DNA of 64,000 nt from Owenweeksia sp. (GTDB lineage Bacteria > Bacteroidota > Bacteroidia > Flavobacteriales > Schleiferiaceae), in the NCBI GenBank assembly GCA_028285465.1, contig JANQPD010000092.1, positions 1 through 64,000 of the forward strand, written 5' to 3'. This document shows, piece after piece, positions 1-64,000 of this stretch. Every line of letters begins with the position of its first letter. Position 1 is the stretch's first letter. A program made the position numbers and the translations under genes. The notes beneath the pieces were generated by a model. The model saw only the letters and a program-made list of their open reading frames with translations. It was not told the DNA's origin and did no database searches.

Positions 1-2353
1 AGTTTCCATTTACCCCGATAATGGTATTGGCAATGGGCTCGTCTCCAATGTTTACCTTGGGTGTAAGCGGGCGCTCGGAAAGACGTACCATAGTGGCGCC
101 CAGGTTCAGGTTCTCACTAAAGCGGTAATCGGCATTGATCCCTGTAAAGATCCGGGTTTGTACGTTAAAAAGGGCATTGTTTTCAAAATCTACTTTTATC
201 GGTGTTCCCGACTCCAACAAGCCTTCGTTGAGTATCTGAATGCTTCCCGCATTATAATCCACGCGGTAATCCACATCTTCTATCAATTTGGCTCCCCCTG
301 CGGTAACGGTTACCGAACCCCGCGGTATATTAAATGCGTTTAACTGTATACGGCTGCCGGAGGCAGACTTAAACTGCCCCCTTAACAGGAATTTATTGAG
401 GCGGGTTTCGTTTTGGGCTATGAAACGGGTACTGTCATACAACTCCTGGAATACATACTGATCGCGTACTTCTTCTGTATTCAACTTTCGGGAAAGGTTG
501 CTCCCAAAAGGTTCCAGTACCGGAAAGATTACCCGGCCCGTTTGTGCATTTATGGTAACCCCCTGTACAAAATCAAAGAAGCCATCGGGCTGTGCATCGT
601 TGTTTACGTTTAAGCGATCCAGTTCCATTACCCGTACGAGCAGTTGATCGGAGAGGTTTCCCTCCGGCAGGAAGGGAATAGGTACACCGGTTTCATCGTT
701 CTGGTAAAGCACATCCAGTTTAAAATCTTCCCGGTTTACCTGGTATGCTCCTAAGGAATAGATGTTTTTCATCATCAGGTCCCACATGGGTGTACGTACA
801 TCGAGTATGATGCTCTTAAGCATCTTGAGCACCAGGTTTTTGGGAGGGGTTACCCCATCATTGGAAAACTCACCTACCTGGTAGGTTTTACCGCCTGCGG
901 TAAATTGGAAGGCCACAGCCAGAACCTCATCCTGGTTAAGAGATGTACTCAGGGAAACATAACCGAGTTGGGGGTTGAAGCTATATTCCGAAGGGCGCAA
1001 CAAACGTGCATTGGCCAGTTCCACATATTCTATGGCTTCTTCAAATCCGGCACTGTTCAAGGCATTGTTTACCTGTCCTATATCCCTTACTCCGGGAAAA
1101 TTCTGCTCCAATGCATCAGGGGATAGTGCGTTGTTTTCATTATCCGGAAAACCCTGATTTTGAAAAAAACGGGTAAAAATAACCGGGCCGGGACGATTCG
1201 CAGCCGTACTGCGGTAAGCACCTTCCCCGTCTCCTTCACCAAGGTCCATAAAAGCCACGATGTTGCGGGTATTTTCCGTTTCCTGCCGTGTGTTGGTTAC
1301 CCATACTTCTACTTTGGTAATTTGTACCGGAGAAGTGATCAAAGGCACGTCTGCCACGAATCGTTCGTAGTTGTCCCTGAAATAGTGCGCTAAGAAAAAG
1401 TGCCGGTTGGCTTCATATTGATCGCCCCATATTTCAAAATCTGTGGTAGTGGCGCCTCCTTGTATATTTATGGAACTAGACTGGCTGCGCTGCTCCGAAA
1501 GCACGGTGGTAACTGTAAGTTTACCAAACTGAAACTGCCCCTTTACACCAAACAAGCTCTGTGCCCCGGTAATAAGGCTACTGTTTAAAGGCAGGCTAAC
1601 ATTGCCTATTTCAATCTTTTTTACAATGTCGTCCTCATCCCCCGTAAACTCGAGCTTCATCTGGTTCTCAAAGTTAAAGGTGGCTTCTGTATCGTAATTG
1701 GTGCTCAACTTCAACTTGGTTCCAATGTTGCCCGTAACATTCATCTGGATACGCTGATCGAAATCAAAGTTGAACGTGGTCCGGTTCCGCTCAGGGATTA
1801 TGGGGTTGTCGATGTTCTGTATCCTCCCGCCAAAGCGCAACTCTGCATAGCCCTGCGGCCTGATGTCTATGGTGTTGCTCCCGAATAGTCTTTCAAAAAG
1901 CTGGTTGTTGACCTGGATCTGCGGGATGAGAGAACTGCCCGGGTCACGTCCTTCTGCAGCTGCGGCCTCATCACTTTGTGTTTTGGTACGCCAATATTCT
2001 TCGCTTTGCTTCTGCTCTATGTAGGCGCTGTATTCTTCGGGCGTCATAAACATCGGGGGTCTGGCAATCAAACCTCCAATCTTTTGGGTAACGATATATT
2101 GATCAGTTACCGGGTCATACTCTACTTCTTCCGAATAATTGTCGGGATTGTCCAGGTAAAGCCCCCCGGTCTCCTGATCAAAAGGATATTGCAGCGAATC
2201 GCGTTCATTGGTATCGGCCGGACTTATGCGTAGCTGAGGGTCCAGCAAAGGGTTTTCCTCAAACAAGGGGGTGGTACTTGTAAAGCCCGAAAGGGTAAAC
2301 ACAGCGGCAACAAAGGCAATAAACCCTAAAGTACGTATCGACTCTTTCCCCAT
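1..2353 (-). CDS. sprA: Gliding motility / T9SS translocon protein SprA, N-terminal part (runs off window)
   Basis: This frame is open from an ATG at 2353 to the window edge, giving 784 codons of a protein that is usually well over 2000 residues. The start has a signal-peptide-like hydrophobic stretch (FIAFVAAVFTLSG). SprA-typical text follows, such as DIRPQGYAELRFGGR, RNRTTFNFDFDQRIQMN, FGVKGQFQFGKLTVTTV and SVTVTAGGAKLIEDVDYRVDY. SprA forms the very large outer-membrane channel of the type IX secretion system, which exports the CTD-tagged proteins encoded elsewhere in this window. The ATG directly abuts the ruvA stop codon (TAG then ATG, no gap), so the two genes are co-transcribed and probably translationally coupled. 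The C-terminal part lies outside the window. Confidence 0.95.
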   Translation of the reverse strand, partial: MGKESIRTLGFIAFVAAVFTLSGFTSTTPLFEENPLLDPQLRISPADTNERDSLQYPFDQETGGLYLDNPDNYSEEVEYDPVTDQYIVTQKIGGLIARPPMFMTPEEYSAYIEQKQSEEYWRTKTQSDEAAAAEGRDPGSSLIPQIQVNNQLFERLFGSNTIDIRPQGYAELRFGGRIQNIDNPIIPERNRTTFNFDFDQRIQMNVTGNIGTKLKLSTNYDTEATFNFENQMKLEFTGDEDDIVKKIEIGNVSLPLNSSLITGAQSLFGVKGQFQFGKLTVTTVLSEQRSQSSSINIQGGATTTDFEIWGDQYEANRHFFLAHYFRDNYERFVADVPLITSPVQITKVEVWVTNTRQETENTRNIVAFMDLGEGDGEGAYRSTAANRPGPVIFTRFFQNQGFPDNENNALSPDALEQNFPGVRDIGQVNNALNSAGFEEAIEYVELANARLLRPSEYSFNPQLGYVSLSTSLNQDEVLAVAFQFTAGGKTYQVGEFSNDGVTPPKNLVLKMLKSIILDVRTPMWDLMMKNIYSLGAYQVNREDFKLDVLYQNDETGVPIPFLPEGNLSDQLLVRVMELDRLNVNNDAQPDGFFDFVQGVTINAQTGRVIFPVLEPFGSNLSRKLNTEEVRDQYVFQELYDSTRFIAQNETRLNKFLLRGQFKSASGSRIQLNAFNIPRGSVTVTAGGAKLIEDVDYRVDYNAGSIQILNEGLLESGTPIKVDFENNALFNVQTRIFTGINADYRFSENLNLGATMVRLSERPLTPKVNIGDEPIANTIIGVNGN

Positions 2354-2932
2354 CTACAGTTTTTTCAAAGCCGCTTTGATCAGGTCTTCCACCGGCATAT
2401 CCGCCTTTTCGCGTTGAAGGCCCAGAATGATTTTTTCCGTTTGACGGGATGCGTAACCCAATACCTCGAGCGCTGCAACTGCTTCTGAAGCATTGCTAGA
2501 AGGTCCTGCAACTACTGTTTCAACAGCGTTTAAGGCACCTACCTTGTCCTTAAGGTCTACAATGATGCGTTCAGCTGTTTTGGCACCGATGCCTTTAACG
2601 GACTTGAGCAATTGTACATGCTCCCCGGCAATGGCCTGCTGTACTTCTTCAATACTCAGGCTACTCAAAATAACCCGGGCTGTATTGCCGCCTACGCCAG
2701 ATACGGAAATAAGCAGGGAAAAGAGCGCTCTCTCTGCTTTTTGGTAAAATCCAAAGAGGGTTTGTGCATCTTCCTTATATATAGGTAAGGTGTATAGCTT
2801 GATATGTGCATTTTGAGCAATAGCGGAGTAGGTTTGCAAACTAATGCTTACCGCATAACCCACCCCGTTACATTCTATAACAGCTTGAGTGGGACTTACT
2901 TCTACAAGCTTTCCATTAAGGTGATCGATCAT
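2354..2932 (-). CDS. ruvA: Holliday junction branch migration protein RuvA
   Basis: The 192-residue product has the normal RuvA length and layout. An N-terminal OB-fold (IDHLNGKLVEVSPTQAVIECNGVGYAV) is followed by tandem helix-hairpin-helix motifs near residues 75-130 (LISVSGVGGNTAR, KSVKGIGAKTAERI), and a C-terminal three-helix domain contacts RuvB (EALEVLGY...). RuvA binds four-way DNA junctions as a tetramer and loads the RuvB helicase during recombinational repair. Its partner ruvB is at 14716-15744, not adjacent. The gene precedes sprA with no spacer, an arrangement often seen in flavobacteria. A TACTTTTG box lies about 50 bases upstream of the start. Confidence 0.96.
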   Translation of the reverse strand: MIDHLNGKLVEVSPTQAVIECNGVGYAVSISLQTYSAIAQNAHIKLYTLPIYKEDAQTLFGFYQKAERALFSLLISVSGVGGNTARVILSSLSIEEVQQAIAGEHVQLLKSVKGIGAKTAERIIVDLKDKVGALNAVETVVAGPSSNASEAVAALEVLGYASRQTEKIILGLQREKADMPVEDLIKAALKKL

Positions 2933-2984
2933 TGAGAAATAGGCCTGGTTACTTTCTATTTTTACTCAGCAGTGAAAAGAACGC

Positions 2985-2992
2985 CAAAAGTA
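2985..2992 (-). promoter_or_regulatory. Candidate -7 box for ruvA-sprA
   Basis: The minus strand reads TACTTTTG, an exact match to the Bacteroidota -7 consensus TAnnTTTG, about 53 bases upstream of the ruvA ATG. No convincing -33 TTTG was found. Confidence 0.4.
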
Positions 2993-3018
2993 GCCATTTC
3001 ATATATGGAGATAAAAAA

Positions 3019-3043
3019 AAGCTTGGGTGAAAAACCCAAGCTT
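3019..3043 (-). terminator. Intrinsic terminator after the small CTD protein gene
   Basis: A perfect 10-bp stem (AAGCTTGGGT / ACCCAAGCTT) encloses a 5-base loop. On the minus strand a run of eight T follows (plus-strand A run 3013-3020). It lies just downstream of the gene at 3069-3770 and isolates it from ruvA. Confidence 0.85.
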
Positions 3044-3068
3044 GCTGTAATAATCGGAATAGCAGCGT

Positions 3069-3770
3069 CTACTGCACTACCAATTTTTTGGTAATCAAGG
3101 CTTTGTTGCCTTGCCTTAACGTATAAAAGTAAATTCCCCTGGAAAGTTTTTTTAAGTCAATATCAAAGTGTTCATCAGAAGAAATTGTTTTGGTAAAGAT
3201 TCTTCCTCCCACCATGTTGTACAATTGAAAGTCTGTTTTTTCCCCATTGATGTTTTCCAGCTTCACGCTGATCCTATCACTTGCCGGGTTGGGAAACACC
3301 GTCACCTCAGGGAGCTTGGTTTCATCCAGCGAAAAATTAGTGGTGACTTCAAACTGCATGGTAAACGCAATGCTGTCCGTTTCATCAAATTGCTTGTAAA
3401 AAACATAGGTAATGGCACCTGACCGTGGAACACCGTCTCCATCCGGATACACGTGCCCTACAAATTCACGGTTTTCCTGGCCGGCCCTGATCGTTAGGGG
3501 AAACAAGGCGACAGACACCTCGGGATTAAAGCACGTTTGCCAGCATATCGCATTACTGTCCGTTAACTCATTGTAGTTTGCGTCAATACGCTTCACTAAA
3601 TAATTCCCATCCAGGTTTGAAACATTTTTAACCGTTACATAACCAAAGATGTCTACGGAATTGCTGGCGTTGCCATAAACCACGCTGTCTGCCTCAATAA
3701 TACTGAGGGTTTGAGCAAAAGAGCCTCCCCCGATAAGGGCGAAAAAAAGTAGGGATAGGGTTTTTTTCAT
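3069..3770 (-). CDS. Small secreted protein with T9SS type A sorting domain
   Basis: The 233-residue product has a signal peptide (MKKTLSLLFFALIGGGSFAQ), a beta-rich domain of about 110 residues, and a C-terminal T9SS sorting domain from about residue 155 (VTVFPNPASDRISVKLEN ... GIYFYTLRQG ... KKLVVQ). A CWQTCF motif places Cys76 and Cys80 in a C-x3-C arrangement. A paralogue at 6181-6897 has the same text (EADSVVYGNASN, VKR-D, LTDSNAICW--CF). It is divergently transcribed from the large Omp28-like CTD gene at 3867, and the same pairing recurs at 6181/7104. Export and surface attachment follow from the CTD. The domain itself is not recognised and its function is unknown. Confidence 0.85.
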   Translation of the reverse strand: MKKTLSLLFFALIGGGSFAQTLSIIEADSVVYGNASNSVDIFGYVTVKNVSNLDGNYLVKRIDANYNELTDSNAICWQTCFNPEVSVALFPLTIRAGQENREFVGHVYPDGDGVPRSGAITYVFYKQFDETDSIAFTMQFEVTTNFSLDETKLPEVTVFPNPASDRISVKLENINGEKTDFQLYNMVGGRIFTKTISSDEHFDIDLKKLSRGIYFYTLRQGNKALITKKLVVQ

Positions 3771-3866
3771 GTGAACGTATTTAAAGCGGTAAATATAAGC
3801 CTTTGTGTTTTTAATGTAAAATTTTCTTTAATTTACAGCTTCATTCATTTAAATACCCTATCAAAC

Positions 3867-5909
3867 ATGAAAAAACAGTTACAAACCCTCTTTCTATTGC
3901 TTATGGGCTTTGGTGTTGCTGCGCAGCAGTATTACCAGCTTCCCGCAATAAATGCAGGAGTCAACCCAAAAGGGCTGAACACCGACATTGAGGAGCCCTC
4001 AGGAGCGCTCACCCCTTTAGGATGGACCGTGATTTTAGCCTCTACGGCAACGGATGCCTGGAGCCCGGATCAGACCATTCCTTTCAGCTTTGACTTCAAC
4101 GGCACCCCAGAAACCGCTTATAAGGTTTCCAATACAGGTGTACTGACCTTTGATGTAGGTGCCACTACAGTACCCGCTAACCCAAACGGAGGCATTCCCA
4201 ATTCCGTAATTCCCAACAAGTCGGTTTTGGTATGGGGGCTGAATATATCCGGGGCAAACGATGCCATTTTGAGCAAAACCTTTGGTACAGCTCCCAACCG
4301 CCAGCATTGGGTGATCTTTGCATCGGCTAGTGCTACAAGTATTGGCACAGGCTTTACTTATTGGTCTATTGTGTTGGAAGAAGGCTCCAACAGCATCTAT
4401 ATAGTAGATCAAAGAACAGCTTCTAATCCTGCTGGAGGAAATGTATCTCTTACTGCCGGCATCCAAATTGACGGGGCTACTGCCATTGCGGTAAGCGGCA
4501 CGCCAAGTCTGGTCAGCCAGACGACTGGAGCTTCCGATGCCTCTGACAATACTTTTTACGAGTTTATCTATGGCACACAACCCGATTATGATCTTTCCCT
4601 CGAAAGTTATGACATCGACAACGGCTATGGCTTGAACCAGCTTATTTCCGGAGACCTCACCGTACAGAACCGGGGTACTATGGCCGTAAGCTCATTCGAC
4701 ATCAATTATTCTATAAACGGGGGCGCTACGGTAACTTCAACGGTTAACAGGTCCGTTTCTACCGGGGATTTCAACACCGCCTCGGAATCTACCTATACGC
4801 CCACTGCAGCAGGCAACTACAACATGAAAATATGGGTATCTAACATCAATGGTAACCCGGACGAGGTTAGCTCTAACGACACCCTTGACCTCACCTTTTT
4901 CGCTGCAGCCACTGTTGCACGTAATGTACTGGCCGAAGAATTCTCAAGCTCTACCTGTCCCCCCTGTAAAACCTGGAACGACAATGTGTATAATGCTGCC
5001 CTGGCCAATTACAACCAGATGGGCAATGAGCTTGTGATCAAGTACCAGGTTCCTATCCCCACTCCCGGCGACCCTAGCCGCAACGCTGATTCTGACGACC
5101 GCAGAAGTTACTATGGGGTAAATGCAGCCCCTACCATGCTGGTGAACGGTATTGAACCAAACTACGATGGGATTGCCACCTGGACGGATGCGGCTAACGC
5201 TTATGCTGCTGCAGAAGCCGCCGGTTTGGCAAAGGCGGCTTTTGTAGACATTACCACTACTGCCGAGCTAAATGGCCAAGGCCCTGTATCTACCGTTACC
5301 ATAAACGCAACCATTACTCCTAACATTGATATGAGTGGAGGAGACTACCGTGCCCAGGTAGTAGTGTTGCAAAAGGCTTACACCTTTAACGGAGCTACCA
5401 ATGGTGATTTTAACTACAAGCATGTAATGCGTAAAATGCTGCCCGATGCAGATGGTACTACCTTGACGGTTGCGGCCGGAGCAAGCCAGTCTATCACAGA
5501 ATCCTTCACTTTTGATGTAGGTAACGTAGCCATGGGGAACTTTAACCTTTGGAACAACGACATCGAAGTAATCGTTTTCGTAGAAAACACCAATACGCAG
5601 ACCATCTCTAATGCCAAGCAGGCAAGCGTTACTACCATTGGCCTGAATGAGAGTGAGGTACTTACAGGTGTCAAGGTTTTCCCTAATCCCGCTTCAGGAG
5701 TGGTTCATGTTTCTATAGAAAATGAAGATGTTCAGAAGATGGATGTAAGCATTGTAAATGCTATCGGACAACAGGTGTTCTCAGGTTCTTATACCGAAGG
5801 ACAGCGTTTGATCAGCATTCCTACAGATAAGTATGACGCTGGTGTGTATATCATTAACCTTAAGGGTGGCAATAAAGTAGCTACTCAACGCCTGGTGATT
5901 ACAGACTAA
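3867..5909 (+). CDS. Omp28-like / thioredoxin-fold protein with T9SS sorting domain
   Basis: The ATG at 3867 was preferred over an in-frame upstream start because it begins a proper signal peptide (MKKQLQTLFLLLMGFGVAA). This gives 680 residues. The N-terminal half is beta-rich, with a CARDB-like segment near residues 240-345 (DLSLESYDIDNGYGLNQLISG, YTPTAAGNYNMKIWVSN). An Omp28/thioredoxin-like domain begins near residue 350 with EEFSSSTCPPCKTWN, whose active-site-like Cys364-Pro-Pro-Cys367 suggests disulfide chemistry. The last 75 residues form a T9SS type A sorting domain (VKVFPNPASGVVHV...ATQRLVITD). A paralogue sharing the redox and CTD parts is at 7104-8969. It is expected at the cell surface or released; the substrate is unknown. 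Confidence 0.88.
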   Translation: MKKQLQTLFLLLMGFGVAAQQYYQLPAINAGVNPKGLNTDIEEPSGALTPLGWTVILASTATDAWSPDQTIPFSFDFNGTPETAYKVSNTGVLTFDVGATTVPANPNGGIPNSVIPNKSVLVWGLNISGANDAILSKTFGTAPNRQHWVIFASASATSIGTGFTYWSIVLEEGSNSIYIVDQRTASNPAGGNVSLTAGIQIDGATAIAVSGTPSLVSQTTGASDASDNTFYEFIYGTQPDYDLSLESYDIDNGYGLNQLISGDLTVQNRGTMAVSSFDINYSINGGATVTSTVNRSVSTGDFNTASESTYTPTAAGNYNMKIWVSNINGNPDEVSSNDTLDLTFFAAATVARNVLAEEFSSSTCPPCKTWNDNVYNAALANYNQMGNELVIKYQVPIPTPGDPSRNADSDDRRSYYGVNAAPTMLVNGIEPNYDGIATWTDAANAYAAAEAAGLAKAAFVDITTTAELNGQGPVSTVTINATITPNIDMSGGDYRAQVVVLQKAYTFNGATNGDFNYKHVMRKMLPDADGTTLTVAAGASQSITESFTFDVGNVAMGNFNLWNNDIEVIVFVENTNTQTISNAKQASVTTIGLNESEVLTGVKVFPNPASGVVHVSIENEDVQKMDVSIVNAIGQQVFSGSYTEGQRLISIPTDKYDAGVYIINLKGGNKVATQRLVITD

Positions 5910-5942
5910 AATAGTTTCTTCCTCAATTGAAGGAAGCAATAT

Positions 5943-5978
5943 AAAACCCCCGACATGGTTTTCCATATCGGGGGTTTT
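5943..5978 (+). terminator. Intrinsic terminator after the 3867-5909 gene
   Basis: A 16-base arm pair (AAAACCCCCGACATGG with CCATATCGGGGGTTTT) has one mismatch and a TTTT loop. A T-rich tail follows on the plus strand. A-rich sequence on the other side means it could also act in reverse. Confidence 0.85.
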
Positions 5979-6123
5979 TATTTTTAACGGTCTCTTCCGA
6001 AGGCTTTTACCCGGCACATCCTTTATACATGCACCGGCATACCTTTATCCTGTAATTAAGGGGCTACTTACCTCAGATCTCCCAGTCTTAATCAAAGGAG
6101 GGATCTCCCGAGGTGCAAAAAAA

Positions 6124-6145
6124 AACACCGCCTGTAGGCGGTGTT
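6124..6145 (-). terminator. Intrinsic terminator after the second small CTD gene
   Basis: A perfect 9-bp stem (AACACCGCC / GGCGGTGTT) has a TGTA loop. A T run follows on the minus strand (plus-strand A run just before 6124). It lies 36 bases beyond the stop codon of the 6181-6897 gene. Confidence 0.85.
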
Positions 6146-6180
6146 GTAATCACTTTTCAGTAGTTGGCAAAACGGTCGGT

Positions 6181-6897
6181 CTATTGGACTAAAAGCTTTT
6201 TGGTGCTCAGGGTTTTTCCTGCCCGCTCAACTGCATAAAAGTATAAACCCCTCGGCCATTCAGAAATGGTCAAGGTCTGTTTTCTTCCCCCCGTACCCAG
6301 CGGCATGCTTTTCTTTAAACTACCCGTTACGTCAAATATTTTGAGGATATCCCCTCCTTTGCCAAGGGTACCGGCAGAGAAAGAAAGTACTTGCGAAGCA
6401 GGATTTGGATACACTTTTACGTATTCCAATTGAGATTCCTCTAAACTAAAGTTAGCGGATACCGCATAATAAATTGTATGCGCTATAGAATCCATTGGGT
6501 TGTTCTCGTTGAAAAACACATACGTAATAGGCCCGCTTTGCACAACTCCGTCCAGGTCTGGGTACACATGACCGCTAAAATCATTATACACACTATCCGG
6601 GATCATCACGGATGAAAAAGGGGTTTGTGAAGTGGAAGGGGGGAAGCAGATCCCCCAGCAGATGGCGTTGCTGTCTGTAAGTGCATTATAGCCTTTGCTA
6701 TCCATGCGCTTTACCATTACATCCACATTCACGCGGGAAACATTTTTCAATTTAATATGTCCGCTGATGTCGACAGTATTGCTGGCATTGCCATAAACGA
6801 TGGAATCTGCCTCTACAATTTCAAAGCTCTGCCCTTTGACGGGGCTCCATCCTAAACAGGCCGCTATAAAAGACAGAAAGAGTATTTTTTTGAACAT
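6181..6897 (-). CDS. Small secreted protein with T9SS type A sorting domain (paralogue of 3069-3770)
   Basis: The ATG at 6897 was chosen; an upstream TTG at 6915 adds six residues ahead of an already good signal peptide (MFKKILFLSFIAACLGWSPV). The 238-residue product matches its neighbour at 3069-3770 along its length: EADSIVYGNASN, KNVS, VKRMD, LTDSNAICWGICF, GHVYPDLDGV. The C-x3-C motif is Cys80/Cys84. The last 75 residues are a T9SS sorting domain (VKVYPNPASQVLSFSAG ... GLYFYAVERAG ... KKLLVQ). It is divergent from the larger CTD protein at 7104, repeating the 3069/3867 pairing. Function is unknown; a partner or chaperone-like role beside the thioredoxin-like protein is inference. Confidence 0.84.
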   Translation of the reverse strand: MFKKILFLSFIAACLGWSPVKGQSFEIVEADSIVYGNASNTVDISGHIKLKNVSRVNVDVMVKRMDSKGYNALTDSNAICWGICFPPSTSQTPFSSVMIPDSVYNDFSGHVYPDLDGVVQSGPITYVFFNENNPMDSIAHTIYYAVSANFSLEESQLEYVKVYPNPASQVLSFSAGTLGKGGDILKIFDVTGSLKKSMPLGTGGRKQTLTISEWPRGLYFYAVERAGKTLSTKKLLVQ

Positions 6898-6921
6898 AAG
6901 CTGTATTCTTTGCAAGATTCA

Positions 6922-6929
6922 CAAAGATA
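6922..6929 (-). promoter_or_regulatory. Candidate -7 box for the 6181-6897 gene
   Basis: The minus strand reads TATCTTTG, an exact TAnnTTTG match, 25 bases upstream of the ATG. Confidence 0.45.
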
Positions 6930-7030
6930 CAACTATCAGGCCAAAACCTGCTTTCTTCAACTGCTACGGAAAGCCCTTACACCTGTAGCATGCTTCTGAT
7001 TCTGAGACCGGAGAGAAACCCAAAACACCC

Positions 7031-7038
7031 TAATTTTG
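7031..7038 (+). promoter_or_regulatory. Candidate -7 box for the 7104-8969 gene
   Basis: TAATTTTG is an exact TAnnTTTG match, 65 bases upstream of the ATG at 7104. No clear -33 TTTG was seen. Confidence 0.4.
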
Positions 7039-7103
7039 TTCAAAAATGATCGAATTAACCAAAAGTTAATACTAAATTAGGCGCCCATTAAAATCCCTTT
7101 ACC

Positions 7104-8969
7104 ATGAAAAAACTTTTATTCTTTGGCTTAGCCTTGAGTTTTTTAGGGGCACAGGCTCAAATTTTTTCAGAAGATTTCAGCAATGGCATCCCCTCGTCAT
7201 TCACCCTAATCGATAATGACGGAAATACACCCGCTGCGCAAGTAAGCTTTATAACCGATGCCTGGGTTGCCAGGACTTCGACAGACGGAAACGGATATGC
7301 GGCCAGCACTTCGTGGTACGCCCCCCCTGGGACAGCAGACGATTGGTTGATCACCCCGGCAATTACCATTACCAATAGCGATACGTATTTGCTTTGGAAG
7401 GCAGGTGCGCAGGATCAGAGCTTTCCAGACGGATACGAAGTATTGATCTCAACTACCGGTACAGCAATTGCTGACTTCTCGGTAGCATACAGCAACCCGG
7501 GTGAAGGCGCACCATTTGTTTCTCGTGCGCTTGACCTTTCTTCTTATGTGGGAAGCACTATTCATGTCGCATTCAGAAATAACTCTAACGATATGTTTTT
7601 ACTTCTTGTTGACGATATCGTAGTTAATGAATTTCCTGATGTGGATGTAGCTGGTTTAGACGTTATTGTAGACAAGTTCTACGCTACTAATACAGCCGTT
7701 GACATAGAAGCTACCTTTACCAACAATGGTAAAGGTGTTAGCAGTGCTACGTTAAACTATAGCGTAAACGGCGGAACTCCTGTAAGTACAGCTCTCTCGG
7801 GGTTCACCTTCAATCCAACAGCAACCGAAACTTTTGTTAGTGGAACAACATGGACACCAACTGCTGCCGGGCAATACAAAATCAAAGCCTGGCTGAGCAA
7901 TATAAATGGTGGAACAGCTGATGCAAACAATACAAATGATACGGCATATGCTGATGTAACGGTATTATCCAACCCACCTCAGCGTAATGTTCTGGCTGAG
8001 GAATTTTCAAGTTCTACATGCCCTCCCTGTAAAACATGGAACGATAATGTATACAACGCTGCACTCGCCGGTTATAATAATTTCGGAGATAAGCTGGTAG
8101 TGAAGTACCAGGTGCCTATTCCTGTAGCCGGAGACCCCAGCCGAAACCCGGATTCAGATGCAAGAAGAGCTTATTATGGCGTAAACTCAGCCCCTACCAT
8201 GCTGGTTAATGGCCGGGAGCCTGAAGGTTATGCAACCATTACCACCTGGGCCGATGCTACCAATGCTTATACAGAGGCAGAAGCAGATGGCCTTGCTGCT
8301 CCGGCTTTAGCCGAAATTGTTGCTTCTGCAGATGTTGACGGCCAAGGAAATAATACCACTATTACCGTAAACGCTACCATTAATCCTATAATAGATATGA
8401 ATAATGGAAATTATCGTGTACAAATGGTTGTATCACAAAAAGCATACACTTTTAATGGTGCTACAAATGGGGACTTTAATTATAAGCATGTAATGCGTAA
8501 AATGCTCCCAGACCCAAATGGAACCGCACTTAATACGGCAGCCGGCGGAAGTCAGGCAGTTACCGGTTCTTTTCAATTTCCTGTTGGGGGCGTTGCCGAG
8601 GGCAATTATAACCTGTGGAATAACAATATTGAAGTTATTGTCTTTGTGGAAGATATAGATGATATGAGTATTTCCAATGCTTCACAAGCTCATCTGAATA
8701 TTATTGGCCTGGGTGAAAATCAGACTTTGGCCGGCGTTAGTATTTTCCCTAATCCCGCGAATAATAGAATGGGTATTGTTATTGAGAACAACAACAATGA
8801 GGTATCTGTACAACTGACCAACACCATTGGTCAAACGGTTCGCAAAAGTACTTTTAGCCCTAATGAAAATATCATCCTTGATACCCAGAACCTTGAAATG
8901 GGCATGTATGTCATTACTGTTACGGCAGGAAATAGGTCTTATACACAACGTGTAGCGATCAGCCACTAA
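7104..8969 (+). CDS. Choice-of-anchor J / Omp28-thioredoxin-like protein with T9SS sorting domain
   Basis: The 621-residue product has a signal peptide (MKKLLFFGLALSFLGAQAQ). A cleaved-adhesin / choice-of-anchor J type domain spans about residues 20-175 (FSEDFSNGIPSSFTLIDNDG, ADDWLITPAI, VDDIVVNEF). A CARDB-like segment follows, then an Omp28/thioredoxin-like domain starting EEFSSSTCPPCKTWN with Cys306 and Cys309. A T9SS sorting domain ends the protein (VSIFPNPANNRMGIVIEN...TQRVAISH). From about residue 290 onward it closely matches the protein at 3867-5909, while the N-terminal domain differs. The codons look more A/T-rich than in that paralogue. A hairpin terminator follows. It is probably surface-exposed with thiol-disulfide activity; the substrate is unknown. 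Confidence 0.88.
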   Translation: MKKLLFFGLALSFLGAQAQIFSEDFSNGIPSSFTLIDNDGNTPAAQVSFITDAWVARTSTDGNGYAASTSWYAPPGTADDWLITPAITITNSDTYLLWKAGAQDQSFPDGYEVLISTTGTAIADFSVAYSNPGEGAPFVSRALDLSSYVGSTIHVAFRNNSNDMFLLLVDDIVVNEFPDVDVAGLDVIVDKFYATNTAVDIEATFTNNGKGVSSATLNYSVNGGTPVSTALSGFTFNPTATETFVSGTTWTPTAAGQYKIKAWLSNINGGTADANNTNDTAYADVTVLSNPPQRNVLAEEFSSSTCPPCKTWNDNVYNAALAGYNNFGDKLVVKYQVPIPVAGDPSRNPDSDARRAYYGVNSAPTMLVNGREPEGYATITTWADATNAYTEAEADGLAAPALAEIVASADVDGQGNNTTITVNATINPIIDMNNGNYRVQMVVSQKAYTFNGATNGDFNYKHVMRKMLPDPNGTALNTAAGGSQAVTGSFQFPVGGVAEGNYNLWNNNIEVIVFVEDIDDMSISNASQAHLNIIGLGENQTLAGVSIFPNPANNRMGIVIENNNNEVSVQLTNTIGQTVRKSTFSPNENIILDTQNLEMGMYVITVTAGNRSYTQRVAISH

Positions 8970-8994
8970 AACTGGCTTTATTTTTGAGAAAACG

Positions 8995-9021
8995 GAGTAG
9001 CCACGCTTGTCGTGGCTACTC
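8995..9021 (+). terminator. Hairpin terminator after the 7104-8969 gene
   Basis: A perfect 11-bp stem (GAGTAGCCACG / CGTGGCTACTC) has a 5-base loop. Only a short T-rich tail (TCTTTG) follows. It may be partial, allowing read-through into the thioredoxin gene 34 bases later. Confidence 0.7.
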
Positions 9022-9054
9022 TCTTTGCTAAAAAACTACAACAAAAACAGGAAT

Positions 9055-9567
9055 ATGAAAAAATGGATCGCCCTTTTCGCCTTATTGGCCGTAAGCCTGG
9101 GCAACACAAACAGCAACGGTAAAATGCCTGATATAAAGATCAAGGACCTGAATGGTTCCCTGATCAGTGCATCCAGCCTTACCAATAATGGAAAGCCGAT
9201 GGTGGTAAGTTTTTGGGCTACCTGGTGCAAACCTTGCGTAAGAGAATTAAACGCCATTAACGAACAGATCGTAGACTGGGAAGATGAAACCGGAGTAAAA
9301 CTCGTGGCCATCAGCATTGACGACAGCCGCCAAAGTGCACGTGTGCGCCCGTTTGTAGCCAGCCAGGGCTGGGAGTACGAAGTATACCTGGATGAAAACA
9401 GCGAACTGCGCAGGGCGTTGAATGTAAACAACATTCCCCACACTTTTTTATTGAATGGAGCAGGGGAAATTGTTTGGCAGCATAACGGTTACTTTCCCGG
9501 AGATGAAGACCACCTGTATGAACTTGTACAGAAATTGGCAAAGGGAGAAACCATCGAACACAAATAG
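9055..9567 (+). CDS. TlpA/ResA-like thioredoxin-family protein
   Basis: The ATG at 9055 starts a signal peptide (MKKWIALFALLAVSLGN); an upstream in-frame start at 9007 lies inside the preceding hairpin and was rejected. The 170-residue product is a periplasmic thioredoxin fold with VVSFWATWCKPCVREL, placing the redox pair at Cys58/Cys61, and the cis-proline region NNIPHTFLL. TlpA/ResA proteins reduce periplasmic disulfides. The next genes are an outer-membrane barrel and two Omp28 lipoproteins with CNNC and CNTC motifs. The order suggests it supplies reducing power to them, which is inference. Confidence 0.88.
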   Translation: MKKWIALFALLAVSLGNTNSNGKMPDIKIKDLNGSLISASSLTNNGKPMVVSFWATWCKPCVRELNAINEQIVDWEDETGVKLVAISIDDSRQSARVRPFVASQGWEYEVYLDENSELRRALNVNNIPHTFLLNGAGEIVWQHNGYFPGDEDHLYELVQKLAKGETIEHK

Positions 9568-9622
9568 ACCTCTTAGCAAACGCCTTTTTTGATCACCAAA
9601 CAAACCACTCCACCTTTAGCGT

Positions 9623-11356
9623 ATGAAAAAGCTATTGACAGTACTGTTGGTCTTCACCGGCAGTACTTTTCTTTTTGCCCAAAACTTTGGCCGCATCAGC
9701 GGTAATTTTCAAACCGATTTTCAATACTACCTCAGAGATACCCTTATCGACCCGCTTGGAGAGGCTTATCCCGATGAGCGTTTACTAGGTACGGGCTTCT
9801 TAAACCTTACTTATCAAAGAGACAACTTTATTGCAGGCATTCGCTATGAAAACTACCAGAACAACCGGGTAGGTTTGCCCCAGGATTATAAAGGAGAAGG
9901 CATAACCTATCGATATGCCCGCTTTATTAAAGACAAGTGGGATATCACCGCCGGAAATTTCTATGAGCAATTCGGATCGGGGATTATTCTGCGGGCATAC
10001 GAAGAGCGTGGATTAGGGCTCGATAACAACCTGGATGGTGTCCGCACCATTTACACCCCAATGGAAGGACTTACGTTTAAAGGGGTAATTGGTCGACAGC
10101 GTAACTTCTTCGAAAAAAGCAACACCATTGTACGGGGCTTTGACACTGAATGGAGCCTGCGCAATACCTTGCAATGGGAAAGCACCACGAACGTGATTTT
10201 GGGTGCCGGGCTGGTAAGTAAATTCCAGGAGGTTACCAGTCCTTTTTACACCTACCCTCAAAACGTAGCTGCCGGGGCGTTCCGGGGAACCGTGATTACC
10301 CCTACCCTTAACTTTTCAGCGGAATACGCGTATAAAGCCAACGACCCAAGCACCGATAACGAAATTATCTACAAACCCGGCCATGCTTTGTACATAAGTT
10401 CCTCTTATACCCGGGGCAGCCTGGGCCTTACCGGAGAGATAAAGTATTACGACAACTTTTCTTTTCGCTCTGAGCCGAACACCCAGCCACAACAATTGCT
10501 GATCGGCTACTTGCCTTCTGCTACAACACTCCACACATATGCGTTACCGGCCCTTTACTCTTACAATACTTCACTTACAGGTGAGCAAGGTTTCCAACTC
10601 GGTGCTTCCTATTATTTTAAACGGGGAACACCCTTAGGGGGGAAATACGGCTTAAAAGTAGAAGCCAGCCTGGCACAAAGCTATAGCCTGAATAAGGATT
10701 ATGAATACCGTGTTACCGCTATTGACTCTGTAACCAATTTACCAACCGACAGTACAGTAAGTGGTACAGATGGGTACACCACTAACTTTGGGTTAGGGCC
10801 GATCAAGTATTTCCAGGATTTTCACATCCAGGTGAAAAAGAAACTCAGCAAAAAAGTAAGCATTACCGGTACTTATTACAATTTTTATTTCAATAGCGAC
10901 GCCATCCGTAAAGGCACCGCAGGTGTTGCTGACTACCAGCTGTACCCCAATGCCGATAATCCCAATGGATTAGAGCCCAATGCCTTTCCGGTCAATGCAA
11001 TTGTATTGGACATCCTTTGGAAGCTTAAGCCCGGGCATTCTCTACGAACAGAGATACAAGGTTTATGGACGGATGGGCAAGACGACCGCTTTGGGGGAGA
11101 CTGGGCCTTGCTCTTGCTCGAGTACAGCATTGCGCCCCATTGGTTTCTTGCGGTTCAGGACGCATATAACTATGGCAACGGGCTAGAAGAGCTTCAAATT
11201 CATTACCTTAGCGTGAATGCCGGTTACACCCTGGGTACTACACGTTTGCAGGTAGGTTACGGCCGTCAGCAAGAAGGAGTGTTTTGTGTAGGCGGCATCT
11301 GCCGGGTAGTGCCGGCAAGCAACGGCTTTACTTTAAGCCTTACTACTAATTTTTAA
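9623..11356 (+). CDS. DUF6029-type outer-membrane beta-barrel protein
   Basis: The 577-residue product has a signal peptide (MKKLLTVLLVFTGSTFLFAQ). It is rich in alternating aromatic and polar residues typical of outer-membrane beta strands (YRYARFIKDKWDITAGNFYEQFGSG) and ends in a strand finishing with Phe (GFTLSLTTNF). It resembles the Bacteroidota DUF6029 family, of unknown function. It contains only two cysteines, Cys555 and Cys560 in FCVGGICR, located between the last two predicted strands. The gene sits between a TlpA-like thioredoxin (56 bases upstream) and an Omp28 lipoprotein (4 bases downstream), so the three are probably one operon. Confidence 0.8.
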   Translation: MKKLLTVLLVFTGSTFLFAQNFGRISGNFQTDFQYYLRDTLIDPLGEAYPDERLLGTGFLNLTYQRDNFIAGIRYENYQNNRVGLPQDYKGEGITYRYARFIKDKWDITAGNFYEQFGSGIILRAYEERGLGLDNNLDGVRTIYTPMEGLTFKGVIGRQRNFFEKSNTIVRGFDTEWSLRNTLQWESTTNVILGAGLVSKFQEVTSPFYTYPQNVAAGAFRGTVITPTLNFSAEYAYKANDPSTDNEIIYKPGHALYISSSYTRGSLGLTGEIKYYDNFSFRSEPNTQPQQLLIGYLPSATTLHTYALPALYSYNTSLTGEQGFQLGASYYFKRGTPLGGKYGLKVEASLAQSYSLNKDYEYRVTAIDSVTNLPTDSTVSGTDGYTTNFGLGPIKYFQDFHIQVKKKLSKKVSITGTYYNFYFNSDAIRKGTAGVADYQLYPNADNPNGLEPNAFPVNAIVLDILWKLKPGHSLRTEIQGLWTDGQDDRFGGDWALLLLEYSIAPHWFLAVQDAYNYGNGLEELQIHYLSVNAGYTLGTTRLQVGYGRQQEGVFCVGGICRVVPASNGFTLSLTTNF

Positions 11357-11360
11357 CGAT

Positions 11361-12209
11361 ATGAAAAGACATATTTTTTTCGCGCTCTCCACGCTTATCC
11401 TTTTATCTATTTCTTGTGATAAGGTACCCGTGGATGAACGCGTAAAGGATCCTACCGGGAATAACGGGCCTGTTGACGGCCCCCAGCAACGCGCTGTGCT
11501 TATTGAAGAATTTACCGGGATCACCTGCAACAACTGCCCAAAAGCTGCCGATGAAATTAAAAAGATCGAGGGAGCTTTCCCAGGTCGTGTACATACCATA
11601 GGAATCCACGCCAGCAACTTTGCTATCCCTCAGCCACCGGACTACCCGGCCGATTTCAGAACGGGCGTAGGCACCGATATCTACAATTTTGCCAATCCTT
11701 TTGGCGTACCCAGCGGGTTGATCGATCGTACAGATTATAATACAGCAACCTTTTCTAAACCTTACGGAAGCTTTGATGGTGAAGTACAACAGCTGATCGA
11801 AACGGGCGCAGCAGATATTGCCATTGCACTGGAGGTGTCGTATGATGCTTCTGCAAAACGAGCCTCGATCAGTGCTACTTTCTCCAATCAAAAAACGCTG
11901 GACTATGCACCCGAGCTGTATTGGATGGCTGTACTTACCGAAAATAAGATCATAGCTGCTCAAAAATTACCTGACAATTCAAAAGATCCCGATTACGAGC
12001 ACAACCATGTACTTCGCGCTTCTTTTAATGGAAACTTTGGGTTACCCTTAACAAATCATGGTTTTGGCCCGGATAACTCCTCTACTGCCGATGCCAGTCT
12101 AACCTTGGATAACGACTGGGTAGCTGCTAACTGTGAAGTTATCGTTTTTGTATATGACGCCAATACCCAAGAGGTAATACAAAGTGCAGCTATTGATTTG
12201 CCTGAGTAA
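11361..12209 (+). CDS. Omp28-related outer-membrane lipoprotein, copy 1
   Basis: The 282-residue product has a lipoprotein signal peptide with lipobox LSISC. An Omp28-type thioredoxin-fold domain follows, starting VLIEEFTGITCNNCPKAADEI, with the CNNC motif at Cys56/Cys59. Later text includes IGIHASNFAIPQPPDYPADF and FNGNFGLPL. It begins 4 bases after the DUF6029 barrel gene, so it is probably translated from the same mRNA. A second copy follows at 12305. The copies are nearly identical at DNA level over about 130 bases near 11880-12010 and 12830-12960. Such lipoproteins lie on the outer membrane; disulfide exchange is inferred from CXXC. Confidence 0.87.
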   Translation: MKRHIFFALSTLILLSISCDKVPVDERVKDPTGNNGPVDGPQQRAVLIEEFTGITCNNCPKAADEIKKIEGAFPGRVHTIGIHASNFAIPQPPDYPADFRTGVGTDIYNFANPFGVPSGLIDRTDYNTATFSKPYGSFDGEVQQLIETGAADIAIALEVSYDASAKRASISATFSNQKTLDYAPELYWMAVLTENKIIAAQKLPDNSKDPDYEHNHVLRASFNGNFGLPLTNHGFGPDNSSTADASLTLDNDWVAANCEVIVFVYDANTQEVIQSAAIDLPE

Positions 12210-12304
12210 TTTGCTGTGTTAAGAAGGTGCACAGAAGTGGTTTAATGAGGTTTGATCGGCCGGTAACCGTTTTCCCTTAAACCTTACTCCTAATCTTGAA
12301 TAGA

Positions 12305-13156
12305 ATGAAAAAAAATGTTTTTCTCGCGTTCTTCGCACTTGCGCTTTTATCCGTTTCCTGCGATAAAATTCTTGTGGGTGAGCGTGTAAAAAATCCTACT
12401 GGCGACAATGGGCCTGTTCCTGCCAATGGCCTACAACAAAAGGTTGTGCTTATTGAAGAGTTTACCGGGATCACCTGTAACACGTGCCCAAAAGCCGCAG
12501 CTGAGATAAAGACCATTGAAGAGATTTTCCCCGGCCGGGTAAATGTCATAGGGATGCATGTCAGCAACTTTGCTATCCCCCAGCCACCGGACTACCCGGC
12601 CGATTTCAGAACAAATGCAGGCACTGAGATCTACAATTTTGCCAGGCCATTTGGCGTACCCAGTGCCTTGATAAACCGCAAAGATTACAATACCGCGCAC
12701 TTCGCCAAGCCTTTCAGGAGTTTTGCGAGCGAGGTAGAAGAACTGATCGAAACAGGAGCAGCAGATATTGCCCTTGAGTTGGAGGCCTCCTATGCTTCCT
12801 CTACAAAACAAGCTTCAGTCAATATTACTTTTTCCAATCAAAAAACGCTGGACTATGCACCCGAGCTGTATTGGATGGCCGTACTTACCGAAAGCAAGAT
12901 CATAGCCGCTCAAAAATTGCCTGATAATTCAAAAGATCCCGATTACGAGCACAACCATGTGCTTCGCGCCTCCTTTAACGGGAACTTTGGGACACCCCTA
13001 GCAAATCACGGTTTTGGCCCCGATGACTCCTCTGCTGCCAATGCCCGTCTAACCTTAAACAATGATTGGGTAGCCGCTAATTGTAAGATCGTTGTTTTTG
13101 TGTATGACGCCAATACACAGGAAGTAATACAAAGCGCGGCTGTGGCCCTAAAATAG
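12305..13156 (+). CDS. Omp28-related outer-membrane lipoprotein, copy 2
   Basis: The ATG at 12305 was chosen over an in-frame TTG at 12296. The 283-residue product has lipobox LSVSC. Its Omp28 domain starts VLIEEFTGITCNTCPKAAAEI with the CXXC pair at Cys58/Cys61. It is a tandem duplicate of the gene at 11361-12209. The second half is almost unchanged (LDYAPELYWMAVLTE, AAQKLPDNSKDPDYEHNH), while residues around 100-170 have drifted. This suggests either recent gene conversion of the 3' half or stronger constraint there. The next gene is a small beta-barrel, 10 bases downstream. Confidence 0.87.
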   Translation: MKKNVFLAFFALALLSVSCDKILVGERVKNPTGDNGPVPANGLQQKVVLIEEFTGITCNTCPKAAAEIKTIEEIFPGRVNVIGMHVSNFAIPQPPDYPADFRTNAGTEIYNFARPFGVPSALINRKDYNTAHFAKPFRSFASEVEELIETGAADIALELEASYASSTKQASVNITFSNQKTLDYAPELYWMAVLTESKIIAAQKLPDNSKDPDYEHNHVLRASFNGNFGTPLANHGFGPDDSSAANARLTLNNDWVAANCKIVVFVYDANTQEVIQSAAVALK

Positions 13157-13166
13157 CTTACTTCCC

Positions 13167-13784
13167 ATGCAAAAGATCACTTTTCTCATAGGTTTATTCT
13201 TCATTGGTGTTATGCCTGCCGTGGCGCAAAAATTCGAGGGAGGCCTCTTTGCGGGAGCTACCACTACACAGGTGAACGGAGATGGTTTGGCCGGGTTTGA
13301 CATGGCGGGGTTCCAATCCGGTTTTTTCACACAGTACCGCATCGGGAGTAAAAGCTTACTTCAACTGGAAGTAGCGTTTACGCAGAAAGGCGCCCGGGAA
13401 CCTGAAAGCGATACCAGTACTTTCTACCGTTTACGGGCAAATTATATAAATGTCCCCCTGCTTATAAGCTACCGGGTTGGCCAGCTTTCTTTTGAAGCCG
13501 GCCCGGCCTTGGATATTCTGGTAAACGCCAAAGAGGAAGACATAAGTGGCGAGCGCCCCACGGATGATCGTTATCGGCTCAACACCTTTAGCCTGGTAGG
13601 GGTGGCAGGGGTAAATTATTATTTTAGTAAACGATTTTACATCAATTTCAGAAGTACTATTTCCGTAACCCCCATGCGTGATGGGTTTGCGGATGTAGGC
13701 CGCCCTTATCTTTTACAGGCCGGAGGCAACGGGCAGCGCAACCTGTTGTTAAGCACTGCGCTTTACTACTCATTTTCAGACTGA
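13167..13784 (+). CDS. Small outer-membrane beta-barrel protein (PorT-like family)
   Basis: The 205-residue product has a signal peptide ([21 protein letters not shown]). Amphipathic strands typical of the 8-strand outer-membrane beta-barrel family follow ([45 protein letters not shown]), ending in [13 protein letters not shown]. It is the last gene of the plus-strand Omp28 block. Its 3' end overlaps the 3' end of the convergent queG gene by 19 bases, so transcription of the two may interfere. The family is structural and the specific role is unknown. Confidence 0.8.
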
Positions 13785-14713
13785 TCCCGGTTTCCCAGAA
13801 AGGCAAGGTTTCTACCCAAGCCTTTATAGCCCGTGCGCTTCACTGCGGATTTTTTAAATACCTTCTTGAATACTTCTTCGGTAATTTCCCGCCAATCGCT
13901 TTCTTCCATTTCCAGCAGTTCCGGGTGCGGAGCAAAAGCTTCTTCGGTTGTGGGTGCAGCAAAACGGTTCCATGGACATACGTCCTGGCATATATCACAA
14001 CCAAAGGCCCAGCCCTCCATCTGTTCTTTAAAATGGTTGGGAATCGCTTCTTTTAATTCTATGGTAAGGTAGGAGATGCACTTGCTGCCATCTACTACTT
14101 CCGGCGCAACAATGGCTTCGGTAGGGCAGGCATCTATGCATTTGGTACAAGAGCCGCAATGAGCTGCAACTTCCCGGTCGTATGCCAAATCCAGGTCAAG
14201 GATCAACTCACCAACAAAGTAATAGCTCCCTGCCCCTTTTGTAAGCAGCAGGCTGTGTTTCCCTACCCAGCCCAAACCGGATCGCCTGGCCCATGCCCGG
14301 TCCATTACCGGAGCCGAATCAACAAAAGCACGCCCCTCTACCTCCCCTATTTGCTCCCGGATAAATTGCATCAATGCTTTTAACTTGCGTTTGAGCACAA
14401 AGTGATAGTCTTCACCGTATGCGTATTTCGAGATTTTCGGAGCCTTATCCGGTTGCGTTTTTTCCGGTAGGTAGTTTAACAAAACCGAAATGACTGATTT
14501 GGCGCCCGGGACCAACTTCGTAGGGTCCAGGCGCTTATCAAAATGGTTCTCCATCCATTTCATTTCGCCATGGTATCCCTGCTTAAGCCATGCTTCCAGC
14601 AAAGGAGCTTCCTCTTCTAAAAAGCCGGCTTTGGAAATGCCGCACCCCATAAAACCCAGGCGGGAGGCTTCTTGCTTGATTTGCTGGCTCAGCTGTGTTT
14701 TCGAAAACGCCAC
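13766..14713 (-). CDS. queG: Epoxyqueuosine reductase QueG
   Basis: The 315-residue product has the length of this family. It has the catalytic-core region [20 protein letters not shown] and two [4Fe-4S] cluster motifs, [16 protein letters not shown] near residue 190 and [11 protein letters not shown] near residue 245. QueG uses a cobalamin cofactor and two clusters to reduce epoxyqueuosine to queuosine in the wobble position of tRNAs. The start is a GTG at 14713, two bases after the ruvB stop (TAAGCGTG), which indicates translational coupling. The 3' end overlaps the convergent barrel gene by 19 bases. Confidence 0.95.
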
Positions 14714-14715
14714 GC

Positions 14716-15744
14716 TTATTGATCGAAAAGTCCTCCCTGCCCTTGAGGGCGATTCCTGTTCAGGTGTTCATAAGCCTTGTCAGTCACCACGCGCCCCCTT
14801 TGTGTTCGGGCCATAAATCCTTCCTGGATCAAAAAAGGCTCGTATACCTCTTCAATGGTACCCGCCTGTTCTCCTACTGCCGTAGCAATAGTTCCTACGC
14901 CTACCGGCCCCCCTTTAAATTTATCGATAATGGTCGTTAGTATTTTATTGTCCATTTCATCCAGGCCATATTCATCTACATGCAATGCTTCCAAACCATA
15001 CCGGGCAATTTCTTTGGTAATGACCCCATCGCCCTTCACCTGGGCAAAGTCGCGCATTCTGCGTAAGAGTGCATTGGCAATACGGGGAGTGCCCCGGCTT
15101 CTCCGGGCTATTTCTATGGCCGCATCTTCTTTTACCGGCACATCCAGTATTTCTGCCGAGCGCTCAATAATGGTAGAAAGCAGCTCCGTACTGTAATAAT
15201 GCAGGCGACTATTGATACCGAAACGTGCCCTTAGCGGGGCCGTAAGCAAGCCTGAACGGGTAGTGGCCCCTATTAGCGTAAAGGGGTTGAGGTTGATCTG
15301 TACACTACGGGCGGCAGGTCCTGTTTCGATCATGATGTCGATCCGGTAATCTTCCATGGCGGAATAGAGATACTCTTCTACAATGGGGCTAAGGCGGTGT
15401 ATTTCGTCAATAAACAATACATCGCGTTCTTCCAGGTTGGTCAGCAGGCCCGCCAGGTCTCCGGGTTTGTCAATTACCGGGCCGCTGGTGATCTTTATAC
15501 CGCTGCCCAACTCATTGGCCAGCACGTGTGCTAAGGTGGTCTTTCCCAAACCGGGGGGGCCATGTAACAACACATGGTCCAGCGACTCTCCTCTTTGGTT
15601 GGCAGCTTTTACAAATACCTGCAGGTTTTCCAGCACCTTTTCCTGTCCCGCAAAATCGTCAAAGCTTACGGGCCGCAGTTTTTTTTCAAAGTCCTGCTCT
15701 TCAAAAGAAAGGTCATCCGACTCTCCATCTAAAAATCTGCTCAT
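14716..15744 (-). CDS. ruvB: Holliday junction branch migration ATPase RuvB
   Basis: The 342-residue product has the normal RuvB length. It carries Walker [10 protein letters not shown], Walker [11 protein letters not shown], sensor [13 protein letters not shown] and the arginine-finger region PLRARFGI, followed by the C-terminal winged helix ([15 protein letters not shown]). RuvB is the hexameric motor driving branch migration with RuvA (encoded at 2354-2932). A TACCTTTG box lies just upstream and queG follows in the same operon. Confidence 0.97.
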
Positions 15745-15762
15745 GCAAAAGAGGGTTTAAGA

Positions 15763-15770
15763 CAAAGGTA
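15763..15770 (-). promoter_or_regulatory. Candidate -7 box for ruvB-queG
   Basis: The minus strand reads TACCTTTG, an exact TAnnTTTG match, 19 bases upstream of the ruvB ATG. Confidence 0.45.
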
Positions 15771-15804
15771 AACCATAGGAATAATTGACAGCCACAGTGC
15801 TGCT

Positions 15805-18780
15805 TTATTGACCTACCTTATAGGGCACCACCAGGCTTACCCTGGTTCCTTTTGTGCTTCCGTTTTCCACAAGAGGAGTGAAGCTGATCTTATATGCTCG
15901 TTTGTCCATCCTGGAAAGTAAGTACAGTCGCTCTTCTATGTTTTTTATGGCTAAAGAACCTTTGTTTTGTTTGATCCTGAAAAGCTCCATATCTATCCCT
16001 TTGCCATTATCTACCACTTCGATGTGCATGCTGGAATCACGTTCAGCAAACCGGAGTTTTATTTCAGGGTGTTCAGGGTGCTCCGAAAACCCATGAAAAA
16101 TGGCATTTTCCACTAAGGGCTGGAGCATCATGTTAGGAATATAGATCTGTGTTTTTCTATGTAAGAGTTCTGTTTCTATTTTTAGTTCAATGTGCTCGTG
16201 TTCATAGCGGAGGTTTTCTAACTCCACATACGTTCTTATACGGATCAATTCATCTTCCAGCTTGCTGTTGTCTTCTAAACTAGCATCGAGCATGTCCCTC
16301 ATCAAAAAAGCAAAACGGGAAAGAAAACCCTTTGAACGCTTCAGGTCATTTTTAGTCAAAAAGTAGTTTAATGAGTTCAGGGCATTAAAAATAAAGTGCG
16401 GGTTAATTTGCAACTTTAAAGAATTCATGGACGTTTGCAGAAGGAGGTTCTCTCTTTTTAAACTTCTGGCATACTGTTTCTGGATAAGCAAGACAACCAA
16501 CCCTATACTTAAGCCAAGAAAAGAGAAAAGCAATGGTTGGAACCATACCGTTTCATAAAATCGTGGAATTACGCTTAAATGCAATTGTCTAGCTTCACTC
16601 CAACTACCCGCAGCGCTTTTTCCCCTTATTTCTAATGTATACTTCCCAAAGGGAAGTGCTTCCATAGAGAGTACACGCTCGCGGCTGGTTTGCCAATCGG
16701 GGTATAAACCACTGATCCGGTACTGGTATACTTGTTTTTGGTTATCCAGGAGCTCATTTAACCTGTATGAAACCTGTACAGAGCGTGCTCCGTTCTTCAT
16801 CAACAAGGTATCTCCCCAGCCGTACTTCCCTACTTCATCGGCTACTTTTACCTTACTGAGCCAAAGCGTGTGTATCTCCCGGACTCCTTTCTCGAGAGGC
16901 GTTAGCTTATAAAAGTCCAACCCGCTTTGAACGAATGTGCCCTTTGGGGTATCAAAAAAATCATCTACGCGTATAGAAGATATGCTCTGTGAAAGGTAAA
17001 GTCGGTCAAAAGTTTTTTCGGCTTTGTTATAGAGTATATTCATTCCATTGGCCGTTCCTATCCAGGCTGTATCCCTTTTGACCAGTATGCTTTGTACGAA
17101 GTTATCCGAAAGGCCATTGTCCGTAGAAAACCATTGAGCCGTGTCTTTACCTATAGCTAAAAGCCCTTTACCGCTAATGCCTACAAGAAGAAAGCTCTTT
17201 AAAAATGTTAAGTGATCAACCCGGTCACGGGAAGAAATATGCGCTCTTAAAATAGGTGTGATCTTCTCCTTATAAAACCTGTAAAGGCCGGAATGCGTAC
17301 CCAACAAGACAGAGTCCGGATTCAGTTCAAGTAAGCAGGATACATAGCTTTCAAACCCATGGTCATAGGAGTCGTACGAGACCTCACCGTTTTGAACAAC
17401 CAATACCCCTTTATGACCCAGGGAAAACAAACTATCCCGAAATGAGGAGGGTTGGTTTTTATACACTCCCCGGAGAGGCTCAAAGGTGGTATCCAAAGAG
17501 CCTCGTTTATAATTCACACCATAATTGGCTATGAGCAGGCTATCGGTAGACAGCCAGTGTACGCTTTTGGCGTATTTCCTGCCAAGCGGGAGCTTTACCG
17601 GGTAATCGTGTTTTAATTGCAGGCTTTGACCGGCCTGGAAAACTTTAATACTTCTCCCCTCGCAAACGCGCAAAACTTTACTATCAAAAAAAATGGGGCG
17701 GGCAATATGTGCCAGGTTTATTTGTGGGGGCAAGGAAAATGCTTTCTTAAGTAATGTATTTATTTTCAGGCATCCCTGTTCTAAAGTTGCCGCCCAAAGA
17801 ACATGGTCCGAAACAAAGTTGATATGGGAAACAGATACCCCATTAAGAAAACGGGTAGTATCGCCCGTTTCTATATTGTACCTTACAACTCCACCCATGC
17901 GGAGGCCTGTGTACAAATAGTTATTTCTTTTAGCCAGGCAAATAACATCTTTATTAAAACCTAAGAGGGGCTGAAACACGTTATTGTCGTAATCGACCCG
18001 GTATAATGAATCACCCATCCCCAAAAACAACAGCTTGTTTTCCCTATCAGTTACAAGGCTTAGTTTCACTCTACCTGTGCTATCTGCATTAGCTCTCGGA
18101 GTAAAGACCAGTACCGAGTCAGGTAAGCGAAGGGGTTTTGCATCTAAACATAGCTTCCCATAAAGAACGGCCTGTTTCCCGCTTTTAAGTGCATATAGGT
18201 AGATTCCTCTGCCGTAGTTTTTATTACTTTTTTTTGTTACGCCAAAAGGCAGGCAGGTTTCCGAAAAGGTATGAATTACGGCTTCTCCTTCTAAGTTGCA
18301 TTCGAAATACCCACACACCCCTCTTTCCAATGCTATATACACCTGATCGTTATTGGTTACATGTATCCGGCTTGCTAGGTCGAAATAGGGGCTTTTAACC
18401 AGTGTCTTGTTGAATGAAGGAATAATGATGGAATCATTCTCTATGTAGCAAACCCCTTTAAAACCCGTAAGCCATACCCTTCCTTTATAATCTTTAAAGT
18501 GTTTGAAAACTGCATTGGCGGGTAAGCCGTCTTCTTCCCGGAATAAGTCGATTTTAAGCCCATCATAGCGGGCCAGTCCCCTATCAGTAAGTACCCACAA
18601 ATCGCCCTTATCATCAAAAAAAGAAGAATAAGTCTCATTGCTCGGAAGCCCTTTTTCCATGTCGATTACTTCCTCGACAAAAACCTCTTTTTGCGCTGAT
18701 ATAAAAAAGGGTACAAAACATAACAGCAATGCCCAGGATGCGCGTCCAAATTGGATTAAGGGATTTACAAACATGTTCAT
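15805..18780 (-). CDS. Propeller-sensor histidine kinase (LytS-type kinase domain)
   Basis: The 991-residue product has a signal peptide/anchor (WALLLCFVPFFISAQ). It is followed by about 600 residues of two-component-regulator propeller repeats (MEKGLPSNETYSSFFDDKGD, LARYDGLKIDLFREEDGLPA). A Y_Y_Y-type beta domain lies near residues 660-730, and one membrane segment near residues 740-765 (LLFSFLGLSIGLVVLLI). The cytoplasmic His_kinase domain has the phospho-acceptor His795 in INPHFIFNALNSL, and an ATPase region with NGKGIDMELF. It resembles a hybrid two-component sensor but lacks the receiver and AraC output. No response regulator gene is adjacent; the closest LytTR regulator in the window is at 62490. 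The ligand is unknown. Confidence 0.88.
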   Translation of the reverse strand: MNMFVNPLIQFGRASWALLLCFVPFFISAQKEVFVEEVIDMEKGLPSNETYSSFFDDKGDLWVLTDRGLARYDGLKIDLFREEDGLPANAVFKHFKDYKGRVWLTGFKGVCYIENDSIIIPSFNKTLVKSPYFDLASRIHVTNNDQVYIALERGVCGYFECNLEGEAVIHTFSETCLPFGVTKKSNKNYGRGIYLYALKSGKQAVLYGKLCLDAKPLRLPDSVLVFTPRANADSTGRVKLSLVTDRENKLLFLGMGDSLYRVDYDNNVFQPLLGFNKDVICLAKRNNYLYTGLRMGGVVRYNIETGDTTRFLNGVSVSHINFVSDHVLWAATLEQGCLKINTLLKKAFSLPPQINLAHIARPIFFDSKVLRVCEGRSIKVFQAGQSLQLKHDYPVKLPLGRKYAKSVHWLSTDSLLIANYGVNYKRGSLDTTFEPLRGVYKNQPSSFRDSLFSLGHKGVLVVQNGEVSYDSYDHGFESYVSCLLELNPDSVLLGTHSGLYRFYKEKITPILRAHISSRDRVDHLTFLKSFLLVGISGKGLLAIGKDTAQWFSTDNGLSDNFVQSILVKRDTAWIGTANGMNILYNKAEKTFDRLYLSQSISSIRVDDFFDTPKGTFVQSGLDFYKLTPLEKGVREIHTLWLSKVKVADEVGKYGWGDTLLMKNGARSVQVSYRLNELLDNQKQVYQYRISGLYPDWQTSRERVLSMEALPFGKYTLEIRGKSAAGSWSEARQLHLSVIPRFYETVWFQPLLFSFLGLSIGLVVLLIQKQYARSLKRENLLLQTSMNSLKLQINPHFIFNALNSLNYFLTKNDLKRSKGFLSRFAFLMRDMLDASLEDNSKLEDELIRIRTYVELENLRYEHEHIELKIETELLHRKTQIYIPNMMLQPLVENAIFHGFSEHPEHPEIKLRFAERDSSMHIEVVDNGKGIDMELFRIKQNKGSLAIKNIEERLYLLSRMDKRAYKISFTPLVENGSTKGTRVSLVVPYKVGQ

Positions 18781-18849
18781 AAAACTGTTTTGAAATCACG
18801 AATATCCGGGTATCTCGGCAATTGTCCCAACAACAATTACTTAGAAAAA

Positions 18850-18879
18850 AAAAGCCCAAGGCAAATGCCTTGGGCTTTT
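18850..18879 (-). terminator. Terminator of the act-cox operon
   Basis: A perfect 13-bp stem (AAAAGCCCAAGGC / GCCTTGGGCTTTT) has an AAAT loop. A T run follows on the minus strand. It lies 23 bases past the ctaD stop codon, so the operon ends with subunit I and does not include subunit III. Confidence 0.88.
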
Positions 18880-18901
18880 GGGAAAATAAATCACAATTTT
18901 A

Positions 18902-20686
18902 TCAATGCCCCGTTTCCATTTCATCGGGCCTTAAGGGAACCGTTTGCGGCACAAAATCATCCTCCATTCCAGGCTTGCTGTAGTCATATGCCCAACGGTG
19001 CACTTCCGGGATCTCGCCCGGCCAGTTGCCGTGCATATGTTCTACAGGAGTAGTCCATTCCAGTGTGTTGGACTTCCAGGGGTTTTTAGAGCTTACCTTT
19101 CCGCGCAGGGCGCTATAGAAAAAGTTGAAGATAAATACCACCTGGGCGATGCCTCCTACAATAGCGAATACAGAGATCAACACATTAATATCCGCCAGGT
19201 CGTCAAACATAGGAAAGGCGGTGTTTGTATAGTAACGCCTGGGCAAGCCCGCCATGCCCAGGAAGTGCATGGGGAAGAAAACGCCATAGGCCGATACAAA
19301 CGTAACCCAGAAGTGGATGTAGCCGAGGCCTTTGTTCATCCTGCGCCCGAAGAGCTTGGGGAACCAATGGTATACCCCGGCAAACAAACCGAAAATGGCC
19401 GACAAGCCCATCACGATATGGAAGTGCGCTACCACAAAATAGGTGTCGTGTACGTTGATGTCAAGCGCGGAGTCTCCAAGAATAAGCCCGGTAAGCCCAC
19501 CGGTGATAAAAGTGGATACCAAACCAATGGAAAAGAGCATAGCCGGGGTGAGACGCAAGTTGCCTTTCCACAAGGTAGTGATGTAGTTAAATGCTTTTAC
19601 CGCTGAAGGGATCGCGATCAATAGGGTGGTGAAGGTAAATACCGACCCCAGAAAGGGGTTCATCCCCGTTACAAACATATGGTGCCCCCACACAATAAAG
19701 GAAAGGAAGGCAATCGCTAAGATAGACCCCACCATGGCACGGTATCCGAAGATCGGCTTCCGCGCATTCGTAGAAATTACTTCGGAAGTGATCCCCAAGG
19801 CAGGCAATAAGATAATGTATACTTCGGGGTGACCGAGGAACCAAAACAAGTGTTGGTACAACACGGGGCTACCGCCCTGGTTGGTTAACAATTCGCCCGC
19901 TACCATAATGTCTGACAAGTAAAAACTGGTCCCCATACTTCTGTCGAAGATCAAGAGCAGCGCTGCCGAAAACAATACCGGGAAAGAAAGCACCCCAAGG
20001 ATGGCCGTAACAAAGAAAGCCCAGATGGTGAGAGGCAAGCGGGTCATGCTCATGCCTTTGGTACGCAGGTTCAATACGGTTACAATGTAGTTCAATGCTC
20101 CCAAAAGTGAAGACACAATAAACAGGCTCATACTCACCAGCCAAAGGGTCATCCCCATTCCGGAACCAGGCATTGCCTGTGGAAGGGCACTTAAAGGAGG
20201 ATATACCGTCCAACCCGATGCAGCCGGGCCACTCTCTACAAAAAGAGAGATTACCATAACCACGGAAGAGGCAAAAAAGAACCAATAAGAGAGCATGTTG
20301 ATGAAGCCGGAAGCCATATCACGAGCGCCAATCTGTAAGGGGATCAAAAGGTTGGAGAACGTACCGCTAAGCCCTGCGGTTAATACAAAGAACACCATGA
20401 TGGTACCGTGTATGGTTACGAGGGCCAGGTAGATATTGGGGTCCATTACCCCATCGGCCCCCCATTTACCCAATAGACTCTCGAAAATAGGCCATTCCTT
20501 ATCCGGCCAGGCCAGCTGCAGGCGAAAGATCAGAGACATGGCCACTCCAATGATGCCCATGATCATACCGGTGATCAGGAATTGCTTGGCAATCATTTTG
20601 TGGTCCATGCTGAACACGTACTTCTCTATAAAAGACTGCTCGTGATGGTGGTGCTCTTCGTGTGCGTGTGCTTCGTGTGTAGACAT
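18902..20686 (-). CDS. ctaD: Cytochrome c oxidase subunit I (aa3 type)
   Basis: The 594-residue, roughly 12-helix heme-copper oxidase core has the heme/CuB signatures GHPEVYIILLPALG, VWGHHMFVTGMNP and HDTYFVVAHFHIVMG. It reduces O2 to water at the heme a3-CuB site in the inner membrane and pumps protons. The N-terminus is histidine-rich (HEAHAHEEHHHHEQ). It is the last gene of an operon beginning with actA, and a terminator follows. This fits the alternative complex III-aa3 oxidase supercomplex known in Flavobacterium. Confidence 0.96.
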   Translation of the reverse strand: MSTHEAHAHEEHHHHEQSFIEKYVFSMDHKMIAKQFLITGMIMGIIGVAMSLIFRLQLAWPDKEWPIFESLLGKWGADGVMDPNIYLALVTIHGTIMVFFVLTAGLSGTFSNLLIPLQIGARDMASGFINMLSYWFFFASSVVMVISLFVESGPAASGWTVYPPLSALPQAMPGSGMGMTLWLVSMSLFIVSSLLGALNYIVTVLNLRTKGMSMTRLPLTIWAFFVTAILGVLSFPVLFSAALLLIFDRSMGTSFYLSDIMVAGELLTNQGGSPVLYQHLFWFLGHPEVYIILLPALGITSEVISTNARKPIFGYRAMVGSILAIAFLSFIVWGHHMFVTGMNPFLGSVFTFTTLLIAIPSAVKAFNYITTLWKGNLRLTPAMLFSIGLVSTFITGGLTGLILGDSALDINVHDTYFVVAHFHIVMGLSAIFGLFAGVYHWFPKLFGRRMNKGLGYIHFWVTFVSAYGVFFPMHFLGMAGLPRRYYTNTAFPMFDDLADINVLISVFAIVGGIAQVVFIFNFFYSALRGKVSSKNPWKSNTLEWTTPVEHMHGNWPGEIPEVHRWAYDYSKPGMEDDFVPQTVPLRPDEMETGH

Positions 20687-20720
20687 AATCCTAACTTCTT
20701 TTTAGCTCTTTTTTATTCTT

Positions 20721-21749
20721 TTACAAATTGTCAGCAAACGTTTTTTGCTCGCTAAGCCATTTCTCATACTCCTCCTGCGTTTCCACTACTACTTTCATTT
20801 GCATGTTGTAGTGCGCAGAACCACATATCTTGTTACACAACAATATATAATCAAACTCCCAGGGATCTTCGCCCTTCTCCATGCGAAGTTCGTTAATCCC
20901 TTTTACTTTTTCAATTACTTCCGGATCCTGGCGCATTTCGGCGGTAGTAACCGTGGGGGTAAACCTGAATTGGGTTTTTGTACCGGGTACGCAGTTCATT
21001 TGCACCCTGAAGTGAGGCAAATAGGCCGAGTGAATTACATCCTGGCTTCTGAATTTAAGTTCCACCGGCTTGCCTACGGGTAAATGCAACTCGTTTACGA
21101 TGATGTCGTCAAAAGAATTCGCATCATTTACATCCACGCCTAAGGCATTTACCCCTTCGCTCATACGTACGTGGGCATAGCCCAGGGTATTATCTGTACC
21201 GGCATAACGGACCGTCCATCCAAACTGCTTGGCATAGATCTCTACCACCATAGGTTCTTCCTCCTGAGAAGGGTTCATAATATCACTCCAGGTAGTAAGG
21301 CCATATATGATAAGGCCGGCCAGCACCACAGCTGGAACGATGGTCCAAAGAAACTCAAGGCGGTTGTTGTGTTCCATATAGGCCGCCTTCCTGGTTTTGC
21401 TTCCGCGAAAGCGGTATCCAAAGCCAAACAATAAAGGTTGTGTGATCAAAAATACCACGATGATCAGCCCCATGGAGATCGCCCAAAGGTTATCGATCTC
21501 AACACCGTGCTCAGAAGCGGATTTCGGCAAAAACACATCGCTCCACTCCAGGATCGTCCATAAAAAACCGCCCATCAGGAAAATAAGCGCACCTAAAAGC
21601 AAAAGCCCCTGGTTCCTATTGTCCTTATCCGTTACGTCTTCGCTGTTATCATCTCCCTTTAATTGCCCGGAAAGCTCAAATACGCGCATTGCCTGTGCAA
21701 GGGCGATCAGGGCTAAAAGGGCAACTATTATGATCAGAAAAGTTTCCAT
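20721..21749 (-). CDS. coxB: Cytochrome c oxidase subunit II
   Basis: The 342-residue product has an N-terminal hydrophobic segment (FLIIIVALLALIALAQAM) and two further helices near residues 50-115. The periplasmic cupredoxin domain has CuA ligands in IHSAYLPHF and CNKICGSAHYNMQM (two Cys, His, Met). A charged insertion of about 25 residues precedes the CuA loop (EMRQDPEVIEKVKGINELRM), as often seen in Bacteroidota. No CXXCH heme motif is present, so it is not a caa3-type fusion. It accepts electrons from the cytochrome domains of the ACIII genes just upstream and passes them to subunit I. Confidence 0.95.
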   Translation of the reverse strand: METFLIIIVALLALIALAQAMRVFELSGQLKGDDNSEDVTDKDNRNQGLLLLGALIFLMGGFLWTILEWSDVFLPKSASEHGVEIDNLWAISMGLIIVVFLITQPLLFGFGYRFRGSKTRKAAYMEHNNRLEFLWTIVPAVVLAGLIIYGLTTWSDIMNPSQEEEPMVVEIYAKQFGWTVRYAGTDNTLGYAHVRMSEGVNALGVDVNDANSFDDIIVNELHLPVGKPVELKFRSQDVIHSAYLPHFRVQMNCVPGTKTQFRFTPTVTTAEMRQDPEVIEKVKGINELRMEKGEDPWEFDYILLCNKICGSAHYNMQMKVVVETQEEYEKWLSEQKTFADNL

Positions 21750-21766
21750 GCTTCTCTTATGCTATT

Positions 21767-23239
21767 TTAAATGTGAAAATATTTACTCTCCAGGAACATC
21801 GGGTGTTTCTCAGGTACCAGGGGCGCCTTGGCCAGTGTTCTGAACACCACGAACAAAAACAAGCCTGCAAAACCGAGGAAAGTACCGATCTGAACAAGCC
21901 CTATGCTCCATTGTGCCCCAACGGTTCCCGGACTTATCATAATGAATACATCCAGCCAGTGGCCAATGATCATGATAATCCCTGCGGTAATTACAAAACC
22001 CTGGTTACGCTTGGAATCGCGACTCATCATTACCAATACCGGGAATAGGAAATTCATTACCAGCATAGTAAAGAACAAGCCTTTGTACTCTCCAAAACGC
22101 GCCATATAATAAGTTACTTCTTCCGGTATATTGGAATACCAGATCAGCATAAACTGGGAAAACCACAAATACGTCCAGAAAACGGAGAAGGCAAACATAA
22201 ACTTGGCCAGATCCTGCAGGTGGCTGTGGTTCACTACCTCGAGATAGCCTTGCCCTTTGAGGTAAATAACCAGTAAAGTAAGTACCGTAAGAGCGGTTAC
22301 AAACATCCCTGCAAATACGTACCAGCCAAACAGGGTGCTGAACCAGTGTGTATCGATGCTCATGATCCAATCCCAGGCACTGGTAGAGGAGGTAACGGCA
22401 AAAAACACAAGGAACCCGGCCGACCAACTGCGCATCTTTCTCCAAATTGCAGCAGGGTCACCACTCGTTTCCATTTTAAGCGACATCCTGCGCAATAATA
22501 TGGCACCACCTACCCAGCCAAGCAGATACACCAGGGAACGTATCAGGAAGAAAGGAGCATTCAGGTAGCCTTCTTTCCCCGCAATGATCTTATCGTAATT
22601 GGGGCTGTTCGAATCCATAATGCCTTCGGCCATCCAATGCCAAAGGTGATTGCCGCCTACGTGGTAAATGCCGGTAACGATCAATACAAGCATGATGAGA
22701 ATGGGAATGGCCAGAAAAGACGCCATCGCTTCCATTACCCTTATCACCACCGTAGCCCATGCTGCCTGTGCAGCATACTGTATGGCCAGGAAAAACAAGG
22801 CGCCTAATGAAATCGCCAAAAAGAAAAACGTATTTATCAATAAGTTGCTCCAGGGCTTATTCTCTAACTGATGATGCAAGTGGGCTTCATCGTGGTGAGA
22901 GTTCACCTTGCGGGTATAAAACTGGTTATGTTCCGGATTTGCCCGTGCAGCTGTTTTATGAAAGCCAAAATCTGAGGTCTCTACTTTATCTTCATTGTGA
23001 CGGGCACTGTGGGCATTGCCCTTGTGTTCCGTGTGGTGTGCTCCGTCATCGTGCGATGCCCCTTCTGCATGGTGGCCTTCCTCTTTATGCATAGCGTCAT
23101 GATCATGATGAGCGGTTTCCTCATGATGCCCTTCTTCGTGGTGACCTCCTCCCGTTAAAAAGCTTGCGCCAATGCTTACCGCACCGATGAGCATCAGCGC
23201 TATGGTTATGGTCTTTAGTTTTCCGGTAAATTCAAACAT
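21767..23239 (-). CDS. actF: Alternative complex III membrane subunit ActF
   Basis: This 490-residue polytopic membrane protein resembles the ActF/ActC-type quinol:cytochrome c oxidoreductase subunit (WSNLLINTFFFLAISLGALF, VFFAVTSSTSAWDWIMSID, HWFSTLFGWYVFAGMF). Between the first helix and the rest lies a strongly histidine-rich segment, about residues 32-85, with roughly 16 His among Glu, Asp and Ala (GGGHHEEGHHEETAHHDHD). That segment could bind metal, which is inference. The gene lies 17 bases from coxB and 24 from actE in the same operon. Confidence 0.92.
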   Translation of the reverse strand: MFEFTGKLKTITIALMLIGAVSIGASFLTGGGHHEEGHHEETAHHDHDAMHKEEGHHAEGASHDDGAHHTEHKGNAHSARHNEDKVETSDFGFHKTAARANPEHNQFYTRKVNSHHDEAHLHHQLENKPWSNLLINTFFFLAISLGALFFLAIQYAAQAAWATVVIRVMEAMASFLAIPILIMLVLIVTGIYHVGGNHLWHWMAEGIMDSNSPNYDKIIAGKEGYLNAPFFLIRSLVYLLGWVGGAILLRRMSLKMETSGDPAAIWRKMRSWSAGFLVFFAVTSSTSAWDWIMSIDTHWFSTLFGWYVFAGMFVTALTVLTLLVIYLKGQGYLEVVNHSHLQDLAKFMFAFSVFWTYLWFSQFMLIWYSNIPEEVTYYMARFGEYKGLFFTMLVMNFLFPVLVMMSRDSKRNQGFVITAGIIMIIGHWLDVFIMISPGTVGAQWSIGLVQIGTFLGFAGLFLFVVFRTLAKAPLVPEKHPMFLESKYFHI

Positions 23240-23263
23240 GTTGTACTCTCTGTATTATAGAAT

Positions 23264-23914
23264 TTATCCCTCGTTAGTTTCAGTAGTTTCCTCGCTGCCG
23301 GCGGCATCAGCCGTAGCCCCGGCATCTTCTTCGGCAGGCTCTTCGGTTACGCCCAGGAGTTCACTGCGCAGTTTCATTACATATTGCGCCACTTTCCAGC
23401 GTTCTTCAGGAGTAACCTGGGCAGCATGCGAACCCATTACGCCTTTGCCATAGGTTACCACATGGAAGATACTTCCCAGGTTGATCTCGCGCGTATCGTA
23501 AGCGGGCACCCCTACATATTTTTCAAGTTGTACCAAAATGCCATTGCCGTCTCCTTTCTCCCCATGGCAGTGGGCACAATAAATACCGTACAGCTTCCCA
23601 CCTTCTGACAAAGTCAAGGAATCGCTGGGAAAATCAGCAGGCATTTTTGTTTCCGTTTTAGAACGTTCATATCCTTCGGGAGTGTTAGGCAGCTTGTCAT
23701 ACGCTAAAAAACCACGCGGAATAGTACCTTCTACGGGCAGGCGGGCACTCAGGCTATCCTCAAACTGATCGTAGGCCTGAAAGGTATTGAGAGCCGGACC
23801 CCGGTACATATCGGGCATGTATTCCCAGCCCGGGTGTTCTTTGTCATTACACGCGGTAAAGCCCAGCATTACTGCCGCTACTCCACTGTATGTAAATAAT
23901 TTAAGCTTTGACAT
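23264..23914 (-). CDS. actE: Alternative complex III cytochrome c subunit ActE
   Basis: The 216-residue lipoprotein has lipobox FTAC after a short hydrophobic leader. It has a single heme c motif, CAHCHG, in YGIYCAHCHGEKGDGNG, and a likely axial Met (GKGVMGSHAAQV). The C-terminal tail is acidic and Ala/Glu-rich (TEEPAEEDAGATADA). ActE is the monoheme subunit of alternative complex III, thought to relay electrons toward the oxidase. It sits between actD and actF. Confidence 0.93.
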   Translation of the reverse strand: MSKLKLFTYSGVAAVMLGFTACNDKEHPGWEYMPDMYRGPALNTFQAYDQFEDSLSARLPVEGTIPRGFLAYDKLPNTPEGYERSKTETKMPADFPSDSLTLSEGGKLYGIYCAHCHGEKGDGNGILVQLEKYVGVPAYDTREINLGSIFHVVTYGKGVMGSHAAQVTPEERWKVAQYVMKLRSELLGVTEEPAEEDAGATADAAGSEETTETNEG

Positions 23915-23925
23915 CTATTTGATCG

Positions 23926-24459
23926 CTAATTACTTTTCTCACTAATTTCTATTGCCCCGCTCTCCTTTAAGAGGTTCATCAATACCTCGCGCTCCCCTTT
24001 CAACTCTACTTCCATAAGGAATTTATCATCCGTGGTACGCGGATCGGGATTTTGGGTTTTTCTACCCGGATAAATATCGTTGCGGATAAAAAAGGTCCAA
24101 ACCATTAAATGCGCAGCAAAGAATACGGTAAGCTCAAACATAATGGGTACAAAGGCCGGCATGTTCTCTCCCCAGGTAAAGCTGGGTTTGCCCCCGATGT
24201 TCATAGGCCAGTCGATGATCATCATGCCGTATGTCATGGCAATGGAAGTGGCCAGGCCCAATATGCCATATAAAAATGCCGCTATGGCAATCCTGGTTCT
24301 TTTGAGGCCCATGGCATGGTCTAGTCCGTGCACAGGGAAGGGGGTATATACTTCCTCGATTGCGTACCCCTGTTCTTTAACCTGTTTTACACCCTTAAGC
24401 AAAACATCATCGTCATCGTAAAGGGCGTTGATGATAATTTTATTAGTGGCCGTGCTCAT
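23926..24459 (-). CDS. actD: Alternative complex III subunit ActD (DUF3341)
   Basis: The 177-residue product has a short cytoplasmic alpha/beta domain (IINALYDDDDVLLKGVKQV, IEEVYTPFPVHGLDHAMGL). Two membrane helices follow near residues 58-78 and 105-125, and then a charged tail. This matches the DUF3341 subunit of ACIII, a structural part of the inner-membrane complex with no cofactor motif. Its start overlaps the end of actC by 17 bases, indicating translational coupling. Confidence 0.93.
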   Translation of the reverse strand: MSTATNKIIINALYDDDDVLLKGVKQVKEQGYAIEEVYTPFPVHGLDHAMGLKRTRIAIAAFLYGILGLATSIAMTYGMMIIDWPMNIGGKPSFTWGENMPAFVPIMFELTVFFAAHLMVWTFFIRNDIYPGRKTQNPDPRTTDDKFLMEVELKGEREVLMNLLKESGAIEISEKSN

Positions 24460-25834
24460 TCGATTCTTGTAATTTTTTATAGTTCTCGCCAGATGACTTC
24501 AAAATAGTCTTTAGTTCTGCCTGTGCAATTACCGGGAAAGTACGCGCATACAACAGGAACAGTACAAAGAAGAATCCGATGGTACCAATGAAGATGCCTA
24601 TATCCACGAAAGTGGGAGAGAACATACTCCAGGAAGAAGGTAAATAGTCGCGGTGCAGTGAAGTTACAATGATCACAAAACGCTCAAACCACATACCTAT
24701 ATTCACCACTATCGAAATAATAAAGGTGAAGACGAGGCTGGTGCGCAATTTCTTGAACCACATAAACTGCGGGCTGAATACGTTACAGGTCATCATACTC
24801 CAATACGCCCACCAATAAGGACCCGTGGCCCGGTTTAAGAAGGCGTATTGCTCATATTCTACCCCGGAATACCAGGCGATGAACAACTCTGTGATATAGG
24901 CAATCCCTACAATAGAGCCCGTCAGCATAATGATGATGTTCATCATTTCAATGTGTTGTATGGTAATGTAATCTTCCATTTTAAACATCTTCCGCACGAT
25001 GATCAAAAGGGTTTGCACCATGGCAAAGCCCGAGAAAATCGCCCCGGCCACAAAGTAGGGCGGGAAAATAGTGGTGTGCCAACCCGGGATTACCGAAGTA
25101 GCAAAGTCCATCGATACAATGGTGTGTACAGAAAGTACCAGGGGAGTAGCCAAACCGGCGAGTACCAGGGATACTTCTTCGAAACGCTGCCACTGTTTGG
25201 CCTTACCTCCCCAACCGAAGCTAAGGATGCGGTAAATATGCTTGGTTACCGGGCGAATGGCGCGATCGCGGATCATGGCAAAATCCGGGATAAGCCCAAC
25301 GTACCAGAACACTACCGATACGGTAAAGTAAGTGGAGATCGCGAACACGTCCCACAAAAGCGGAGAGTTGAAGTTTACCCAAAGCGAACCAAACTGGTTG
25401 GGAATGGGGAATACAAAATAGGCCAGCCAGATACGCCCCATGTGGATCCCCGGGAATAATGCCGCCTGGATCACCGAAAAAATGGTCATCGCCTCTGCGG
25501 AACGGTTAATCGACATACGCCATTTTTGACGGAACAGGAGCAATACGGCTGAGATCAAAGTTCCTGCGTGACCAATGCCTACCCACCAAACAAAGTTGGT
25601 GATGTCCCAGGCCCAGTCTACCGTGTTGTTCAAACCCCATACCCCGATACCGGTACCTATGGTATACAAAATACAACCCACACCCCACAAAAAGGCAATG
25701 AGGGATAAGGTAAAGACTACCCACCATGACTTCGGGGCAAAAGTCTCTACCGGCTTGGCCACATCTACCGTAATGTCGTGGTAGCTTTTATCGCCAATAA
25801 TCAGGGGTTCTCTAACGGGAGCTTCGTAATGCAT
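24443..25834 (-). CDS. actC: Alternative complex III quinol-binding subunit ActC (NrfD family)
   Basis: The 463-residue NrfD/PsrC-family integral membrane protein has about ten helices (WWVVFTLSLIAFLWGVGCIL, WWVGIGHAGTLISAVLLLF, SIVGIAYITELFIAWYSG). ActC is the subunit proposed to bind menaquinol and conduct protons in ACIII. It follows actB by 23 bases and overlaps actD. Confidence 0.95.
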   Translation of the reverse strand: MHYEAPVREPLIIGDKSYHDITVDVAKPVETFAPKSWWVVFTLSLIAFLWGVGCILYTIGTGIGVWGLNNTVDWAWDITNFVWWVGIGHAGTLISAVLLLFRQKWRMSINRSAEAMTIFSVIQAALFPGIHMGRIWLAYFVFPIPNQFGSLWVNFNSPLLWDVFAISTYFTVSVVFWYVGLIPDFAMIRDRAIRPVTKHIYRILSFGWGGKAKQWQRFEEVSLVLAGLATPLVLSVHTIVSMDFATSVIPGWHTTIFPPYFVAGAIFSGFAMVQTLLIIVRKMFKMEDYITIQHIEMMNIIIMLTGSIVGIAYITELFIAWYSGVEYEQYAFLNRATGPYWWAYWSMMTCNVFSPQFMWFKKLRTSLVFTFIISIVVNIGMWFERFVIIVTSLHRDYLPSSWSMFSPTFVDIGIFIGTIGFFFVLFLLYARTFPVIAQAELKTILKSSGENYKKLQESNEHGH

Positions 25835-25857
25835 GCGTTTACTTCTTCTTTATGTTG

Positions 25858-28800
25858 TTAAGCTCTGTTTCTCACTTTGGTTTGATAGAATACGGAAGGT
25901 TGAGTACCTACTTCTTCCAATAAGTGGTACATGCGCTTGTCTTGCTTGAGCGCAAATACCTGGCTGTCTGTATTGTTTACATCGCCAAATACGATGGCGC
26001 CTGTATCACAGGCCTGTTGGCAAGCTGTTTTAATGGCGCCGTCTTTCAATGGCTCTCCCTTGCGCTTGGCGGCCAGTTTGCCGGCCTGGGTACGCTGAAT
26101 ACACATAGAGCACTTCTCCATAACCCCGCGGGCACGCACGGTTACATCCGGGTTAAGCACCATACGGCCCAGATCGTCATTCATCGAATAATTCAGTCCA
26201 AAACGGCCCGGGTTTTCACTGTATTGGAACCAGTTGAACCTACGTACTTTATACGGGCAGTTGTTTGCGCAATAACGGGTACCGATGCAGCGGTTGTATG
26301 TCATATGGTTCAACCCTTCGGATGAATGGGTAGTAGCTGCTACCGGGCATACTGTTTCACAGGGAGCGTGATTGCAATGCTGGCACATCACCGGCTGGAA
26401 TACGACCTCCGGATTAGCTGAAGGGTCTTCCATCTGATCGAACTTGTCAATCACCCCAACGCCTTCTTCCTCCGCTTTCTCTTCAGTCATATCCGAACTG
26501 TAGTAGCGGTCAATGCGCAACCAGTGCATATTCCGGTTGATCCGCATTTCTTCTTTCCCCACTACCGGCACATTGTTCTCAGAATGACAGGCAATTACAC
26601 AAGCGCCACAACCATTACACAAATTCAGGTCTATGGACATGTTCCACATATGGCCCGTCTGGTGGTCGAAGTCATCCCAAAGGTTGGTTTCCTCGGCAGA
26701 CAGGGGGCCTTTATGTGTTTCAAAAAACATTTTTTCGTTCCACTTGGCGGGATCCCCGTTGAGGTAAGTATCCAGACTGGTTTCGTTTACGATCTTGCGG
26801 CCCATCATGGTATGTGCCAACTGGGAGCAGGCAAACTCATGATAACCTTCTTCTACTTTACTGATCGTAGCCCCGGTAATTTCGTGGGTGCCATCCATTA
26901 CGGCATAAGCATTCACCCCTACTCCATTGGCTACTTTACCCGCACCTTTGCGGCCATAGCCTACTGCTAAGCCCAAGGTTCCCTTTGCCTGACCGGGTTG
27001 TATTAAAACCGGGACATTTTCGAGCATACGGCCGTTGGCTTTCAGGTTTACCCGATCGCCATCAAGCGCACCGTTTGACTCTGTCCAGTTTTTTAAACCG
27101 AGCTCCAGGGCATCTGCTGCACTAATGGTGAGGTAGTTGTCCCAGGTAACCCGGGTAATGGGGTCCGGCAATTCCTGCAACCAGGGGTTGTTGGCTAAAT
27201 TTCCAACACCCATACCTGCTTTGCGGTAAAAGCTCAGGTCAAAATCTTTTGGTTTGATGCTTACCAAACGCCCGGCTGCCGCTGAAGCACTATATGCGGT
27301 ATTGTTGGTTTCTTCTGCCTCTTCCGTTCCGAAAATCCGTTCAATAAAACCTGGTTCCTCGGGCGTTTCGGCTACCACCATTGTACCTAAAGTGGAGGTA
27401 TACACACCATCGTGTAAGGCTTTGTCCCAACGGGTACCCCCTAAAATACCTGTATTCCAGTTGGCCGTGAGGTAGTCGTAATAATTTTGAGTGCCCCCCA
27501 TCCATTTCAACAAGCAACCTTCCATTTGACGCGTGTCAAAAAGCGGGCGGATAACAGGTTGCTGCAGGCTGTATATGCCGTCTGCGGGCTTGGCATCTCC
27601 CCAGCTCTCCAAATAGTTGTGCTTGGCACAAACGTATTTGCACAACTGAGCCGTTTCGTCATTTTTCTCAGAGAAGTATACCGTGGTACCTACTTTCTCC
27701 ATGCCTTTTGCAAACTTGGTGTTGCCTGCCAATACATACGCGGGGTTCAGGTTATCGATCAGCAAAGCTCCTACCTTACCGCTATTCATGTCTGCAATAA
27801 GAGCGGTCATCGCCTTATCGTCTCCCTGGCGGAAATAAGTACGGGTAGTGTAATCGATAGTAGTTCCGCCATTCCCTAGCAAATCGTTAATGGAAATGGT
27901 TACCGCCTCTATATCTGCACTGTTGGAACCACTTACCACCAAGGCCTTACTCCCGGCCTTTACCAATTCTTTTGCGGCTGCTTTTACCTGTGCGTTGCTG
28001 GCTCCTCCGGCCAGTTTTGCGGCCCCTTTCAAAGCAGCAATTTCGTTGTGTAGGCCTACCAACGTAGCGCCCATTTCGCTTGCCCGGATCTTGTGGCGCT
28101 TGTCTGCGCTGGCCCCGGTTAAAGACATATTCGCCTCAAACTGGATATGGCGCGACATTTTCTTACCCGGCTTTCTGCGACTGGCATAATCTGCGGAAAC
28201 GCCCTGGCCAATCCAATCGCCCAGGAAATCAGCCCCTACTCCAACGATCACATCGGCATGCTGGAATTTGTACATGGGGAGGGCACGCTTGCCCTTTGCC
28301 GCAGCAATGGCATCCAACTTCCCGGAATAGGAGAATGGATCAAAGCTCACATGTTTGAAGTTGGCGTATTGTGCGCCAAAAGCTTTGATCAGTTTTTTAG
28401 TCGTGGGGCTGAGTACCGTAGACGTCAGGAACACCACTTGCTTGCCATTGGCAGCGGCCAGCTCTTTACCCAAAGCAGCATCCAGATCGCTCCAGGCAGC
28501 TTTTTCGCCATTGATCATAGGCTGCTGCAAGCGCGTAGCGTCATACAAGTTTAGCACACTGGCATGCACGCGGGCATTTGCGCCTCCGTTTATGCCTGCT
28601 TCCGTATTGTTTTCTACTTTGATCGGCCGCCCCTCTCTTGTTTTGACGATGATCGAGGCATAATCATGCCCGTCATAAAAAGAAGTGGCGTAAAAATCAG
28701 GGATGCCGGGAATTACTTCTTCGGGAGTTACCACATAGGGGATAGACTCTACAATAGGGGCTTCGCAAGCAGCCAGGGTAGCGGCAGCGGTAGAAAAGCC

Positions 28801-28971
28801 CATGTACTTTAAGAAATCCCTACGTGTAGTAGAAGATTCGGAAAGCTTTTCTTTATCTCCTAAAAAGTCTTCGGTGGAAACTTCGCCAAATTCATTGGCC
28901 CTGAGTTTTTCCATCGTTTCGGAGTTTGTAAGCTCCTCTATTCCTTTCCAGTATTTCTTCGTTTCAGCCAT
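25858..28971 (-). CDS. actB: Alternative complex III iron-sulfur subunit ActB
   Basis: This 1037-residue fusion has an N-terminal molybdopterin-oxidoreductase-like domain and a C-terminal ferredoxin domain. A twin-arginine-like signal occurs unusually far in, near residues 48-75 (STTRRDFLKYMGFSTAAATL). This is typical of the TAT-variant-translocated family. The ferredoxin region (about residues 775-985) carries CNGCGACVIACHSENNVP, CQHCNHAPCETVCP, CIGTRYCANNCPYK and CSMCIQRTQAG with CQQACDTGA, enough for four clusters. In ACIII it lies on the periplasmic side and connects quinol oxidation to ActA/ActE. It follows actA by 25 bases. Confidence 0.95.
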   Translation of the reverse strand: MAETKKYWKGIEELTNSETMEKLRANEFGEVSTEDFLGDKEKLSESSTTRRDFLKYMGFSTAAATLAACEAPIVESIPYVVTPEEVIPGIPDFYATSFYDGHDYASIIVKTREGRPIKVENNTEAGINGGANARVHASVLNLYDATRLQQPMINGEKAAWSDLDAALGKELAAANGKQVVFLTSTVLSPTTKKLIKAFGAQYANFKHVSFDPFSYSGKLDAIAAAKGKRALPMYKFQHADVIVGVGADFLGDWIGQGVSADYASRRKPGKKMSRHIQFEANMSLTGASADKRHKIRASEMGATLVGLHNEIAALKGAAKLAGGASNAQVKAAAKELVKAGSKALVVSGSNSADIEAVTISINDLLGNGGTTIDYTTRTYFRQGDDKAMTALIADMNSGKVGALLIDNLNPAYVLAGNTKFAKGMEKVGTTVYFSEKNDETAQLCKYVCAKHNYLESWGDAKPADGIYSLQQPVIRPLFDTRQMEGCLLKWMGGTQNYYDYLTANWNTGILGGTRWDKALHDGVYTSTLGTMVVAETPEEPGFIERIFGTEEAEETNNTAYSASAAAGRLVSIKPKDFDLSFYRKAGMGVGNLANNPWLQELPDPITRVTWDNYLTISAADALELGLKNWTESNGALDGDRVNLKANGRMLENVPVLIQPGQAKGTLGLAVGYGRKGAGKVANGVGVNAYAVMDGTHEITGATISKVEEGYHEFACSQLAHTMMGRKIVNETSLDTYLNGDPAKWNEKMFFETHKGPLSAEETNLWDDFDHQTGHMWNMSIDLNLCNGCGACVIACHSENNVPVVGKEEMRINRNMHWLRIDRYYSSDMTEEKAEEEGVGVIDKFDQMEDPSANPEVVFQPVMCQHCNHAPCETVCPVAATTHSSEGLNHMTYNRCIGTRYCANNCPYKVRRFNWFQYSENPGRFGLNYSMNDDLGRMVLNPDVTVRARGVMEKCSMCIQRTQAGKLAAKRKGEPLKDGAIKTACQQACDTGAIVFGDVNNTDSQVFALKQDKRMYHLLEEVGTQPSVFYQTKVRNRA

Positions 28972-28996
28972 TATCTAGGAAGAATAATTTCTTAAA

Positions 28997-30241
28997 TTAA
29001 TAGTGACACTTGCCACACTCCAAACCTCCGATCATTTCTACCGTAATCTGCGCATCTTCACCATACTTCTCCTTCAGCTTCTCATGCATTTCGGTATAGT
29101 AATCGTTGCTTTTTACCTGCACCTGTGTTTCGCGGTGGCAATTCACGCACCAACCCATGGTAAGCGAGGAATATTGGTACACCTCTTCCATTTCCTGGAT
29201 AGGCCCGTGACAGGTCTGGCAAGCGATCTGACCTGCTGTTACGTGTTGCGAGTGATTGAAATACGCCAGGTCAGGCAAATTATGGATGCGTATCCACTTG
29301 ATCGGCTTTTGCTCATACCCCTCGATGTATTGATAGGTTTCAGGATCCCAGCCTACAGCTGCATAGATCTTGGCAATCTCTTCCGTACCATATTTAGGCC
29401 CTTCCTGTACCTGCATGTGGCAGTTCATACAAACGCCAGCGGAAGGAATATTGGAGTGTTTTCCTTTACGTGCGCCATAGTGGCAATAGTTACAATCGAT
29501 CTGGTTTTGACCCGCGTGTAACTCGTGCGAAAATTTTATCGGTTGGCTAGGTTGGTACTTCTCGCTAATGCCAACACTCATAAGCGCAATGTACAATTGC
29601 TGGAAGAATACAATGGCGATCAGAATGGTAAGCAGGGTAACGATCTTAGGGTTTTTGAGTGCCGTACGCGTAATGATGTTGGCATCTTCCGCAAGACTGG
29701 TAGTAGGCTGCCCCTGCACGCGCTTTAAGGTGTTCTTTACCGTTACCAAAAGGTATACAAGGAAGGCCAGAATGGCACCCAGGATCAAAAGGGGAACGGT
29801 ATTATCCGGCTCCACAGGCTCGCCACCGGCAACCGCACCCGTTCCGGCTTCTTCGGGAGCAGCCTTCTTCTGTCCTTCAACAGTGTAAACGAGAATGTCC
29901 ATCACATCCTGCTCGCTTAAACCGGGGAAAGCCGGCATTACCGAACCGTTGTACTCTTCAAAGATGGCGATCGCCTCCTCATCGCCACTGGCGCGCAGCT
30001 CTGCATTGTTTACGATCCACTTAACCAGCCACTCCGTAGAGCGCCTTTCCGTAACGTCGCCTAATGCCGGGCCAATGGCTTTTTTGTCCAGCTTGTGACA
30101 GGAGGCACAATTGGCATTAAACAAAGTTTTGCCATTAGCAGCATCCCCGCTGATCTCCTGCCCGTAGGCCAAAGTGCTCAGAACGGAAAAAAGGAAAACA
30201 ATAAGAGCCTTGGAATATCGTTGTATGAAACGGTTTTTCAT
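28997..30241 (-). CDS. actA: Alternative complex III multiheme cytochrome c subunit ActA
   Basis: The 414-residue product has a signal peptide and a single-heme cytochrome domain with CASCH at Cys45-His49. Two membrane helices lie near residues 148-170 and 198-222. A C-terminal pentaheme region has CNYCH, CMNCH, CQTCH, CVNCH and CGKCH, the last one residue before the C-terminus. Six CXXCH motifs are therefore visible. ActA transfers electrons within ACIII toward the oxidase. It is the first gene of the operon, with a TAAATTTG box 42 bases upstream. Confidence 0.95.
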   Translation of the reverse strand: MKNRFIQRYSKALIVFLFSVLSTLAYGQEISGDAANGKTLFNANCASCHKLDKKAIGPALGDVTERRSTEWLVKWIVNNAELRASGDEEAIAIFEEYNGSVMPAFPGLSEQDVMDILVYTVEGQKKAAPEEAGTGAVAGGEPVEPDNTVPLLILGAILAFLVYLLVTVKNTLKRVQGQPTTSLAEDANIITRTALKNPKIVTLLTILIAIVFFQQLYIALMSVGISEKYQPSQPIKFSHELHAGQNQIDCNYCHYGARKGKHSNIPSAGVCMNCHMQVQEGPKYGTEEIAKIYAAVGWDPETYQYIEGYEQKPIKWIRIHNLPDLAYFNHSQHVTAGQIACQTCHGPIQEMEEVYQYSSLTMGWCVNCHRETQVQVKSNDYYTEMHEKLKEKYGEDAQITVEMIGGLECGKCHY

Positions 30242-30282
30242 TGTCTATACCTAAATAATAATAGCCAGCGTACTTTAGCGGG

Positions 30283-30290
30283 CAAATTTA
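30283..30290 (-). promoter_or_regulatory. Candidate -7 box for the act-cox operon
   Basis: The minus strand reads TAAATTTG, an exact TAnnTTTG match, 42 bases upstream of the actA ATG. No clear -33 element was found. Confidence 0.45.
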
Positions 30291-30392
30291 AAACATAAAG
30301 CCTAGCGATAAGGGGCGACTCCAGCCCCTCTTCAATTTAAAACGCTTCTAAATAGAAGACGAAGGATTTAATCCGGGTCGCAGTCCTTTTCT

Positions 30393-30400
30393 TACATTTG
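30393..30400 (+). promoter_or_regulatory. Candidate -7 box for the SPOR-protein gene
   Basis: TACATTTG is an exact TAnnTTTG match, 13 bases upstream of the ATG at 30413. The transcript leader would be very short, which favours the ATG at 30419 as the translated start. Confidence 0.4.
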
Positions 30401-30412
30401 TGGCCAAATATA

Positions 30413-30811
30413 ATGCACATGCTTAAGCGCTTGTTTTTTCTTTTTCTTTTTTCTTGCGGAGCACTCCTGTCTTTTGGTCAAAACACACCGCAAGGCAAGG
30501 GCAAGCTTATCATAAAAGAAGAACCGGGTATTATACAATTGAAGCGCATGTATGCCGAGGAATTTGCCAGAAAGGGCGTAGAAGGGTATTGTGTACAGAT
30601 ATACAACGGCAGCCGCAAGGCCTGCGAACAAAAACGGGCAGCCTTTATAAAGCTCTATCCTGAGGTTAAAGTACAAACCGTGTATGAAAGTCCTGAGTAT
30701 AAAGTACAGGTGGGCGGTTTTAAGACCAAACTGGAAGCAGAGCGTTTCTTGTATTTCCTGGACACTTCTTTCTCGGGCAGCTTTGTGGTAAAGACACGTA
30801 TTTTCCTGTAA
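30413..30811 (+). CDS. Small secreted SPOR-domain protein
   Basis: Starts at ATG 30413 or 30419 are possible; a TTG farther upstream overlaps the promoter box and was rejected. The product of about 130 residues has a signal peptide (MLKRLFFLFLFSCGALLSFG). A SPOR-type domain occupies the last 75 residues (GYCVQIYNGSRKACEQKRAAF, YKVQVGGFKTKLEAERFLYF, FVVKTRIFL). SPOR domains bind denuded peptidoglycan glycan strands at division sites. It is transcribed divergently from actA as a single gene. Confidence 0.78.
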   Translation: MHMLKRLFFLFLFSCGALLSFGQNTPQGKGKLIIKEEPGIIQLKRMYAEEFARKGVEGYCVQIYNGSRKACEQKRAAFIKLYPEVKVQTVYESPEYKVQVGGFKTKLEAERFLYFLDTSFSGSFVVKTRIFL

Positions 30812-30900
30812 GAGACTCCCAGCGGCCGCTTGTTCTTTTTCTAGCTGCTTATTGGTTCCCTAAGTTCTTTTTGAAAGCCTTATATACGCCATTCTTCGTA

Positions 30901-30931
30901 TTGAACGCAGACCTGCAGCGCTCTACTTTTG
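30901..30931 (+). promoter_or_regulatory. Candidate promoter for the lipoprotein at 30957
   Basis: A TTG at 30901-30903 (-33-like) and an exact -7 box TACTTTTG at 30924-30931 are separated by 20 bases, close to Bacteroidota promoter spacing. The start codon is 25 bases downstream. Confidence 0.5.
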
Positions 30932-30956
30932 GCTAATCAAACTAATGCTCAAAACA

Positions 30957-31712
30957 ATGAAAAAGTTATTCTGGTTGCCTTTGCTTGCCCTCACTTTTGT
31001 GGCTTGCGAAAAAGAAGAAAACGAAGAAGAACCCGCTTCTTCTGTAGCACCACAGGCCTTACAACCCAATGTAGGCGATTCTCCTGAAGCCATTTTAGTG
31101 GCCTTACAAATTTCTGCTACACAGGATGTGCCGATAATTGGTCCTACTACCATAGTAACAGGTAGTGCAGTGGCCTCTTTCCCCGACAATAATGGCAACG
31201 GACAAGATGCAGGTACGGTAACCGTAGACGGTTCAACTTTAAGCTATAATAACGGGGCGTATGTGTATACCCCCTCTGCTACCGACCCCAGTGGGCTGGA
31301 CTTTGGCAGCAGCATTCCCTGGACTGTACAAGGCAAAGGCAATGTAGCCGGCTTTAATGAAACGTATGCCCGTTCCGTGCCCAGTATCGGGGCCGTGTCG
31401 GGAGCTGAAGCCAGTGTAAGCCGCTCTTCTTCCCTTAGCCTGGGCATTGATGCCAGCGATATAAATACAAATATTGCCAGTGCCGACTCCCTGCTTTTTG
31501 TGGTGTACGACAATAGTGGTAAGTATATTTTAAAAACTCAGGCTATCTCCCAAACTACGGCCACCTTTAGCGCCAGCGAATTAGGCACCCTGGCAGCCGG
31601 AGCAGGCTACATACAGGTGAATGCCTACAACTTTGAAGTACGCGATGTGAGCGGGGCGGAAGTTGTTTTTATAAACCAGGGGAGCACCACTCTTGCCACA
31701 GAGTGGAAATAA
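30957..31712 (+). CDS. Hypothetical lipoprotein, about 251 residues
   Basis: The ATG at 30957 gives the leader MKKLFWLPLLALTFVAC with a clear lipobox; an ATG at 30945 adds four residues. After an acidic linker (EKEENEEEPASS) the protein is Ser/Thr/Ala/Gly-rich and beta-rich (STTIVTGSAVASFPDNNGNG-like text, SSIPWTVQGKGNVAGFNETY). It ends in a segment that looks like an outer-surface beta sandwich (GYIQVNAYNFEVRDVSGAEV). I do not recognise the family. It probably faces the periplasm or the surface, anchored in the outer membrane. Confidence 0.7.
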   Translation: MKKLFWLPLLALTFVACEKEENEEEPASSVAPQALQPNVGDSPEAILVALQISATQDVPIIGPTTIVTGSAVASFPDNNGNGQDAGTVTVDGSTLSYNNGAYVYTPSATDPSGLDFGSSIPWTVQGKGNVAGFNETYARSVPSIGAVSGAEASVSRSSSLSLGIDASDINTNIASADSLLFVVYDNSGKYILKTQAISQTTATFSASELGTLAAGAGYIQVNAYNFEVRDVSGAEVVFINQGSTTLATEWK

Positions 31713-31737
31713 ACTGCAAACGCAGTGTTAAGTGCGT

Positions 31738-31771
31738 GTAAAGGGGTGCTCCGGTTGGGGTGCCCTTTTAC
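31738..31771 (+). terminator. Possible terminator after the lipoprotein gene
   Basis: GTAAAGGGG pairs with CCCTTTTAC (9 bp, one G-T pair), followed by a weak CTTTTC tail, about 26 bases after the stop codon. The loop is long at 16 bases. Confidence 0.35.
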
Positions 31772-31808
31772 CTTTTCTACATACACCTGCCTAGCGCACT
31801 AAGACACT

Positions 31809-31855
31809 AAACCTTCAAAGGTTCTCAGTGGTGTGCATATAACCCTTGAAGGTTT
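31809..31855. repeat. Dispersed stem-loop repeat, copy A
   Basis: The arms AAACCTTCAAAGGTT and AACCCTTGAAGGTTT pair at 14 of 15 positions around a 17-base loop. The flanks GACACTAAACCTT and, 24 bases later, GCTCATTAATT match those of copy B at 41728-41774. The gene-free stretch 31713-32047 otherwise holds only a weak hairpin (31738) and the promoter box of the AraC gene. Confidence 0.6.
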
Positions 31856-32017
31856 TAGCAACTGTATTTTAAATCGAATGCTCATTAATTAAGGTATCTT
31901 CATTTTGCCCGGGGCCCAGCGGCTCAGCTTTTCAGTTCCTGGCTTGCAAAAAGGCAGGCTGCGCCATGTAAATCAAAGCTTCGCAATAAATATCAAAAGT
32001 AAGCTCGTTACTCCTTT

Positions 32018-32025
32018 TAGCTTTG
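32018..32025 (+). promoter_or_regulatory. Candidate -7 box for the AraC-family gene
   Basis: TAGCTTTG is an exact TAnnTTTG match, 22 bases upstream of the ATG at 32048. Confidence 0.45.
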
Positions 32026-32047
32026 CTCCTGTTGAGCGTAAAGAAAG

Positions 32048-32932
32048 ATGGACTATTACGAAAGAATAAACCGGGCTGTAGACTTTATCGAGGAGAACCT
32101 GACCAATGAGCTTTCCATTGCATTGATCGCGGAGAAAGCCTGCTTTTCAAAGTATCATTTTATCCGGGTGTTCTCTGCCATTACCGGAGAATCCGCAGGC
32201 GATTATGTAAGAAAACGCAGGATCTCCAAATCTGCCAAAGAGCTGATCACCACAAAAAAAGACATCCTGCAACTCGCCCTGGAATACCAATTCAACTCCC
32301 AGGAGGCCTATACCCGTTCTTTTAAACGTGTCTATCATACCACCCCTGCCAAGTACCGCAAGCACGGGGTCAACCAGATCGCTTACGGGCGCAGTAAGCT
32401 CTCAAGCAAAAAATTAAATCACTTAAAAAGCAACATTACTATGGAACCCCAGATCGTGGAAATCAAAGAAAAAAAACTGGTAGGCATACGTGTAAAAACT
32501 TCCCTTACCGAAAACAAAATACCCGAACTATGGCAAAATTTCATGGCCAGGGCGCATGAGATCAAGAACAACAAAAACACGGGGTGGTACGAGTTGCACC
32601 CCTATGATTCTGACTTTAAGATGGAGGACTACTCGGAAACCATGGAGTTTGAAAAATGGGCGGCCCTGGAGGTTACTGATTTTGAACAGGTGCCTGAAAA
32701 CATGGAAACACACGTATTGACAGGGGGAAAGTATGCCGTATTCAAACACAAAGGGCTTATGCAAAACATTCAGCTGTCATTCGATTATGCCTATGGTACC
32801 TGGCTGCCCAATTCCGGCTATGAGCCCGACAACAGGGATGACTTTGAACGCTATGATGAGAAAACATACTTTGGCCCCGACCACCCTGATTCAGAAACGG
32901 AGATCTACATCCCTATAAAGCGGGCGGAATAA
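32048..32932 (+). CDS. AraC-family regulator with GyrI-like effector domain
   Basis: The 294-residue product has an N-terminal AraC/XylS DNA-binding domain of two helix-turn-helix motifs over residues 1-105 (SIALIAEKACFSKYHFIRVF, LQLALEYQFNSQEAYTRSF). A linker follows, then a C-terminal GyrI-like / SOUL-type small-molecule-binding domain over residues 135-290 (PQIVEIKEKKLVGIRVKTS, TGGKYAVFKHKGLM, ETEIYIPIK). This is the Rob/SoxS-like architecture often tied to drug or stress response. It is a single-gene unit with a -7 box upstream and a strong bidirectional terminator downstream. The target genes are not evident here. Confidence 0.92.
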   Translation: MDYYERINRAVDFIEENLTNELSIALIAEKACFSKYHFIRVFSAITGESAGDYVRKRRISKSAKELITTKKDILQLALEYQFNSQEAYTRSFKRVYHTTPAKYRKHGVNQIAYGRSKLSSKKLNHLKSNITMEPQIVEIKEKKLVGIRVKTSLTENKIPELWQNFMARAHEIKNNKNTGWYELHPYDSDFKMEDYSETMEFEKWAALEVTDFEQVPENMETHVLTGGKYAVFKHKGLMQNIQLSFDYAYGTWLPNSGYEPDNRDDFERYDEKTYFGPDHPDSETEIYIPIKRAE

Positions 32933-33029
32933 TGAAAGAGAGAAGCTCCTGGATGCTGTTAATGGGGCATACGGGCCTTATGCTGGTTTTTTAACGAACA
33001 ACGCACTTAAAAGCAAACCTGTTTCATAA

Positions 33030-33055
33030 AAAAGGCGCTCCAATGAGCGCCTTTT
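33030..33055. terminator. Bidirectional terminator between convergent genes
   Basis: A perfect 11-bp stem (AAAAGGCGCTC / GAGCGCCTTTT) has a CAAT loop, with T-rich tails on both strands. It lies between the AraC gene and the convergent 33076-37989 gene and serves both. Confidence 0.88.
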
Positions 33056-33075
33056 GTTCTTCCTGCTGCTTTACG

Positions 33076-36000
33076 CTATTGCTTGATGATCTTGGTAGTA
33101 GCTACCTGGCCATCGTTCGTTTTCAGGTTCAGGAAATATACGCCTTTGGGCAGTGGGTGCACATGCAGTGTACTTCCCAAGCCATCAAAAACAAGGCTTC
33201 CGCTTTCTACCTTTTTACCGGATACGTCCATAAGCTGGTATTCGGCCTCTCCGATAAATCCATTGTTTAAAACCAAAGACAATTTATCGCTAACCGGTTG
33301 CGGGTATACCCTAAGGTTTGTTTCTTCGGCAAAATCGCTGATCAGGTAGCCTGTGCTTACGGGGCCGGGATCATTGGCCCGCTTATACGTGGCGCCCAAA
33401 TGCTGTATCCGGCAGGCCTGTATCGCCAGGGCATAAGCCTCAGGCTCTATTGTACCGTCATAAAAGTCTTTTTCAGTCTCACAAATACACGTCCAATAGC
33501 CTCCTCTCTGTTCCTGTATCTCGCCTACCCAAAATGCACCGGCCAGCACATCCAAAGCTTCCGGGTAATAGCCTCCGTTTCTGAGGGTTAGCACCATATC
33601 CAGGTGCAGCTTAAAATTCCAGTAATCGTAATCTGAAGCCTGCGGGTTCAGGTTGGCCAGCCTGCTGCTTATGATGTTCAGGCTGGTTTGCATAGCGGCC
33701 GGTTTTTCTAAACTGTATTCCCCTTCGGTATGAGGCAGGTGGCCAAACAGGTAGCTGTTTTCGGTGGCACTCAGCATCCACTCGTATGTATGCCTCAGCA
33801 AGGCGTCAGTGCCCTGGTCCGGGCTGGTGATCTCATCGGTAAGCGCAATTTGGAAATGCCCCAGGGCAGTCAGGTCATCTCCTTCCCCGGAACCGTAGCT
33901 CAGTTCCTGTAGCCCCAGGTATACTTCGTTAAGTAAGCTGTTGCCGCTGCCTACCAAAAGGCCTCCGTTATTGGGTAAAGCCAGTGCATTGAGCACATCA
34001 AAACCAGGGTGCTGCCCGCTTCCGCTGCTGCCGCTGTTGCAGTTGCGCTGCACGGAAGTGAGGTTTTGCGGCAGGTACAAACGGATGGGCCAGGCTTGCG
34101 ACTGCGGACCCATGGTTTGCCTTACGGTAAGCGCCACCGGCATTTCATATACGCAGCATTGCCCGTTGGGCGAAGCCACCTGGCGCAGGTCAAACCTATT
34201 GCCCGTGGCATCCATTTCTTCCAGCCCGGTAGTGGCGTTAAACACGTAATCGGAATGGGGCAGGCTGGCTGCAAAATTACCTTCGTATTCAAAAACACCT
34301 TGTATATGCAATTTACTGCTCGTAGCCCCGCTTAGCAAAAACTGGTTGTTGCCGTTTTGAAGGTACAGTCCGCCATCGCCTCCCCCGATGGCATTGAGCT
34401 CAATGCCTATGTCGTTGCCGTAAAAGTCATTGTAGGCATTTTGTTGCAAAAAGCCTTTGCCGTAGTTTACCAACAGCCCGGTATTGTTGGAGGCAAAAGT
34501 GTTGCAATTCAGGTTGGCCCCGGCCCTGTCTACGATTAAGCCGATCCCGCTCCCCATACTTCCGGCACTTTGCCACACAGGAAAACTGTTGAGAAAGGTA
34601 TTTTCCCTTACTTCAAAGGTGGTATTGTTGGAACCGTACAGGGAAGCCCCGTTGCCGTTATCGTCAAAAACATTGGCGTTAAGGCTGGATGCGCCCTGTA
34701 CCCCCTCAGCATACAGCCCGTCTGTATTTTTCTTAAACGTATTGTTTTGCACGATAAAACGGCCTCCCTCTATGCGCAAGCCCTGTTTGTTATACTCAAA
34801 CAGGTTATCGTCTACAAACAACTGGCGGGGCGTTCCGTTCCAGTGGGCCAGTATGCCGTATTCCCCGTTACTGAACGTGCTGTTCTTAACCAGGTTAAGC
34901 CCGCTGTGGTACCAGAGCCGCAGGCCACCATGCCGGTCGTCAGGGGCCGTGCTGCGGCCCCTTACCATGGCATTGTTTACGGTAGTAGCGCTATAGCTGA
35001 ACAGCAGTGCCCCGGGATGCAAAAAGGCGGTAGCCGAGGTCAGGCTGAAAGTGGCCGGTTTATTGCCCGACTCGTCAATAAAGTAAGTGGGTTTCAGGCA
35101 TTCCAGCACTACATCCTGCTTATCTGTTCCCTGCAGCACCACGCTTGTATTTGCCCCAAAGCTGTAGAAATCCGTAAAGTCCAGCCCGTTGCCCACCCAG
35201 GGAATGTCCTGGTCAAACACGAGTTTGCCGTTGCCGCTAAAGGTGAGGGTGGCGTTATCGCCAAGTGTGAGCTTGCCTCTTACCACAAGGGCTGCATCCT
35301 TATCCAGCAGTTCAAGCGAGGCCCCTTCTTCTAAAATAAACTCTCCGCCTTCTTCGATCGTAAGCTTGCCCTGGTTATGTACGATTACTTTGCCCCCTGC
35401 CTTTACCCGCAGTATGCTGTTTAGCTGCACCACGGCATGCCCGGTTTTTCCCTGGCTGCTGCCCAGTTCCAGTACGCCCCCGTCTTCTATTACCACTTCG
35501 GTGAGCTGGGGCAGATCGAAACTACAGGAATTGGTAATGTGCAGGGTAAACACATCCGTACCGCTCATGGGGTTTGCCGGCACATCCGTAAACCCAATCT
35601 TATCGTGGCAGTTCACGCATATTTTTCCGCTTGCTGCCGCATCCCCGCTTACCGTAAGGTCCTGGTCAATTTTATAGGTGGTTCTGCGGACAGGATCGAG
35701 CTGGCGGTTCTCTCCAAAGTTAAAGGTGCGCTTGTGCAAAGTGCCTCCCGCCAGGGTGTTGATGCCGTTGTCATCGGTAAAGAGGTAGGTGGCCATTACA
35801 TCGGCATTGCTGGGGGTAAAGGTTATGTGGTTCTCGTTGTTGTCCTGGGCCGGGGCTGCGGCAAGGTAATCCTGCGGCTGGTAAAAGTGTACCTCGTCAA
35901 AATTGGTTTTGGCCTGGTTTACCAATTGTGCCTCGCCCTGGGTATTGTACCAGGGGTTTAGCCGCTCGTCTACTATGTTGAGGGCCGAGACCGTAGGTAT

Positions 36001-37989
36001 ATAGCCAAAGCTGGCCCGGTTTATGTCAATGCCCGGTATATCATTTAGTTCCTGGAACTGGGCGCCCCCGAACTCGTTCAGATCGTACCGGCCTCCGGGA
36101 GCAACATCATAAGGTTGTGCCCTGTTTATCTCTACCTCCCTTTTTGAAAGATTCACGGGCAGTACGTACAATACATAAATACGGATGCGCCCGTAGTATA
36201 TTTTGGAGTAGTTCGTTCTGAAATCCGGCAGGGCGTAAATATCAAAATCCACATCTGCGCTTGCACCCATTAACACTACGGCCGCAAAACCGGCCATAAA
36301 GCTCCAGAAATCATTGGTATTGGTAAACTGGCTAAGGGCGGTAAAGCTGTTTACATCGATCTCTACCATTTTGCTCAGGGGTGCAAAGCCCTGTCCCACG
36401 CCATTGCCGTTGCCGCTGGCTATACCTATGTTCTTAAGCGTTTGCTGCGGCATGCCCAGGCCGGCCAGGTAGTCCAGGAACTGCGCCCGGGTACCATCGT
36501 TAAAGATGTTGTATATAAGCATTTGCCGGGCTGCCGGGCCGCGCAATACGTCCAGCGCTTCGCGCACCTGCTCTACTTCGGCCACAATGCCGTTGGTGAG
36601 CCAGTCCGGGTAATCTTCTTCCAGGGTGGTGGCTATATTGTCTACGTGTTCCAGGAAAAGCTGGAAGGCATAGGGCACGTTGGCGCCCAGGTGGGGGCTG
36701 TCGAAACTCACATAATAGCTGCACTCGTGGGCTTTGCCGGCCAGCTCCATTTCGCGCAGCGCAATGCGGGCCACTACCCCGCCCATGCTCTCACCCCATA
36801 CCACGTTGGGCTCGGTGCTGCCGTTGGCGGCTTTGGTTTGGTTTACCCAGTCTATGGCGGCTTCCAGCACCAGGGCATTTTCGAGCAGGTCGCCCCCGCC
36901 CTCGTCAAAATTGATGTACACCAGGTCGTAACCGCCCTGCTGCAGGTTGTTCCAAATATCGGTAAAGCCATCATTGGCTGGAAACCCTATTCGATAGTCA
37001 TTTAAGGCTTGCCATAAATCTGCAAAATCCAGATCCCCGAATGCATCCGGGTTAAAGCCCTCTACGTAAATAAAAGGCCTGCGCAGGCTTTGGTTGCCGC
37101 AGCCGTATTCAATCTGCAGGGTGGCGCCCAGGTTTTGCCCCTGTCCGCTGCTGAGGGGCACTTCCAGGTCGGGGAGCAGGTTATAGCCCACATCAAAGGC
37201 CTCCGTTTTGCCCGCCTGCGGGGCGGCCCCGGTATTTTCCAGCAAGAGCTTGCTATGGCTTACAAACACGCTTTGATCGGTATAGGTAATTTTATAGCTG
37301 AGGGTATAGCTGCCGTAATCGGGCCAGCTTACGGTAAAGGCCTGGTCGGGCGTAACGGCTTGCCAGCCCTGCCCGTTGCCAAAGTCGATCTCCAGCGCGG
37401 CCGGGCTTAGCCCGGTATTGCTGAAGAAAAAGGCGGGCTTGGCGATAAAGCTTTGGCTCAGGCTGTTTTGGATGCGCGAAACGGCCGGGCTTGCGGCAAA
37501 GGCAGTATGCTGCACCCAGGGGCTTTGGCTGCGGCCGGGCACATCGCGAAAGTAGGCCCCGTCAAACGTAACGAGCTGCGCCAGCAATTGGGGATCGCTT
37601 AGCGAAGCCTCGTAATGCAGGTGCAGGCCCCGGAAGGGAATGGTGCCGGCAGCTACCAGGTTTTGCGCCTCCTCCACCCAGGCGTCCGTAAGCACCGTGG
37701 TGCCGCTAAGCTGGGCGCGGTGCAGGGCGCCATAGAGGGCGTTCCACTGGTAATGGTCGCGCAGGGCCGGGCTTTCGCTGCTGCCATCATAGGCTTTTAC
37801 ATCTACCAGGGGCACGGCTTTATCCAGCAAAATGCCGGTTTGGAGGCCGCTCAGATCCAGCTGGCTGAGCAGCGAATCGAGGATGTAGCCGGGCGGTTTG
37901 CCCAGGCTGTCGGTAACCACAAATTGGGGTTGGGCAGTAAGGCCCAGGGCAAAGGCCAGCCCCAGGGCAGTGTTAATCAGGTTTTTCAT
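33076..37989 (-). CDS. Giant secreted esterase-like / beta-helix protein with T9SS sorting domain
   Basis: The 1637-residue product begins with a signal peptide (MKNLINTALGLAFALGLTAQ). An alpha/beta-hydrolase-like region spans about residues 290-560, with RRPFIYVEGFNPDAFGDLDF and the nucleophile elbow VVWGESMGGVVARIAL (Ser401 in G-E-S-M-G), like PGAP1/lipase-type serine hydrolases. A CVNCH motif is at Cys791-His795. Repetitive beta-solenoid follows (about 815-930, ILRVKAGGKVIVHNQGKLTI), then right-handed beta-helix repeats (about 1010-1240, LRIEGGRFIVQNNTFKKNTD). A C-terminal region with a four-Cys cluster (CICETEKD...) and a T9SS sorting domain (LRVYPQPVSDKLSLVLNN) end the protein. Its first 530 codons are much more GC-rich than neighbours. 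Four small lipoproteins lie upstream on the same strand. Confidence 0.82.
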   Translation of the reverse strand: MKNLINTALGLAFALGLTAQPQFVVTDSLGKPPGYILDSLLSQLDLSGLQTGILLDKAVPLVDVKAYDGSSESPALRDHYQWNALYGALHRAQLSGTTVLTDAWVEEAQNLVAAGTIPFRGLHLHYEASLSDPQLLAQLVTFDGAYFRDVPGRSQSPWVQHTAFAASPAVSRIQNSLSQSFIAKPAFFFSNTGLSPAALEIDFGNGQGWQAVTPDQAFTVSWPDYGSYTLSYKITYTDQSVFVSHSKLLLENTGAAPQAGKTEAFDVGYNLLPDLEVPLSSGQGQNLGATLQIEYGCGNQSLRRPFIYVEGFNPDAFGDLDFADLWQALNDYRIGFPANDGFTDIWNNLQQGGYDLVYINFDEGGGDLLENALVLEAAIDWVNQTKAANGSTEPNVVWGESMGGVVARIALREMELAGKAHECSYYVSFDSPHLGANVPYAFQLFLEHVDNIATTLEEDYPDWLTNGIVAEVEQVREALDVLRGPAARQMLIYNIFNDGTRAQFLDYLAGLGMPQQTLKNIGIASGNGNGVGQGFAPLSKMVEIDVNSFTALSQFTNTNDFWSFMAGFAAVVLMGASADVDFDIYALPDFRTNYSKIYYGRIRIYVLYVLPVNLSKREVEINRAQPYDVAPGGRYDLNEFGGAQFQELNDIPGIDINRASFGYIPTVSALNIVDERLNPWYNTQGEAQLVNQAKTNFDEVHFYQPQDYLAAAPAQDNNENHITFTPSNADVMATYLFTDDNGINTLAGGTLHKRTFNFGENRQLDPVRRTTYKIDQDLTVSGDAAASGKICVNCHDKIGFTDVPANPMSGTDVFTLHITNSCSFDLPQLTEVVIEDGGVLELGSSQGKTGHAVVQLNSILRVKAGGKVIVHNQGKLTIEEGGEFILEEGASLELLDKDAALVVRGKLTLGDNATLTFSGNGKLVFDQDIPWVGNGLDFTDFYSFGANTSVVLQGTDKQDVVLECLKPTYFIDESGNKPATFSLTSATAFLHPGALLFSYSATTVNNAMVRGRSTAPDDRHGGLRLWYHSGLNLVKNSTFSNGEYGILAHWNGTPRQLFVDDNLFEYNKQGLRIEGGRFIVQNNTFKKNTDGLYAEGVQGASSLNANVFDDNGNGASLYGSNNTTFEVRENTFLNSFPVWQSAGSMGSGIGLIVDRAGANLNCNTFASNNTGLLVNYGKGFLQQNAYNDFYGNDIGIELNAIGGGDGGLYLQNGNNQFLLSGATSSKLHIQGVFEYEGNFAASLPHSDYVFNATTGLEEMDATGNRFDLRQVASPNGQCCVYEMPVALTVRQTMGPQSQAWPIRLYLPQNLTSVQRNCNSGSSGSGQHPGFDVLNALALPNNGGLLVGSGNSLLNEVYLGLQELSYGSGEGDDLTALGHFQIALTDEITSPDQGTDALLRHTYEWMLSATENSYLFGHLPHTEGEYSLEKPAAMQTSLNIISSRLANLNPQASDYDYWNFKLHLDMVLTLRNGGYYPEALDVLAGAFWVGEIQEQRGGYWTCICETEKDFYDGTIEPEAYALAIQACRIQHLGATYKRANDPGPVSTGYLISDFAEETNLRVYPQPVSDKLSLVLNNGFIGEAEYQLMDVSGKKVESGSLVFDGLGSTLHVHPLPKGVYFLNLKTNDGQVATTKIIKQ

Positions 37990-38021
37990 AAAAAGGGGAT
38001 TTATTAATTAAAACATAAAAA

Positions 38022-38537
38022 CTAGAATCTCATACAAAAACGGCCGTTGGTGATGTAAGCGGTGTCTTTTAATTGATCGTTGTATTGGGTAAATTCAAAC
38101 CTGCCTTCTACGTAGCCATTGGTAAAGTCCGCGCTGTAGTTGTCCTCTACAAAACCGGTGATACTAACTTGTCCACTAAGGGTAGAGTCATAATCAACAC
38201 TACCTGTTTCACTTCTATAATAAATTATAGAAGTGAAGGTACTATCAGAGTAAAAGCCTACGCTTTTCATTTCGGAAATATTAAAGCTTACTCCATTCAC
38301 CTCACCTGCATCCGGGTTACAATTCCTTCCTGATATAACCAAATATCCCGTATCAGGATTATACCATTTACTAAACCCAGCACATCTTAGATTACCTTCA
38401 GTCTTAAACGGCTCCCCATTTACCAGGCAAGTAAAGCCAATAAAATCATTACAGGGAATATCCGGTTCGGGCTCTTTGCGGCAGGCCAGGGTGCTCAACA
38501 GAAAAAGGGATAGAAGCAGGAGGGGTTTTCGTTTCAT
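38022..38537 (-). CDS. Tandem lipoprotein paralogue 4 (nearest the esterase gene)
   Basis: The ATG at 38537 gives 171 residues with lipobox STLAC followed by RKEPEPDIPC. A longer in-frame start at 38591 lies ahead of the signal peptide and was rejected. The N-terminal 60 residues (DFIGFTCLVNGEPFKTEGNL) and C-terminal 45 residues (FVEDNYSADFTNGYVEGRF, DTAYITNGRFCMRF) are shared with the three upstream paralogues. The centre (about residues 75-120) is unique. Five cysteines besides the lipid-bearing one are conserved, suggesting a disulfide-stabilised beta domain. It ends 32 bases before the esterase gene start. Function is unknown. Confidence 0.78.
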   Translation of the reverse strand: MKRKPLLLLSLFLLSTLACRKEPEPDIPCNDFIGFTCLVNGEPFKTEGNLRCAGFSKWYNPDTGYLVISGRNCNPDAGEVNGVSFNISEMKSVGFYSDSTFTSIIYYRSETGSVDYDSTLSGQVSITGFVEDNYSADFTNGYVEGRFEFTQYNDQLKDTAYITNGRFCMRF

Positions 38538-38600
38538 GGTCTTTTTTCTAAAAGAGAAGCGTATAAAAGTTAAGCAGGCATTAAAGTACAAAAAATAAAA

Positions 38601-39116
38601 CTAAAGGCGCATGCAAAAGAGGCCGTTGGTGATGTAAGCCGTGTCTTTTAATTGCTCGTTATATTGGGTAAATTCAAACCTGCCTTCTACATAGCCGTTG
38701 GTAAAGTCCGCACTGTAGTTGTCTTCTGTGAAACCAGTAATGACAACCGATCCCGATAAGGTAGAATCATAATCCGTTAAGTTTGAATCCCCCATATAGG
38801 TATAATTTGATTTCATTAGTGGAGGAGTGTAACTTCCTGTCCCATTCAATTTAAATATGGTGAAGTTTACTAGAAAAGGCTCTTCAAAATTTACATTACA
38901 ATCTGTGCCAGCTATCACTAATTGCATTGTGGCAGTGTTATACCATCTCGTTGTGCCTGAGCATCTTAAATTCCCATCAGTATTGAATCTTTCTCCATTT
39001 ATCAGGCAAGTAAAGCCTATAAAATCATCGCAGGGAATATCCGGTTCGGGCTCTTTGCGGCAGGCCAGGATGCTCAACAGAAAAAGGGATAGAAGCAGGA
39101 GGGGTTTTCGTTTCAT
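38601..39116 (-). CDS. Tandem lipoprotein paralogue 3
   Basis: The 171-residue product has leader MKRKPLLLLSLFLLSILAC and then RKEPEPDIPCDDFIGFTC. It is nearly the same as its neighbours at both ends (DNYSADFTNGYVEGRFEFTQ, DTAYITNGLFCMRL). The central 45 residues differ (VNFTIFKLNGTGSYTPPLMK, SNYTYMGDSNLTDYDSTLSG) and resemble the copy at 39730 (SNYTYRSE). The spacer to the next copy repeats sequence found in the other spacers, so the array grew by tandem duplication. It is predicted to be outer-membrane anchored. No known domain was recognised. Confidence 0.78.
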   Translation of the reverse strand: MKRKPLLLLSLFLLSILACRKEPEPDIPCDDFIGFTCLINGERFNTDGNLRCSGTTRWYNTATMQLVIAGTDCNVNFEEPFLVNFTIFKLNGTGSYTPPLMKSNYTYMGDSNLTDYDSTLSGSVVITGFTEDNYSADFTNGYVEGRFEFTQYNEQLKDTAYITNGLFCMRL

Positions 39117-39175
39117 GGTCTTTTTTTCTAGAAGCGTATAAAAGCTAAGCAGGCATTAAAGTACAAAAAATAGGG

Positions 39176-39691
39176 TTAAAAGCGCATACAAAAGCGGCCA
39201 TCGGTTACACGCATGGTATCACTAAAAGCCGTATCGGTAACTGTAAAGGCAAACCTGCCTTCTACATACCCGTTGGTAAAATCAGCACTATAATTATCTT
39301 CTGTAAATCCGGTAACATTTACCTGCCCAGAGAGAATTGAATCATAATCATAAAAATTACTTTCCAAAACTGATGTAATATTAGCTCTAAAACTACTTAC
39401 CTCATACTCTCTAGCTCCACAAAATGAATGAATATAAAAGTTAATTAGTCTTATCTCATTAAGGCTGGCGTTACAATTCCTTCCAGACACCAAGAGGTTT
39501 CCTTCATCTGGATCATACCACTTCGTAAACCCAGCGCAAGTAAGGTTTCCCTGGGTTTTAAAGGGTTCCCCGTTTATCAGGCAAGTAAAGCCGATAAAAT
39601 CATCGCAGGGGATATCCGGTTCCGGTTCTTTACGGCAGGCTAAGATGCTTAACAGAAAAGGGAGTAAAAGCAGGAGGGGTTTTCGTTTCAT
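39176..39691 (-). CDS. Tandem lipoprotein paralogue 2
   Basis: The ATG at 39691 gives 171 residues with the leader MKRKPLLLLLPFLLSILAC. The front (DFIGFTCLINGEPFKTQGNL) is shared with the array. The centre is distinctive and AT-rich (INFYIHSFCGAREYEVSSF), with an extra Cys. The tail is altered (FAFTVTDTAFSDTMRVTDG) before ending in the common RFCMRF. This copy therefore differs in two blocks, which suggests mosaic exchange between copies. Function is unknown. Confidence 0.78.
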   Translation of the reverse strand: MKRKPLLLLLPFLLSILACRKEPEPDIPCDDFIGFTCLINGEPFKTQGNLTCAGFTKWYDPDEGNLLVSGRNCNASLNEIRLINFYIHSFCGAREYEVSSFRANITSVLESNFYDYDSILSGQVNVTGFTEDNYSADFTNGYVEGRFAFTVTDTAFSDTMRVTDGRFCMRF

Positions 39692-39729
39692 GGTCTTTTT
39701 TCTAAAGGAGAAGCGTATAAAAAATAGAA

Positions 39730-40257
39730 CTAAAACCGCATACAAAAGCGGCCGTTGGTGATGTAAGCCGTATCCTTCAATTGATCGTTGTATTGGATAA
39801 ACTCGAACGTACCTTCTACGTAGCCGTTGGTGAAGTCTGCGCTGTAGTTGTCTTCTACAAAACCGGTTACATATACCTTTGTAGAAATTATTGAATCATA
39901 CTTTATAAGGTCTATCTCTGACCTATAGGTATAATTTGATTTCACCCGAGGTAGCGAATATTCGCCAGGACCATCAAAATCAAAAAGGGTGAAGTTCACC
40001 CAGGCAGGTTCATTAGCCCTAGCATTGCAGTTTGCACCATCGATTACTAATTGCTTTATATTGGGATTGTACCACCTCGTAAAACCCGGACACCCCAGGT
40101 TTCCCTGGGTTTTAAAGGGCTCCCCGTTTACTTTACAGCTAAAGCCAATAAAATCATCACAGGGAATATCCGGTTCGGGTTCTTTACAACAGGCGCCCAG
40201 GAAAAAAAGGACTGCCCCATACACGAAAAGGTTCCAAAATAAGCGGCCTTTTTGCAT
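39730..40257 (-). CDS. Tandem lipoprotein paralogue 1 (first of the array)
   Basis: The ATG at 40257 gives 175 residues. The signal peptide (MQKGRLFWNLFVYGAVLFFL, lipobox GACC) differs from the MKRKPLL leaders of the other three. The mature part still begins KEPEPDIPCDDFIGFSCKVN and ends FVEDNYSADFTNGYVEGTF ... FCMRF. It is the first gene of the run on the minus strand and may represent the founder copy. No promoter box was recognised upstream. Confidence 0.78.
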   Translation of the reverse strand: MQKGRLFWNLFVYGAVLFFLGACCKEPEPDIPCDDFIGFSCKVNGEPFKTQGNLGCPGFTRWYNPNIKQLVIDGANCNARANEPAWVNFTLFDFDGPGEYSLPRVKSNYTYRSEIDLIKYDSIISTKVYVTGFVEDNYSADFTNGYVEGTFEFIQYNDQLKDTAYITNGRFCMRF

Positions 40258-40299
40258 AAAAAAGCTTGTGAAAAAAGGGGAGGTGCAGGTAAGGTACAT

Positions 40300-40851
40300 A
40301 AGCTAAGGAAGGTTATATTGTTGTCTATATTTTTAGAGATATGTATTTATTCACAACCAAACCGTTTTATGTATCGCTGTTCATTTTGGCTTAACCCAAA
40401 ACGAACCAACCGAACGAAGTGAGCTCATGAATACCACTAAAATAATTAGTGATATGAATAAAAGGTCAAGGCTTAATTCTTCAGACTGAAAAACCAGCGC
40501 TTCACTTCGTCTTCGAAGCCCCAGCCGCTCACTGCGTTTCGCTTCGGCACTTCTCGGGACTGCATATCGCTTGTTTTTCTAGCCTTAGAAGAATGAGGCC
40601 CCAGGGCTTTGTGCAAAAAGTTTTTCGTTAAACCAACCAAGTGAGACTCCCTTAGGTAATACATTACGTTTTTTGATTTAGGAAAACTTAAAGCTGGTCT
40701 CTCGTACATCTCTTTACATTTCTATTGTTTATTCTTTATGCCAAGTGTACAGTTATATACACAAACGCATTTGTAAAACAAAGGGTTGGGCGGCTGGCGG
40801 GAAATGCACCCTATGGCCTTGCTCAGGGACCAACAAGAAGGGGCAAAAGGC
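40300..40851. other. Gene-poor stretch of about 550 bases
   Basis: No RNA gene, mobile element or confident gene is visible. One minus-strand open frame of 78 codons is described separately. The sequence GAACGAAGTGAGC near 40413-40425 and the reverse-oriented CACTTCGTCTTCGAAGCC / CACTGCGTTTCGCTTCGGC text near 40503-40545 give it the look of a decayed or dispersed intergenic element. Confidence 0.4.
40473..40709 (-). CDS. Doubtful small ORF, 78 codons
   Basis: The frame encodes a basic, Ser-rich peptide (FLHKALGPHSSKARKTSD, EVPKRNAVSGWGFEDEVKRW). It has no signal peptide or recognisable domain, and it sits in a gene-poor stretch. It could be the remnant of a larger gene or part of a dispersed repeat. 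Confidence 0.2.
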   Translation of the reverse strand: MYERPALSFPKSKNVMYYLRESHLVGLTKNFLHKALGPHSSKARKTSDMQSREVPKRNAVSGWGFEDEVKRWFFSLKN

Positions 40852-41541
40852 TTAGAACTGCCGGGCCACAAAGCCGCCCCCCATCATAGCAGCCACCGCC
40901 AGGTTGAGTTCCTGGGCAATCCGCTTCCCGATGTTCTGGCCGATCAGGTCCATTTTAGCGATCAGCTCGATCCGCTCCCGGTGCTGGTCCCGCTCTTCGT
41001 GGTTTAAGACGAAATGGAGCATGCCGCTGTTGTACAGCAGGCTGATGATCACCATATCGTGCAGGTCCGGGATTTCTTCGCTAAAGATCAGCGCACGCAA
41101 GCGGGATTTCACATCCTTTACTTCTTCCCGGTCACGGATGGGGTATTTGGGGGCACTGAATACCCACAATATCTTCCGATTCTCTATTTTAAGCAAGCCT
41201 TTGCGAATCAGCACATTGAGCAGGGCATCCACAAAGCTTTCATGCTTTTCATACAAGCGGTTCATCCAAAAGTTGATGTTCCTGCGGCTGGCATCCAGTT
41301 GCATGTCGATAAGGGCGATGTCCAAAATTTCCGAACCGGTGGGCTCGGTACTTTCGATGATCACCTTTTCGGTATCCGTATCTATCCGGTTTTGAAGGGC
41401 CAGCTCCATCAAAATGGAACCGGCAAGCGCCAGCTTAAAGGAACTGCTGTGCATGCCGGAAGTATTTCCTTCCGCATGGTCGGTACTGAGGAGAAAAAGC
41501 TCCTCGGGAATGCTTAAGTCTTTGATAGAAAGGTTTGCCAT
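40852..41541 (-). CDS. GPP34 (GOLPH3/Vps74-like) family protein
   Basis: The 229-residue product matches the GPP34 fold. It opens with the family signature LSIPEELFLLSTD, followed by a mainly helical body (LALAGSILMELALQNRIDTD, LLNVLIRKGLLKIENRKILW, MVIISLLYNSGMLHFVL). In eukaryotes these proteins bind phosphatidylinositol-4-phosphate on Golgi membranes. The bacterial members have no established role. It appears to be a single-gene unit; neighbours give no functional clue. The short charged start supports the ATG at 41541. Confidence 0.87.
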   Translation of the reverse strand: MANLSIKDLSIPEELFLLSTDHAEGNTSGMHSSSFKLALAGSILMELALQNRIDTDTEKVIIESTEPTGSEILDIALIDMQLDASRRNINFWMNRLYEKHESFVDALLNVLIRKGLLKIENRKILWVFSAPKYPIRDREEVKDVKSRLRALIFSEEIPDLHDMVIISLLYNSGMLHFVLNHEERDQHRERIELIAKMDLIGQNIGKRIAQELNLAVAAMMGGGFVARQF

Positions 41542-41727
41542 GATCTGATAAATGTGCTATAAGGTACGTATAAAACCAGCCTGCTATTTATAAAATATTG
41601 AAACCCCACCGAAAAGCAACCATAGACAAAGTGTGGACAAGAAACAAGGGTTGACCGGTAGACATTTGCCTGCCGCCAGGCTAAGCTTGACGCAACCCTG
41701 CCTTCAAAGCATTTTTACTCAGGCACT

Positions 41728-41774
41728 AAACCTTCCAGGTTTTTCAACAATGTGGGGATAAACCTGGAAGGTTT
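41728..41774. repeat. Dispersed stem-loop repeat, copy B
   Basis: The arms AAACCTTCCAGGTTT and AAACCTGGAAGGTTT pair perfectly over 15 bp around a 17-base loop. It has the same layout as copy A at 31809-31855, and shares the left flank GCACTAAACCTT and the right-hand GCTCGTTAATT (41812-41822). The stretch 41542-42065 contains no gene; besides this repeat it holds a second hairpin (41840) and the infB terminator. Confidence 0.65.
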
Positions 41775-41839
41775 TTGAACCAAATTTTTTACACCTAACG
41801 CGCTCGTTAATTGCTTAAAAGGTGAAGCGTACAAAAGCA

Positions 41840-41870
41840 AACAGCCGGCTACTAAAAGAGACCGGCTGTT
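41840..41870. repeat. Inverted repeat in the GPP34-infB interval
   Basis: AACAGCCGG and CCGGCTGTT form a perfect 9-bp stem around a 13-base A-rich loop, with no T run on either side. It is therefore more likely a structural or protein-binding element than a terminator. Confidence 0.4.
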
Positions 41871-42016
41871 ACGTAAAAGCGTAGAGAGGTGGTATTTGCA
41901 GGTATGTTAAAAAGGCTAAGGCATGGTTATACATTTCATTTAGCTCAACGTGTAGAAAACGCTTGTAGAAATAGACGGATAGCTAAGAGAAAGGGTTGGG
42001 CACTTCGCATAAAAAA

Positions 42017-42036
42017 AGGCGCTTTTTAGAGCGCCT
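42017..42036 (-). terminator. Terminator of the rimP-nusA-infB operon
   Basis: A 7-bp stem AGGCGCT / AGCGCCT is followed on the minus strand by a T run (plus-strand A run 42011-42017). It lies 30 bases beyond the infB stop. Confidence 0.8.
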
Positions 42037-42065
42037 CTTTTACTATAGCCTTGTAAGCCTGATGT

Positions 42066-44906
42066 TTAATCTAACGTACGTTTTACTTCTACTTCCTGGA
42101 AGCCTTCAATGATGTCGCCTACTTTGATGTCGTTGAAGTTTTTGATGTTCAAGCCGCATTCGTAGCCTTTCTTAACTTCTTTCACATCGTCTTTAAAGCG
42201 CTTGAGCGAATCCAGTTCCCCGGTGTAGATCACCACACCATCGCGGATGAGACGTACCTTGGTATTCCGGGTTATGGTGCCATCCAGCACAAAGCAGCCC
42301 GCAATGGTGCCTACTTTGGATATCTTAAAGGTTTCGCGCACTTCTACATTACAGGTTACTTCTTCTTTAACCTCCGCACTCAACATGCCTTCCATTGCAT
42401 CGCGGATCTCGTTGATCGCATCGTAGATGATGGAATACAGGCGAATGTCTACTTCTTCTTTTTCGGCCAGCCTGCGTGCATTAGCGGATGGGCGCACCTG
42501 GAAACCAATGATAATGGCATCCGAAGCGGCTGCCAGCAGGATATCGCTTTCGCTGATCTGTCCCACGGCTTTGTGAATGATCTTTACCTGGATCTCTTCC
42601 GTACTCAGTTTTTGCAAAGAGTCGGAAAGGGCTTCAATGGAGCCATCCACATCCCCTTTTACAATTACGTTAAGCTCCTTAAAGTCGCCAATGGCCAAAC
42701 GCCTGCCAATCTCCTCCAGGGTGAGGCTCTTTTGCGAACGGGCACTTTGCTCCCGTTGCAACTGGGTACGCTTGGTGGCAATGCCTTTTGCCTCCCGTTC
42801 ATCTTCCATTACATTAAAAGTGTCTCCGGCCTGCGGAGCGCCATCCAAACCTAAGATACTCACCGGTTTGGCCGGGCCGGCTTCTTTTACCCGCTTGCCC
42901 CGTTCATCCAACATCGCCCGCACCTTTCCGCTGTACTGGCCGGCCAGTACATAATCGCCTATGCGCAACGTTCCGTTTTGCACCAGGATGGTGCTTACGT
43001 AACCACGGCCCTTATCCAGGGCAGCCTCCACTACCGTACCGTTGGCATTTCGATCCGGGTTGGCTTTAAGCTCGAGCAATTCTGCCTCGAGTAATACTTT
43101 TTCCAGCAGTTCATTTACCCCCATACCGGTTTTGGCCGATATATCGTGCGACTGGATCTTACCGCCCCAATCTTCCACGAGCAGGTTCATCTGCGCCAGG
43201 GCCTCCTTGATCTTATCCGGGTTTGCCGTGGGTTTGTCTACCTTGTTAATGGCGAATACAATAGGCACACCTGCCGCTTGTGCGTGGCTGATGGCCTCTT
43301 TGGTTTGCGGCATCACATCGTCATCCGCAGCTACCACAATAATGGCAATATCGGTAACCTTGGCTCCGCGGGCCCGCATAGCGGTAAAGGCTTCGTGACC
43401 CGGGGTATCCAGGAAGGTTATTTTCTGACCGCTCTCCAGCTCAACCGAGTAAGCTCCTATATGCTGGGTAATGCCCCCCGATTCACCAGCTATAACGTTT
43501 GCTTTACGTACGTAATCCAGCAAGGAAGTTTTACCGTGGTCTACGTGTCCCATAACGGTTACAATAGGCGCCCGGTCCTGTAGCTCTTCTTCCGTATCCT
43601 CCACCACTTCTATGGCATCTGTTACGTCTGCGCTTACAAACTCTACCTCAAAGCCAAATTCCTCTACTACAATCTGTAAGGTTTCTCCATCCAGGCGCTG
43701 GTTCATGGTCACCATCATACCCAGACTCATACAAGCCGAGATTACTTCGTTTACCGAAACGCTCATCATGTTCGCGAGCTCACTTACGGTAACAAACTCG
43801 GTTACCTTAATGATCTTGCTTTCTTCCTCCATCCGCATTTCGTCAAGCTCTGCCTGCTCCTTGCGTTCCTGGCGTTTTTCCCTGCGGAGTTTTGCTCCTT
43901 TGGACTTTTTACCTCCCCCGGTAAGTTTTTCGAGGGTTTCTTTTATTTGTTTTTGGATCTCTTCCTCCGTAAGCTCACGCTTGGGTTCCGGCTTGCGCCC
44001 GCGTCCCTTAGCACCTGCTCCACCTCTATTCGGGCCCGCACCGGGGCCTGAAATAATGCGCTTACGCTTGCGCTTGCTGCCATCGGTTTTGCCTTCCGTA
44101 CTGCTGGCTACCTTTTTCTTTTTAGGGCGTTCGAATTTCGACAGGTCTACTTTCTCCCCGGTAAATTTCGGACCACTCAGCTTTTCGTACTTGGTAGAGA
44201 TCGTCCCTTTTTCCGGAGTATCCCCTTCTGTTTTAGTCCCTTCTTCCTGGGATGATACGGGCTTTTCCGTTTTTTCTTCCGCTTCAGGACTTTCTTTCGC
44301 TGCTTTGGGCGTCTCCTTTGCGGGAGCCGCTTTAGGTTTAGCGGGCTTCTTATCCAGATCAATGCTGCCTACCTGTTTAGGCCCGCTCAGTTTGGCTTTG
44401 GCCCGGATCACTTCTTCTTTCTCCTCCTTGGTTTTTTTGTCAGCCTCTTCTTGTACCGGAGCTTCCTCTTCTTTCTTAGGCGCAGTAATTTCTTCCTTCT
44501 TAGGCTCCTCAGGCACAGGATCCTCTTTTGGAGCTTCCTGCTTAACCGGAGGCTCTGATTTTTTATCCAGGTCTATGGTACCTACCATTTTTGGCCCGCT
44601 TAAGGTGGCCCGCCCTTTTATTACCTCTTCCTCTGCCGGTTTTTCTTCCGCTACATTTTCCTCTTCAAGCTCAGCCCGCAAGCGCTCTTTTTCTTCACGC
44701 TTTTTCTGGCTCATTTCTTCAGACCTGGCCTTTTTATCCATGTCCGTTTGAAACTCGTCCAACAGAATGTCGTAAACATCCCCGTCAATCTTAGTAGTGG
44801 GACGAGCATCAATCTCTATGTCCTTTTCGCGGAGAAAATCTACAGCGCGCTGCATAGAGATGTTAAGCTCTTTTAATACTTTATTTAATCTTTGGGGTGC
44901 GCTCAT
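42066..44906 (-). CDS. infB: Translation initiation factor IF-2
   Basis: The 946-residue product has an N-terminal IF2 domain ([19 protein letters not shown]), then a long charged Lys/Glu/Pro-rich linker. Three repeats of LSGPK-xxG-DL-K occur near residues 101, 171 and 241 of the linker. The GTPase has G1 [10 protein letters not shown]3 DTPGHEAF, G4 NKVDK and G5 SAK, followed by domains II-IV. IF-2 brings initiator tRNA to the 30S subunit. It is the last gene of the conserved rimP-nusA-infB operon, with nusA ending 51 bases upstream and a terminator following. Confidence 0.97.
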
Positions 44907-44957
44907 ATATTTTTTTTACTCGGTACGGCTTCAGTGAACTTAAGGTTTTATACAAAA

Positions 44958-46193
44958 CTATTCCTCTAATTCGCTGCGCAATATGGTGCGTACCTCTTCT
45001 ATGGTTTCTTCTTCTAAATCCGTGCGAGAAGCCAACTCCTCCACACTCAGCTCCAATACACTTCGGGCAGTATCACACCCGATGGCTTTCAACTCATCCA
45101 GTATCCAACCTTCAATTTCATCTGCAAACTCGTTGAGTTCCACATCCTCATTTTCATCCACATCCCGGTATACATCGATCTCGTAACCGGTTAACTGGCC
45201 TGCTAATTTAATATTTAGGCCACGCTTACCAATGGCAAGGGATACCTGGTCAGGTTTTAAGAACACTTCAGCCCTTCCGTTTTCTTCGTCAATATTGATG
45301 GTGGTGATCTTTGCAGGGCTCAAGGCACGCTGGATGTACAACTGTGTATTGGCTGTGTAGTTGATCACATCGATGTTCTCATTTCCCAGCTCCCGCACAA
45401 TACTGTGGATGCGGCTTCCCTTCATGCCCACGCAAGCCCCCACGGGGTCTATGCGGTCGTCAAAAGATTCCACTGCTACTTTGGCCTTTTCGCCCGGCTC
45501 GCGTACACAGTTCTTCACCACAATAAGCCCGTCAAACACTTCGGGGATCTCCTGTTCAAAGAGCTTTTCCAGGAACTTGGGACTTGTACGGGAGAGAATA
45601 ACCAAGGGCTTGCTTCCCCGCAGATCTACATCTTTCACTACTGCTCTCAGTGTATCGCCTTTGCGGTAAAAATCAGAAGGGATCTGTTGGTCTTTAGGCA
45701 GCACCAACTCATTTTGATCGTCATCATAAACAATTACCGCACGTGGGCGCACATGGTGTATTTCACCGGTTAAGATCTCTCCTTCAAGATCTTTGTATTT
45801 TTTATAGATAATACCGTTGTCATGCTCCTGAATTTTTTGCACCAGGTTTTGACGAAAAGCCAACACAAACCTTCTCCCCAGGTCTAACAATTTCACCTCT
45901 TCCGAAACCTCCTCTCCAATCTCAAAATCGGGTTCAATGCGCAACGCCTCGGATAAGGCAATTTCCGTGTTCTCGTCTTCTACTTCTCCGTCACCAACAA
46001 TAATACGGTTGCGCCATATTTCAAGGTCTCCCTTATCCGGATTCACAATGATATCAAAGTTCTCATCGTCTCCGTATTTCTTTTTCAACTGGTTTCTAAA
46101 GGCTTCTTCAATAATGGCCATCAGGGTAACCCTATCAATGTTTTTCTCATCTTTAAACTCAGAAAAACTATCAATAATTAAGCTATTTTCCAT
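44958..46193 (-). CDS. nusA: Transcription termination/antitermination factor NusA
   Basis: The 411-residue product has the NusA N-terminal RNA polymerase-binding domain (NIDRVTLMAIIEEAFRNQL). An S1 domain follows near residues 130-200 (GEILTGEIHHVRPRAVIVY). Two KH domains lie near 230-350 (VGACVGMKGSRIHSIVREL, VSLAIGKRGLNIKLAGQL), and then a short acidic tail. The long C-terminal acidic repeats of E. coli NusA are absent. It modulates pausing and termination. It lies 11 bases after rimP. Confidence 0.97.
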   Translation of the reverse strand: MENSLIIDSFSEFKDEKNIDRVTLMAIIEEAFRNQLKKKYGDDENFDIIVNPDKGDLEIWRNRIIVGDGEVEDENTEIALSEALRIEPDFEIGEEVSEEVKLLDLGRRFVLAFRQNLVQKIQEHDNGIIYKKYKDLEGEILTGEIHHVRPRAVIVYDDDQNELVLPKDQQIPSDFYRKGDTLRAVVKDVDLRGSKPLVILSRTSPKFLEKLFEQEIPEVFDGLIVVKNCVREPGEKAKVAVESFDDRIDPVGACVGMKGSRIHSIVRELGNENIDVINYTANTQLYIQRALSPAKITTINIDEENGRAEVFLKPDQVSLAIGKRGLNIKLAGQLTGYEIDVYRDVDENEDVELNEFADEIEGWILDELKAIGCDTARSVLELSVEELASRTDLEEETIEEVRTILRSELEE

Positions 46194-46204
46194 TGCCTGT
46201 GTTT

Positions 46205-46669
46205 TTAAAACTTTATGAGCACCCGGGTAGATTTAATTTCTTCCAGGGGTATCTCTCTTTTTTTTACAACTGTAATTTTCCCTTTCCCAACAGGTTTAGG
46301 TTCGCGGGTTTTGTACTGCAGGAATACTATTCCTTCCTTAAAATCGGTAAAAGTGGCCTCAATTTTTTCTCCTTCTAAAGTGAGCACTTCTACTTCCCGG
46401 CCTACATTCTTTTCGTATTGCTTTTCTTTCAACAAAGGTTGTCCTACCCCCGGTGAGGAAACCTCCAGCGAGTAGTCGTATTCCTGATCGTCAAGCTGTT
46501 GACGAATATGCCGCGTAATGGTACTTATCCGCTCCAGGGTAAGTCCTCCCATATGGTCTGCCAAAAGCTCTATCCGGTCACCAGGCCCTACTTCAAGCGA
46601 CACCAAAAAAGCATCTTCGAGCGCCAGTGCTTCCTCTACCAATTGGTTTAAGTACGTAGGATCAATCAT
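46205..46669 (-). CDS. rimP: Ribosome maturation factor RimP
   Basis: The 154-residue product has the usual size and two domains of RimP (LTLERISTITRHIRQQLDD, YDYSLEVSSPGVGQPLLKE, VEVLTLEGEKIEATFTDF). RimP assists assembly of the 30S subunit. It is the first gene of rimP-nusA-infB; an intrinsic hairpin lies between it and the upstream sirtuin gene. Confidence 0.94.
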   Translation of the reverse strand: MIDPTYLNQLVEEALALEDAFLVSLEVGPGDRIELLADHMGGLTLERISTITRHIRQQLDDQEYDYSLEVSSPGVGQPLLKEKQYEKNVGREVEVLTLEGEKIEATFTDFKEGIVFLQYKTREPKPVGKGKITVVKKREIPLEEIKSTRVLIKF

Positions 46670-46680
46670 ATACCTGCAAT

Positions 46681-46708
46681 AAAAGAGGGGACACTAGTCC
46701 CCTCTTTT
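46681..46708 (-). terminator. Intrinsic terminator between the sirtuin gene and rimP
   Basis: A perfect 11-bp stem (AAAAGAGGGGA / TCCCCTCTTTT) has a CACTAG loop and T-rich flanks on both strands. It ends 12 bases before the rimP start, so the rimP promoter must overlap it or lie within the sirtuin gene, with read-through feeding the operon. Confidence 0.75.
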
Positions 46709-46748
46709 GAAAGCGCAAATATATAAATTATCTCCCGGCTTTTCAAGC

Positions 46749-47429
46749 TTACAGAGCGCTGAGCTCTTCGTAAACACATTGCATCCCCGCACCGGCTTTC
46801 TCCCTGATGTGCCGCACTTCCCCGAGATCATGTGTAACTTCGGCCGGGTCAATCAACACAATATTCGCCTCAGGCCGCGCTAAATAAGCAAGTCCAGCGG
46901 CCGGATAAACACTCAGAGAGGTACCAACAATCAGCAAAAAGTCTGCTTCCCGCACCATTTTTTCCGCCACCGGCATTTGGGGAACGGATTCTCCGAACCA
47001 CACTATATGGGGCCTTAGCTGACTTCCTCTGGCACAGACATCTCCCATTTTCACCTCCCAGTGTCCCGCTTCGTACACCAGGGTATCGTCAACCGTGCTG
47101 CGTAGTTTTTTTAACTCTCCATGCAGATGAAGCACCCTGGTGCTGCCGGCCCGTTCATGAAAATCATCGATGTTTTGGGTTACCACCTGTACGCTGTGGT
47201 ATGCTTCAAGTTTGGCAATAAGCCGATGTGCCAGGTTTGGCTCACTTTCAAACAACTGTTTTCTGCGCTGATTGTAAAAGCGGGTAACAAGTTCCGGGTT
47301 TGCATGCCAGGCTTCCGGGGTGGCCACCTGGTATACATCGTACTCTTCCCAAAGCCCCCCGTTGTCGCGAAATGTCTTTAATCCGCTTTCTGCGCTTAGC
47401 CCCGCACCGGATAACACTACTATTTCCAT
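46749..47429 (-). CDS. SIR2-family NAD-dependent protein deacylase
   Basis: The ATG at 47429 starts right before the NAD-binding motif (MEIVVLSGAGLSAESGLKTF), giving 226 residues. A longer start at 47525 adds an unlikely leader. Family motifs are QNIDDFHERAG, the catalytic His in LHLHGEL, RPHIVWFGESVP and LIVGTSLSVYPAAGL. The four Cys that bind zinc in classical sirtuins are not present; only one Cys (DVCARG) occurs in that region. Sirtuins remove acyl groups from lysines using NAD. It is a single gene followed by an intrinsic terminator. Confidence 0.9.
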   Translation of the reverse strand: MEIVVLSGAGLSAESGLKTFRDNGGLWEEYDVYQVATPEAWHANPELVTRFYNQRRKQLFESEPNLAHRLIAKLEAYHSVQVVTQNIDDFHERAGSTRVLHLHGELKKLRSTVDDTLVYEAGHWEVKMGDVCARGSQLRPHIVWFGESVPQMPVAEKMVREADFLLIVGTSLSVYPAAGLAYLARPEANIVLIDPAEVTHDLGEVRHIREKAGAGMQCVYEELSAL

Positions 47430-47607
47430 ATCTTTGACATGTTTTCCAAATATGGGAATTTTTTGCAACAATGCACTGTTGAATACTTTATTTAAGTATA
47501 CTATTAAATATCTATTTCTCAGCACATTGCACCCCTACTAATTCTAGTAACCCTTAAAACCCCCTGTTTGGTTGACTTATTGCGTTAACGGTAACACATT
47601 TTAAACC

Positions 47608-47979
47608 ATGAGCGAACAAGGCAAAATTTTGATCGTAGATGATGAACCTCTAATCCGGGATGCGTTGGCTTTTAAACTAACCAAAGACGGCTACCAGGTG
47701 GATACCGCTGAAGATGGTGAAAAAGCCATTGAAATGGTAGAAGGCTCTACATACGACATTATCATATCCGATGTGATGATGCCTTTCGTGAGTGGCTTTG
47801 AACTGTTGAAAATTTTAAAAGAACGTGGAACAGAGGCACCAGTCCTCCTGCTTACTTCTTTGAATTCCGAAAACGCAGTTTTAAAGGCCTTTGATTTGGG
47901 TGCCGATGACTTTATGACGAAGCCCTTCAGCCCTAATGAGCTATCCGTACGGATCAAAAAGTTGATGAGTAAAAAGTAG
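47608..47979 (+). CDS. Stand-alone response regulator receiver protein
   Basis: The 123-residue single REC domain has acidic pocket Asp11/Asp12 (IVDDEPLIRD), phospho-acceptor Asp55 (IIISDVMMPF), Thr83 (LLTSLN) and Lys105 (FMTKPFSP). There is no output domain, so like CheY it must act by binding another protein. It is followed after 30 bases by a HEAT-repeat membrane protein and a GT2 synthase on the same strand; these are likely targets or co-regulated partners. No kinase gene is adjacent. Confidence 0.92.
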   Translation: MSEQGKILIVDDEPLIRDALAFKLTKDGYQVDTAEDGEKAIEMVEGSTYDIIISDVMMPFVSGFELLKILKERGTEAPVLLLTSLNSENAVLKAFDLGADDFMTKPFSPNELSVRIKKLMSKK

Positions 47980-48009
47980 GGGAAAGTGTCTATGCGCCAC
48001 GCATAGATA

Positions 48010-49122
48010 ATGAAACGATTTTTCACACAGGCTTATTACTATTTTTTAGCCCAGGAGCCCAGGTATCAGGTGGCCATTATTATGGTGATCCTGTTGCTGC
48101 TACTTAGTGTAGTGCTCATCTTTATTGTGCTGAGAGAACGTACCCGCAAAGCTTTTTACGAATCGCGCAGTAAGCGCCTGCGCAACCGTATTGAGCCCAT
48201 CGTGCAGGAAATCGTTTTTGGCAACCTGGTAAACGGCAGGTTAAACAACGCCATACGCAAGCTCAACCGGAGCATTTCCTCGGGCAACAAAAGCATCAAC
48301 CACGAGATCCTGAACGACCTTATGGTGTACTACCACCGCAACATCGGAGGGGAAAGTGCCCAGAAACTCGAATCCATTTACCGCCATGTAAACCTGAAAG
48401 ATGAACGCCTTGAACTGGTAAAAAAAGGAGACTGGGCCGTACGTTCAAAAGCCATTACCGACCTGGGCACCATGAATATGCGCGAAGCCCTTTTTGAAGT
48501 ACTCCAGTATGCAGACGACCGCAATGAATACGTACGTAACGAGGCGCAGTACGCGGCCGTAAAACTGGGGGGCATCAAGGCTTTGTCCTTTTTAGACCAT
48601 ATCAAAGAACCCATCAGCGAATGGCAACAAATACGCTTGCTCGATGAATGCCTGAAGTTTGAATATCACCTTTTGCAGCGCATCGAAGACTGGATGCGCT
48701 CCGACAATGACTCAGTAGTGTTCTTTGCCCTCAAAGTAGTACGCAATGCCAACCAGTACCAGGGTTCCCAAACCATCACCAAACTATTTACACACAAAAA
48801 CCAACGCATACAGGTTAAGGCCTTGCAAACCAGTGTTGACCTAGGTCTAAAAGAACACCTGGCCGAAATGCTTGGCCGCTATCAAAAAGCAAATACCGAT
48901 ATTCGGGTGGTAATTATTCGTGCCATTGGTGAGTTGGGCGATGCTTCTTATTTACCATTTTTGCAGGAAATAGTGGAAAAGAGCAAAGAGTACAAGGAGG
49001 TAATGGAGGCGGCTGAAGCATTAAAGCGGCTGGGCCATAAATCCCTTTTGGCGGATATGCGCGAAACATTGAGAGACAATAACCGTAAGATCGTAGAACA
49101 CGCATTGGATGAACGAATTTGA
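48010..49122 (+). CDS. Membrane-anchored HEAT-repeat protein
   Basis: The 370-residue product has one N-terminal membrane helix at about residues 22-42 (VAIIMVILLLLLSVVLIFIV), a basic stretch, and then HEAT-like helical repeats to the end (AVRSKAITDLGTMNMREALF, EYVRNEAQYAAVKLGGIKAL, DIRVVIIRAIGELGDASYLP). HEAT arrays are protein-binding scaffolds. The last 14 bases overlap the start of the GT2 gene, so the two are translationally coupled and their products probably interact. I infer a scaffold linking the receiver protein to the synthase. Confidence 0.85.
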   Translation: MKRFFTQAYYYFLAQEPRYQVAIIMVILLLLLSVVLIFIVLRERTRKAFYESRSKRLRNRIEPIVQEIVFGNLVNGRLNNAIRKLNRSISSGNKSINHEILNDLMVYYHRNIGGESAQKLESIYRHVNLKDERLELVKKGDWAVRSKAITDLGTMNMREALFEVLQYADDRNEYVRNEAQYAAVKLGGIKALSFLDHIKEPISEWQQIRLLDECLKFEYHLLQRIEDWMRSDNDSVVFFALKVVRNANQYQGSQTITKLFTHKNQRIQVKALQTSVDLGLKEHLAEMLGRYQKANTDIRVVIIRAIGELGDASYLPFLQEIVEKSKEYKEVMEAAEALKRLGHKSLLADMRETLRDNNRKIVEHALDERI

Positions 49123-50596
49123 TACACAGTTTAGTTTCGTTGACATAATCGTTTATGTTTTCTACATCCTGGTGTATACCTACACCATTGCCGTAATGGG
49201 CTCCTACCTGTTCCTGGGTATTCTTTCCAGTATATTTGCCCGCAAATACCTGCGTAAAAACACCTTTACCGATTACCTGAAGATCCTGCAAAGTCCCGAA
49301 GCTCCTTCGGTGAGTATTCTGGCCCCGGCTTATAACGAAGAGCACAGTATTATTGAGAATGCCCGTTCCCTGCTTTCCGTGCGTTATCCAAACTACGAAG
49401 TGATCATCATTAATGACGGTAGCCGGGACCGCACCCTGGTGAAGCTTATAGAAGAATACGAGATGGAGAAGGTAAACTTTGCCATCCATACACAGCTTAA
49501 GACCTCTAAGGTAAAGGCAGTGTATAAATCCAAGAATCCTGCTCACCAAAACCTTATTGTAGTTGATAAAGAGAACGGAGGTAAATCTGATGCTTTGAAC
49601 GTAGGCATCAATGTTTCTTCTAAAGATTACACCCTAAACATTGATGTGGACTGCATCATGGAAGAAGACTGTCTGCTGAAACTCATGAAACCTTTCCTGG
49701 AGGAAACGGATGTGGAAGTGATCGCCACGGGGGGTGTGGTACGCATCGCCAATAACTGCAAGGTGGAGAGGGGGCGTATAACCGAAGTAAACGTTCCCAA
49801 TACACTCATCGCCCGCTTCCAGACGCTGGAATATTTAAGGGCCTTTTTGCTGGGCCGGGTAGCCTGGGGGTCTATGGATGGCCTCCTGCTCATAAGTGGT
49901 GCCATTGGGGTTTTCCAGAAAAAACTGGTGATCGATGCCGGGGGCTATGACGTACACACCATCGGGGAAGACATGGAGCTGGTGGTACGCATCCGAAGGT
50001 ATGCCCGCACACATCACCTGAAGTACAAAGTTGCTTTTGTACCGGACCCTTTGTGCTGGACTGAAGTTCCCGAAAGTTGGGGCAACCTGCGCAAACAACG
50101 CAACCGCTGGGCGCGTGGAACCATTGAAACACTCCTCAACCACAAGGTGCTGTTCCTAAACCCTTTCTTTGGAAAAATCGGGCTTATCGCCTACCCCTAT
50201 TGGGTTTTCTTTGAGTGGCTGGCGCCTATCATTGAGTTTATCGGCATCATTCTCTTGATCGTATTCAGCCTTATAGGGGTGATCAACGCGCCCTTTCTCT
50301 ACCTGATGATTTTTATCATATACGGGTTTACCGTATCCTTTACAGTAGGTACTATATACATTGAAGAAGTTACCTACTTCCAGTATAAAAAAAGACGGCA
50401 GTTGTTGTCCCTGATGGTTGCGGGAATACTGGAACCCATTCTGTATCATCCCTATACCGTTTTTTGCGCAATCGGGGGAAACTGGGATTACTTTTTTGAA
50501 GGTAAGAAAAGCTGGGGTGGAATGAAGCGCGTTGGTTTTAACCGGCCCGGCAGCAAACAGGCCAGGGACGAGAAGCGAGCCATGAAATCGGTCTAG
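49109..50596 (+). CDS. Membrane glycosyltransferase family 2 (PgaC/BcsA-like processive synthase)
   Basis: The 495-residue product has an N-terminal membrane helix (IVYVFYILVYTYTIAVMGSY). The GT2 catalytic domain has ILAPAYNEEHSI, VIIINDGSRDRT, the acidic motif IDVDCIMEED and the processive signature QRNRWARG. At least three C-terminal helices follow (EWLAPIIEFIGIILLIVFSL). This layout is that of inner-membrane beta-polysaccharide synthases such as PgaC. It is the third gene of the receiver-HEAT-GT2 operon, convergent with the SPOR-tailed protein at 50732. The sugar donor cannot be read from sequence. Confidence 0.9.
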   Translation: MNEFDTQFSFVDIIVYVFYILVYTYTIAVMGSYLFLGILSSIFARKYLRKNTFTDYLKILQSPEAPSVSILAPAYNEEHSIIENARSLLSVRYPNYEVIIINDGSRDRTLVKLIEEYEMEKVNFAIHTQLKTSKVKAVYKSKNPAHQNLIVVDKENGGKSDALNVGINVSSKDYTLNIDVDCIMEEDCLLKLMKPFLEETDVEVIATGGVVRIANNCKVERGRITEVNVPNTLIARFQTLEYLRAFLLGRVAWGSMDGLLLISGAIGVFQKKLVIDAGGYDVHTIGEDMELVVRIRRYARTHHLKYKVAFVPDPLCWTEVPESWGNLRKQRNRWARGTIETLLNHKVLFLNPFFGKIGLIAYPYWVFFEWLAPIIEFIGIILLIVFSLIGVINAPFLYLMIFIIYGFTVSFTVGTIYIEEVTYFQYKKRRQLLSLMVAGILEPILYHPYTVFCAIGGNWDYFFEGKKSWGGMKRVGFNRPGSKQARDEKRAMKSV

Positions 50597-50672
50597 CAGC
50601 TCAGACACTACTACATCCGGTAATCTGCTCTCCTTGCGAACTAGCCGCTTCCTTTATACAAAAAGAACCCGG

Positions 50673-50693
50673 CCGCTTATCCAAAATAAGCGG
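50673..50693 (-). terminator. Possible terminator of the 50732-52780 gene
   Basis: A perfect 8-bp stem CCGCTTAT / ATAAGCGG has a 5-base loop. On the minus strand a TTCTTTTTG stretch follows within about 15 bases. It lies in the convergent interval. Confidence 0.45.
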
Positions 50694-50731
50694 AGGGACA
50701 AATTGCAGCGCCTCCTGTAATTGTAATCCTT

Positions 50732-52780
50732 TTAGAAATTGGCGATCCAGGCTTTGGGATAGGTGGCCTGTACCTCATTTAAGGCTGTTTGTGCTTCTCT
50801 GAGGTTGTTGAAATTACCCAGCACTACGCGATAACTATTTACTTTCGATACATAAACAACACGGGCATCCAAATTTCGGGCGGCAACAAACTCCTGTGCA
50901 GCAGTCCGGTTGTCCAGGCTTGCCAGCACTACCTTCCAACCAGCAGTCATCGCAGGGGTACTTCCCGTTTCCTGCCGCGGTGTTGAAGGAGGTGTTTCCA
51001 CAGGTTTAGGTTTAACCTCCTCTTGTTCTTCTGGCTGCTCTGCCGGTTCTTCTTCCTGTTTATCGGCCGGTGGTGTCTCTTTTTGCATAGGAACAGCTTT
51101 CGGCGCACTATAATTCATTTTCCTTCCCCCTACGTGGTAGCGACTCGGTTTTGCAGAAGAAGGCATTTCCCTTGTTTCGCTTGCTTCGGGTATGATTTCC
51201 TCTTTCTCCTTTTCCTCCTGTGCAGGTTTTTCCGCACGCACTTTTTGATTATAAGCATTTATACTATCCTGCTTACGTTGTTCGGCCTCTCTCCTTTTCC
51301 TGCGTTGCACGGCTAAGCGGTCCTGCTCTGCTTCAAACTCTTTTTTGCGTTGCTCTTCCGCTTCTTCCTCTGAGGGTGCTTCCTCTACATCTCGTAAGAA
51401 AATTGGATTTCCCTCGTCATCCCTCGGGATTTCCTCGTCATATTCACTTTCCTCGCTAAAAATAGCGCTATTTCTTATGTCGGAACCATATACAGTATTC
51501 GGGTTATAGGAGATCCGGTCCGTTTCATCGCCAATCTGTGGCCTGCGGTAACCATAGCGCCTGTAAAAGCGCACATACTTAGGGTACCTTTCAATAGGCC
51601 GCAGCGTATCCCGGTCAATTTTCCCTTCCCTTTCCATAAGAAGATAATCGTCAATAATCTTAGTTACCATTGGCCGGTAATACTCCCAAAAAAACTTCTT
51701 CCGGTCCAGGGGGTCTGTATTGTTGTAAAAGAGCTTGCGGAGGTATTCCACGCCCTTGAAGTAGGCCAGCCCAAAAGGTATGGGGTTATCTGAAAAATCT
51801 CCGCAAAAGTAATATTTGAGGCTTTCGTCCAGGTCTCCGATCACCGCCGGGAACTCTTTTGGAATATGGTGAAAACCCAAACTCGAATCGCCCCGTTCGT
51901 TGGTATGCAATTTATAAGTAGCATACACATTATCCGGGTTTTGAGAAAAAGTAATGTCGAACCAGAACGGGTAACGTACATAGTCAGGCACATTATACTT
52001 CTCCTGGTACACAGGTGGCGTATTGATAATAGGCACCTCATGCCTTAAATGTTTTTCCAGTTCGAGCACTACGATCTTCTCTGTTTCGTGGATCAGCACA
52101 ATACCCGGTATATCTTCAAAATCAAACTTGCGGTCGTAATAGCGCTCATGCAAGCGTCTCATCCATCTTGGGATATCTGGGTTTTCAAGTGTGTCAAGAG
52201 AGTGGTAATACCTACCCGTCCAACCGGAAAAATCGATCCCCAACAGGTTCTCCACGTTTTCGCGTACCCTGATGGGAGTAGGCGAGGCAATAGTGTTAAA
52301 CTCACTTAACAACAGCTTGCGCTGCCTGAACATCTTTGCCATAAACAGGTAATCCTGGTTGAAAAGCCCCCCGTATACTTTAGGAGAACGCTCATTGATG
52401 TCTCTTCCTTTGTACCATTCGTTTTGGTAAATGCCGTAAGCGTCCGTAAAATAGACCGCATCGTAGTAACCCGCCATGCTGTCTAACCCCATACGGCTAA
52501 AGGGGGTCAGATCCTTTATTTGGTATTCGGGCCGATTTACAGGAAAAAACCCGTAATAATCGTCTGCGATGTCATATTGTGAACCGCTCGGTTTTGTAAA
52601 CTTCTCGTGGGTAAGTACCCAATTTAAGCTACGGTGCTCTTCACCGGAGGCAGTGAGCACGGTCTTATCCAGGATCAGGGTCTTCACCGTTTCCTTTGGC
52701 CAGAAAAACCAAACCAGGAAGCTCCAAAAAGGGATCAGGATGATAATGAAGAAAAGTAGCTTTCTACCTACGTACCTCAA
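50732..52780 (-). CDS. Conserved membrane-anchored protein with C-terminal SPOR domain
   Basis: The 682-residue product has an N-terminal membrane helix (LLFFIIILIPFWSFLVWFFW). A globular region of about 420 residues follows (LILDKTVLTASGEEHRSLNW, ADDYYGFFPVNRP, LFNQDYLFMAKMFRQRKLLL, LLGIDFSGWTGRYYHSLDTL). I have seen this region in uncharacterised proteins next to GT2 polysaccharide synthases, but its activity is unknown to me. A Glu/Lys/Pro-rich, partly coiled-coil linker (residues 460-600) leads to a SPOR domain in the last 75 residues (GWKVVLASLDNRTAAQEFVA). It converges on the receiver-HEAT-GT2 operon and is probably part of the same envelope polysaccharide process. Confidence 0.75.
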   Translation of the reverse strand: MRYVGRKLLFFIIILIPFWSFLVWFFWPKETVKTLILDKTVLTASGEEHRSLNWVLTHEKFTKPSGSQYDIADDYYGFFPVNRPEYQIKDLTPFSRMGLDSMAGYYDAVYFTDAYGIYQNEWYKGRDINERSPKVYGGLFNQDYLFMAKMFRQRKLLLSEFNTIASPTPIRVRENVENLLGIDFSGWTGRYYHSLDTLENPDIPRWMRRLHERYYDRKFDFEDIPGIVLIHETEKIVVLELEKHLRHEVPIINTPPVYQEKYNVPDYVRYPFWFDITFSQNPDNVYATYKLHTNERGDSSLGFHHIPKEFPAVIGDLDESLKYYFCGDFSDNPIPFGLAYFKGVEYLRKLFYNNTDPLDRKKFFWEYYRPMVTKIIDDYLLMEREGKIDRDTLRPIERYPKYVRFYRRYGYRRPQIGDETDRISYNPNTVYGSDIRNSAIFSEESEYDEEIPRDDEGNPIFLRDVEEAPSEEEAEEQRKKEFEAEQDRLAVQRRKRREAEQRKQDSINAYNQKVRAEKPAQEEKEKEEIIPEASETREMPSSAKPSRYHVGGRKMNYSAPKAVPMQKETPPADKQEEEPAEQPEEQEEVKPKPVETPPSTPRQETGSTPAMTAGWKVVLASLDNRTAAQEFVAARNLDARVVYVSKVNSYRVVLGNFNNLREAQTALNEVQATYPKAWIANF

Positions 52781-52834
52781 AACAAGAAATCTTTATCTTA
52801 AAAAACCAGCTTAAACACATTTTTAGCCAGGAGT

Positions 52835-52842
52835 TCAAAACT
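52835..52842 (-). promoter_or_regulatory. Candidate -7 box for the SPOR-tailed protein gene
   Basis: The minus strand reads TAGTTTTG, an exact TAnnTTTG match, 54 bases upstream of the ATG. Confidence 0.4.
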
Positions 52843-52932
52843 ACTATATTAATACCAAGCTTGCTTTTTAATTTTCGATAAGCTGATGGCAAAAGCGGTT
52901 GTGGCGTTTTTTTGATTAACGAGCTTTTAACC

Positions 52933-52961
52933 TTTGCAGGGTACAAAATTTACTAATTTAG
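52933..52961 (+). promoter_or_regulatory. Candidate promoter for the ftsX operon
   Basis: TTTG at 52933-52936 and TAATTTAG at 52954-52961 (seven of eight to TAnnTTTG) are separated by 17 bases, shortly before the ATG at 52975. Confidence 0.35.
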
Positions 52962-52974
52962 CCCGCTGAGACAC

Positions 52975-53853
52975 ATGAAGAATTCGTTCGAAAAATTTAA
53001 CCGCAAGCGTTTACGCACCGCCTATCTGTCTGTAGTAATCAGCATCTCGCTGGTGCTCTTTGTTTTAGGCGCTTTCGGTTTTTTAGTGATCAACGCGGGT
53101 AATATTGCCCGCCAGGTACGCGAGAATTTTTCTTTTAGTGTGATGCTGAAGAATGACGCCTCACCTGTTGAGGTGAAACAGTTTCAAAAAGAGCTGGAGC
53201 TTAGCCCTTATGTCAAGAACACGGAATATATAAGTAAGGAGGAAGCTGCTGAATTACTCAAAGAAGACCTCGATGAGGAGTTTGTCGACTTTTTGGGGTA
53301 CAACCCATTGATGAACGCCATCGACATTCACCTGAAGGCCGAATATGTAAATACCGAACAGCTCACCTTTATGGAAAAAGAGTTCCTCCAAAAGGACTTT
53401 GTACGTGAAGTGGTATACGATCGCCCGTTGATCCAGCTTATGAACGACAATATCGAGCGCATCGGCATTGTTTTGATAGCCGGTTTTCTGCTGCTTACCT
53501 TAATTGCCATTGGCTTGATAAACAGTTCTATCCGCCTGGGCATTTATTCCAAACGTTTCACTATAAAAACCATGCAGTTGGTGGGGGCCACCAAGGGGTT
53601 TATCCGTAAGCCCTTTATCTTTAAAAGTATACAACACGGCTTTTTGGGTGCATTGATTGCTTCCGGCCTTCTCTACACAAGCCTGTATTACCTCGATCAG
53701 AACATACCCGATCTGAAAGCAGCGCAAAATCTCAACATATTGCTCCTAGTTTTTTCATTTTTAGTACTTATCGGCATGTTTATTTCTATGAGCTGTACTT
53801 TCTTTGCCATGAAGAAGTATTTGCGCCTTAAAACGGATCAACTTTATTTTTAA
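52975..53853 (+). CDS. ftsX: FtsX-family cell division permease
   Basis: The 292-residue product has an N-terminal helix (YLSVVISISLVLFVLGAFGF) and a periplasmic domain of about 120 residues. Three C-terminal helices follow, near 162-184, 215-235 and 255-280, as in FtsX. FtsX with the ATPase FtsE transmits signals across the inner membrane to activate peptidoglycan hydrolases during division. The ABC partner gene is not in the window. It starts the ftsX-DUF3098-uppP-truB block, with 7 bases to the next gene. Confidence 0.92.
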   Translation: MKNSFEKFNRKRLRTAYLSVVISISLVLFVLGAFGFLVINAGNIARQVRENFSFSVMLKNDASPVEVKQFQKELELSPYVKNTEYISKEEAAELLKEDLDEEFVDFLGYNPLMNAIDIHLKAEYVNTEQLTFMEKEFLQKDFVREVVYDRPLIQLMNDNIERIGIVLIAGFLLLTLIAIGLINSSIRLGIYSKRFTIKTMQLVGATKGFIRKPFIFKSIQHGFLGALIASGLLYTSLYYLDQNIPDLKAAQNLNILLLVFSFLVLIGMFISMSCTFFAMKKYLRLKTDQLYF

Positions 53854-53860
53854 ACCAGTT

Positions 53861-54082
53861 ATGGAAAAGCAAACCTTTATTTTCGGTAAAAAGAATTACA
53901 TCCTTATGATTGGCGGTATCGCCCTGATGGTGTTGGGGTATATCCTGATGGCAGGAGGGGGCAGTGATGATCCGGAAGTCTTCAACCCCGCTATTTTTTC
54001 ATTTCAGCGCATTGGCCTGGCTCCTTTATTGGTAGTGGCCGGTCTTGTTTTGGAAGTATATGCCATCATGACTAAAGACTGA
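53861..54082 (+). CDS. DUF3098 small membrane protein
   Basis: The 73-residue product has two membrane helices (YILMIGGIALMVLGYILMAG and GLAPLLVVAGLVLEVYAIM) separated by a short acidic loop (GGSDDPEVFNPAIFSF). The size and sequence match the Bacteroidota DUF3098 family, commonly found between ftsX and uppP. Function is unknown; the location suggests an accessory role in envelope biogenesis. The gap to uppP is 2 bases. Confidence 0.9.
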   Translation: MEKQTFIFGKKNYILMIGGIALMVLGYILMAGGGSDDPEVFNPAIFSFQRIGLAPLLVVAGLVLEVYAIMTKD

Positions 54083-54084
54083 AC

Positions 54085-54885
54085 ATGGGGAAATTAGAAG
54101 CCCTGATCCTGGGCGTTATTCAGGGGCTTACCGAGTTTTTACCGGTAAGCAGCAGCGGCCATTTGGAACTTGCCAAAGCCCTTTTAGGGGATAAAAGCAT
54201 TCCGCAGGAATCTCTGCTTTTTACAGTGGTTCTTCATTTTGCTACCGCTTTGGCTACTATGGTAGTTTACCGCAACGAGATCGGGCAGATCTTCAAAGGC
54301 CTTTTCAAGTTTAAGAACAACGAAGAATTTCAGTTTAGCCTGAAGATCGTTATCTCCATGATACCGGCCACCCTCATCGGGTTATTTTTTGAGGAAGAAA
54401 TAGAGCAGCTCTTCGATAAAAATGTATTGTTGGTGGGCCTGATGCTTTTGGTAACCGGTCTCTTACTCCTGTTTGCCAACAACGCAAAGTTTGGCAATAA
54501 GAAAGTGAGCAAACAGGGAGCACTCATCATAGGACTCGCACAGGCCATTGCCATTATGCCCGGCATCAGCCGTTCCGGAGCCACCATTTCTACCTCCATT
54601 CTCCTGGGTGTAACCCGCGAAAAGGCCGCCCGTTTTTCTTTTCTTATGGTTGTGCCCCTTATCCTGGGTAAAGTAGCCAAAGACATTTTAGACGGTGCTT
54701 TTGCCGCAGAAGTTACACATCCCCTGAGCCTGGCTGTAGGCTTTGTGGCTGCCTTTTTTACGGGTTTATGGGCTTGTACCTGGATGATCGATATTGTAAA
54801 GCGCAGCAATCTGAATTATTTCTCGCTCTACTGTTTTGTGGTGGGCATACTGGCGATATTAAGTACTTTTTTAATTGTTGACTGA
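54085..54885 (+). CDS. uppP: Undecaprenyl-diphosphate phosphatase UppP (BacA)
   Basis: The 266-residue polytopic product has the two family motifs: GLTEFLPVSSSGHLELA near residue 15, with the catalytic Glu and Ser/His, and PGISRSGATIS near residue 157. It dephosphorylates undecaprenyl diphosphate to recycle the lipid carrier for peptidoglycan and polysaccharide synthesis, and confers bacitracin tolerance. Its end overlaps the truB start by 11 bases. Confidence 0.97.
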   Translation: MGKLEALILGVIQGLTEFLPVSSSGHLELAKALLGDKSIPQESLLFTVVLHFATALATMVVYRNEIGQIFKGLFKFKNNEEFQFSLKIVISMIPATLIGLFFEEEIEQLFDKNVLLVGLMLLVTGLLLLFANNAKFGNKKVSKQGALIIGLAQAIAIMPGISRSGATISTSILLGVTREKAARFSFLMVVPLILGKVAKDILDGAFAAEVTHPLSLAVGFVAAFFTGLWACTWMIDIVKRSNLNYFSLYCFVVGILAILSTFLIVD

Positions 54886-55585
54886 TCCATCCGCTCAGCT
54901 CTTTTTAGATGGCCAGGTGCTGCTCATAGACAAGCCCTTGCAGTGGACCAGTTTTGACGCAGTAAATAAGATCCGCTACGCCATACGAAAAACGTTCTCC
55001 CTTAAAAAGATAAAAGTAGGACATGCCGGCACCCTGGATCCCTTGGCCACCGGTTTGCTTATTATCTGTACAGGTCGTGAGACTAAAAACATTGTCCGGT
55101 ACATGGGGCAGGAGAAAGAATACACCGGTACGATACACCTGGGTAGCACTACACCCAGCTACGATCTGGAAACAAAGCCGGACCGGCACTTTCCAACCGA
55201 GCATATCGACCACGCACTGCTCACTAAAACAGCCAGACTATTTGAAGGCGAGATTGAACAGCGTCCCCCTATTTTTTCTGCCATCAAAAAGGAAGGCAAA
55301 AAGGCCTACGAAGCGGCCCGCGCTGGAGAAGAGATCGTGCTCAATGCCCGAAGCATTCACATCCGGGAGTTTTCCATAACGGCATTTAAGGGGAGCGAAG
55401 TGCAATTTAAAGTACGCTGCAGCAAGGGTACCTACATACGTAGCCTGGCGCATGATTTTGGAAAAGCGCTACAAAGCGGGGCACACTTAAGCAGCCTGCG
55501 CCGAACTGCTATAGGGAACTTTAAGGTTGAAGATGCCCTGGTGCCGGATGCTTTCGTAGAAAAGCTGGTTAAAGGCAATACTTAA
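54875..55585 (+). CDS. truB: tRNA pseudouridine(55) synthase TruB
   Basis: The 236-residue product has the TruB motif GQVLLIDKPLQWTSFDAV and the catalytic Asp in VGHAGTLDPLATGLLI. RPPIFSAIKKEGKKAYEAAR and the C-terminal KGTYIRSLAHDFG are also present. It modifies U55 in the T-loop of tRNAs. An in-frame TAA at 54872-54874 forces the start to a TTG at 54875 or 54878, both inside the end of uppP, indicating translational coupling and low initiation strength. The 3' end overlaps the convergent gene at 55582. Confidence 0.94.
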   Translation: MLTDPSAQLFLDGQVLLIDKPLQWTSFDAVNKIRYAIRKTFSLKKIKVGHAGTLDPLATGLLIICTGRETKNIVRYMGQEKEYTGTIHLGSTTPSYDLETKPDRHFPTEHIDHALLTKTARLFEGEIEQRPPIFSAIKKEGKKAYEAARAGEEIVLNARSIHIREFSITAFKGSEVQFKVRCSKGTYIRSLAHDFGKALQSGAHLSSLRRTAIGNFKVEDALVPDAFVEKLVKGNT

Positions 55586-56313
55586 TCCAGGTATCTACTG
55601 TCCCAAAGATTTTCGTTAAAGTTTTTTAAGCGGCTAAACCCGTAAAGGGCCGTAAGTCCGGAAAAGGCTATAAACAGGTAAAAGAAAAAGATTACCCGCA
55701 AAGCCCCGGAGCTTTGATCATATGGCCCCATAATAACCGCATCGGGAATCATCATCACGATGAAAAAGGCCAATAAGGCCACTGTAGCCAGCAAGCTCTT
55801 AAAATTGCGAAAGGGCATCACCAGGAAACGCCTGAACATGCTGAGGTCACTCCCCCATTTGTGTACCAGGTAATACCGGTCCGCTCCAAGGGGTAGGAAA
55901 AGTAAAGGGTCTTTATCCCGCTCTTCTAACCTGAACATAGGAGCCGGGGCTACGATCATAAAGTTGTCAAAAACCTGCTGCTGGTCTTTTTGCAACCTTC
56001 TTACTTTGGCAACCGCCTCATGCGGGATTTCTCCCCTAAAGTACTTTGCATTTAAGAAACGTAAACGGTAGCGGGTACAGAGGGCTTTTATCTGCCCCGC
56101 AGAGTAGATGCGCTCTGTGTCCAGTTTACGGAAGTCGAGCTGAGCAAGTGCGCCACTTCCTCCAAAAATGTTTTCCAAGGCCGTTTCATCCAGCACATCC
56201 TCTTTGGCAAGCAGTGCTTTAAAGGCAGCGAGTACAGAATCAGGGGTTTTGAGGGTGGAGCGGCTTCTTTCTTTGGCTATCGCCTTCTCCAGGTTTAATC
56301 CATTCATATTCAT
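55582..56313 (-). CDS. Conserved hypothetical protein with two C-terminal membrane helices
   Basis: The 243-residue product has a soluble N-terminal part (SVLAAFKALLAKEDVLDETA, YSAGQIKALCTRYRLRFLN, VFDNFMIVAPAPMFRLEERD). Two membrane helices near residues 172-192 and 205-228 follow (LLATVALLAFFIVMMIPDAV, VIFFFYLFIAFSGLTALYGF). I do not recognise a named family. It stands alone, convergent with truB (4-base overlap), and gives no further clue. Confidence 0.75.
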   Translation of the reverse strand: MNMNGLNLEKAIAKERSRSTLKTPDSVLAAFKALLAKEDVLDETALENIFGGSGALAQLDFRKLDTERIYSAGQIKALCTRYRLRFLNAKYFRGEIPHEAVAKVRRLQKDQQQVFDNFMIVAPAPMFRLEERDKDPLLFLPLGADRYYLVHKWGSDLSMFRRFLVMPFRNFKSLLATVALLAFFIVMMIPDAVIMGPYDQSSGALRVIFFFYLFIAFSGLTALYGFSRLKNFNENLWDSRYLD

Positions 56314-56385
56314 TCTTCATTAATCGTGGTGCTAAAATAAGATTTATTCAGAACTTTGTTATGTACTTCACTAAACCAAATGCGC

Positions 56386-56736
56386 ATGAACCTGGAGGAG
56401 TTACGCAGCTACTGCCTGGCCAAAGAGGGCGTTACCGAGGGCTTTCCCTTTGGGGGCGATACCCTGGTATTTAAGGTACTGGATAAAATGTTTGCCGCCA
56501 CAGGGCTCGATAGCCCCACGCCCGGTATAAATCTGAAATGCGATCCTGCCTATGCCCTGCAATTGCGCGAACAGCATCCTGAAGTGCAACCCGGTTACCA
56601 CATGAATAAAAAGCATTGGAACACGGTCCAATTGGATGGAGGACTTTCCCGCGAAACCGTACGGGCGCTCATCGACCATTCGTATGATCTGGTAGTAAAG
56701 TCTTTGCCAAAAGCAAAGCGTGAATCTTTATCCTGA
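56386..56736 (+). CDS. MmcQ/YjbR family protein
   Basis: The ATG at 56386 (or 56380) gives a product of about 116 residues matching the MmcQ/YjbR fold: LEELRSYCLAKEGVTEGFPF, INLKCDPAYALQLREQHPEV, PGYHMNKKHWNTVQLDGG and LIDHSYDLVVKSLPK. These small proteins have a double-stranded DNA-binding-like fold, but their cellular role is not established. The upstream TTG at 56356 was rejected. The gap to the next gene is 4 bases, so the two are probably co-transcribed. Confidence 0.9.
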   Translation: MNLEELRSYCLAKEGVTEGFPFGGDTLVFKVLDKMFAATGLDSPTPGINLKCDPAYALQLREQHPEVQPGYHMNKKHWNTVQLDGGLSRETVRALIDHSYDLVVKSLPKAKRESLS

Positions 56737-56740
56737 TCTC

Positions 56741-57319
56741 ATGAAAAGTGTATTCAAGTATTTTTTGCAAGGCCTTCTCTACGTAGTGCCTATCTCCGTG
56801 ACCGTATACGTTATTTATGAAGTATTCATTCTTTTAGACGAGCTGATTCCCATTGACATTCCAGGCCTGGGCATACTGCTCATCTTTGTCTTTATTACGG
56901 GTATAGGCATACTCGGCAATCATTTGATCTCTGACCGCATAGGAAATTATCTGGAGAGTGTGCTGAAAAGGATCCCCTTGATCAACCTTATTTATACCAG
57001 TGTAAAAGACCTGCTCAGCGCTTTTGTGGGGGAGAAAAAGAGCTTTACCCGTCCGGTTGCCGTGAAGCTTTTTGAACATTCGGATGTACGCAGGCTTGGC
57101 TTTATAACCAACAACAACCACGAAGCCTTAGGCTTAAAAGAAGAATTGATCACGGTATACCTGCCTCACTCCTACAACATTTCAGGCAACGTGTACCTGG
57201 TGCCGGCCAGCTACGTGGAGCCTTTGGATGTGATTTCGGCTGACCTGATGAAGTACACGGTTTCCGGGGGAGTTACAGAAGTGGGTCGAAAGGAAAAGCC
57301 GCCTTTTGAAGTGAAGTAG
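56741..57319 (+). CDS. DUF502 family membrane protein
   Basis: The ATG at 56741 was preferred over a GTG at 56720 that lies inside the preceding gene. The 192-residue product has two N-terminal membrane helices (FLQGLLYVVPISVTVYVIYE, GILLIFVFITGIGILGNHLI) and then a conserved soluble part (LKRIPLINLIYTSVKDLLSA, LITVYLPHSYNISGNVYLVP). This matches the DUF502 family, of unknown function. It directly follows the MmcQ-like gene. Confidence 0.9.
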   Translation: MKSVFKYFLQGLLYVVPISVTVYVIYEVFILLDELIPIDIPGLGILLIFVFITGIGILGNHLISDRIGNYLESVLKRIPLINLIYTSVKDLLSAFVGEKKSFTRPVAVKLFEHSDVRRLGFITNNNHEALGLKEELITVYLPHSYNISGNVYLVPASYVEPLDVISADLMKYTVSGGVTEVGRKEKPPFEVK

Positions 57320-57361
57320 CCCGTTGAGAAGAATCTGCCCCCGGCCTCAGGTAAAGAGCTG

Positions 57362-57369
57362 TAGTTTTG
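57362..57369 (+). promoter_or_regulatory. Candidate -7 box for the PNGase-like gene
   Basis: TAGTTTTG is an exact TAnnTTTG match, 50 bases upstream of the ATG at 57420. It lies in the interval after the DUF502 gene. Confidence 0.42.
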
Positions 57370-57419
57370 CCAACTACATCGGATTCAATTATTTAGTAGT
57401 TTCGCACAAAGCATTTCCT

Positions 57420-59408
57420 ATGAAAAACATCTTACTCCTCGCCATAAGCCTGTTCGGGTTTGGCCTTAAAGCCGCTCCGGGAGATACCACTTGGGTAGGC
57501 ATACACAACAATACCCAAATGACCTGGTACGAGCGTTATACGGATAAAGCGCTTTTCCCTGATGGCAGCAAAACCTATCACAAAATTCTGATGTACTACA
57601 CCCTGGGTTGTGCCAACGGTGGTTGTAGCGATTGGGACTATACCACCCGGGTAACACTTTTACAACCCACCGGGAATATAGACTCTAATATTGCTTCTAT
57701 CGATACCCTTTCACAATCGCCCCTCATCATTGATACTACCTGGCAGCAATTTGAGGTAAAAGAGCCCTACGAACTGGCCCGCGTTATAACCCCATACGGG
57801 AACGGGCTGTCCAATAACTGGACCCACGATTTCGTATATGACCTCACTGATTTTTATGCTTTGCTGAAGGATTCGGTAGAGATCGAAGTGTTTTACCAGG
57901 GCTGGAGCGCCGGTTTTAGCGCCACCCTGAACTTCGCCTTTATTGAGGGGCCCCGCCCGCGGGAGATAACAAAGATCGAAAACCTCTACATGGGAAGAGG
58001 GGATTACCTGAATTCCGCAGACTTTGAGCAAACCCATCTCCCTTCAAAGAACGTCAGCATAGCGCCCAATACTACCGGTATGAGCCTGCGGGCTAACTTT
58101 TCCGGACATGGTTTTGTAAATGCGCTGAACTGCGCGGAATTCTGTCAAAAAGATTATTACGTAAAAGTAAACGGGCAAACAGCTGTTACGCAATCCATCT
58201 GGCGTGACGATTGCGGGTTAAACCCCATCTGGCCGCAGGGAGGCACCTGGCTGTACGACCGCGCAAACTGGTGCCCGGGCGACAAGTCCCTGTTTCACCA
58301 CCACATCCTGGACACCTATGTATCGGGCAATACGGCTATTGACCTTGACGTAGATATAGAAGCCTATAGCTATACCGTTCCCTCCGGGCAGGTGCCGGCA
58401 GGCTATAATTACGCCGTTCAGCTTATTCAATACGGTGACCCGGGCTTTGCGCATGACGCCGAACTGGAACGTATCCTGGCCCCCTCTGATGAGGATGAAC
58501 TGGGGCGCCTGAATCCAAGTTGTAGAAATGCTATTGTGAAAATAAAGAACAAGGGAAGCGAGCCGCTCACCAGTTGTACCGTCAGGTATGGTTTAAAAGG
58601 ACAAGCTTGGGAAACCTTTCAATGGACCGGGAACTTAACTTTCGGGGAATCGGAAGTAGTGGAACTGCCTTTCGGGGAAATGAAAGAATGGTACGGCCTG
58701 TCCGGTTATAACCTGACTTTTGAAGCTTCTGTGGAAAACCCGAATGGCGTACCCGATGAAAATGCATTGAACAACAGGTATTACAGCAATTTTGAAGCGC
58801 CTGAGACTTTCCCCGGGAAACTGCAGTTTAACCTAAGGACCAACAACAGGGGCAATGAAACGCATTGGACACTGGAAGCACTGGACGGGACCGTGCTCCA
58901 AACGGGCGACAATTTATCGGCCAACACCACCTACAACTACACTTTTGATTTAGTTCCCGGTTGTTATTTTTTAAGTGTAAAAGACCGCAGCAAAAACGGC
59001 CTTTCTTTTTTTGGCAATAACGATGGGAACGGGTTCATCCAGTTAAAAAATGATGGCGGAAGTTTCTTCTTTAAGAACCTGAATGCCAACTTCGGTACAG
59101 AACTGAGGCAATATTTTACCGTAGGGTACACCATTGGCCTTCCAGAGGACAGGGCGCAAAGTGCATTTTTTAACGTTTACCCCAATCCTGCCCAAAAACA
59201 CATACATGTTGAATTAATAAGTCCGCGAAATGAAAGCGTTTCCCTTTCTATTTTGGACATACACGGTAAAAACGTATTCACAGATGTATGGCCTGTGGGA
59301 GATACACAAAACAAAGTTTTAAACGTAGAGCACCTGGCTCCGGGATTATATACCATTGAGCTTGTAACAGGCAATACGCTCGACCGCCAAAAACTCATAT
59401 TGCGCTAA
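57420..59408 (+). CDS. Peptide-N-glycosidase F-related secreted protein with T9SS sorting domain
   Basis: The ATG at 57420 begins a signal peptide (MKNILLLAISLFGFGLKAAP); an in-frame start at 57324 was rejected. The 662-residue product contains a PNGase F-like double beta-sandwich (YTLGCANGGCSDWDYTTRV, WQQFEVKEPYELARVITPYG, GLSNNWTHDFVYDLTDFYAL, IEVFYQGWSAGFSATLNFAF). A CARDB-like segment follows, and the last 80 residues are a T9SS type A sorting domain (FNVYPNPAQKHIHVELIS...DRQKLILR). PNGase F cleaves N-linked glycans from glycoproteins; whether the active acidic residues are kept was not verified. The likely use is surface degradation of glycoproteins. Confidence 0.85.
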   Translation: MKNILLLAISLFGFGLKAAPGDTTWVGIHNNTQMTWYERYTDKALFPDGSKTYHKILMYYTLGCANGGCSDWDYTTRVTLLQPTGNIDSNIASIDTLSQSPLIIDTTWQQFEVKEPYELARVITPYGNGLSNNWTHDFVYDLTDFYALLKDSVEIEVFYQGWSAGFSATLNFAFIEGPRPREITKIENLYMGRGDYLNSADFEQTHLPSKNVSIAPNTTGMSLRANFSGHGFVNALNCAEFCQKDYYVKVNGQTAVTQSIWRDDCGLNPIWPQGGTWLYDRANWCPGDKSLFHHHILDTYVSGNTAIDLDVDIEAYSYTVPSGQVPAGYNYAVQLIQYGDPGFAHDAELERILAPSDEDELGRLNPSCRNAIVKIKNKGSEPLTSCTVRYGLKGQAWETFQWTGNLTFGESEVVELPFGEMKEWYGLSGYNLTFEASVENPNGVPDENALNNRYYSNFEAPETFPGKLQFNLRTNNRGNETHWTLEALDGTVLQTGDNLSANTTYNYTFDLVPGCYFLSVKDRSKNGLSFFGNNDGNGFIQLKNDGGSFFFKNLNANFGTELRQYFTVGYTIGLPEDRAQSAFFNVYPNPAQKHIHVELISPRNESVSLSILDIHGKNVFTDVWPVGDTQNKVLNVEHLAPGLYTIELVTGNTLDRQKLILR

Positions 59409-59489
59409 ACCTCTCTGGTAAGGTGATTTTTTTTTGCTGTTGTCGCACATATTCAAAAGTGGGTCTAAAAAGTAACCCATACAGGTAAA

Positions 59490-59645
59490 ATGAATCCATT
59501 TTTGAAAGTGTATCCCAGTGACTAGCCTGATGCCCGGCTCATTGCTTTAATAGAGGAAGGCGATAAAGAAGCCCCGGATCGCCTGGTTAAAATACAGCCA
59601 CTTTTATATCGCCAGAGCCGCACAGAAAATAGTAGGGAACTCTGA
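59490..59645 (+). pseudogene. Decayed ECF sigma-factor N-terminal fragment
   Basis: From ATG 59490 the frame reads MNPFLKVYPSD, then an in-frame TAG (59523), then PDARLIALIEEGDKEAPDRL and VKIQPLLYRQSRTENSREL before TGA at 59643. The DARLIALIEEGDKEA-DRLVK text matches the beginning of region 2 of sigma-70 family (ECF) factors. Nothing resembling the rest of the protein follows. The stop and the truncation point to a dead remnant. The rest of the interval 59409-59695 shows nothing recognisable. Confidence 0.5.
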
Positions 59646-59695
59646 TAAAACACCGGTATAAACCTCTTAAAACACAGGCAAGCCGCTGATGGCCT

Positions 59696-60046
59696 TTACC
59701 TACTCCTCTCTCCCAGGCTAAAAAGCATGGCATTTACAATGGAAAGTACCAGGCTGAAGAGCAGTGCCCACCAAAAATTGGCTACGCTAAAGCCGGCTAC
59801 CAGGCTGTCGGCCGCCATAATAATCAAGGCATTTATCACAAACAGGAACAAACCGAAAGTAACTATAGTAGCGGGAAGTGTTAACAAAATAAGCAAGGGC
59901 TTTAAGGTGATGTTAAACACTAGAAGCACTATGGCTACCAGTATGGCAATGCCTATGCTGCCGATTTGTACTGCATCTCCCAGGATCCAGGCAGTGATAA
60001 AAATGCTTAGCGTGTTTACGATAAGTCTTATAAGTAGTTTGGACAT
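59696..60046 (-). CDS. Phage holin family protein (4-TM, PF04020-like)
   Basis: The 116-residue product is almost entirely hydrophobic, with four predicted membrane helices (LIRLIVNTLSIFITAWILGD, IGIAILVAIVLLVFNITLKP, TIVTFGLFLFVINALIIMAA, WWALLFSLVLSIVNAMLF). The TLKPLLILLTLPATIVTFGLF region matches the 4-TM holin superfamily IV / YvlD group. Despite the name, chromosomal copies occur without prophage, and no phage genes are nearby. It is divergent from the M1 aminopeptidase gene. Confidence 0.88.
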   Translation of the reverse strand: MSKLLIRLIVNTLSIFITAWILGDAVQIGSIGIAILVAIVLLVFNITLKPLLILLTLPATIVTFGLFLFVINALIIMAADSLVAGFSVANFWWALLFSLVLSIVNAMLFSLGERSR

Positions 60047-60107
60047 ATTGGTTCAATTTTCTCCCTGGCGCACCAAAGGGTTCGTCAAAATTGCGCAAAT
60101 TCGCATT

Positions 60108-60115
60108 CAAAATTA
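60108..60115 (-). promoter_or_regulatory. Candidate -7 box for the holin-like gene
   Basis: The minus strand reads TAATTTTG, an exact TAnnTTTG match, 61 bases upstream of the ATG at 60046, inside the divergent spacer shared with the M1 aminopeptidase. Confidence 0.35.
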
Positions 60116-60124
60116 CATTTCACA

Positions 60125-62011
60125 ATGAATTATAAAGCCTTATTGTTTTCGGCAGGGGCAGCTTTAAGCCTGATTGCCTGTAAAAACAACACTCCTGAAA
60201 CGGCAGAAGAAACTAAAACCGAAGAAATGAAATACGTGGAGGACAGCCACACCTTTGCCCGGCCCAATGAGGCCGTGGTTACACACCTGGCACTGGATAT
60301 AGAGGTAGATTTTGCATTAAAAAAAATAAAGGGAGCCGCAACCTGGAACATCAAAACCAGCAGCGAGGCAGATCAGGTCGTTTTTGACGTGTACGACCTG
60401 GATATACAATCCGTACAAAGCAATGGAAAACCCTTGGCCTATACACTCGGTGATTTTGTAGAACACCATGGAAAACCGCTTACCATAAAGATCAGCCCGG
60501 AAACAGAACAGCTTACCATTGTGTATGAAACAGGCGCGGATGCCCGTGCCCTGCAGTGGCTCGACCCGGAACAAACGGCAGGCAAGCAGCACCCTTTCCT
60601 CTTCACCCAATCGCAGGCCATCCTTGCCCGTTCCTGGGTACCCACGCAAGATAGCCCGGGCATACGCTTCACTTATGAAGCAAAAGTGAAAGTACCGGAA
60701 AACATGCTCGCCTTGATGAGTGCCGAAAACCCACAAGAAAAAAATGAAACCGGGGTATACACCTTTAAGATGGAACAGCCTATTCCTTCCTACCTGCTTG
60801 CACTGGCCGTAGGAGATGTAGTTTTTGATCCCATCAGCGAACGTACAGGCGTATATGCCGAGCCGGGCATCATTGAAAAAGCAGTATACGAGTTTGCCGA
60901 TGTAGAAAAAATGGTAGTGGCCGCAGAAGACCTCTATGGCCCATATGCCTGGGAACGCTACGACCTGATCGTACTGCCTCCCTCCTTTCCTTTCGGAGGT
61001 ATGGAAAATCCACGCCTCACCTTTGCTACTCCTACTATATTGGCAGGCGACCGTTCGCTGGTAAGCCTGGTGGCACATGAACTGGCCCATAGCTGGAGCG
61101 GCAACCTGGTTACCAATGCTACCTGGGACGACTTCTGGCTCAACGAAGGTTTTACAGTATATTTTGAACACCGCATCATGGAAGAAGTATACGGCCGGGA
61201 TTACTCCGAAATGCTGGCAGGGCTCACCCGCGCTGAACTGTTGGAGGAAGCGGTTGCCATTCAAAAGGAAAACCCCAATGACACCAAGCTGAAGCTGGAA
61301 CTGGATGGACGGAATCCGGATGACGGGGTAACCAGTATACCTTATAACAAAGGGTATTTCTTTTTGCGCAATATAGAAGAAACTGTGGGCCGCGAAGCAT
61401 TTGATGCCTTTTTGGAAGGCTACTTTGCCGTGCATAAGTTCCAGGTAATGGACACAGAACGTTTCCTGGATTACCTGGGCGACAGCCTGATCAGCCCCGA
61501 GCAATATGTATCCATTGAAGTAGATAAATGGATATATGCCCCTGGGATCCCCGATAATTTGCCGGAAGTACACTCAAACCGCTTTAAGGAAGTAGATGCA
61601 GAAGTCGTTGCTTTTGACGTAAATGGCCATATTCCTTCCGAAGAAAAAACAAAAGCCTGGACCACACACGAATGGCTGCACTTTATTAACTCCCTGCCCC
61701 GTCAAATGGATGCGGAAAAGCTTGCCGCACTCGATAAAGCGTATCAGCTCAGCAATTCCGGAAACAGTGAAATTCTGGCAGCCTGGTTTCAGCCCACGTT
61801 GCGCAGTAACTACCAGCCGGTATACCCAAAAGTGGAAGACTTTTTAATACGTGTAGGGCGAAGAAAATTCCTGACCCCTACCTATATGGCCATGGTTGAA
61901 AGCGACAAGAAGGACATGGCCCTCCGGATCTATGAAAAAGCCCGGCCTAATTATCATGCCGTTAGCCGCGAAACGCTGGACGATAAATTGGCATATAGCA
62001 AAGAGGGGTAG
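60125..62011 (+). CDS. M1 family metallo-aminopeptidase lipoprotein
   Basis: The 628-residue product has a lipoprotein leader (lipobox LIAC). A beta-rich M1 N-terminal domain follows, then the exopeptidase motif FGGMENPRLTFATP and the zinc site HELAHSWSG with His318, His322 and Glu341 (WLNEGF). The C-terminal helical domain resembles the leukotriene A4 hydrolase subgroup (FLIRVGRRKFLTPTYMAMVE). It removes N-terminal residues from peptides, probably at the outer membrane or in the periplasm, complementing secreted degradative enzymes. A strong terminator follows. Confidence 0.95.
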   Translation: MNYKALLFSAGAALSLIACKNNTPETAEETKTEEMKYVEDSHTFARPNEAVVTHLALDIEVDFALKKIKGAATWNIKTSSEADQVVFDVYDLDIQSVQSNGKPLAYTLGDFVEHHGKPLTIKISPETEQLTIVYETGADARALQWLDPEQTAGKQHPFLFTQSQAILARSWVPTQDSPGIRFTYEAKVKVPENMLALMSAENPQEKNETGVYTFKMEQPIPSYLLALAVGDVVFDPISERTGVYAEPGIIEKAVYEFADVEKMVVAAEDLYGPYAWERYDLIVLPPSFPFGGMENPRLTFATPTILAGDRSLVSLVAHELAHSWSGNLVTNATWDDFWLNEGFTVYFEHRIMEEVYGRDYSEMLAGLTRAELLEEAVAIQKENPNDTKLKLELDGRNPDDGVTSIPYNKGYFFLRNIEETVGREAFDAFLEGYFAVHKFQVMDTERFLDYLGDSLISPEQYVSIEVDKWIYAPGIPDNLPEVHSNRFKEVDAEVVAFDVNGHIPSEEKTKAWTTHEWLHFINSLPRQMDAEKLAALDKAYQLSNSGNSEILAAWFQPTLRSNYQPVYPKVEDFLIRVGRRKFLTPTYMAMVESDKKDMALRIYEKARPNYHAVSRETLDDKLAYSKEG

Positions 62012-62036
62012 GCCCCACGGGATATTTCAAGTATAG

Positions 62037-62060
62037 GCCCCGCACATTGCGGGGCTTTTT
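62037..62060 (+). terminator. Intrinsic terminator after the M1 aminopeptidase gene
   Basis: A perfect 8-bp GC-rich stem GCCCCGCA / TGCGGGGC has a CAT loop, followed directly by a run of T. Confidence 0.9.
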
Positions 62061-62115
62061 TTGGCCTAACCAAACGGAAGGCTGTGCTTTTGCGTGAATA
62101 CGAGAAAGCTTCCCC

Positions 62116-62484
62116 ATGAAAAAAGCCGTCCTTATATGCTTCTTTTTTTCCTTTTTATGTGCATGTGAGAAAAACTGCACTGATATACTGCAGGTATTTA
62201 CGATACAGGTACAAAGAGCAGATGGTACTCCTGTAAGGCTTAACAGGCATTTCACATTAAGTAATGCGGGCGATACGCTGGTGCATGAAAAACTGGACAG
62301 CACCATGCAGTACAATACAACTACTTATACACTGCTTTTAAGCTCCGACCTACAAGCCTCGGAAACGGTAACCTTTACAGGCATGATAGATGATAGCGTG
62401 GTTACACAACAAAGCTTTAGTGCATTACACGATGAATGCCGGATTTACGAAGTAAACGGCCCGGAGCCTATTGTAGTACCTTAA
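62116..62484 (+). CDS. Small hypothetical lipoprotein, 122 residues
   Basis: The leader MKKAVLICFFFSFLCAC has a clear lipobox, followed by EKNCTDILQVFTIQVQ. The mature part is a short beta-rich domain (FTLSNAGDTLVHEKLDSTM, YTLLLSSDLQASETVTFTG) with two more Cys (NCTD, DECRIY) that could form a disulfide. I do not recognise the family. It ends 5 bases from the end of the convergent LytTR regulator gene. Confidence 0.75.
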   Translation: MKKAVLICFFFSFLCACEKNCTDILQVFTIQVQRADGTPVRLNRHFTLSNAGDTLVHEKLDSTMQYNTTTYTLLLSSDLQASETVTFTGMIDDSVVTQQSFSALHDECRIYEVNGPEPIVVP

Positions 62485-62489
62485 GGCTA

Positions 62490-63242
62490 CTAACCCGCCA
62501 ACCAGTCTTTAAACGCCTGTGCTTTTGGTTGGTTTACCCCGATCTCTTCGTCAACATCTAAAAGAAGTTGTACCTCAAGCCGACCTTTAGGCAGAGGCCT
62601 TACAGAAGAAACTGCCTCTTTCCCAAGCAGGTATTTTCGGTTTACCCGAAAAAACAAAGCTGGATCCAGTGATGTTTCCAGCTGCGTAAGCGTATACCCG
62701 CTAAGGTGCTTTATCCCACTATGAGAAACGGCAAATACCACCTTATACTCCGTATAGAAATATGCTACTTCGGTAAGTTTAAGGGGTATAAGATCCAGCC
62801 CTTTCCGCAACAGCAGGCGCTCCCGGTATTTAGGCTTTGGTGCCGCATACTCCATCAGGAAAGCATTGAGACTTTGTGCGTAATGTGCCTCTACCCTTTT
62901 AGACTTAGCCAGTGCCCGGTAGAGTTGTTCCTCTTTAACAGGTTTTAGCAAGTAATCAAGGCAATGGTATTGAAAAGCCTGCGTCAGATGGTGGTCAAAA
63001 GCCGTAATAAAAACCACCGGGCAACTTACCGCAACCTCTTCAAATATGCGGTGACTTAACCCGTCCGTAAGTTGAATGTCAAGTAAAATAATATCAGGTT
63101 GGATATGCTGTTGTAGCCAATGTATGCCCTCTTCTATACTGCTGATCTCCCCCACCACGGTTGTCGGCTCTGCATACGCCTCCAACATTCTACGCAGCCG
63201 TTTGCGGGCTGGCTGTTCGTCCTCAACAATTAATACCTTCAT
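62490..63242 (-). CDS. LytTR-family response regulator
   Basis: The 250-residue product has an N-terminal receiver domain with Asp8 (IVEDEQPARK), phospho-acceptor Asp55 (IILLDIQLTDG), Thr80 and Lys100 (YLLKPVKEEQ). A C-terminal LytTR DNA-binding domain spans about residues 140-248 (RLLLRKGLDLIPLKLTEVAY, LFFRVNRKYLLGKEAV). Its start overlaps the stop of the kinase gene upstream (ATGA), forming a classical kinase-regulator pair. Target genes cannot be told from this window. Confidence 0.95.
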   Translation of the reverse strand: MKVLIVEDEQPARKRLRRMLEAYAEPTTVVGEISSIEEGIHWLQQHIQPDIILLDIQLTDGLSHRIFEEVAVSCPVVFITAFDHHLTQAFQYHCLDYLLKPVKEEQLYRALAKSKRVEAHYAQSLNAFLMEYAAPKPKYRERLLLRKGLDLIPLKLTEVAYFYTEYKVVFAVSHSGIKHLSGYTLTQLETSLDPALFFRVNRKYLLGKEAVSSVRPLPKGRLEVQLLLDVDEEIGVNQPKAQAFKDWLAG

Positions 63243-64000
63243 GTTACGATCAAAGGTAAACGCACCTCGAACAAACAGGCACTTTGTTTCACTTCTATAT
63301 CTTTTTGCGTAAGGAGCAGGTAGCGCTCGCGCAGGTTTTTAAGCCCTGTCTTCGGAGAGGGAGGGACCTCTTTTTTCAACCACACATTATTTGTAAAGTG
63401 CAATTCCCCTGGTTCGATTACCAGGTGCATGGCCAGGGGGTTCTTTGCGTTGAACCGGTTGTGTTTAAGGGCATTTTCGGCTAGTAGTTGTAAAGAAATA
63501 GGGGGTATCAGTTGGCTTTCTTCTCTTTCTCCGGAGGCGTTCAGTTCAAAACGGATGTCGTCTCCGAAGCGCAATTGCATTAAAAAAACATAGTTCTTCA
63601 GAAACCGAATTTCTTCATTTAGCCATACCAGGTTCCGGTCCTTGCTCTTTAAGATGTACCGGTATACATCGGCCAACTTATCTGCAAAAAGCAAGGCCTT
63701 TTGGGGTTCTTCCTCAATCAGGTAGGTTAGAGTGTTCAACGAGTTAAACATAAAATGCGGGTCAATCTGATTTTTCAGTGCTTCCAGTTCAGATAAAGCG
63801 CGCGCTTTATCCACTCGCGCCATCCGCAGCTGATCACTTTCCCGCTCCCTGATCAAAAAAACCGTTTCATAGCCATGGGTAACAAAGATCACGCAAATCA
63901 CATTGGCCAGGGTAACAAGCTGCACCACCGCCCAATTTATCGGCCACCCGAGGAACAGGTACCAGGCACTGAGCCACCCCACCGTGAGTGGAAAAGTGTA
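63239..64000 (-). CDS. LytS-type sensor histidine kinase (start beyond window)
   Basis: The frame is open to the window edge, showing 253 residues of the C-terminal part. A GTG at 63982 is internal to a membrane-helix stretch (YTFPLTVGWLSAWYLFLGW), so the true start lies outside. The His_kinase motif is NQIDPHFMFNSLNTLTYLI, with the ATPase N-box LLAENALKHNRFN; the G-box is abbreviated. It has at least two membrane helices. It phosphorylates the LytTR regulator encoded in the overlapping gene downstream. Confidence 0.92.
   Translation of the reverse strand, partial: YTFPLTVGWLSAWYLFLGWPINWAVVQLVTLANVICVIFVTHGYETVFLIRERESDQLRMARVDKARALSELEALKNQIDPHFMFNSLNTLTYLIEEEPQKALLFADKLADVYRYILKSKDRNLVWLNEEIRFLKNYVFLMQLRFGDDIRFELNASGEREESQLIPPISLQLLAENALKHNRFNAKNPLAMHLVIEPGELHFTNNVWLKKEVPPSPKTGLKNLRERYLLLTQKDIEVKQSACLFEVRLPLIVT

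What the first reader, a model, noticed from the sequence alone, without database searches (positions are those of the whole stretch)
38022..40257. Four tandem lipoproteins with conserved ends and swapped, AT-rich centres
The paralogues share their first roughly 60 and last roughly 45 residues almost unchanged, while the middle 40-50 residues differ sharply. In the variable centre GC falls (17 of 60 bases at 39421-39480) compared with about 50% in the conserved ends. One copy (39176-39691) also has a different C-terminal block. The pattern resembles cassettes that diversify by recombination at conserved flanks, as in surface antigens, receptors or immunity proteins.
Basis: partly seen in the sequence, partly recalled or inferred. 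Interest (0 to 1): 0.6.

Follow-up and report, generated by a model that had tools for sequence, protein, structure and literature searches.

The report
Lipoprotein arrays beside a secreted esterase
Four near-copy lipoproteins sit just upstream of a giant secreted lipase-like enzyme, and the same pairing, reshuffled by recombination, recurs across the Bacteroidota; it looks like an antibacterial enzyme with a collection of antidote genes, arranged in mirror image to the known systems.

Summary
Four DUF6252/Riean_0653-family lipoproteins (38022-40257, minus strand) share ends and differ in the centre. The first copy has a foreign signal peptide, 39176-39691 a different C-terminal block, and the ends are 41-47% GC, not about 50%. 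A scan with the lipoprotein alone found an esterase homologue within 500 bp downstream in 42 of 78 Bacteroidota loci; 39 had tandem lipoproteins. In 42 of 44 arrays the N-block, and in 44 the C-block, is more conserved than the centre, beyond between-locus pairs matched for centre identity. In 22 of 39 longer spacers lie same-strand esterase pieces, mostly 5' stubs. Two esterases in one genome are 10-40% identical over 875 residues, then about 98% identical (DNA) to the end. Seven of nine genomes with orphan arrays lack an intact esterase. Best reading (about 0.5): a T9SS effector with an upstream immunity-lipoprotein array built by sequential displacement and end conversion, a mirror image of CDI/Rhs/T6SS arrays. 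Main rival: an activator lipoprotein. No function was tested.

The parts
39730..40257 (-). g1, lipoprotein 175 aa, first gene of the array; own unrelated signal peptide, body like the others
   Evidence: NF052634 52 bits, under the cut-off of 57
39176..39691 (-). g2, lipoprotein 171 aa, variant C-terminal block
   Evidence: NF052634 58 bits, over the cut-off
38601..39116 (-). g3, lipoprotein 171 aa; N-terminal ~45 codons and upstream spacer almost identical to g4
   Evidence: NF052634 45 bits, under the cut-off
38022..38537 (-). g4, lipoprotein 171 aa, next to the esterase; predicted cognate partner
   Evidence: NF052634 61 bits, over the cut-off; EST-proximal copies track EST best across loci
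38538..38600 (-). spacer g3-g4, nearly identical to spacer g2-g3: homogenised non-coding DNA
39117..39175 (-). spacer g2-g3
33076..37989 (-). EST: 1637-aa secreted protein: signal peptide, alpha/beta-hydrolase core with GESMGG (Ser401), NosD/beta-helix region (about 1005-1195), T9SS type A sorting domain (1561-1637); starts 32 bp after g4
2..2155 (-). 5' half of sprA, core T9SS translocon gene (rest on contig C79): the host has the secretion system the esterase tail needs

Best explanation
The four lipoproteins (LIP) are the partner side of a LIP-esterase module. LIPs are lipid-anchored in the outer envelope. The gene just downstream (EST) makes an alpha/beta-hydrolase that is carried across the outer membrane by the T9SS. 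EST most likely acts on lipids or esters of neighbouring cells, and each LIP most likely neutralises the EST variant it evolved with, the EST-proximal copy (g4) being the cognate one. When a new LIP-EST 5' module recombines in, the old EST is displaced or cut to a 5' stub and the old LIP is kept as an orphan antidote, giving the array. Recombination between copies then homogenises the shared spacer, signal peptide and N block while the partner-specific centres stay apart. The order (immunity, then enzyme at the N-terminus, then delivery tail at the C-terminus) mirrors CDI/Rhs/T6SS, as expected because the T9SS signal is C-terminal. Shown by sequence: linkage, operon-like order, stubs, N-terminal swap on a shared C-terminal tail, orphan arrays, end homogenisation. 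Inferred: secretion, toxicity, immunity, cognate pairing.
For: EST homologue within 500 bp downstream on the same strand in 42 of 78 loci found by a LIP-only pattern (a random gene would lie next to one of a few ESTs among some 3000 genes well under 1% of the time, own estimate). 39 of 78 loci have two or more LIPs. Esterase remnants on the same strand in 22 of 39 LIP-LIP gaps of 150 bp or more, none on the other strand; [LIP][truncated EST] repeats in L141, L148, L119, L149, L190, L171. In G342 two ESTs are 10-40% aa identical to residue 875 then 97-100% identical in DNA to the C-terminus, each behind its own LIP array (only these two copies of that tail in the genome). Adjacent LIP tracks EST better than distal LIP (r 0.60 vs 0.35; random copy choice reaches it in 3.5%). 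ESTs with LIP-A neighbours group together on the EST tree (2 label changes, shuffled mean 12.3), apart from ESTs whose upstream slot holds a second lipoprotein family. Seven of nine genomes with EST-less LIP arrays have no EST or only a 75-residue stub. Catalytic Ser conserved in 31 of 32. Host has SprA.
Against: No toxicity, immunity, secretion or binding has been tested here. 36 of 78 LIP loci lack an adjacent EST, and six of 16 additional EST loci have no recognised lipoprotein upstream, including one in this genome (L064). In Riemerella, Tn4351 insertions in Riean_0653, the namesake of the family, reduce haemolysis and the ORF in trans restores it (PMC7881567), which points to an activating rather than an inhibiting role (though Tli of the Tle lipase does both, PMC10294624). 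Centre dN/dS is about 0.29, no sign of an arms race in pairwise averages. The adjacent/distal contrast is only p=0.035, and the distance correlation includes shared ancestry.
Confidence: 0.5

Rival explanations
1. LIP is a dedicated activator, chaperone or surface anchor of the esterase (like a lipase-specific foldase or a surface docking lipoprotein); arrays are duplicates, one per EST variant.
For: Riean_0653 mutants lose haemolysis and are complemented by the ORF alone (PMC7881567); in a genome placed in the same genus (G251) three Riean_0653-family LIPs sit 18-24 bp apart and 4 bp before an intact 1007-aa EST. LIP type follows EST subclade.
Against: Arrays persist where no EST is detectable: five of nine genomes have none and two only a stub. 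LIP:EST ratios up to 7:1 and retention of LIPs beside truncated ESTs are hard to explain for a helper. Some ESTs have no LIP. Not excluded: a dual role as in Tli/Tle.
Confidence: 0.28
2. Surface lipoproteins diversified for antigenic or phage/predator escape, with the esterase next door by chance or only co-transferred.
For: Lipid-anchored, acidic residues after the Cys resembling the Bacteroidetes export signal in part of the family, mosaic centres.
Against: 54% adjacency to one particular enzyme family across many families of Bacteroidota, esterase stubs inside the arrays, LIP-EST co-variation; centre under purifying selection.
Confidence: 0.12
3. Ordinary tandem duplication; ends are conserved by purifying selection for signal peptide and core strands, the centre is a relaxed region.
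For: C-block synonymous identity does not exceed the centre's (21 of 44 arrays, p=0.25); the C block and the N-block motif are conserved between genera as well.
Against: Spacers and synonymous codons in the N block are conserved within arrays; within-array signal peptides, N and C blocks exceed between-locus pairs with the same centre identity; pooled synonymous differences are lower in the ends (pS 0.28 and 0.35 vs 0.49); mosaics between species; the centre is predicted as well-ordered beta strands, not a loop.
Confidence: 0.1

Closest known systems
T6SS effector-immunity arrays of Vibrio cholerae (sequential displacement, PMC5361080)
   Same: Incoming effector-immunity modules displace the old effector and leave its immunity gene, giving mosaic arrays of orphan immunity genes next to one intact effector.
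   Different: T6SS cargo; immunity genes lie 3' of the effector and old ones are pushed downstream. Here LIPs lie 5' of EST, stubs are mostly EST 5' ends, and the delivery signal is a C-terminal T9SS tail.
Tle/Tli lipase effectors with lipoprotein immunity (T6SS)
   Same: A lipase-type enzyme paired with a small lipoprotein; Tli both neutralises and activates Tle (PMC10294624), which would reconcile immunity with the Riean_0653 phenotype.
   Different: No sequence relation to LIP or EST appeared in the scans run; T9SS rather than T6SS; Tli of E. cloacae is an ankyrin-repeat protein.
TANFOR polymorphic toxins of Bacteroidetes (PMC7073777)
   Same: Polymorphic toxins of Bacteroidetes suspected to leave through the T9SS, with neighbouring immunity genes.
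   Different: TANFOR is N-terminal and the toxin C-terminal, immunity downstream, mostly nucleases; here a T9SS tail is on the protein itself and the variable enzyme is N-terminal.
Riean_0653 family (NF052634) / DUF6252 (PF19765) lipoproteins
   Same: The window copies belong to this group of uncharacterised lipoproteins (two over the NCBIfam cut-off, two just under); all 16 tested flavobacterial LIPs match NF052634.
   Different: Known only from a transposon screen for haemolysis; its link to a T9SS esterase and its array structure were found in no paper of the library searched.

Membership tests
Riean_0653 family NF052634 | Score over the NCBIfam cut-off (57 bits) over the full length | tested here: met
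   g4 61.1 and g2 58.0 over the cut-off; g1 52.1 and g3 45.1 under it, all full-length
DUF6252 (PF19765) | Score over Pfam gathering cut-off 27.2 | tested here: not met
   Window copies 15-23 bits; flavobacterial LIPs 26-42 bits
T9SS substrate (EST) | C-terminal sorting domain TIGR04183/PF18962, signal peptide, host T9SS | tested here: met
   TIGR04183 43.8 bits at 1561-1637; SprA in the genome; signal peptide by reading of the N-terminus only
Alpha/beta-hydrolase esterase (EST core) | Fold and nucleophile elbow GxSxG | tested here: met
   Foldseek prob 1.00 to many esterases; Ser in 31 of 32, GxSxGG in 32 of 33; Pfam PGAP1/DUF676 over cut-off for some homologues
Polymorphic toxin-immunity system | Variable toxin module recombined onto a conserved delivery module | tested here: met
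   N-terminal 875 residues differ on a near-identical C-terminal ~290 residues in G342; one clear case, a second weaker (L163)
Polymorphic toxin-immunity system | Immunity gene adjacent to the toxin, orphan immunity genes kept | tested here: inconclusive
   Adjacency and orphan arrays shown, immunity not shown
Polymorphic toxin-immunity system | Toxicity to non-immune cells, neutralised by cognate immunity protein | not testable with these tools
   needs experiments
TANFOR polymorphic toxins | N-terminal TANFOR domain | tested here: not met
   No TANFOR-type match in the Pfam or NCBIfam scans of EST
Tle/Tli | Sequence relation to Tle1-5 or Tli and a T6SS delivery feature | not tested
   No dedicated model was run; the general family scans showed none
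Known anti-phage defence proteins | Match in PADLOC-DB | tested here: not met
   No match for LIP or EST

The most novel reading that the evidence does not exclude
Probability: 0.42. Interest if true: 0.85.

Novelty: new variant of a known kind. Interest (0 to 1): 0.68.

Why it matters
Whether the T9SS takes part in killing between bacteria is posed as an open question in the literature found (PMC7073777). This module would make it testable with a defined enzyme and antidote in many cultured, genetically tractable Bacteroidota, would give a function to the DUF6252/Riean_0653 lipoproteins, would offer a candidate explanation for a gene already known to affect haemolysis, and would show how polymorphic toxin systems look when the delivery signal is at the C-terminus.

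Tried and rejected
First genome-contig scan with the four window copies: nothing. The genus holds only the window's genome, so no strain comparison of this array. Pfam alone gives only sub-threshold DUF6252. PADLOC: nothing. Foldseek of the LIP model: no significant match; VIA-align's best is mycobacterial lipoprotein LpqH (Z 8.9, rmsd 2.5, 102 residues, 7% identity), not enough for a relation. PDB sequence searches with LIP and EST profiles: nothing. Positive selection in the centre: not supported (dN/dS 0.29). Export signal: window copies read CRKEPE/CCKEPE, close to but not the minimal K-(D/E)2; the family scan (51 of 151 by a loose pattern, cysteine choice uncertain) is inconclusive, so surface exposure is left open. 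Second lipoprotein family (LIP-B): mosaic too, but its variable part is the C-terminal third or the N-terminal half, not the centre, so 'conserved ends, variable centre' is a LIP-A feature, not a law of the slot. A clean GC-based import of the centres: contrast too small. Papers on T9SS-dependent killing by a CTD-bearing lipase with tandem lipoproteins: none found.

Full report
Observation. Four intact ORFs lie at the stated coordinates on the minus strand: g1 39730-40257, g2 39176-39691, g3 38601-39116, g4 38022-38537. All carry a lipobox and align over their full length. The ends are more alike than the centre in all six pairs (DNA 0.67-0.88 vs 0.47-0.59), and the spacers g2-g3 and g3-g4 are almost identical. 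The 17 of 60 GC count is exact.

What is next to it. 32 bp downstream of g4, on the same strand, starts a 1637-aa protein (33076-37989) with a signal peptide, an alpha/beta-hydrolase core with the nucleophile motif GESMGG, a NosD/beta-helix region and a T9SS type A sorting domain. The predicted core (pLDDT 74) matches esterases with Foldseek probability 1.00. The host has SprA, half of it in this window. I call the enzyme EST and the lipoproteins LIP.

The family. LIPs belong to NF052634 (Riean_0653 family): g2 and g4 pass its cut-off, g1 and g3 fall under it; Pfam DUF6252 is only sub-threshold. Sixteen flavobacterial relatives all match NF052634. The predicted LIP fold is an all-beta domain (pLDDT 85) in which the conserved blocks hold the first and last strands and the variable centre the middle strands.

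Linkage. A genome scan that used only a LIP motif gave 78 loci across the Bacteroidota. In 42 an EST homologue starts within 500 bp downstream on the same strand; 39 have two or more LIPs. Some of the others are cut by a contig end. The same arrangement was found in the window's own family (L008, L009, L068, L074) and in a complete genome that I place in the genus Riemerella (L215: three LIPs, then EST with a 4-bp gap). That placement rests on its genus-mate G331 carrying the same 99022-base contig and array as R. columbina; I could not tell whether it is R. anatipestifer itself. A second lipoprotein family fills the same slot in front of other ESTs, also in tandem, including three copies elsewhere in this genome (L065). 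On an EST tree the LIP-A-linked ESTs group together, so lipoprotein family follows enzyme subclade.

Recombination. In 44 arrays, the N block exceeds the centre in 42 and the C block in 44 (amino acids); synonymous identity of the N block exceeds the centre in 39, but that of the C block in only 21. Against between-locus pairs with equal centre identity, within-array pairs have more similar signal peptides, N blocks and C blocks (p 3e-11 to 2e-2). So the N side is homogenised within arrays, and the C side is a mix of constraint and recombination. Two Bizionia species have five and three copies; one copy is 96-99% conserved, others are not one-to-one. In Riemerella one pair shares ends but not centre (0.90/0.50/0.93) and another the centre and C block but less of the N block (0.79/0.91/0.94). 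Centre dN/dS is 0.29: no positive selection.

Traces of displacement. Of 39 LIP-LIP gaps of at least 150 bp, 22 contain EST pieces on the same strand, mostly the first 50-60 residues, and none on the opposite strand. Several loci read [LIP][truncated EST][LIP][truncated EST]...; in L141 two stubs end just after the catalytic motif. In G342 two ESTs that are 10-40% identical over 875 residues become 97-100% identical in DNA from residue 876 to the end. This is a swap of the enzyme part, together with its own LIP array, on a shared delivery tail. Nine genomes with LIP arrays lacking a neighbouring EST were searched: five have no EST, two Bizionia only the 75-residue stub, two an EST elsewhere.

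Mechanism. The layout is that of an effector-immunity system in which modules displace one another and old immunity genes are kept, as described for V. cholerae T6SS (PMC5361080), but in mirror image: LIP upstream, variable enzyme N-terminal, delivery signal C-terminal, as a T9SS substrate requires. Orphan arrays and high LIP:EST ratios favour immunity over a helper role. Adjacent LIPs track EST better than distal ones (0.60 vs 0.35, 3.5% of random choices). Against this stands the only phenotype known for the family: Riean_0653 insertions reduce haemolysis and the ORF restores it (PMC7881567), which fits an activator, or a dual role as shown for Tli (PMC10294624). I put immunity (possibly with activation) at about 0.5, a pure helper role at 0.28.

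Limits. Gene calls in the loci are mechanical ORFs. The adjacency rate depends on an EST profile built partly from the same loci, which affects sensitivity, not strand or position. Tests on arrays pool related organisms. No strain of the window's own genus is available. Draft genomes may hide an EST in a gap. Secretion, toxicity, binding and immunity are inferred.

Novelty. Families and mechanism type are known; the combination (T9SS-tailed esterase, upstream lipoprotein arrays, N-terminal swapping) was not found in the papers searched. I class it as a new variant of a known kind.

Noticed in passing
L065 (G000:C53:1-4300), 155-2438: Elsewhere in the window's genome three tandem lipoproteins of an unrelated family (no Pfam match here; weakly CarboxypepD_reg-like in some relatives) precede an EST paralogue; copies differ mainly in the last third.
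   Followed up: partly
L064 (G000:C95), 5592-7500: Another EST of this genome has no lipoprotein upstream, lies near a possible IS110-type transposase ORF (192-1205, named by eye), and pairs with Flavobacterium dankookense with full support and short branches, suggesting recent horizontal transfer.
   Followed up: partly
L163, 843-11170: Two complete LIP-EST modules in tandem in one Bacteroidia MAG; the ESTs converge only in the last ~90 residues (T9SS tail).
   Followed up: partly
L079 (G002:C104), 423-4189: Second-family lipoproteins alternate with duplicated ~240-aa secreted proteins before an EST; a third kind of component may belong to some modules.
   Followed up: no
window 40852-41541: GPP34 (Golgi phosphoprotein 3 family) protein just upstream of the array, on the same strand; no sign that it belongs to the module.
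   Followed up: no
L216 (G342), 4671-9980: Seven LIPs of two subtypes that share the signal peptide but differ in the motif after the Cys, one broken copy, before an EST: the clearest large array.
   Followed up: partly
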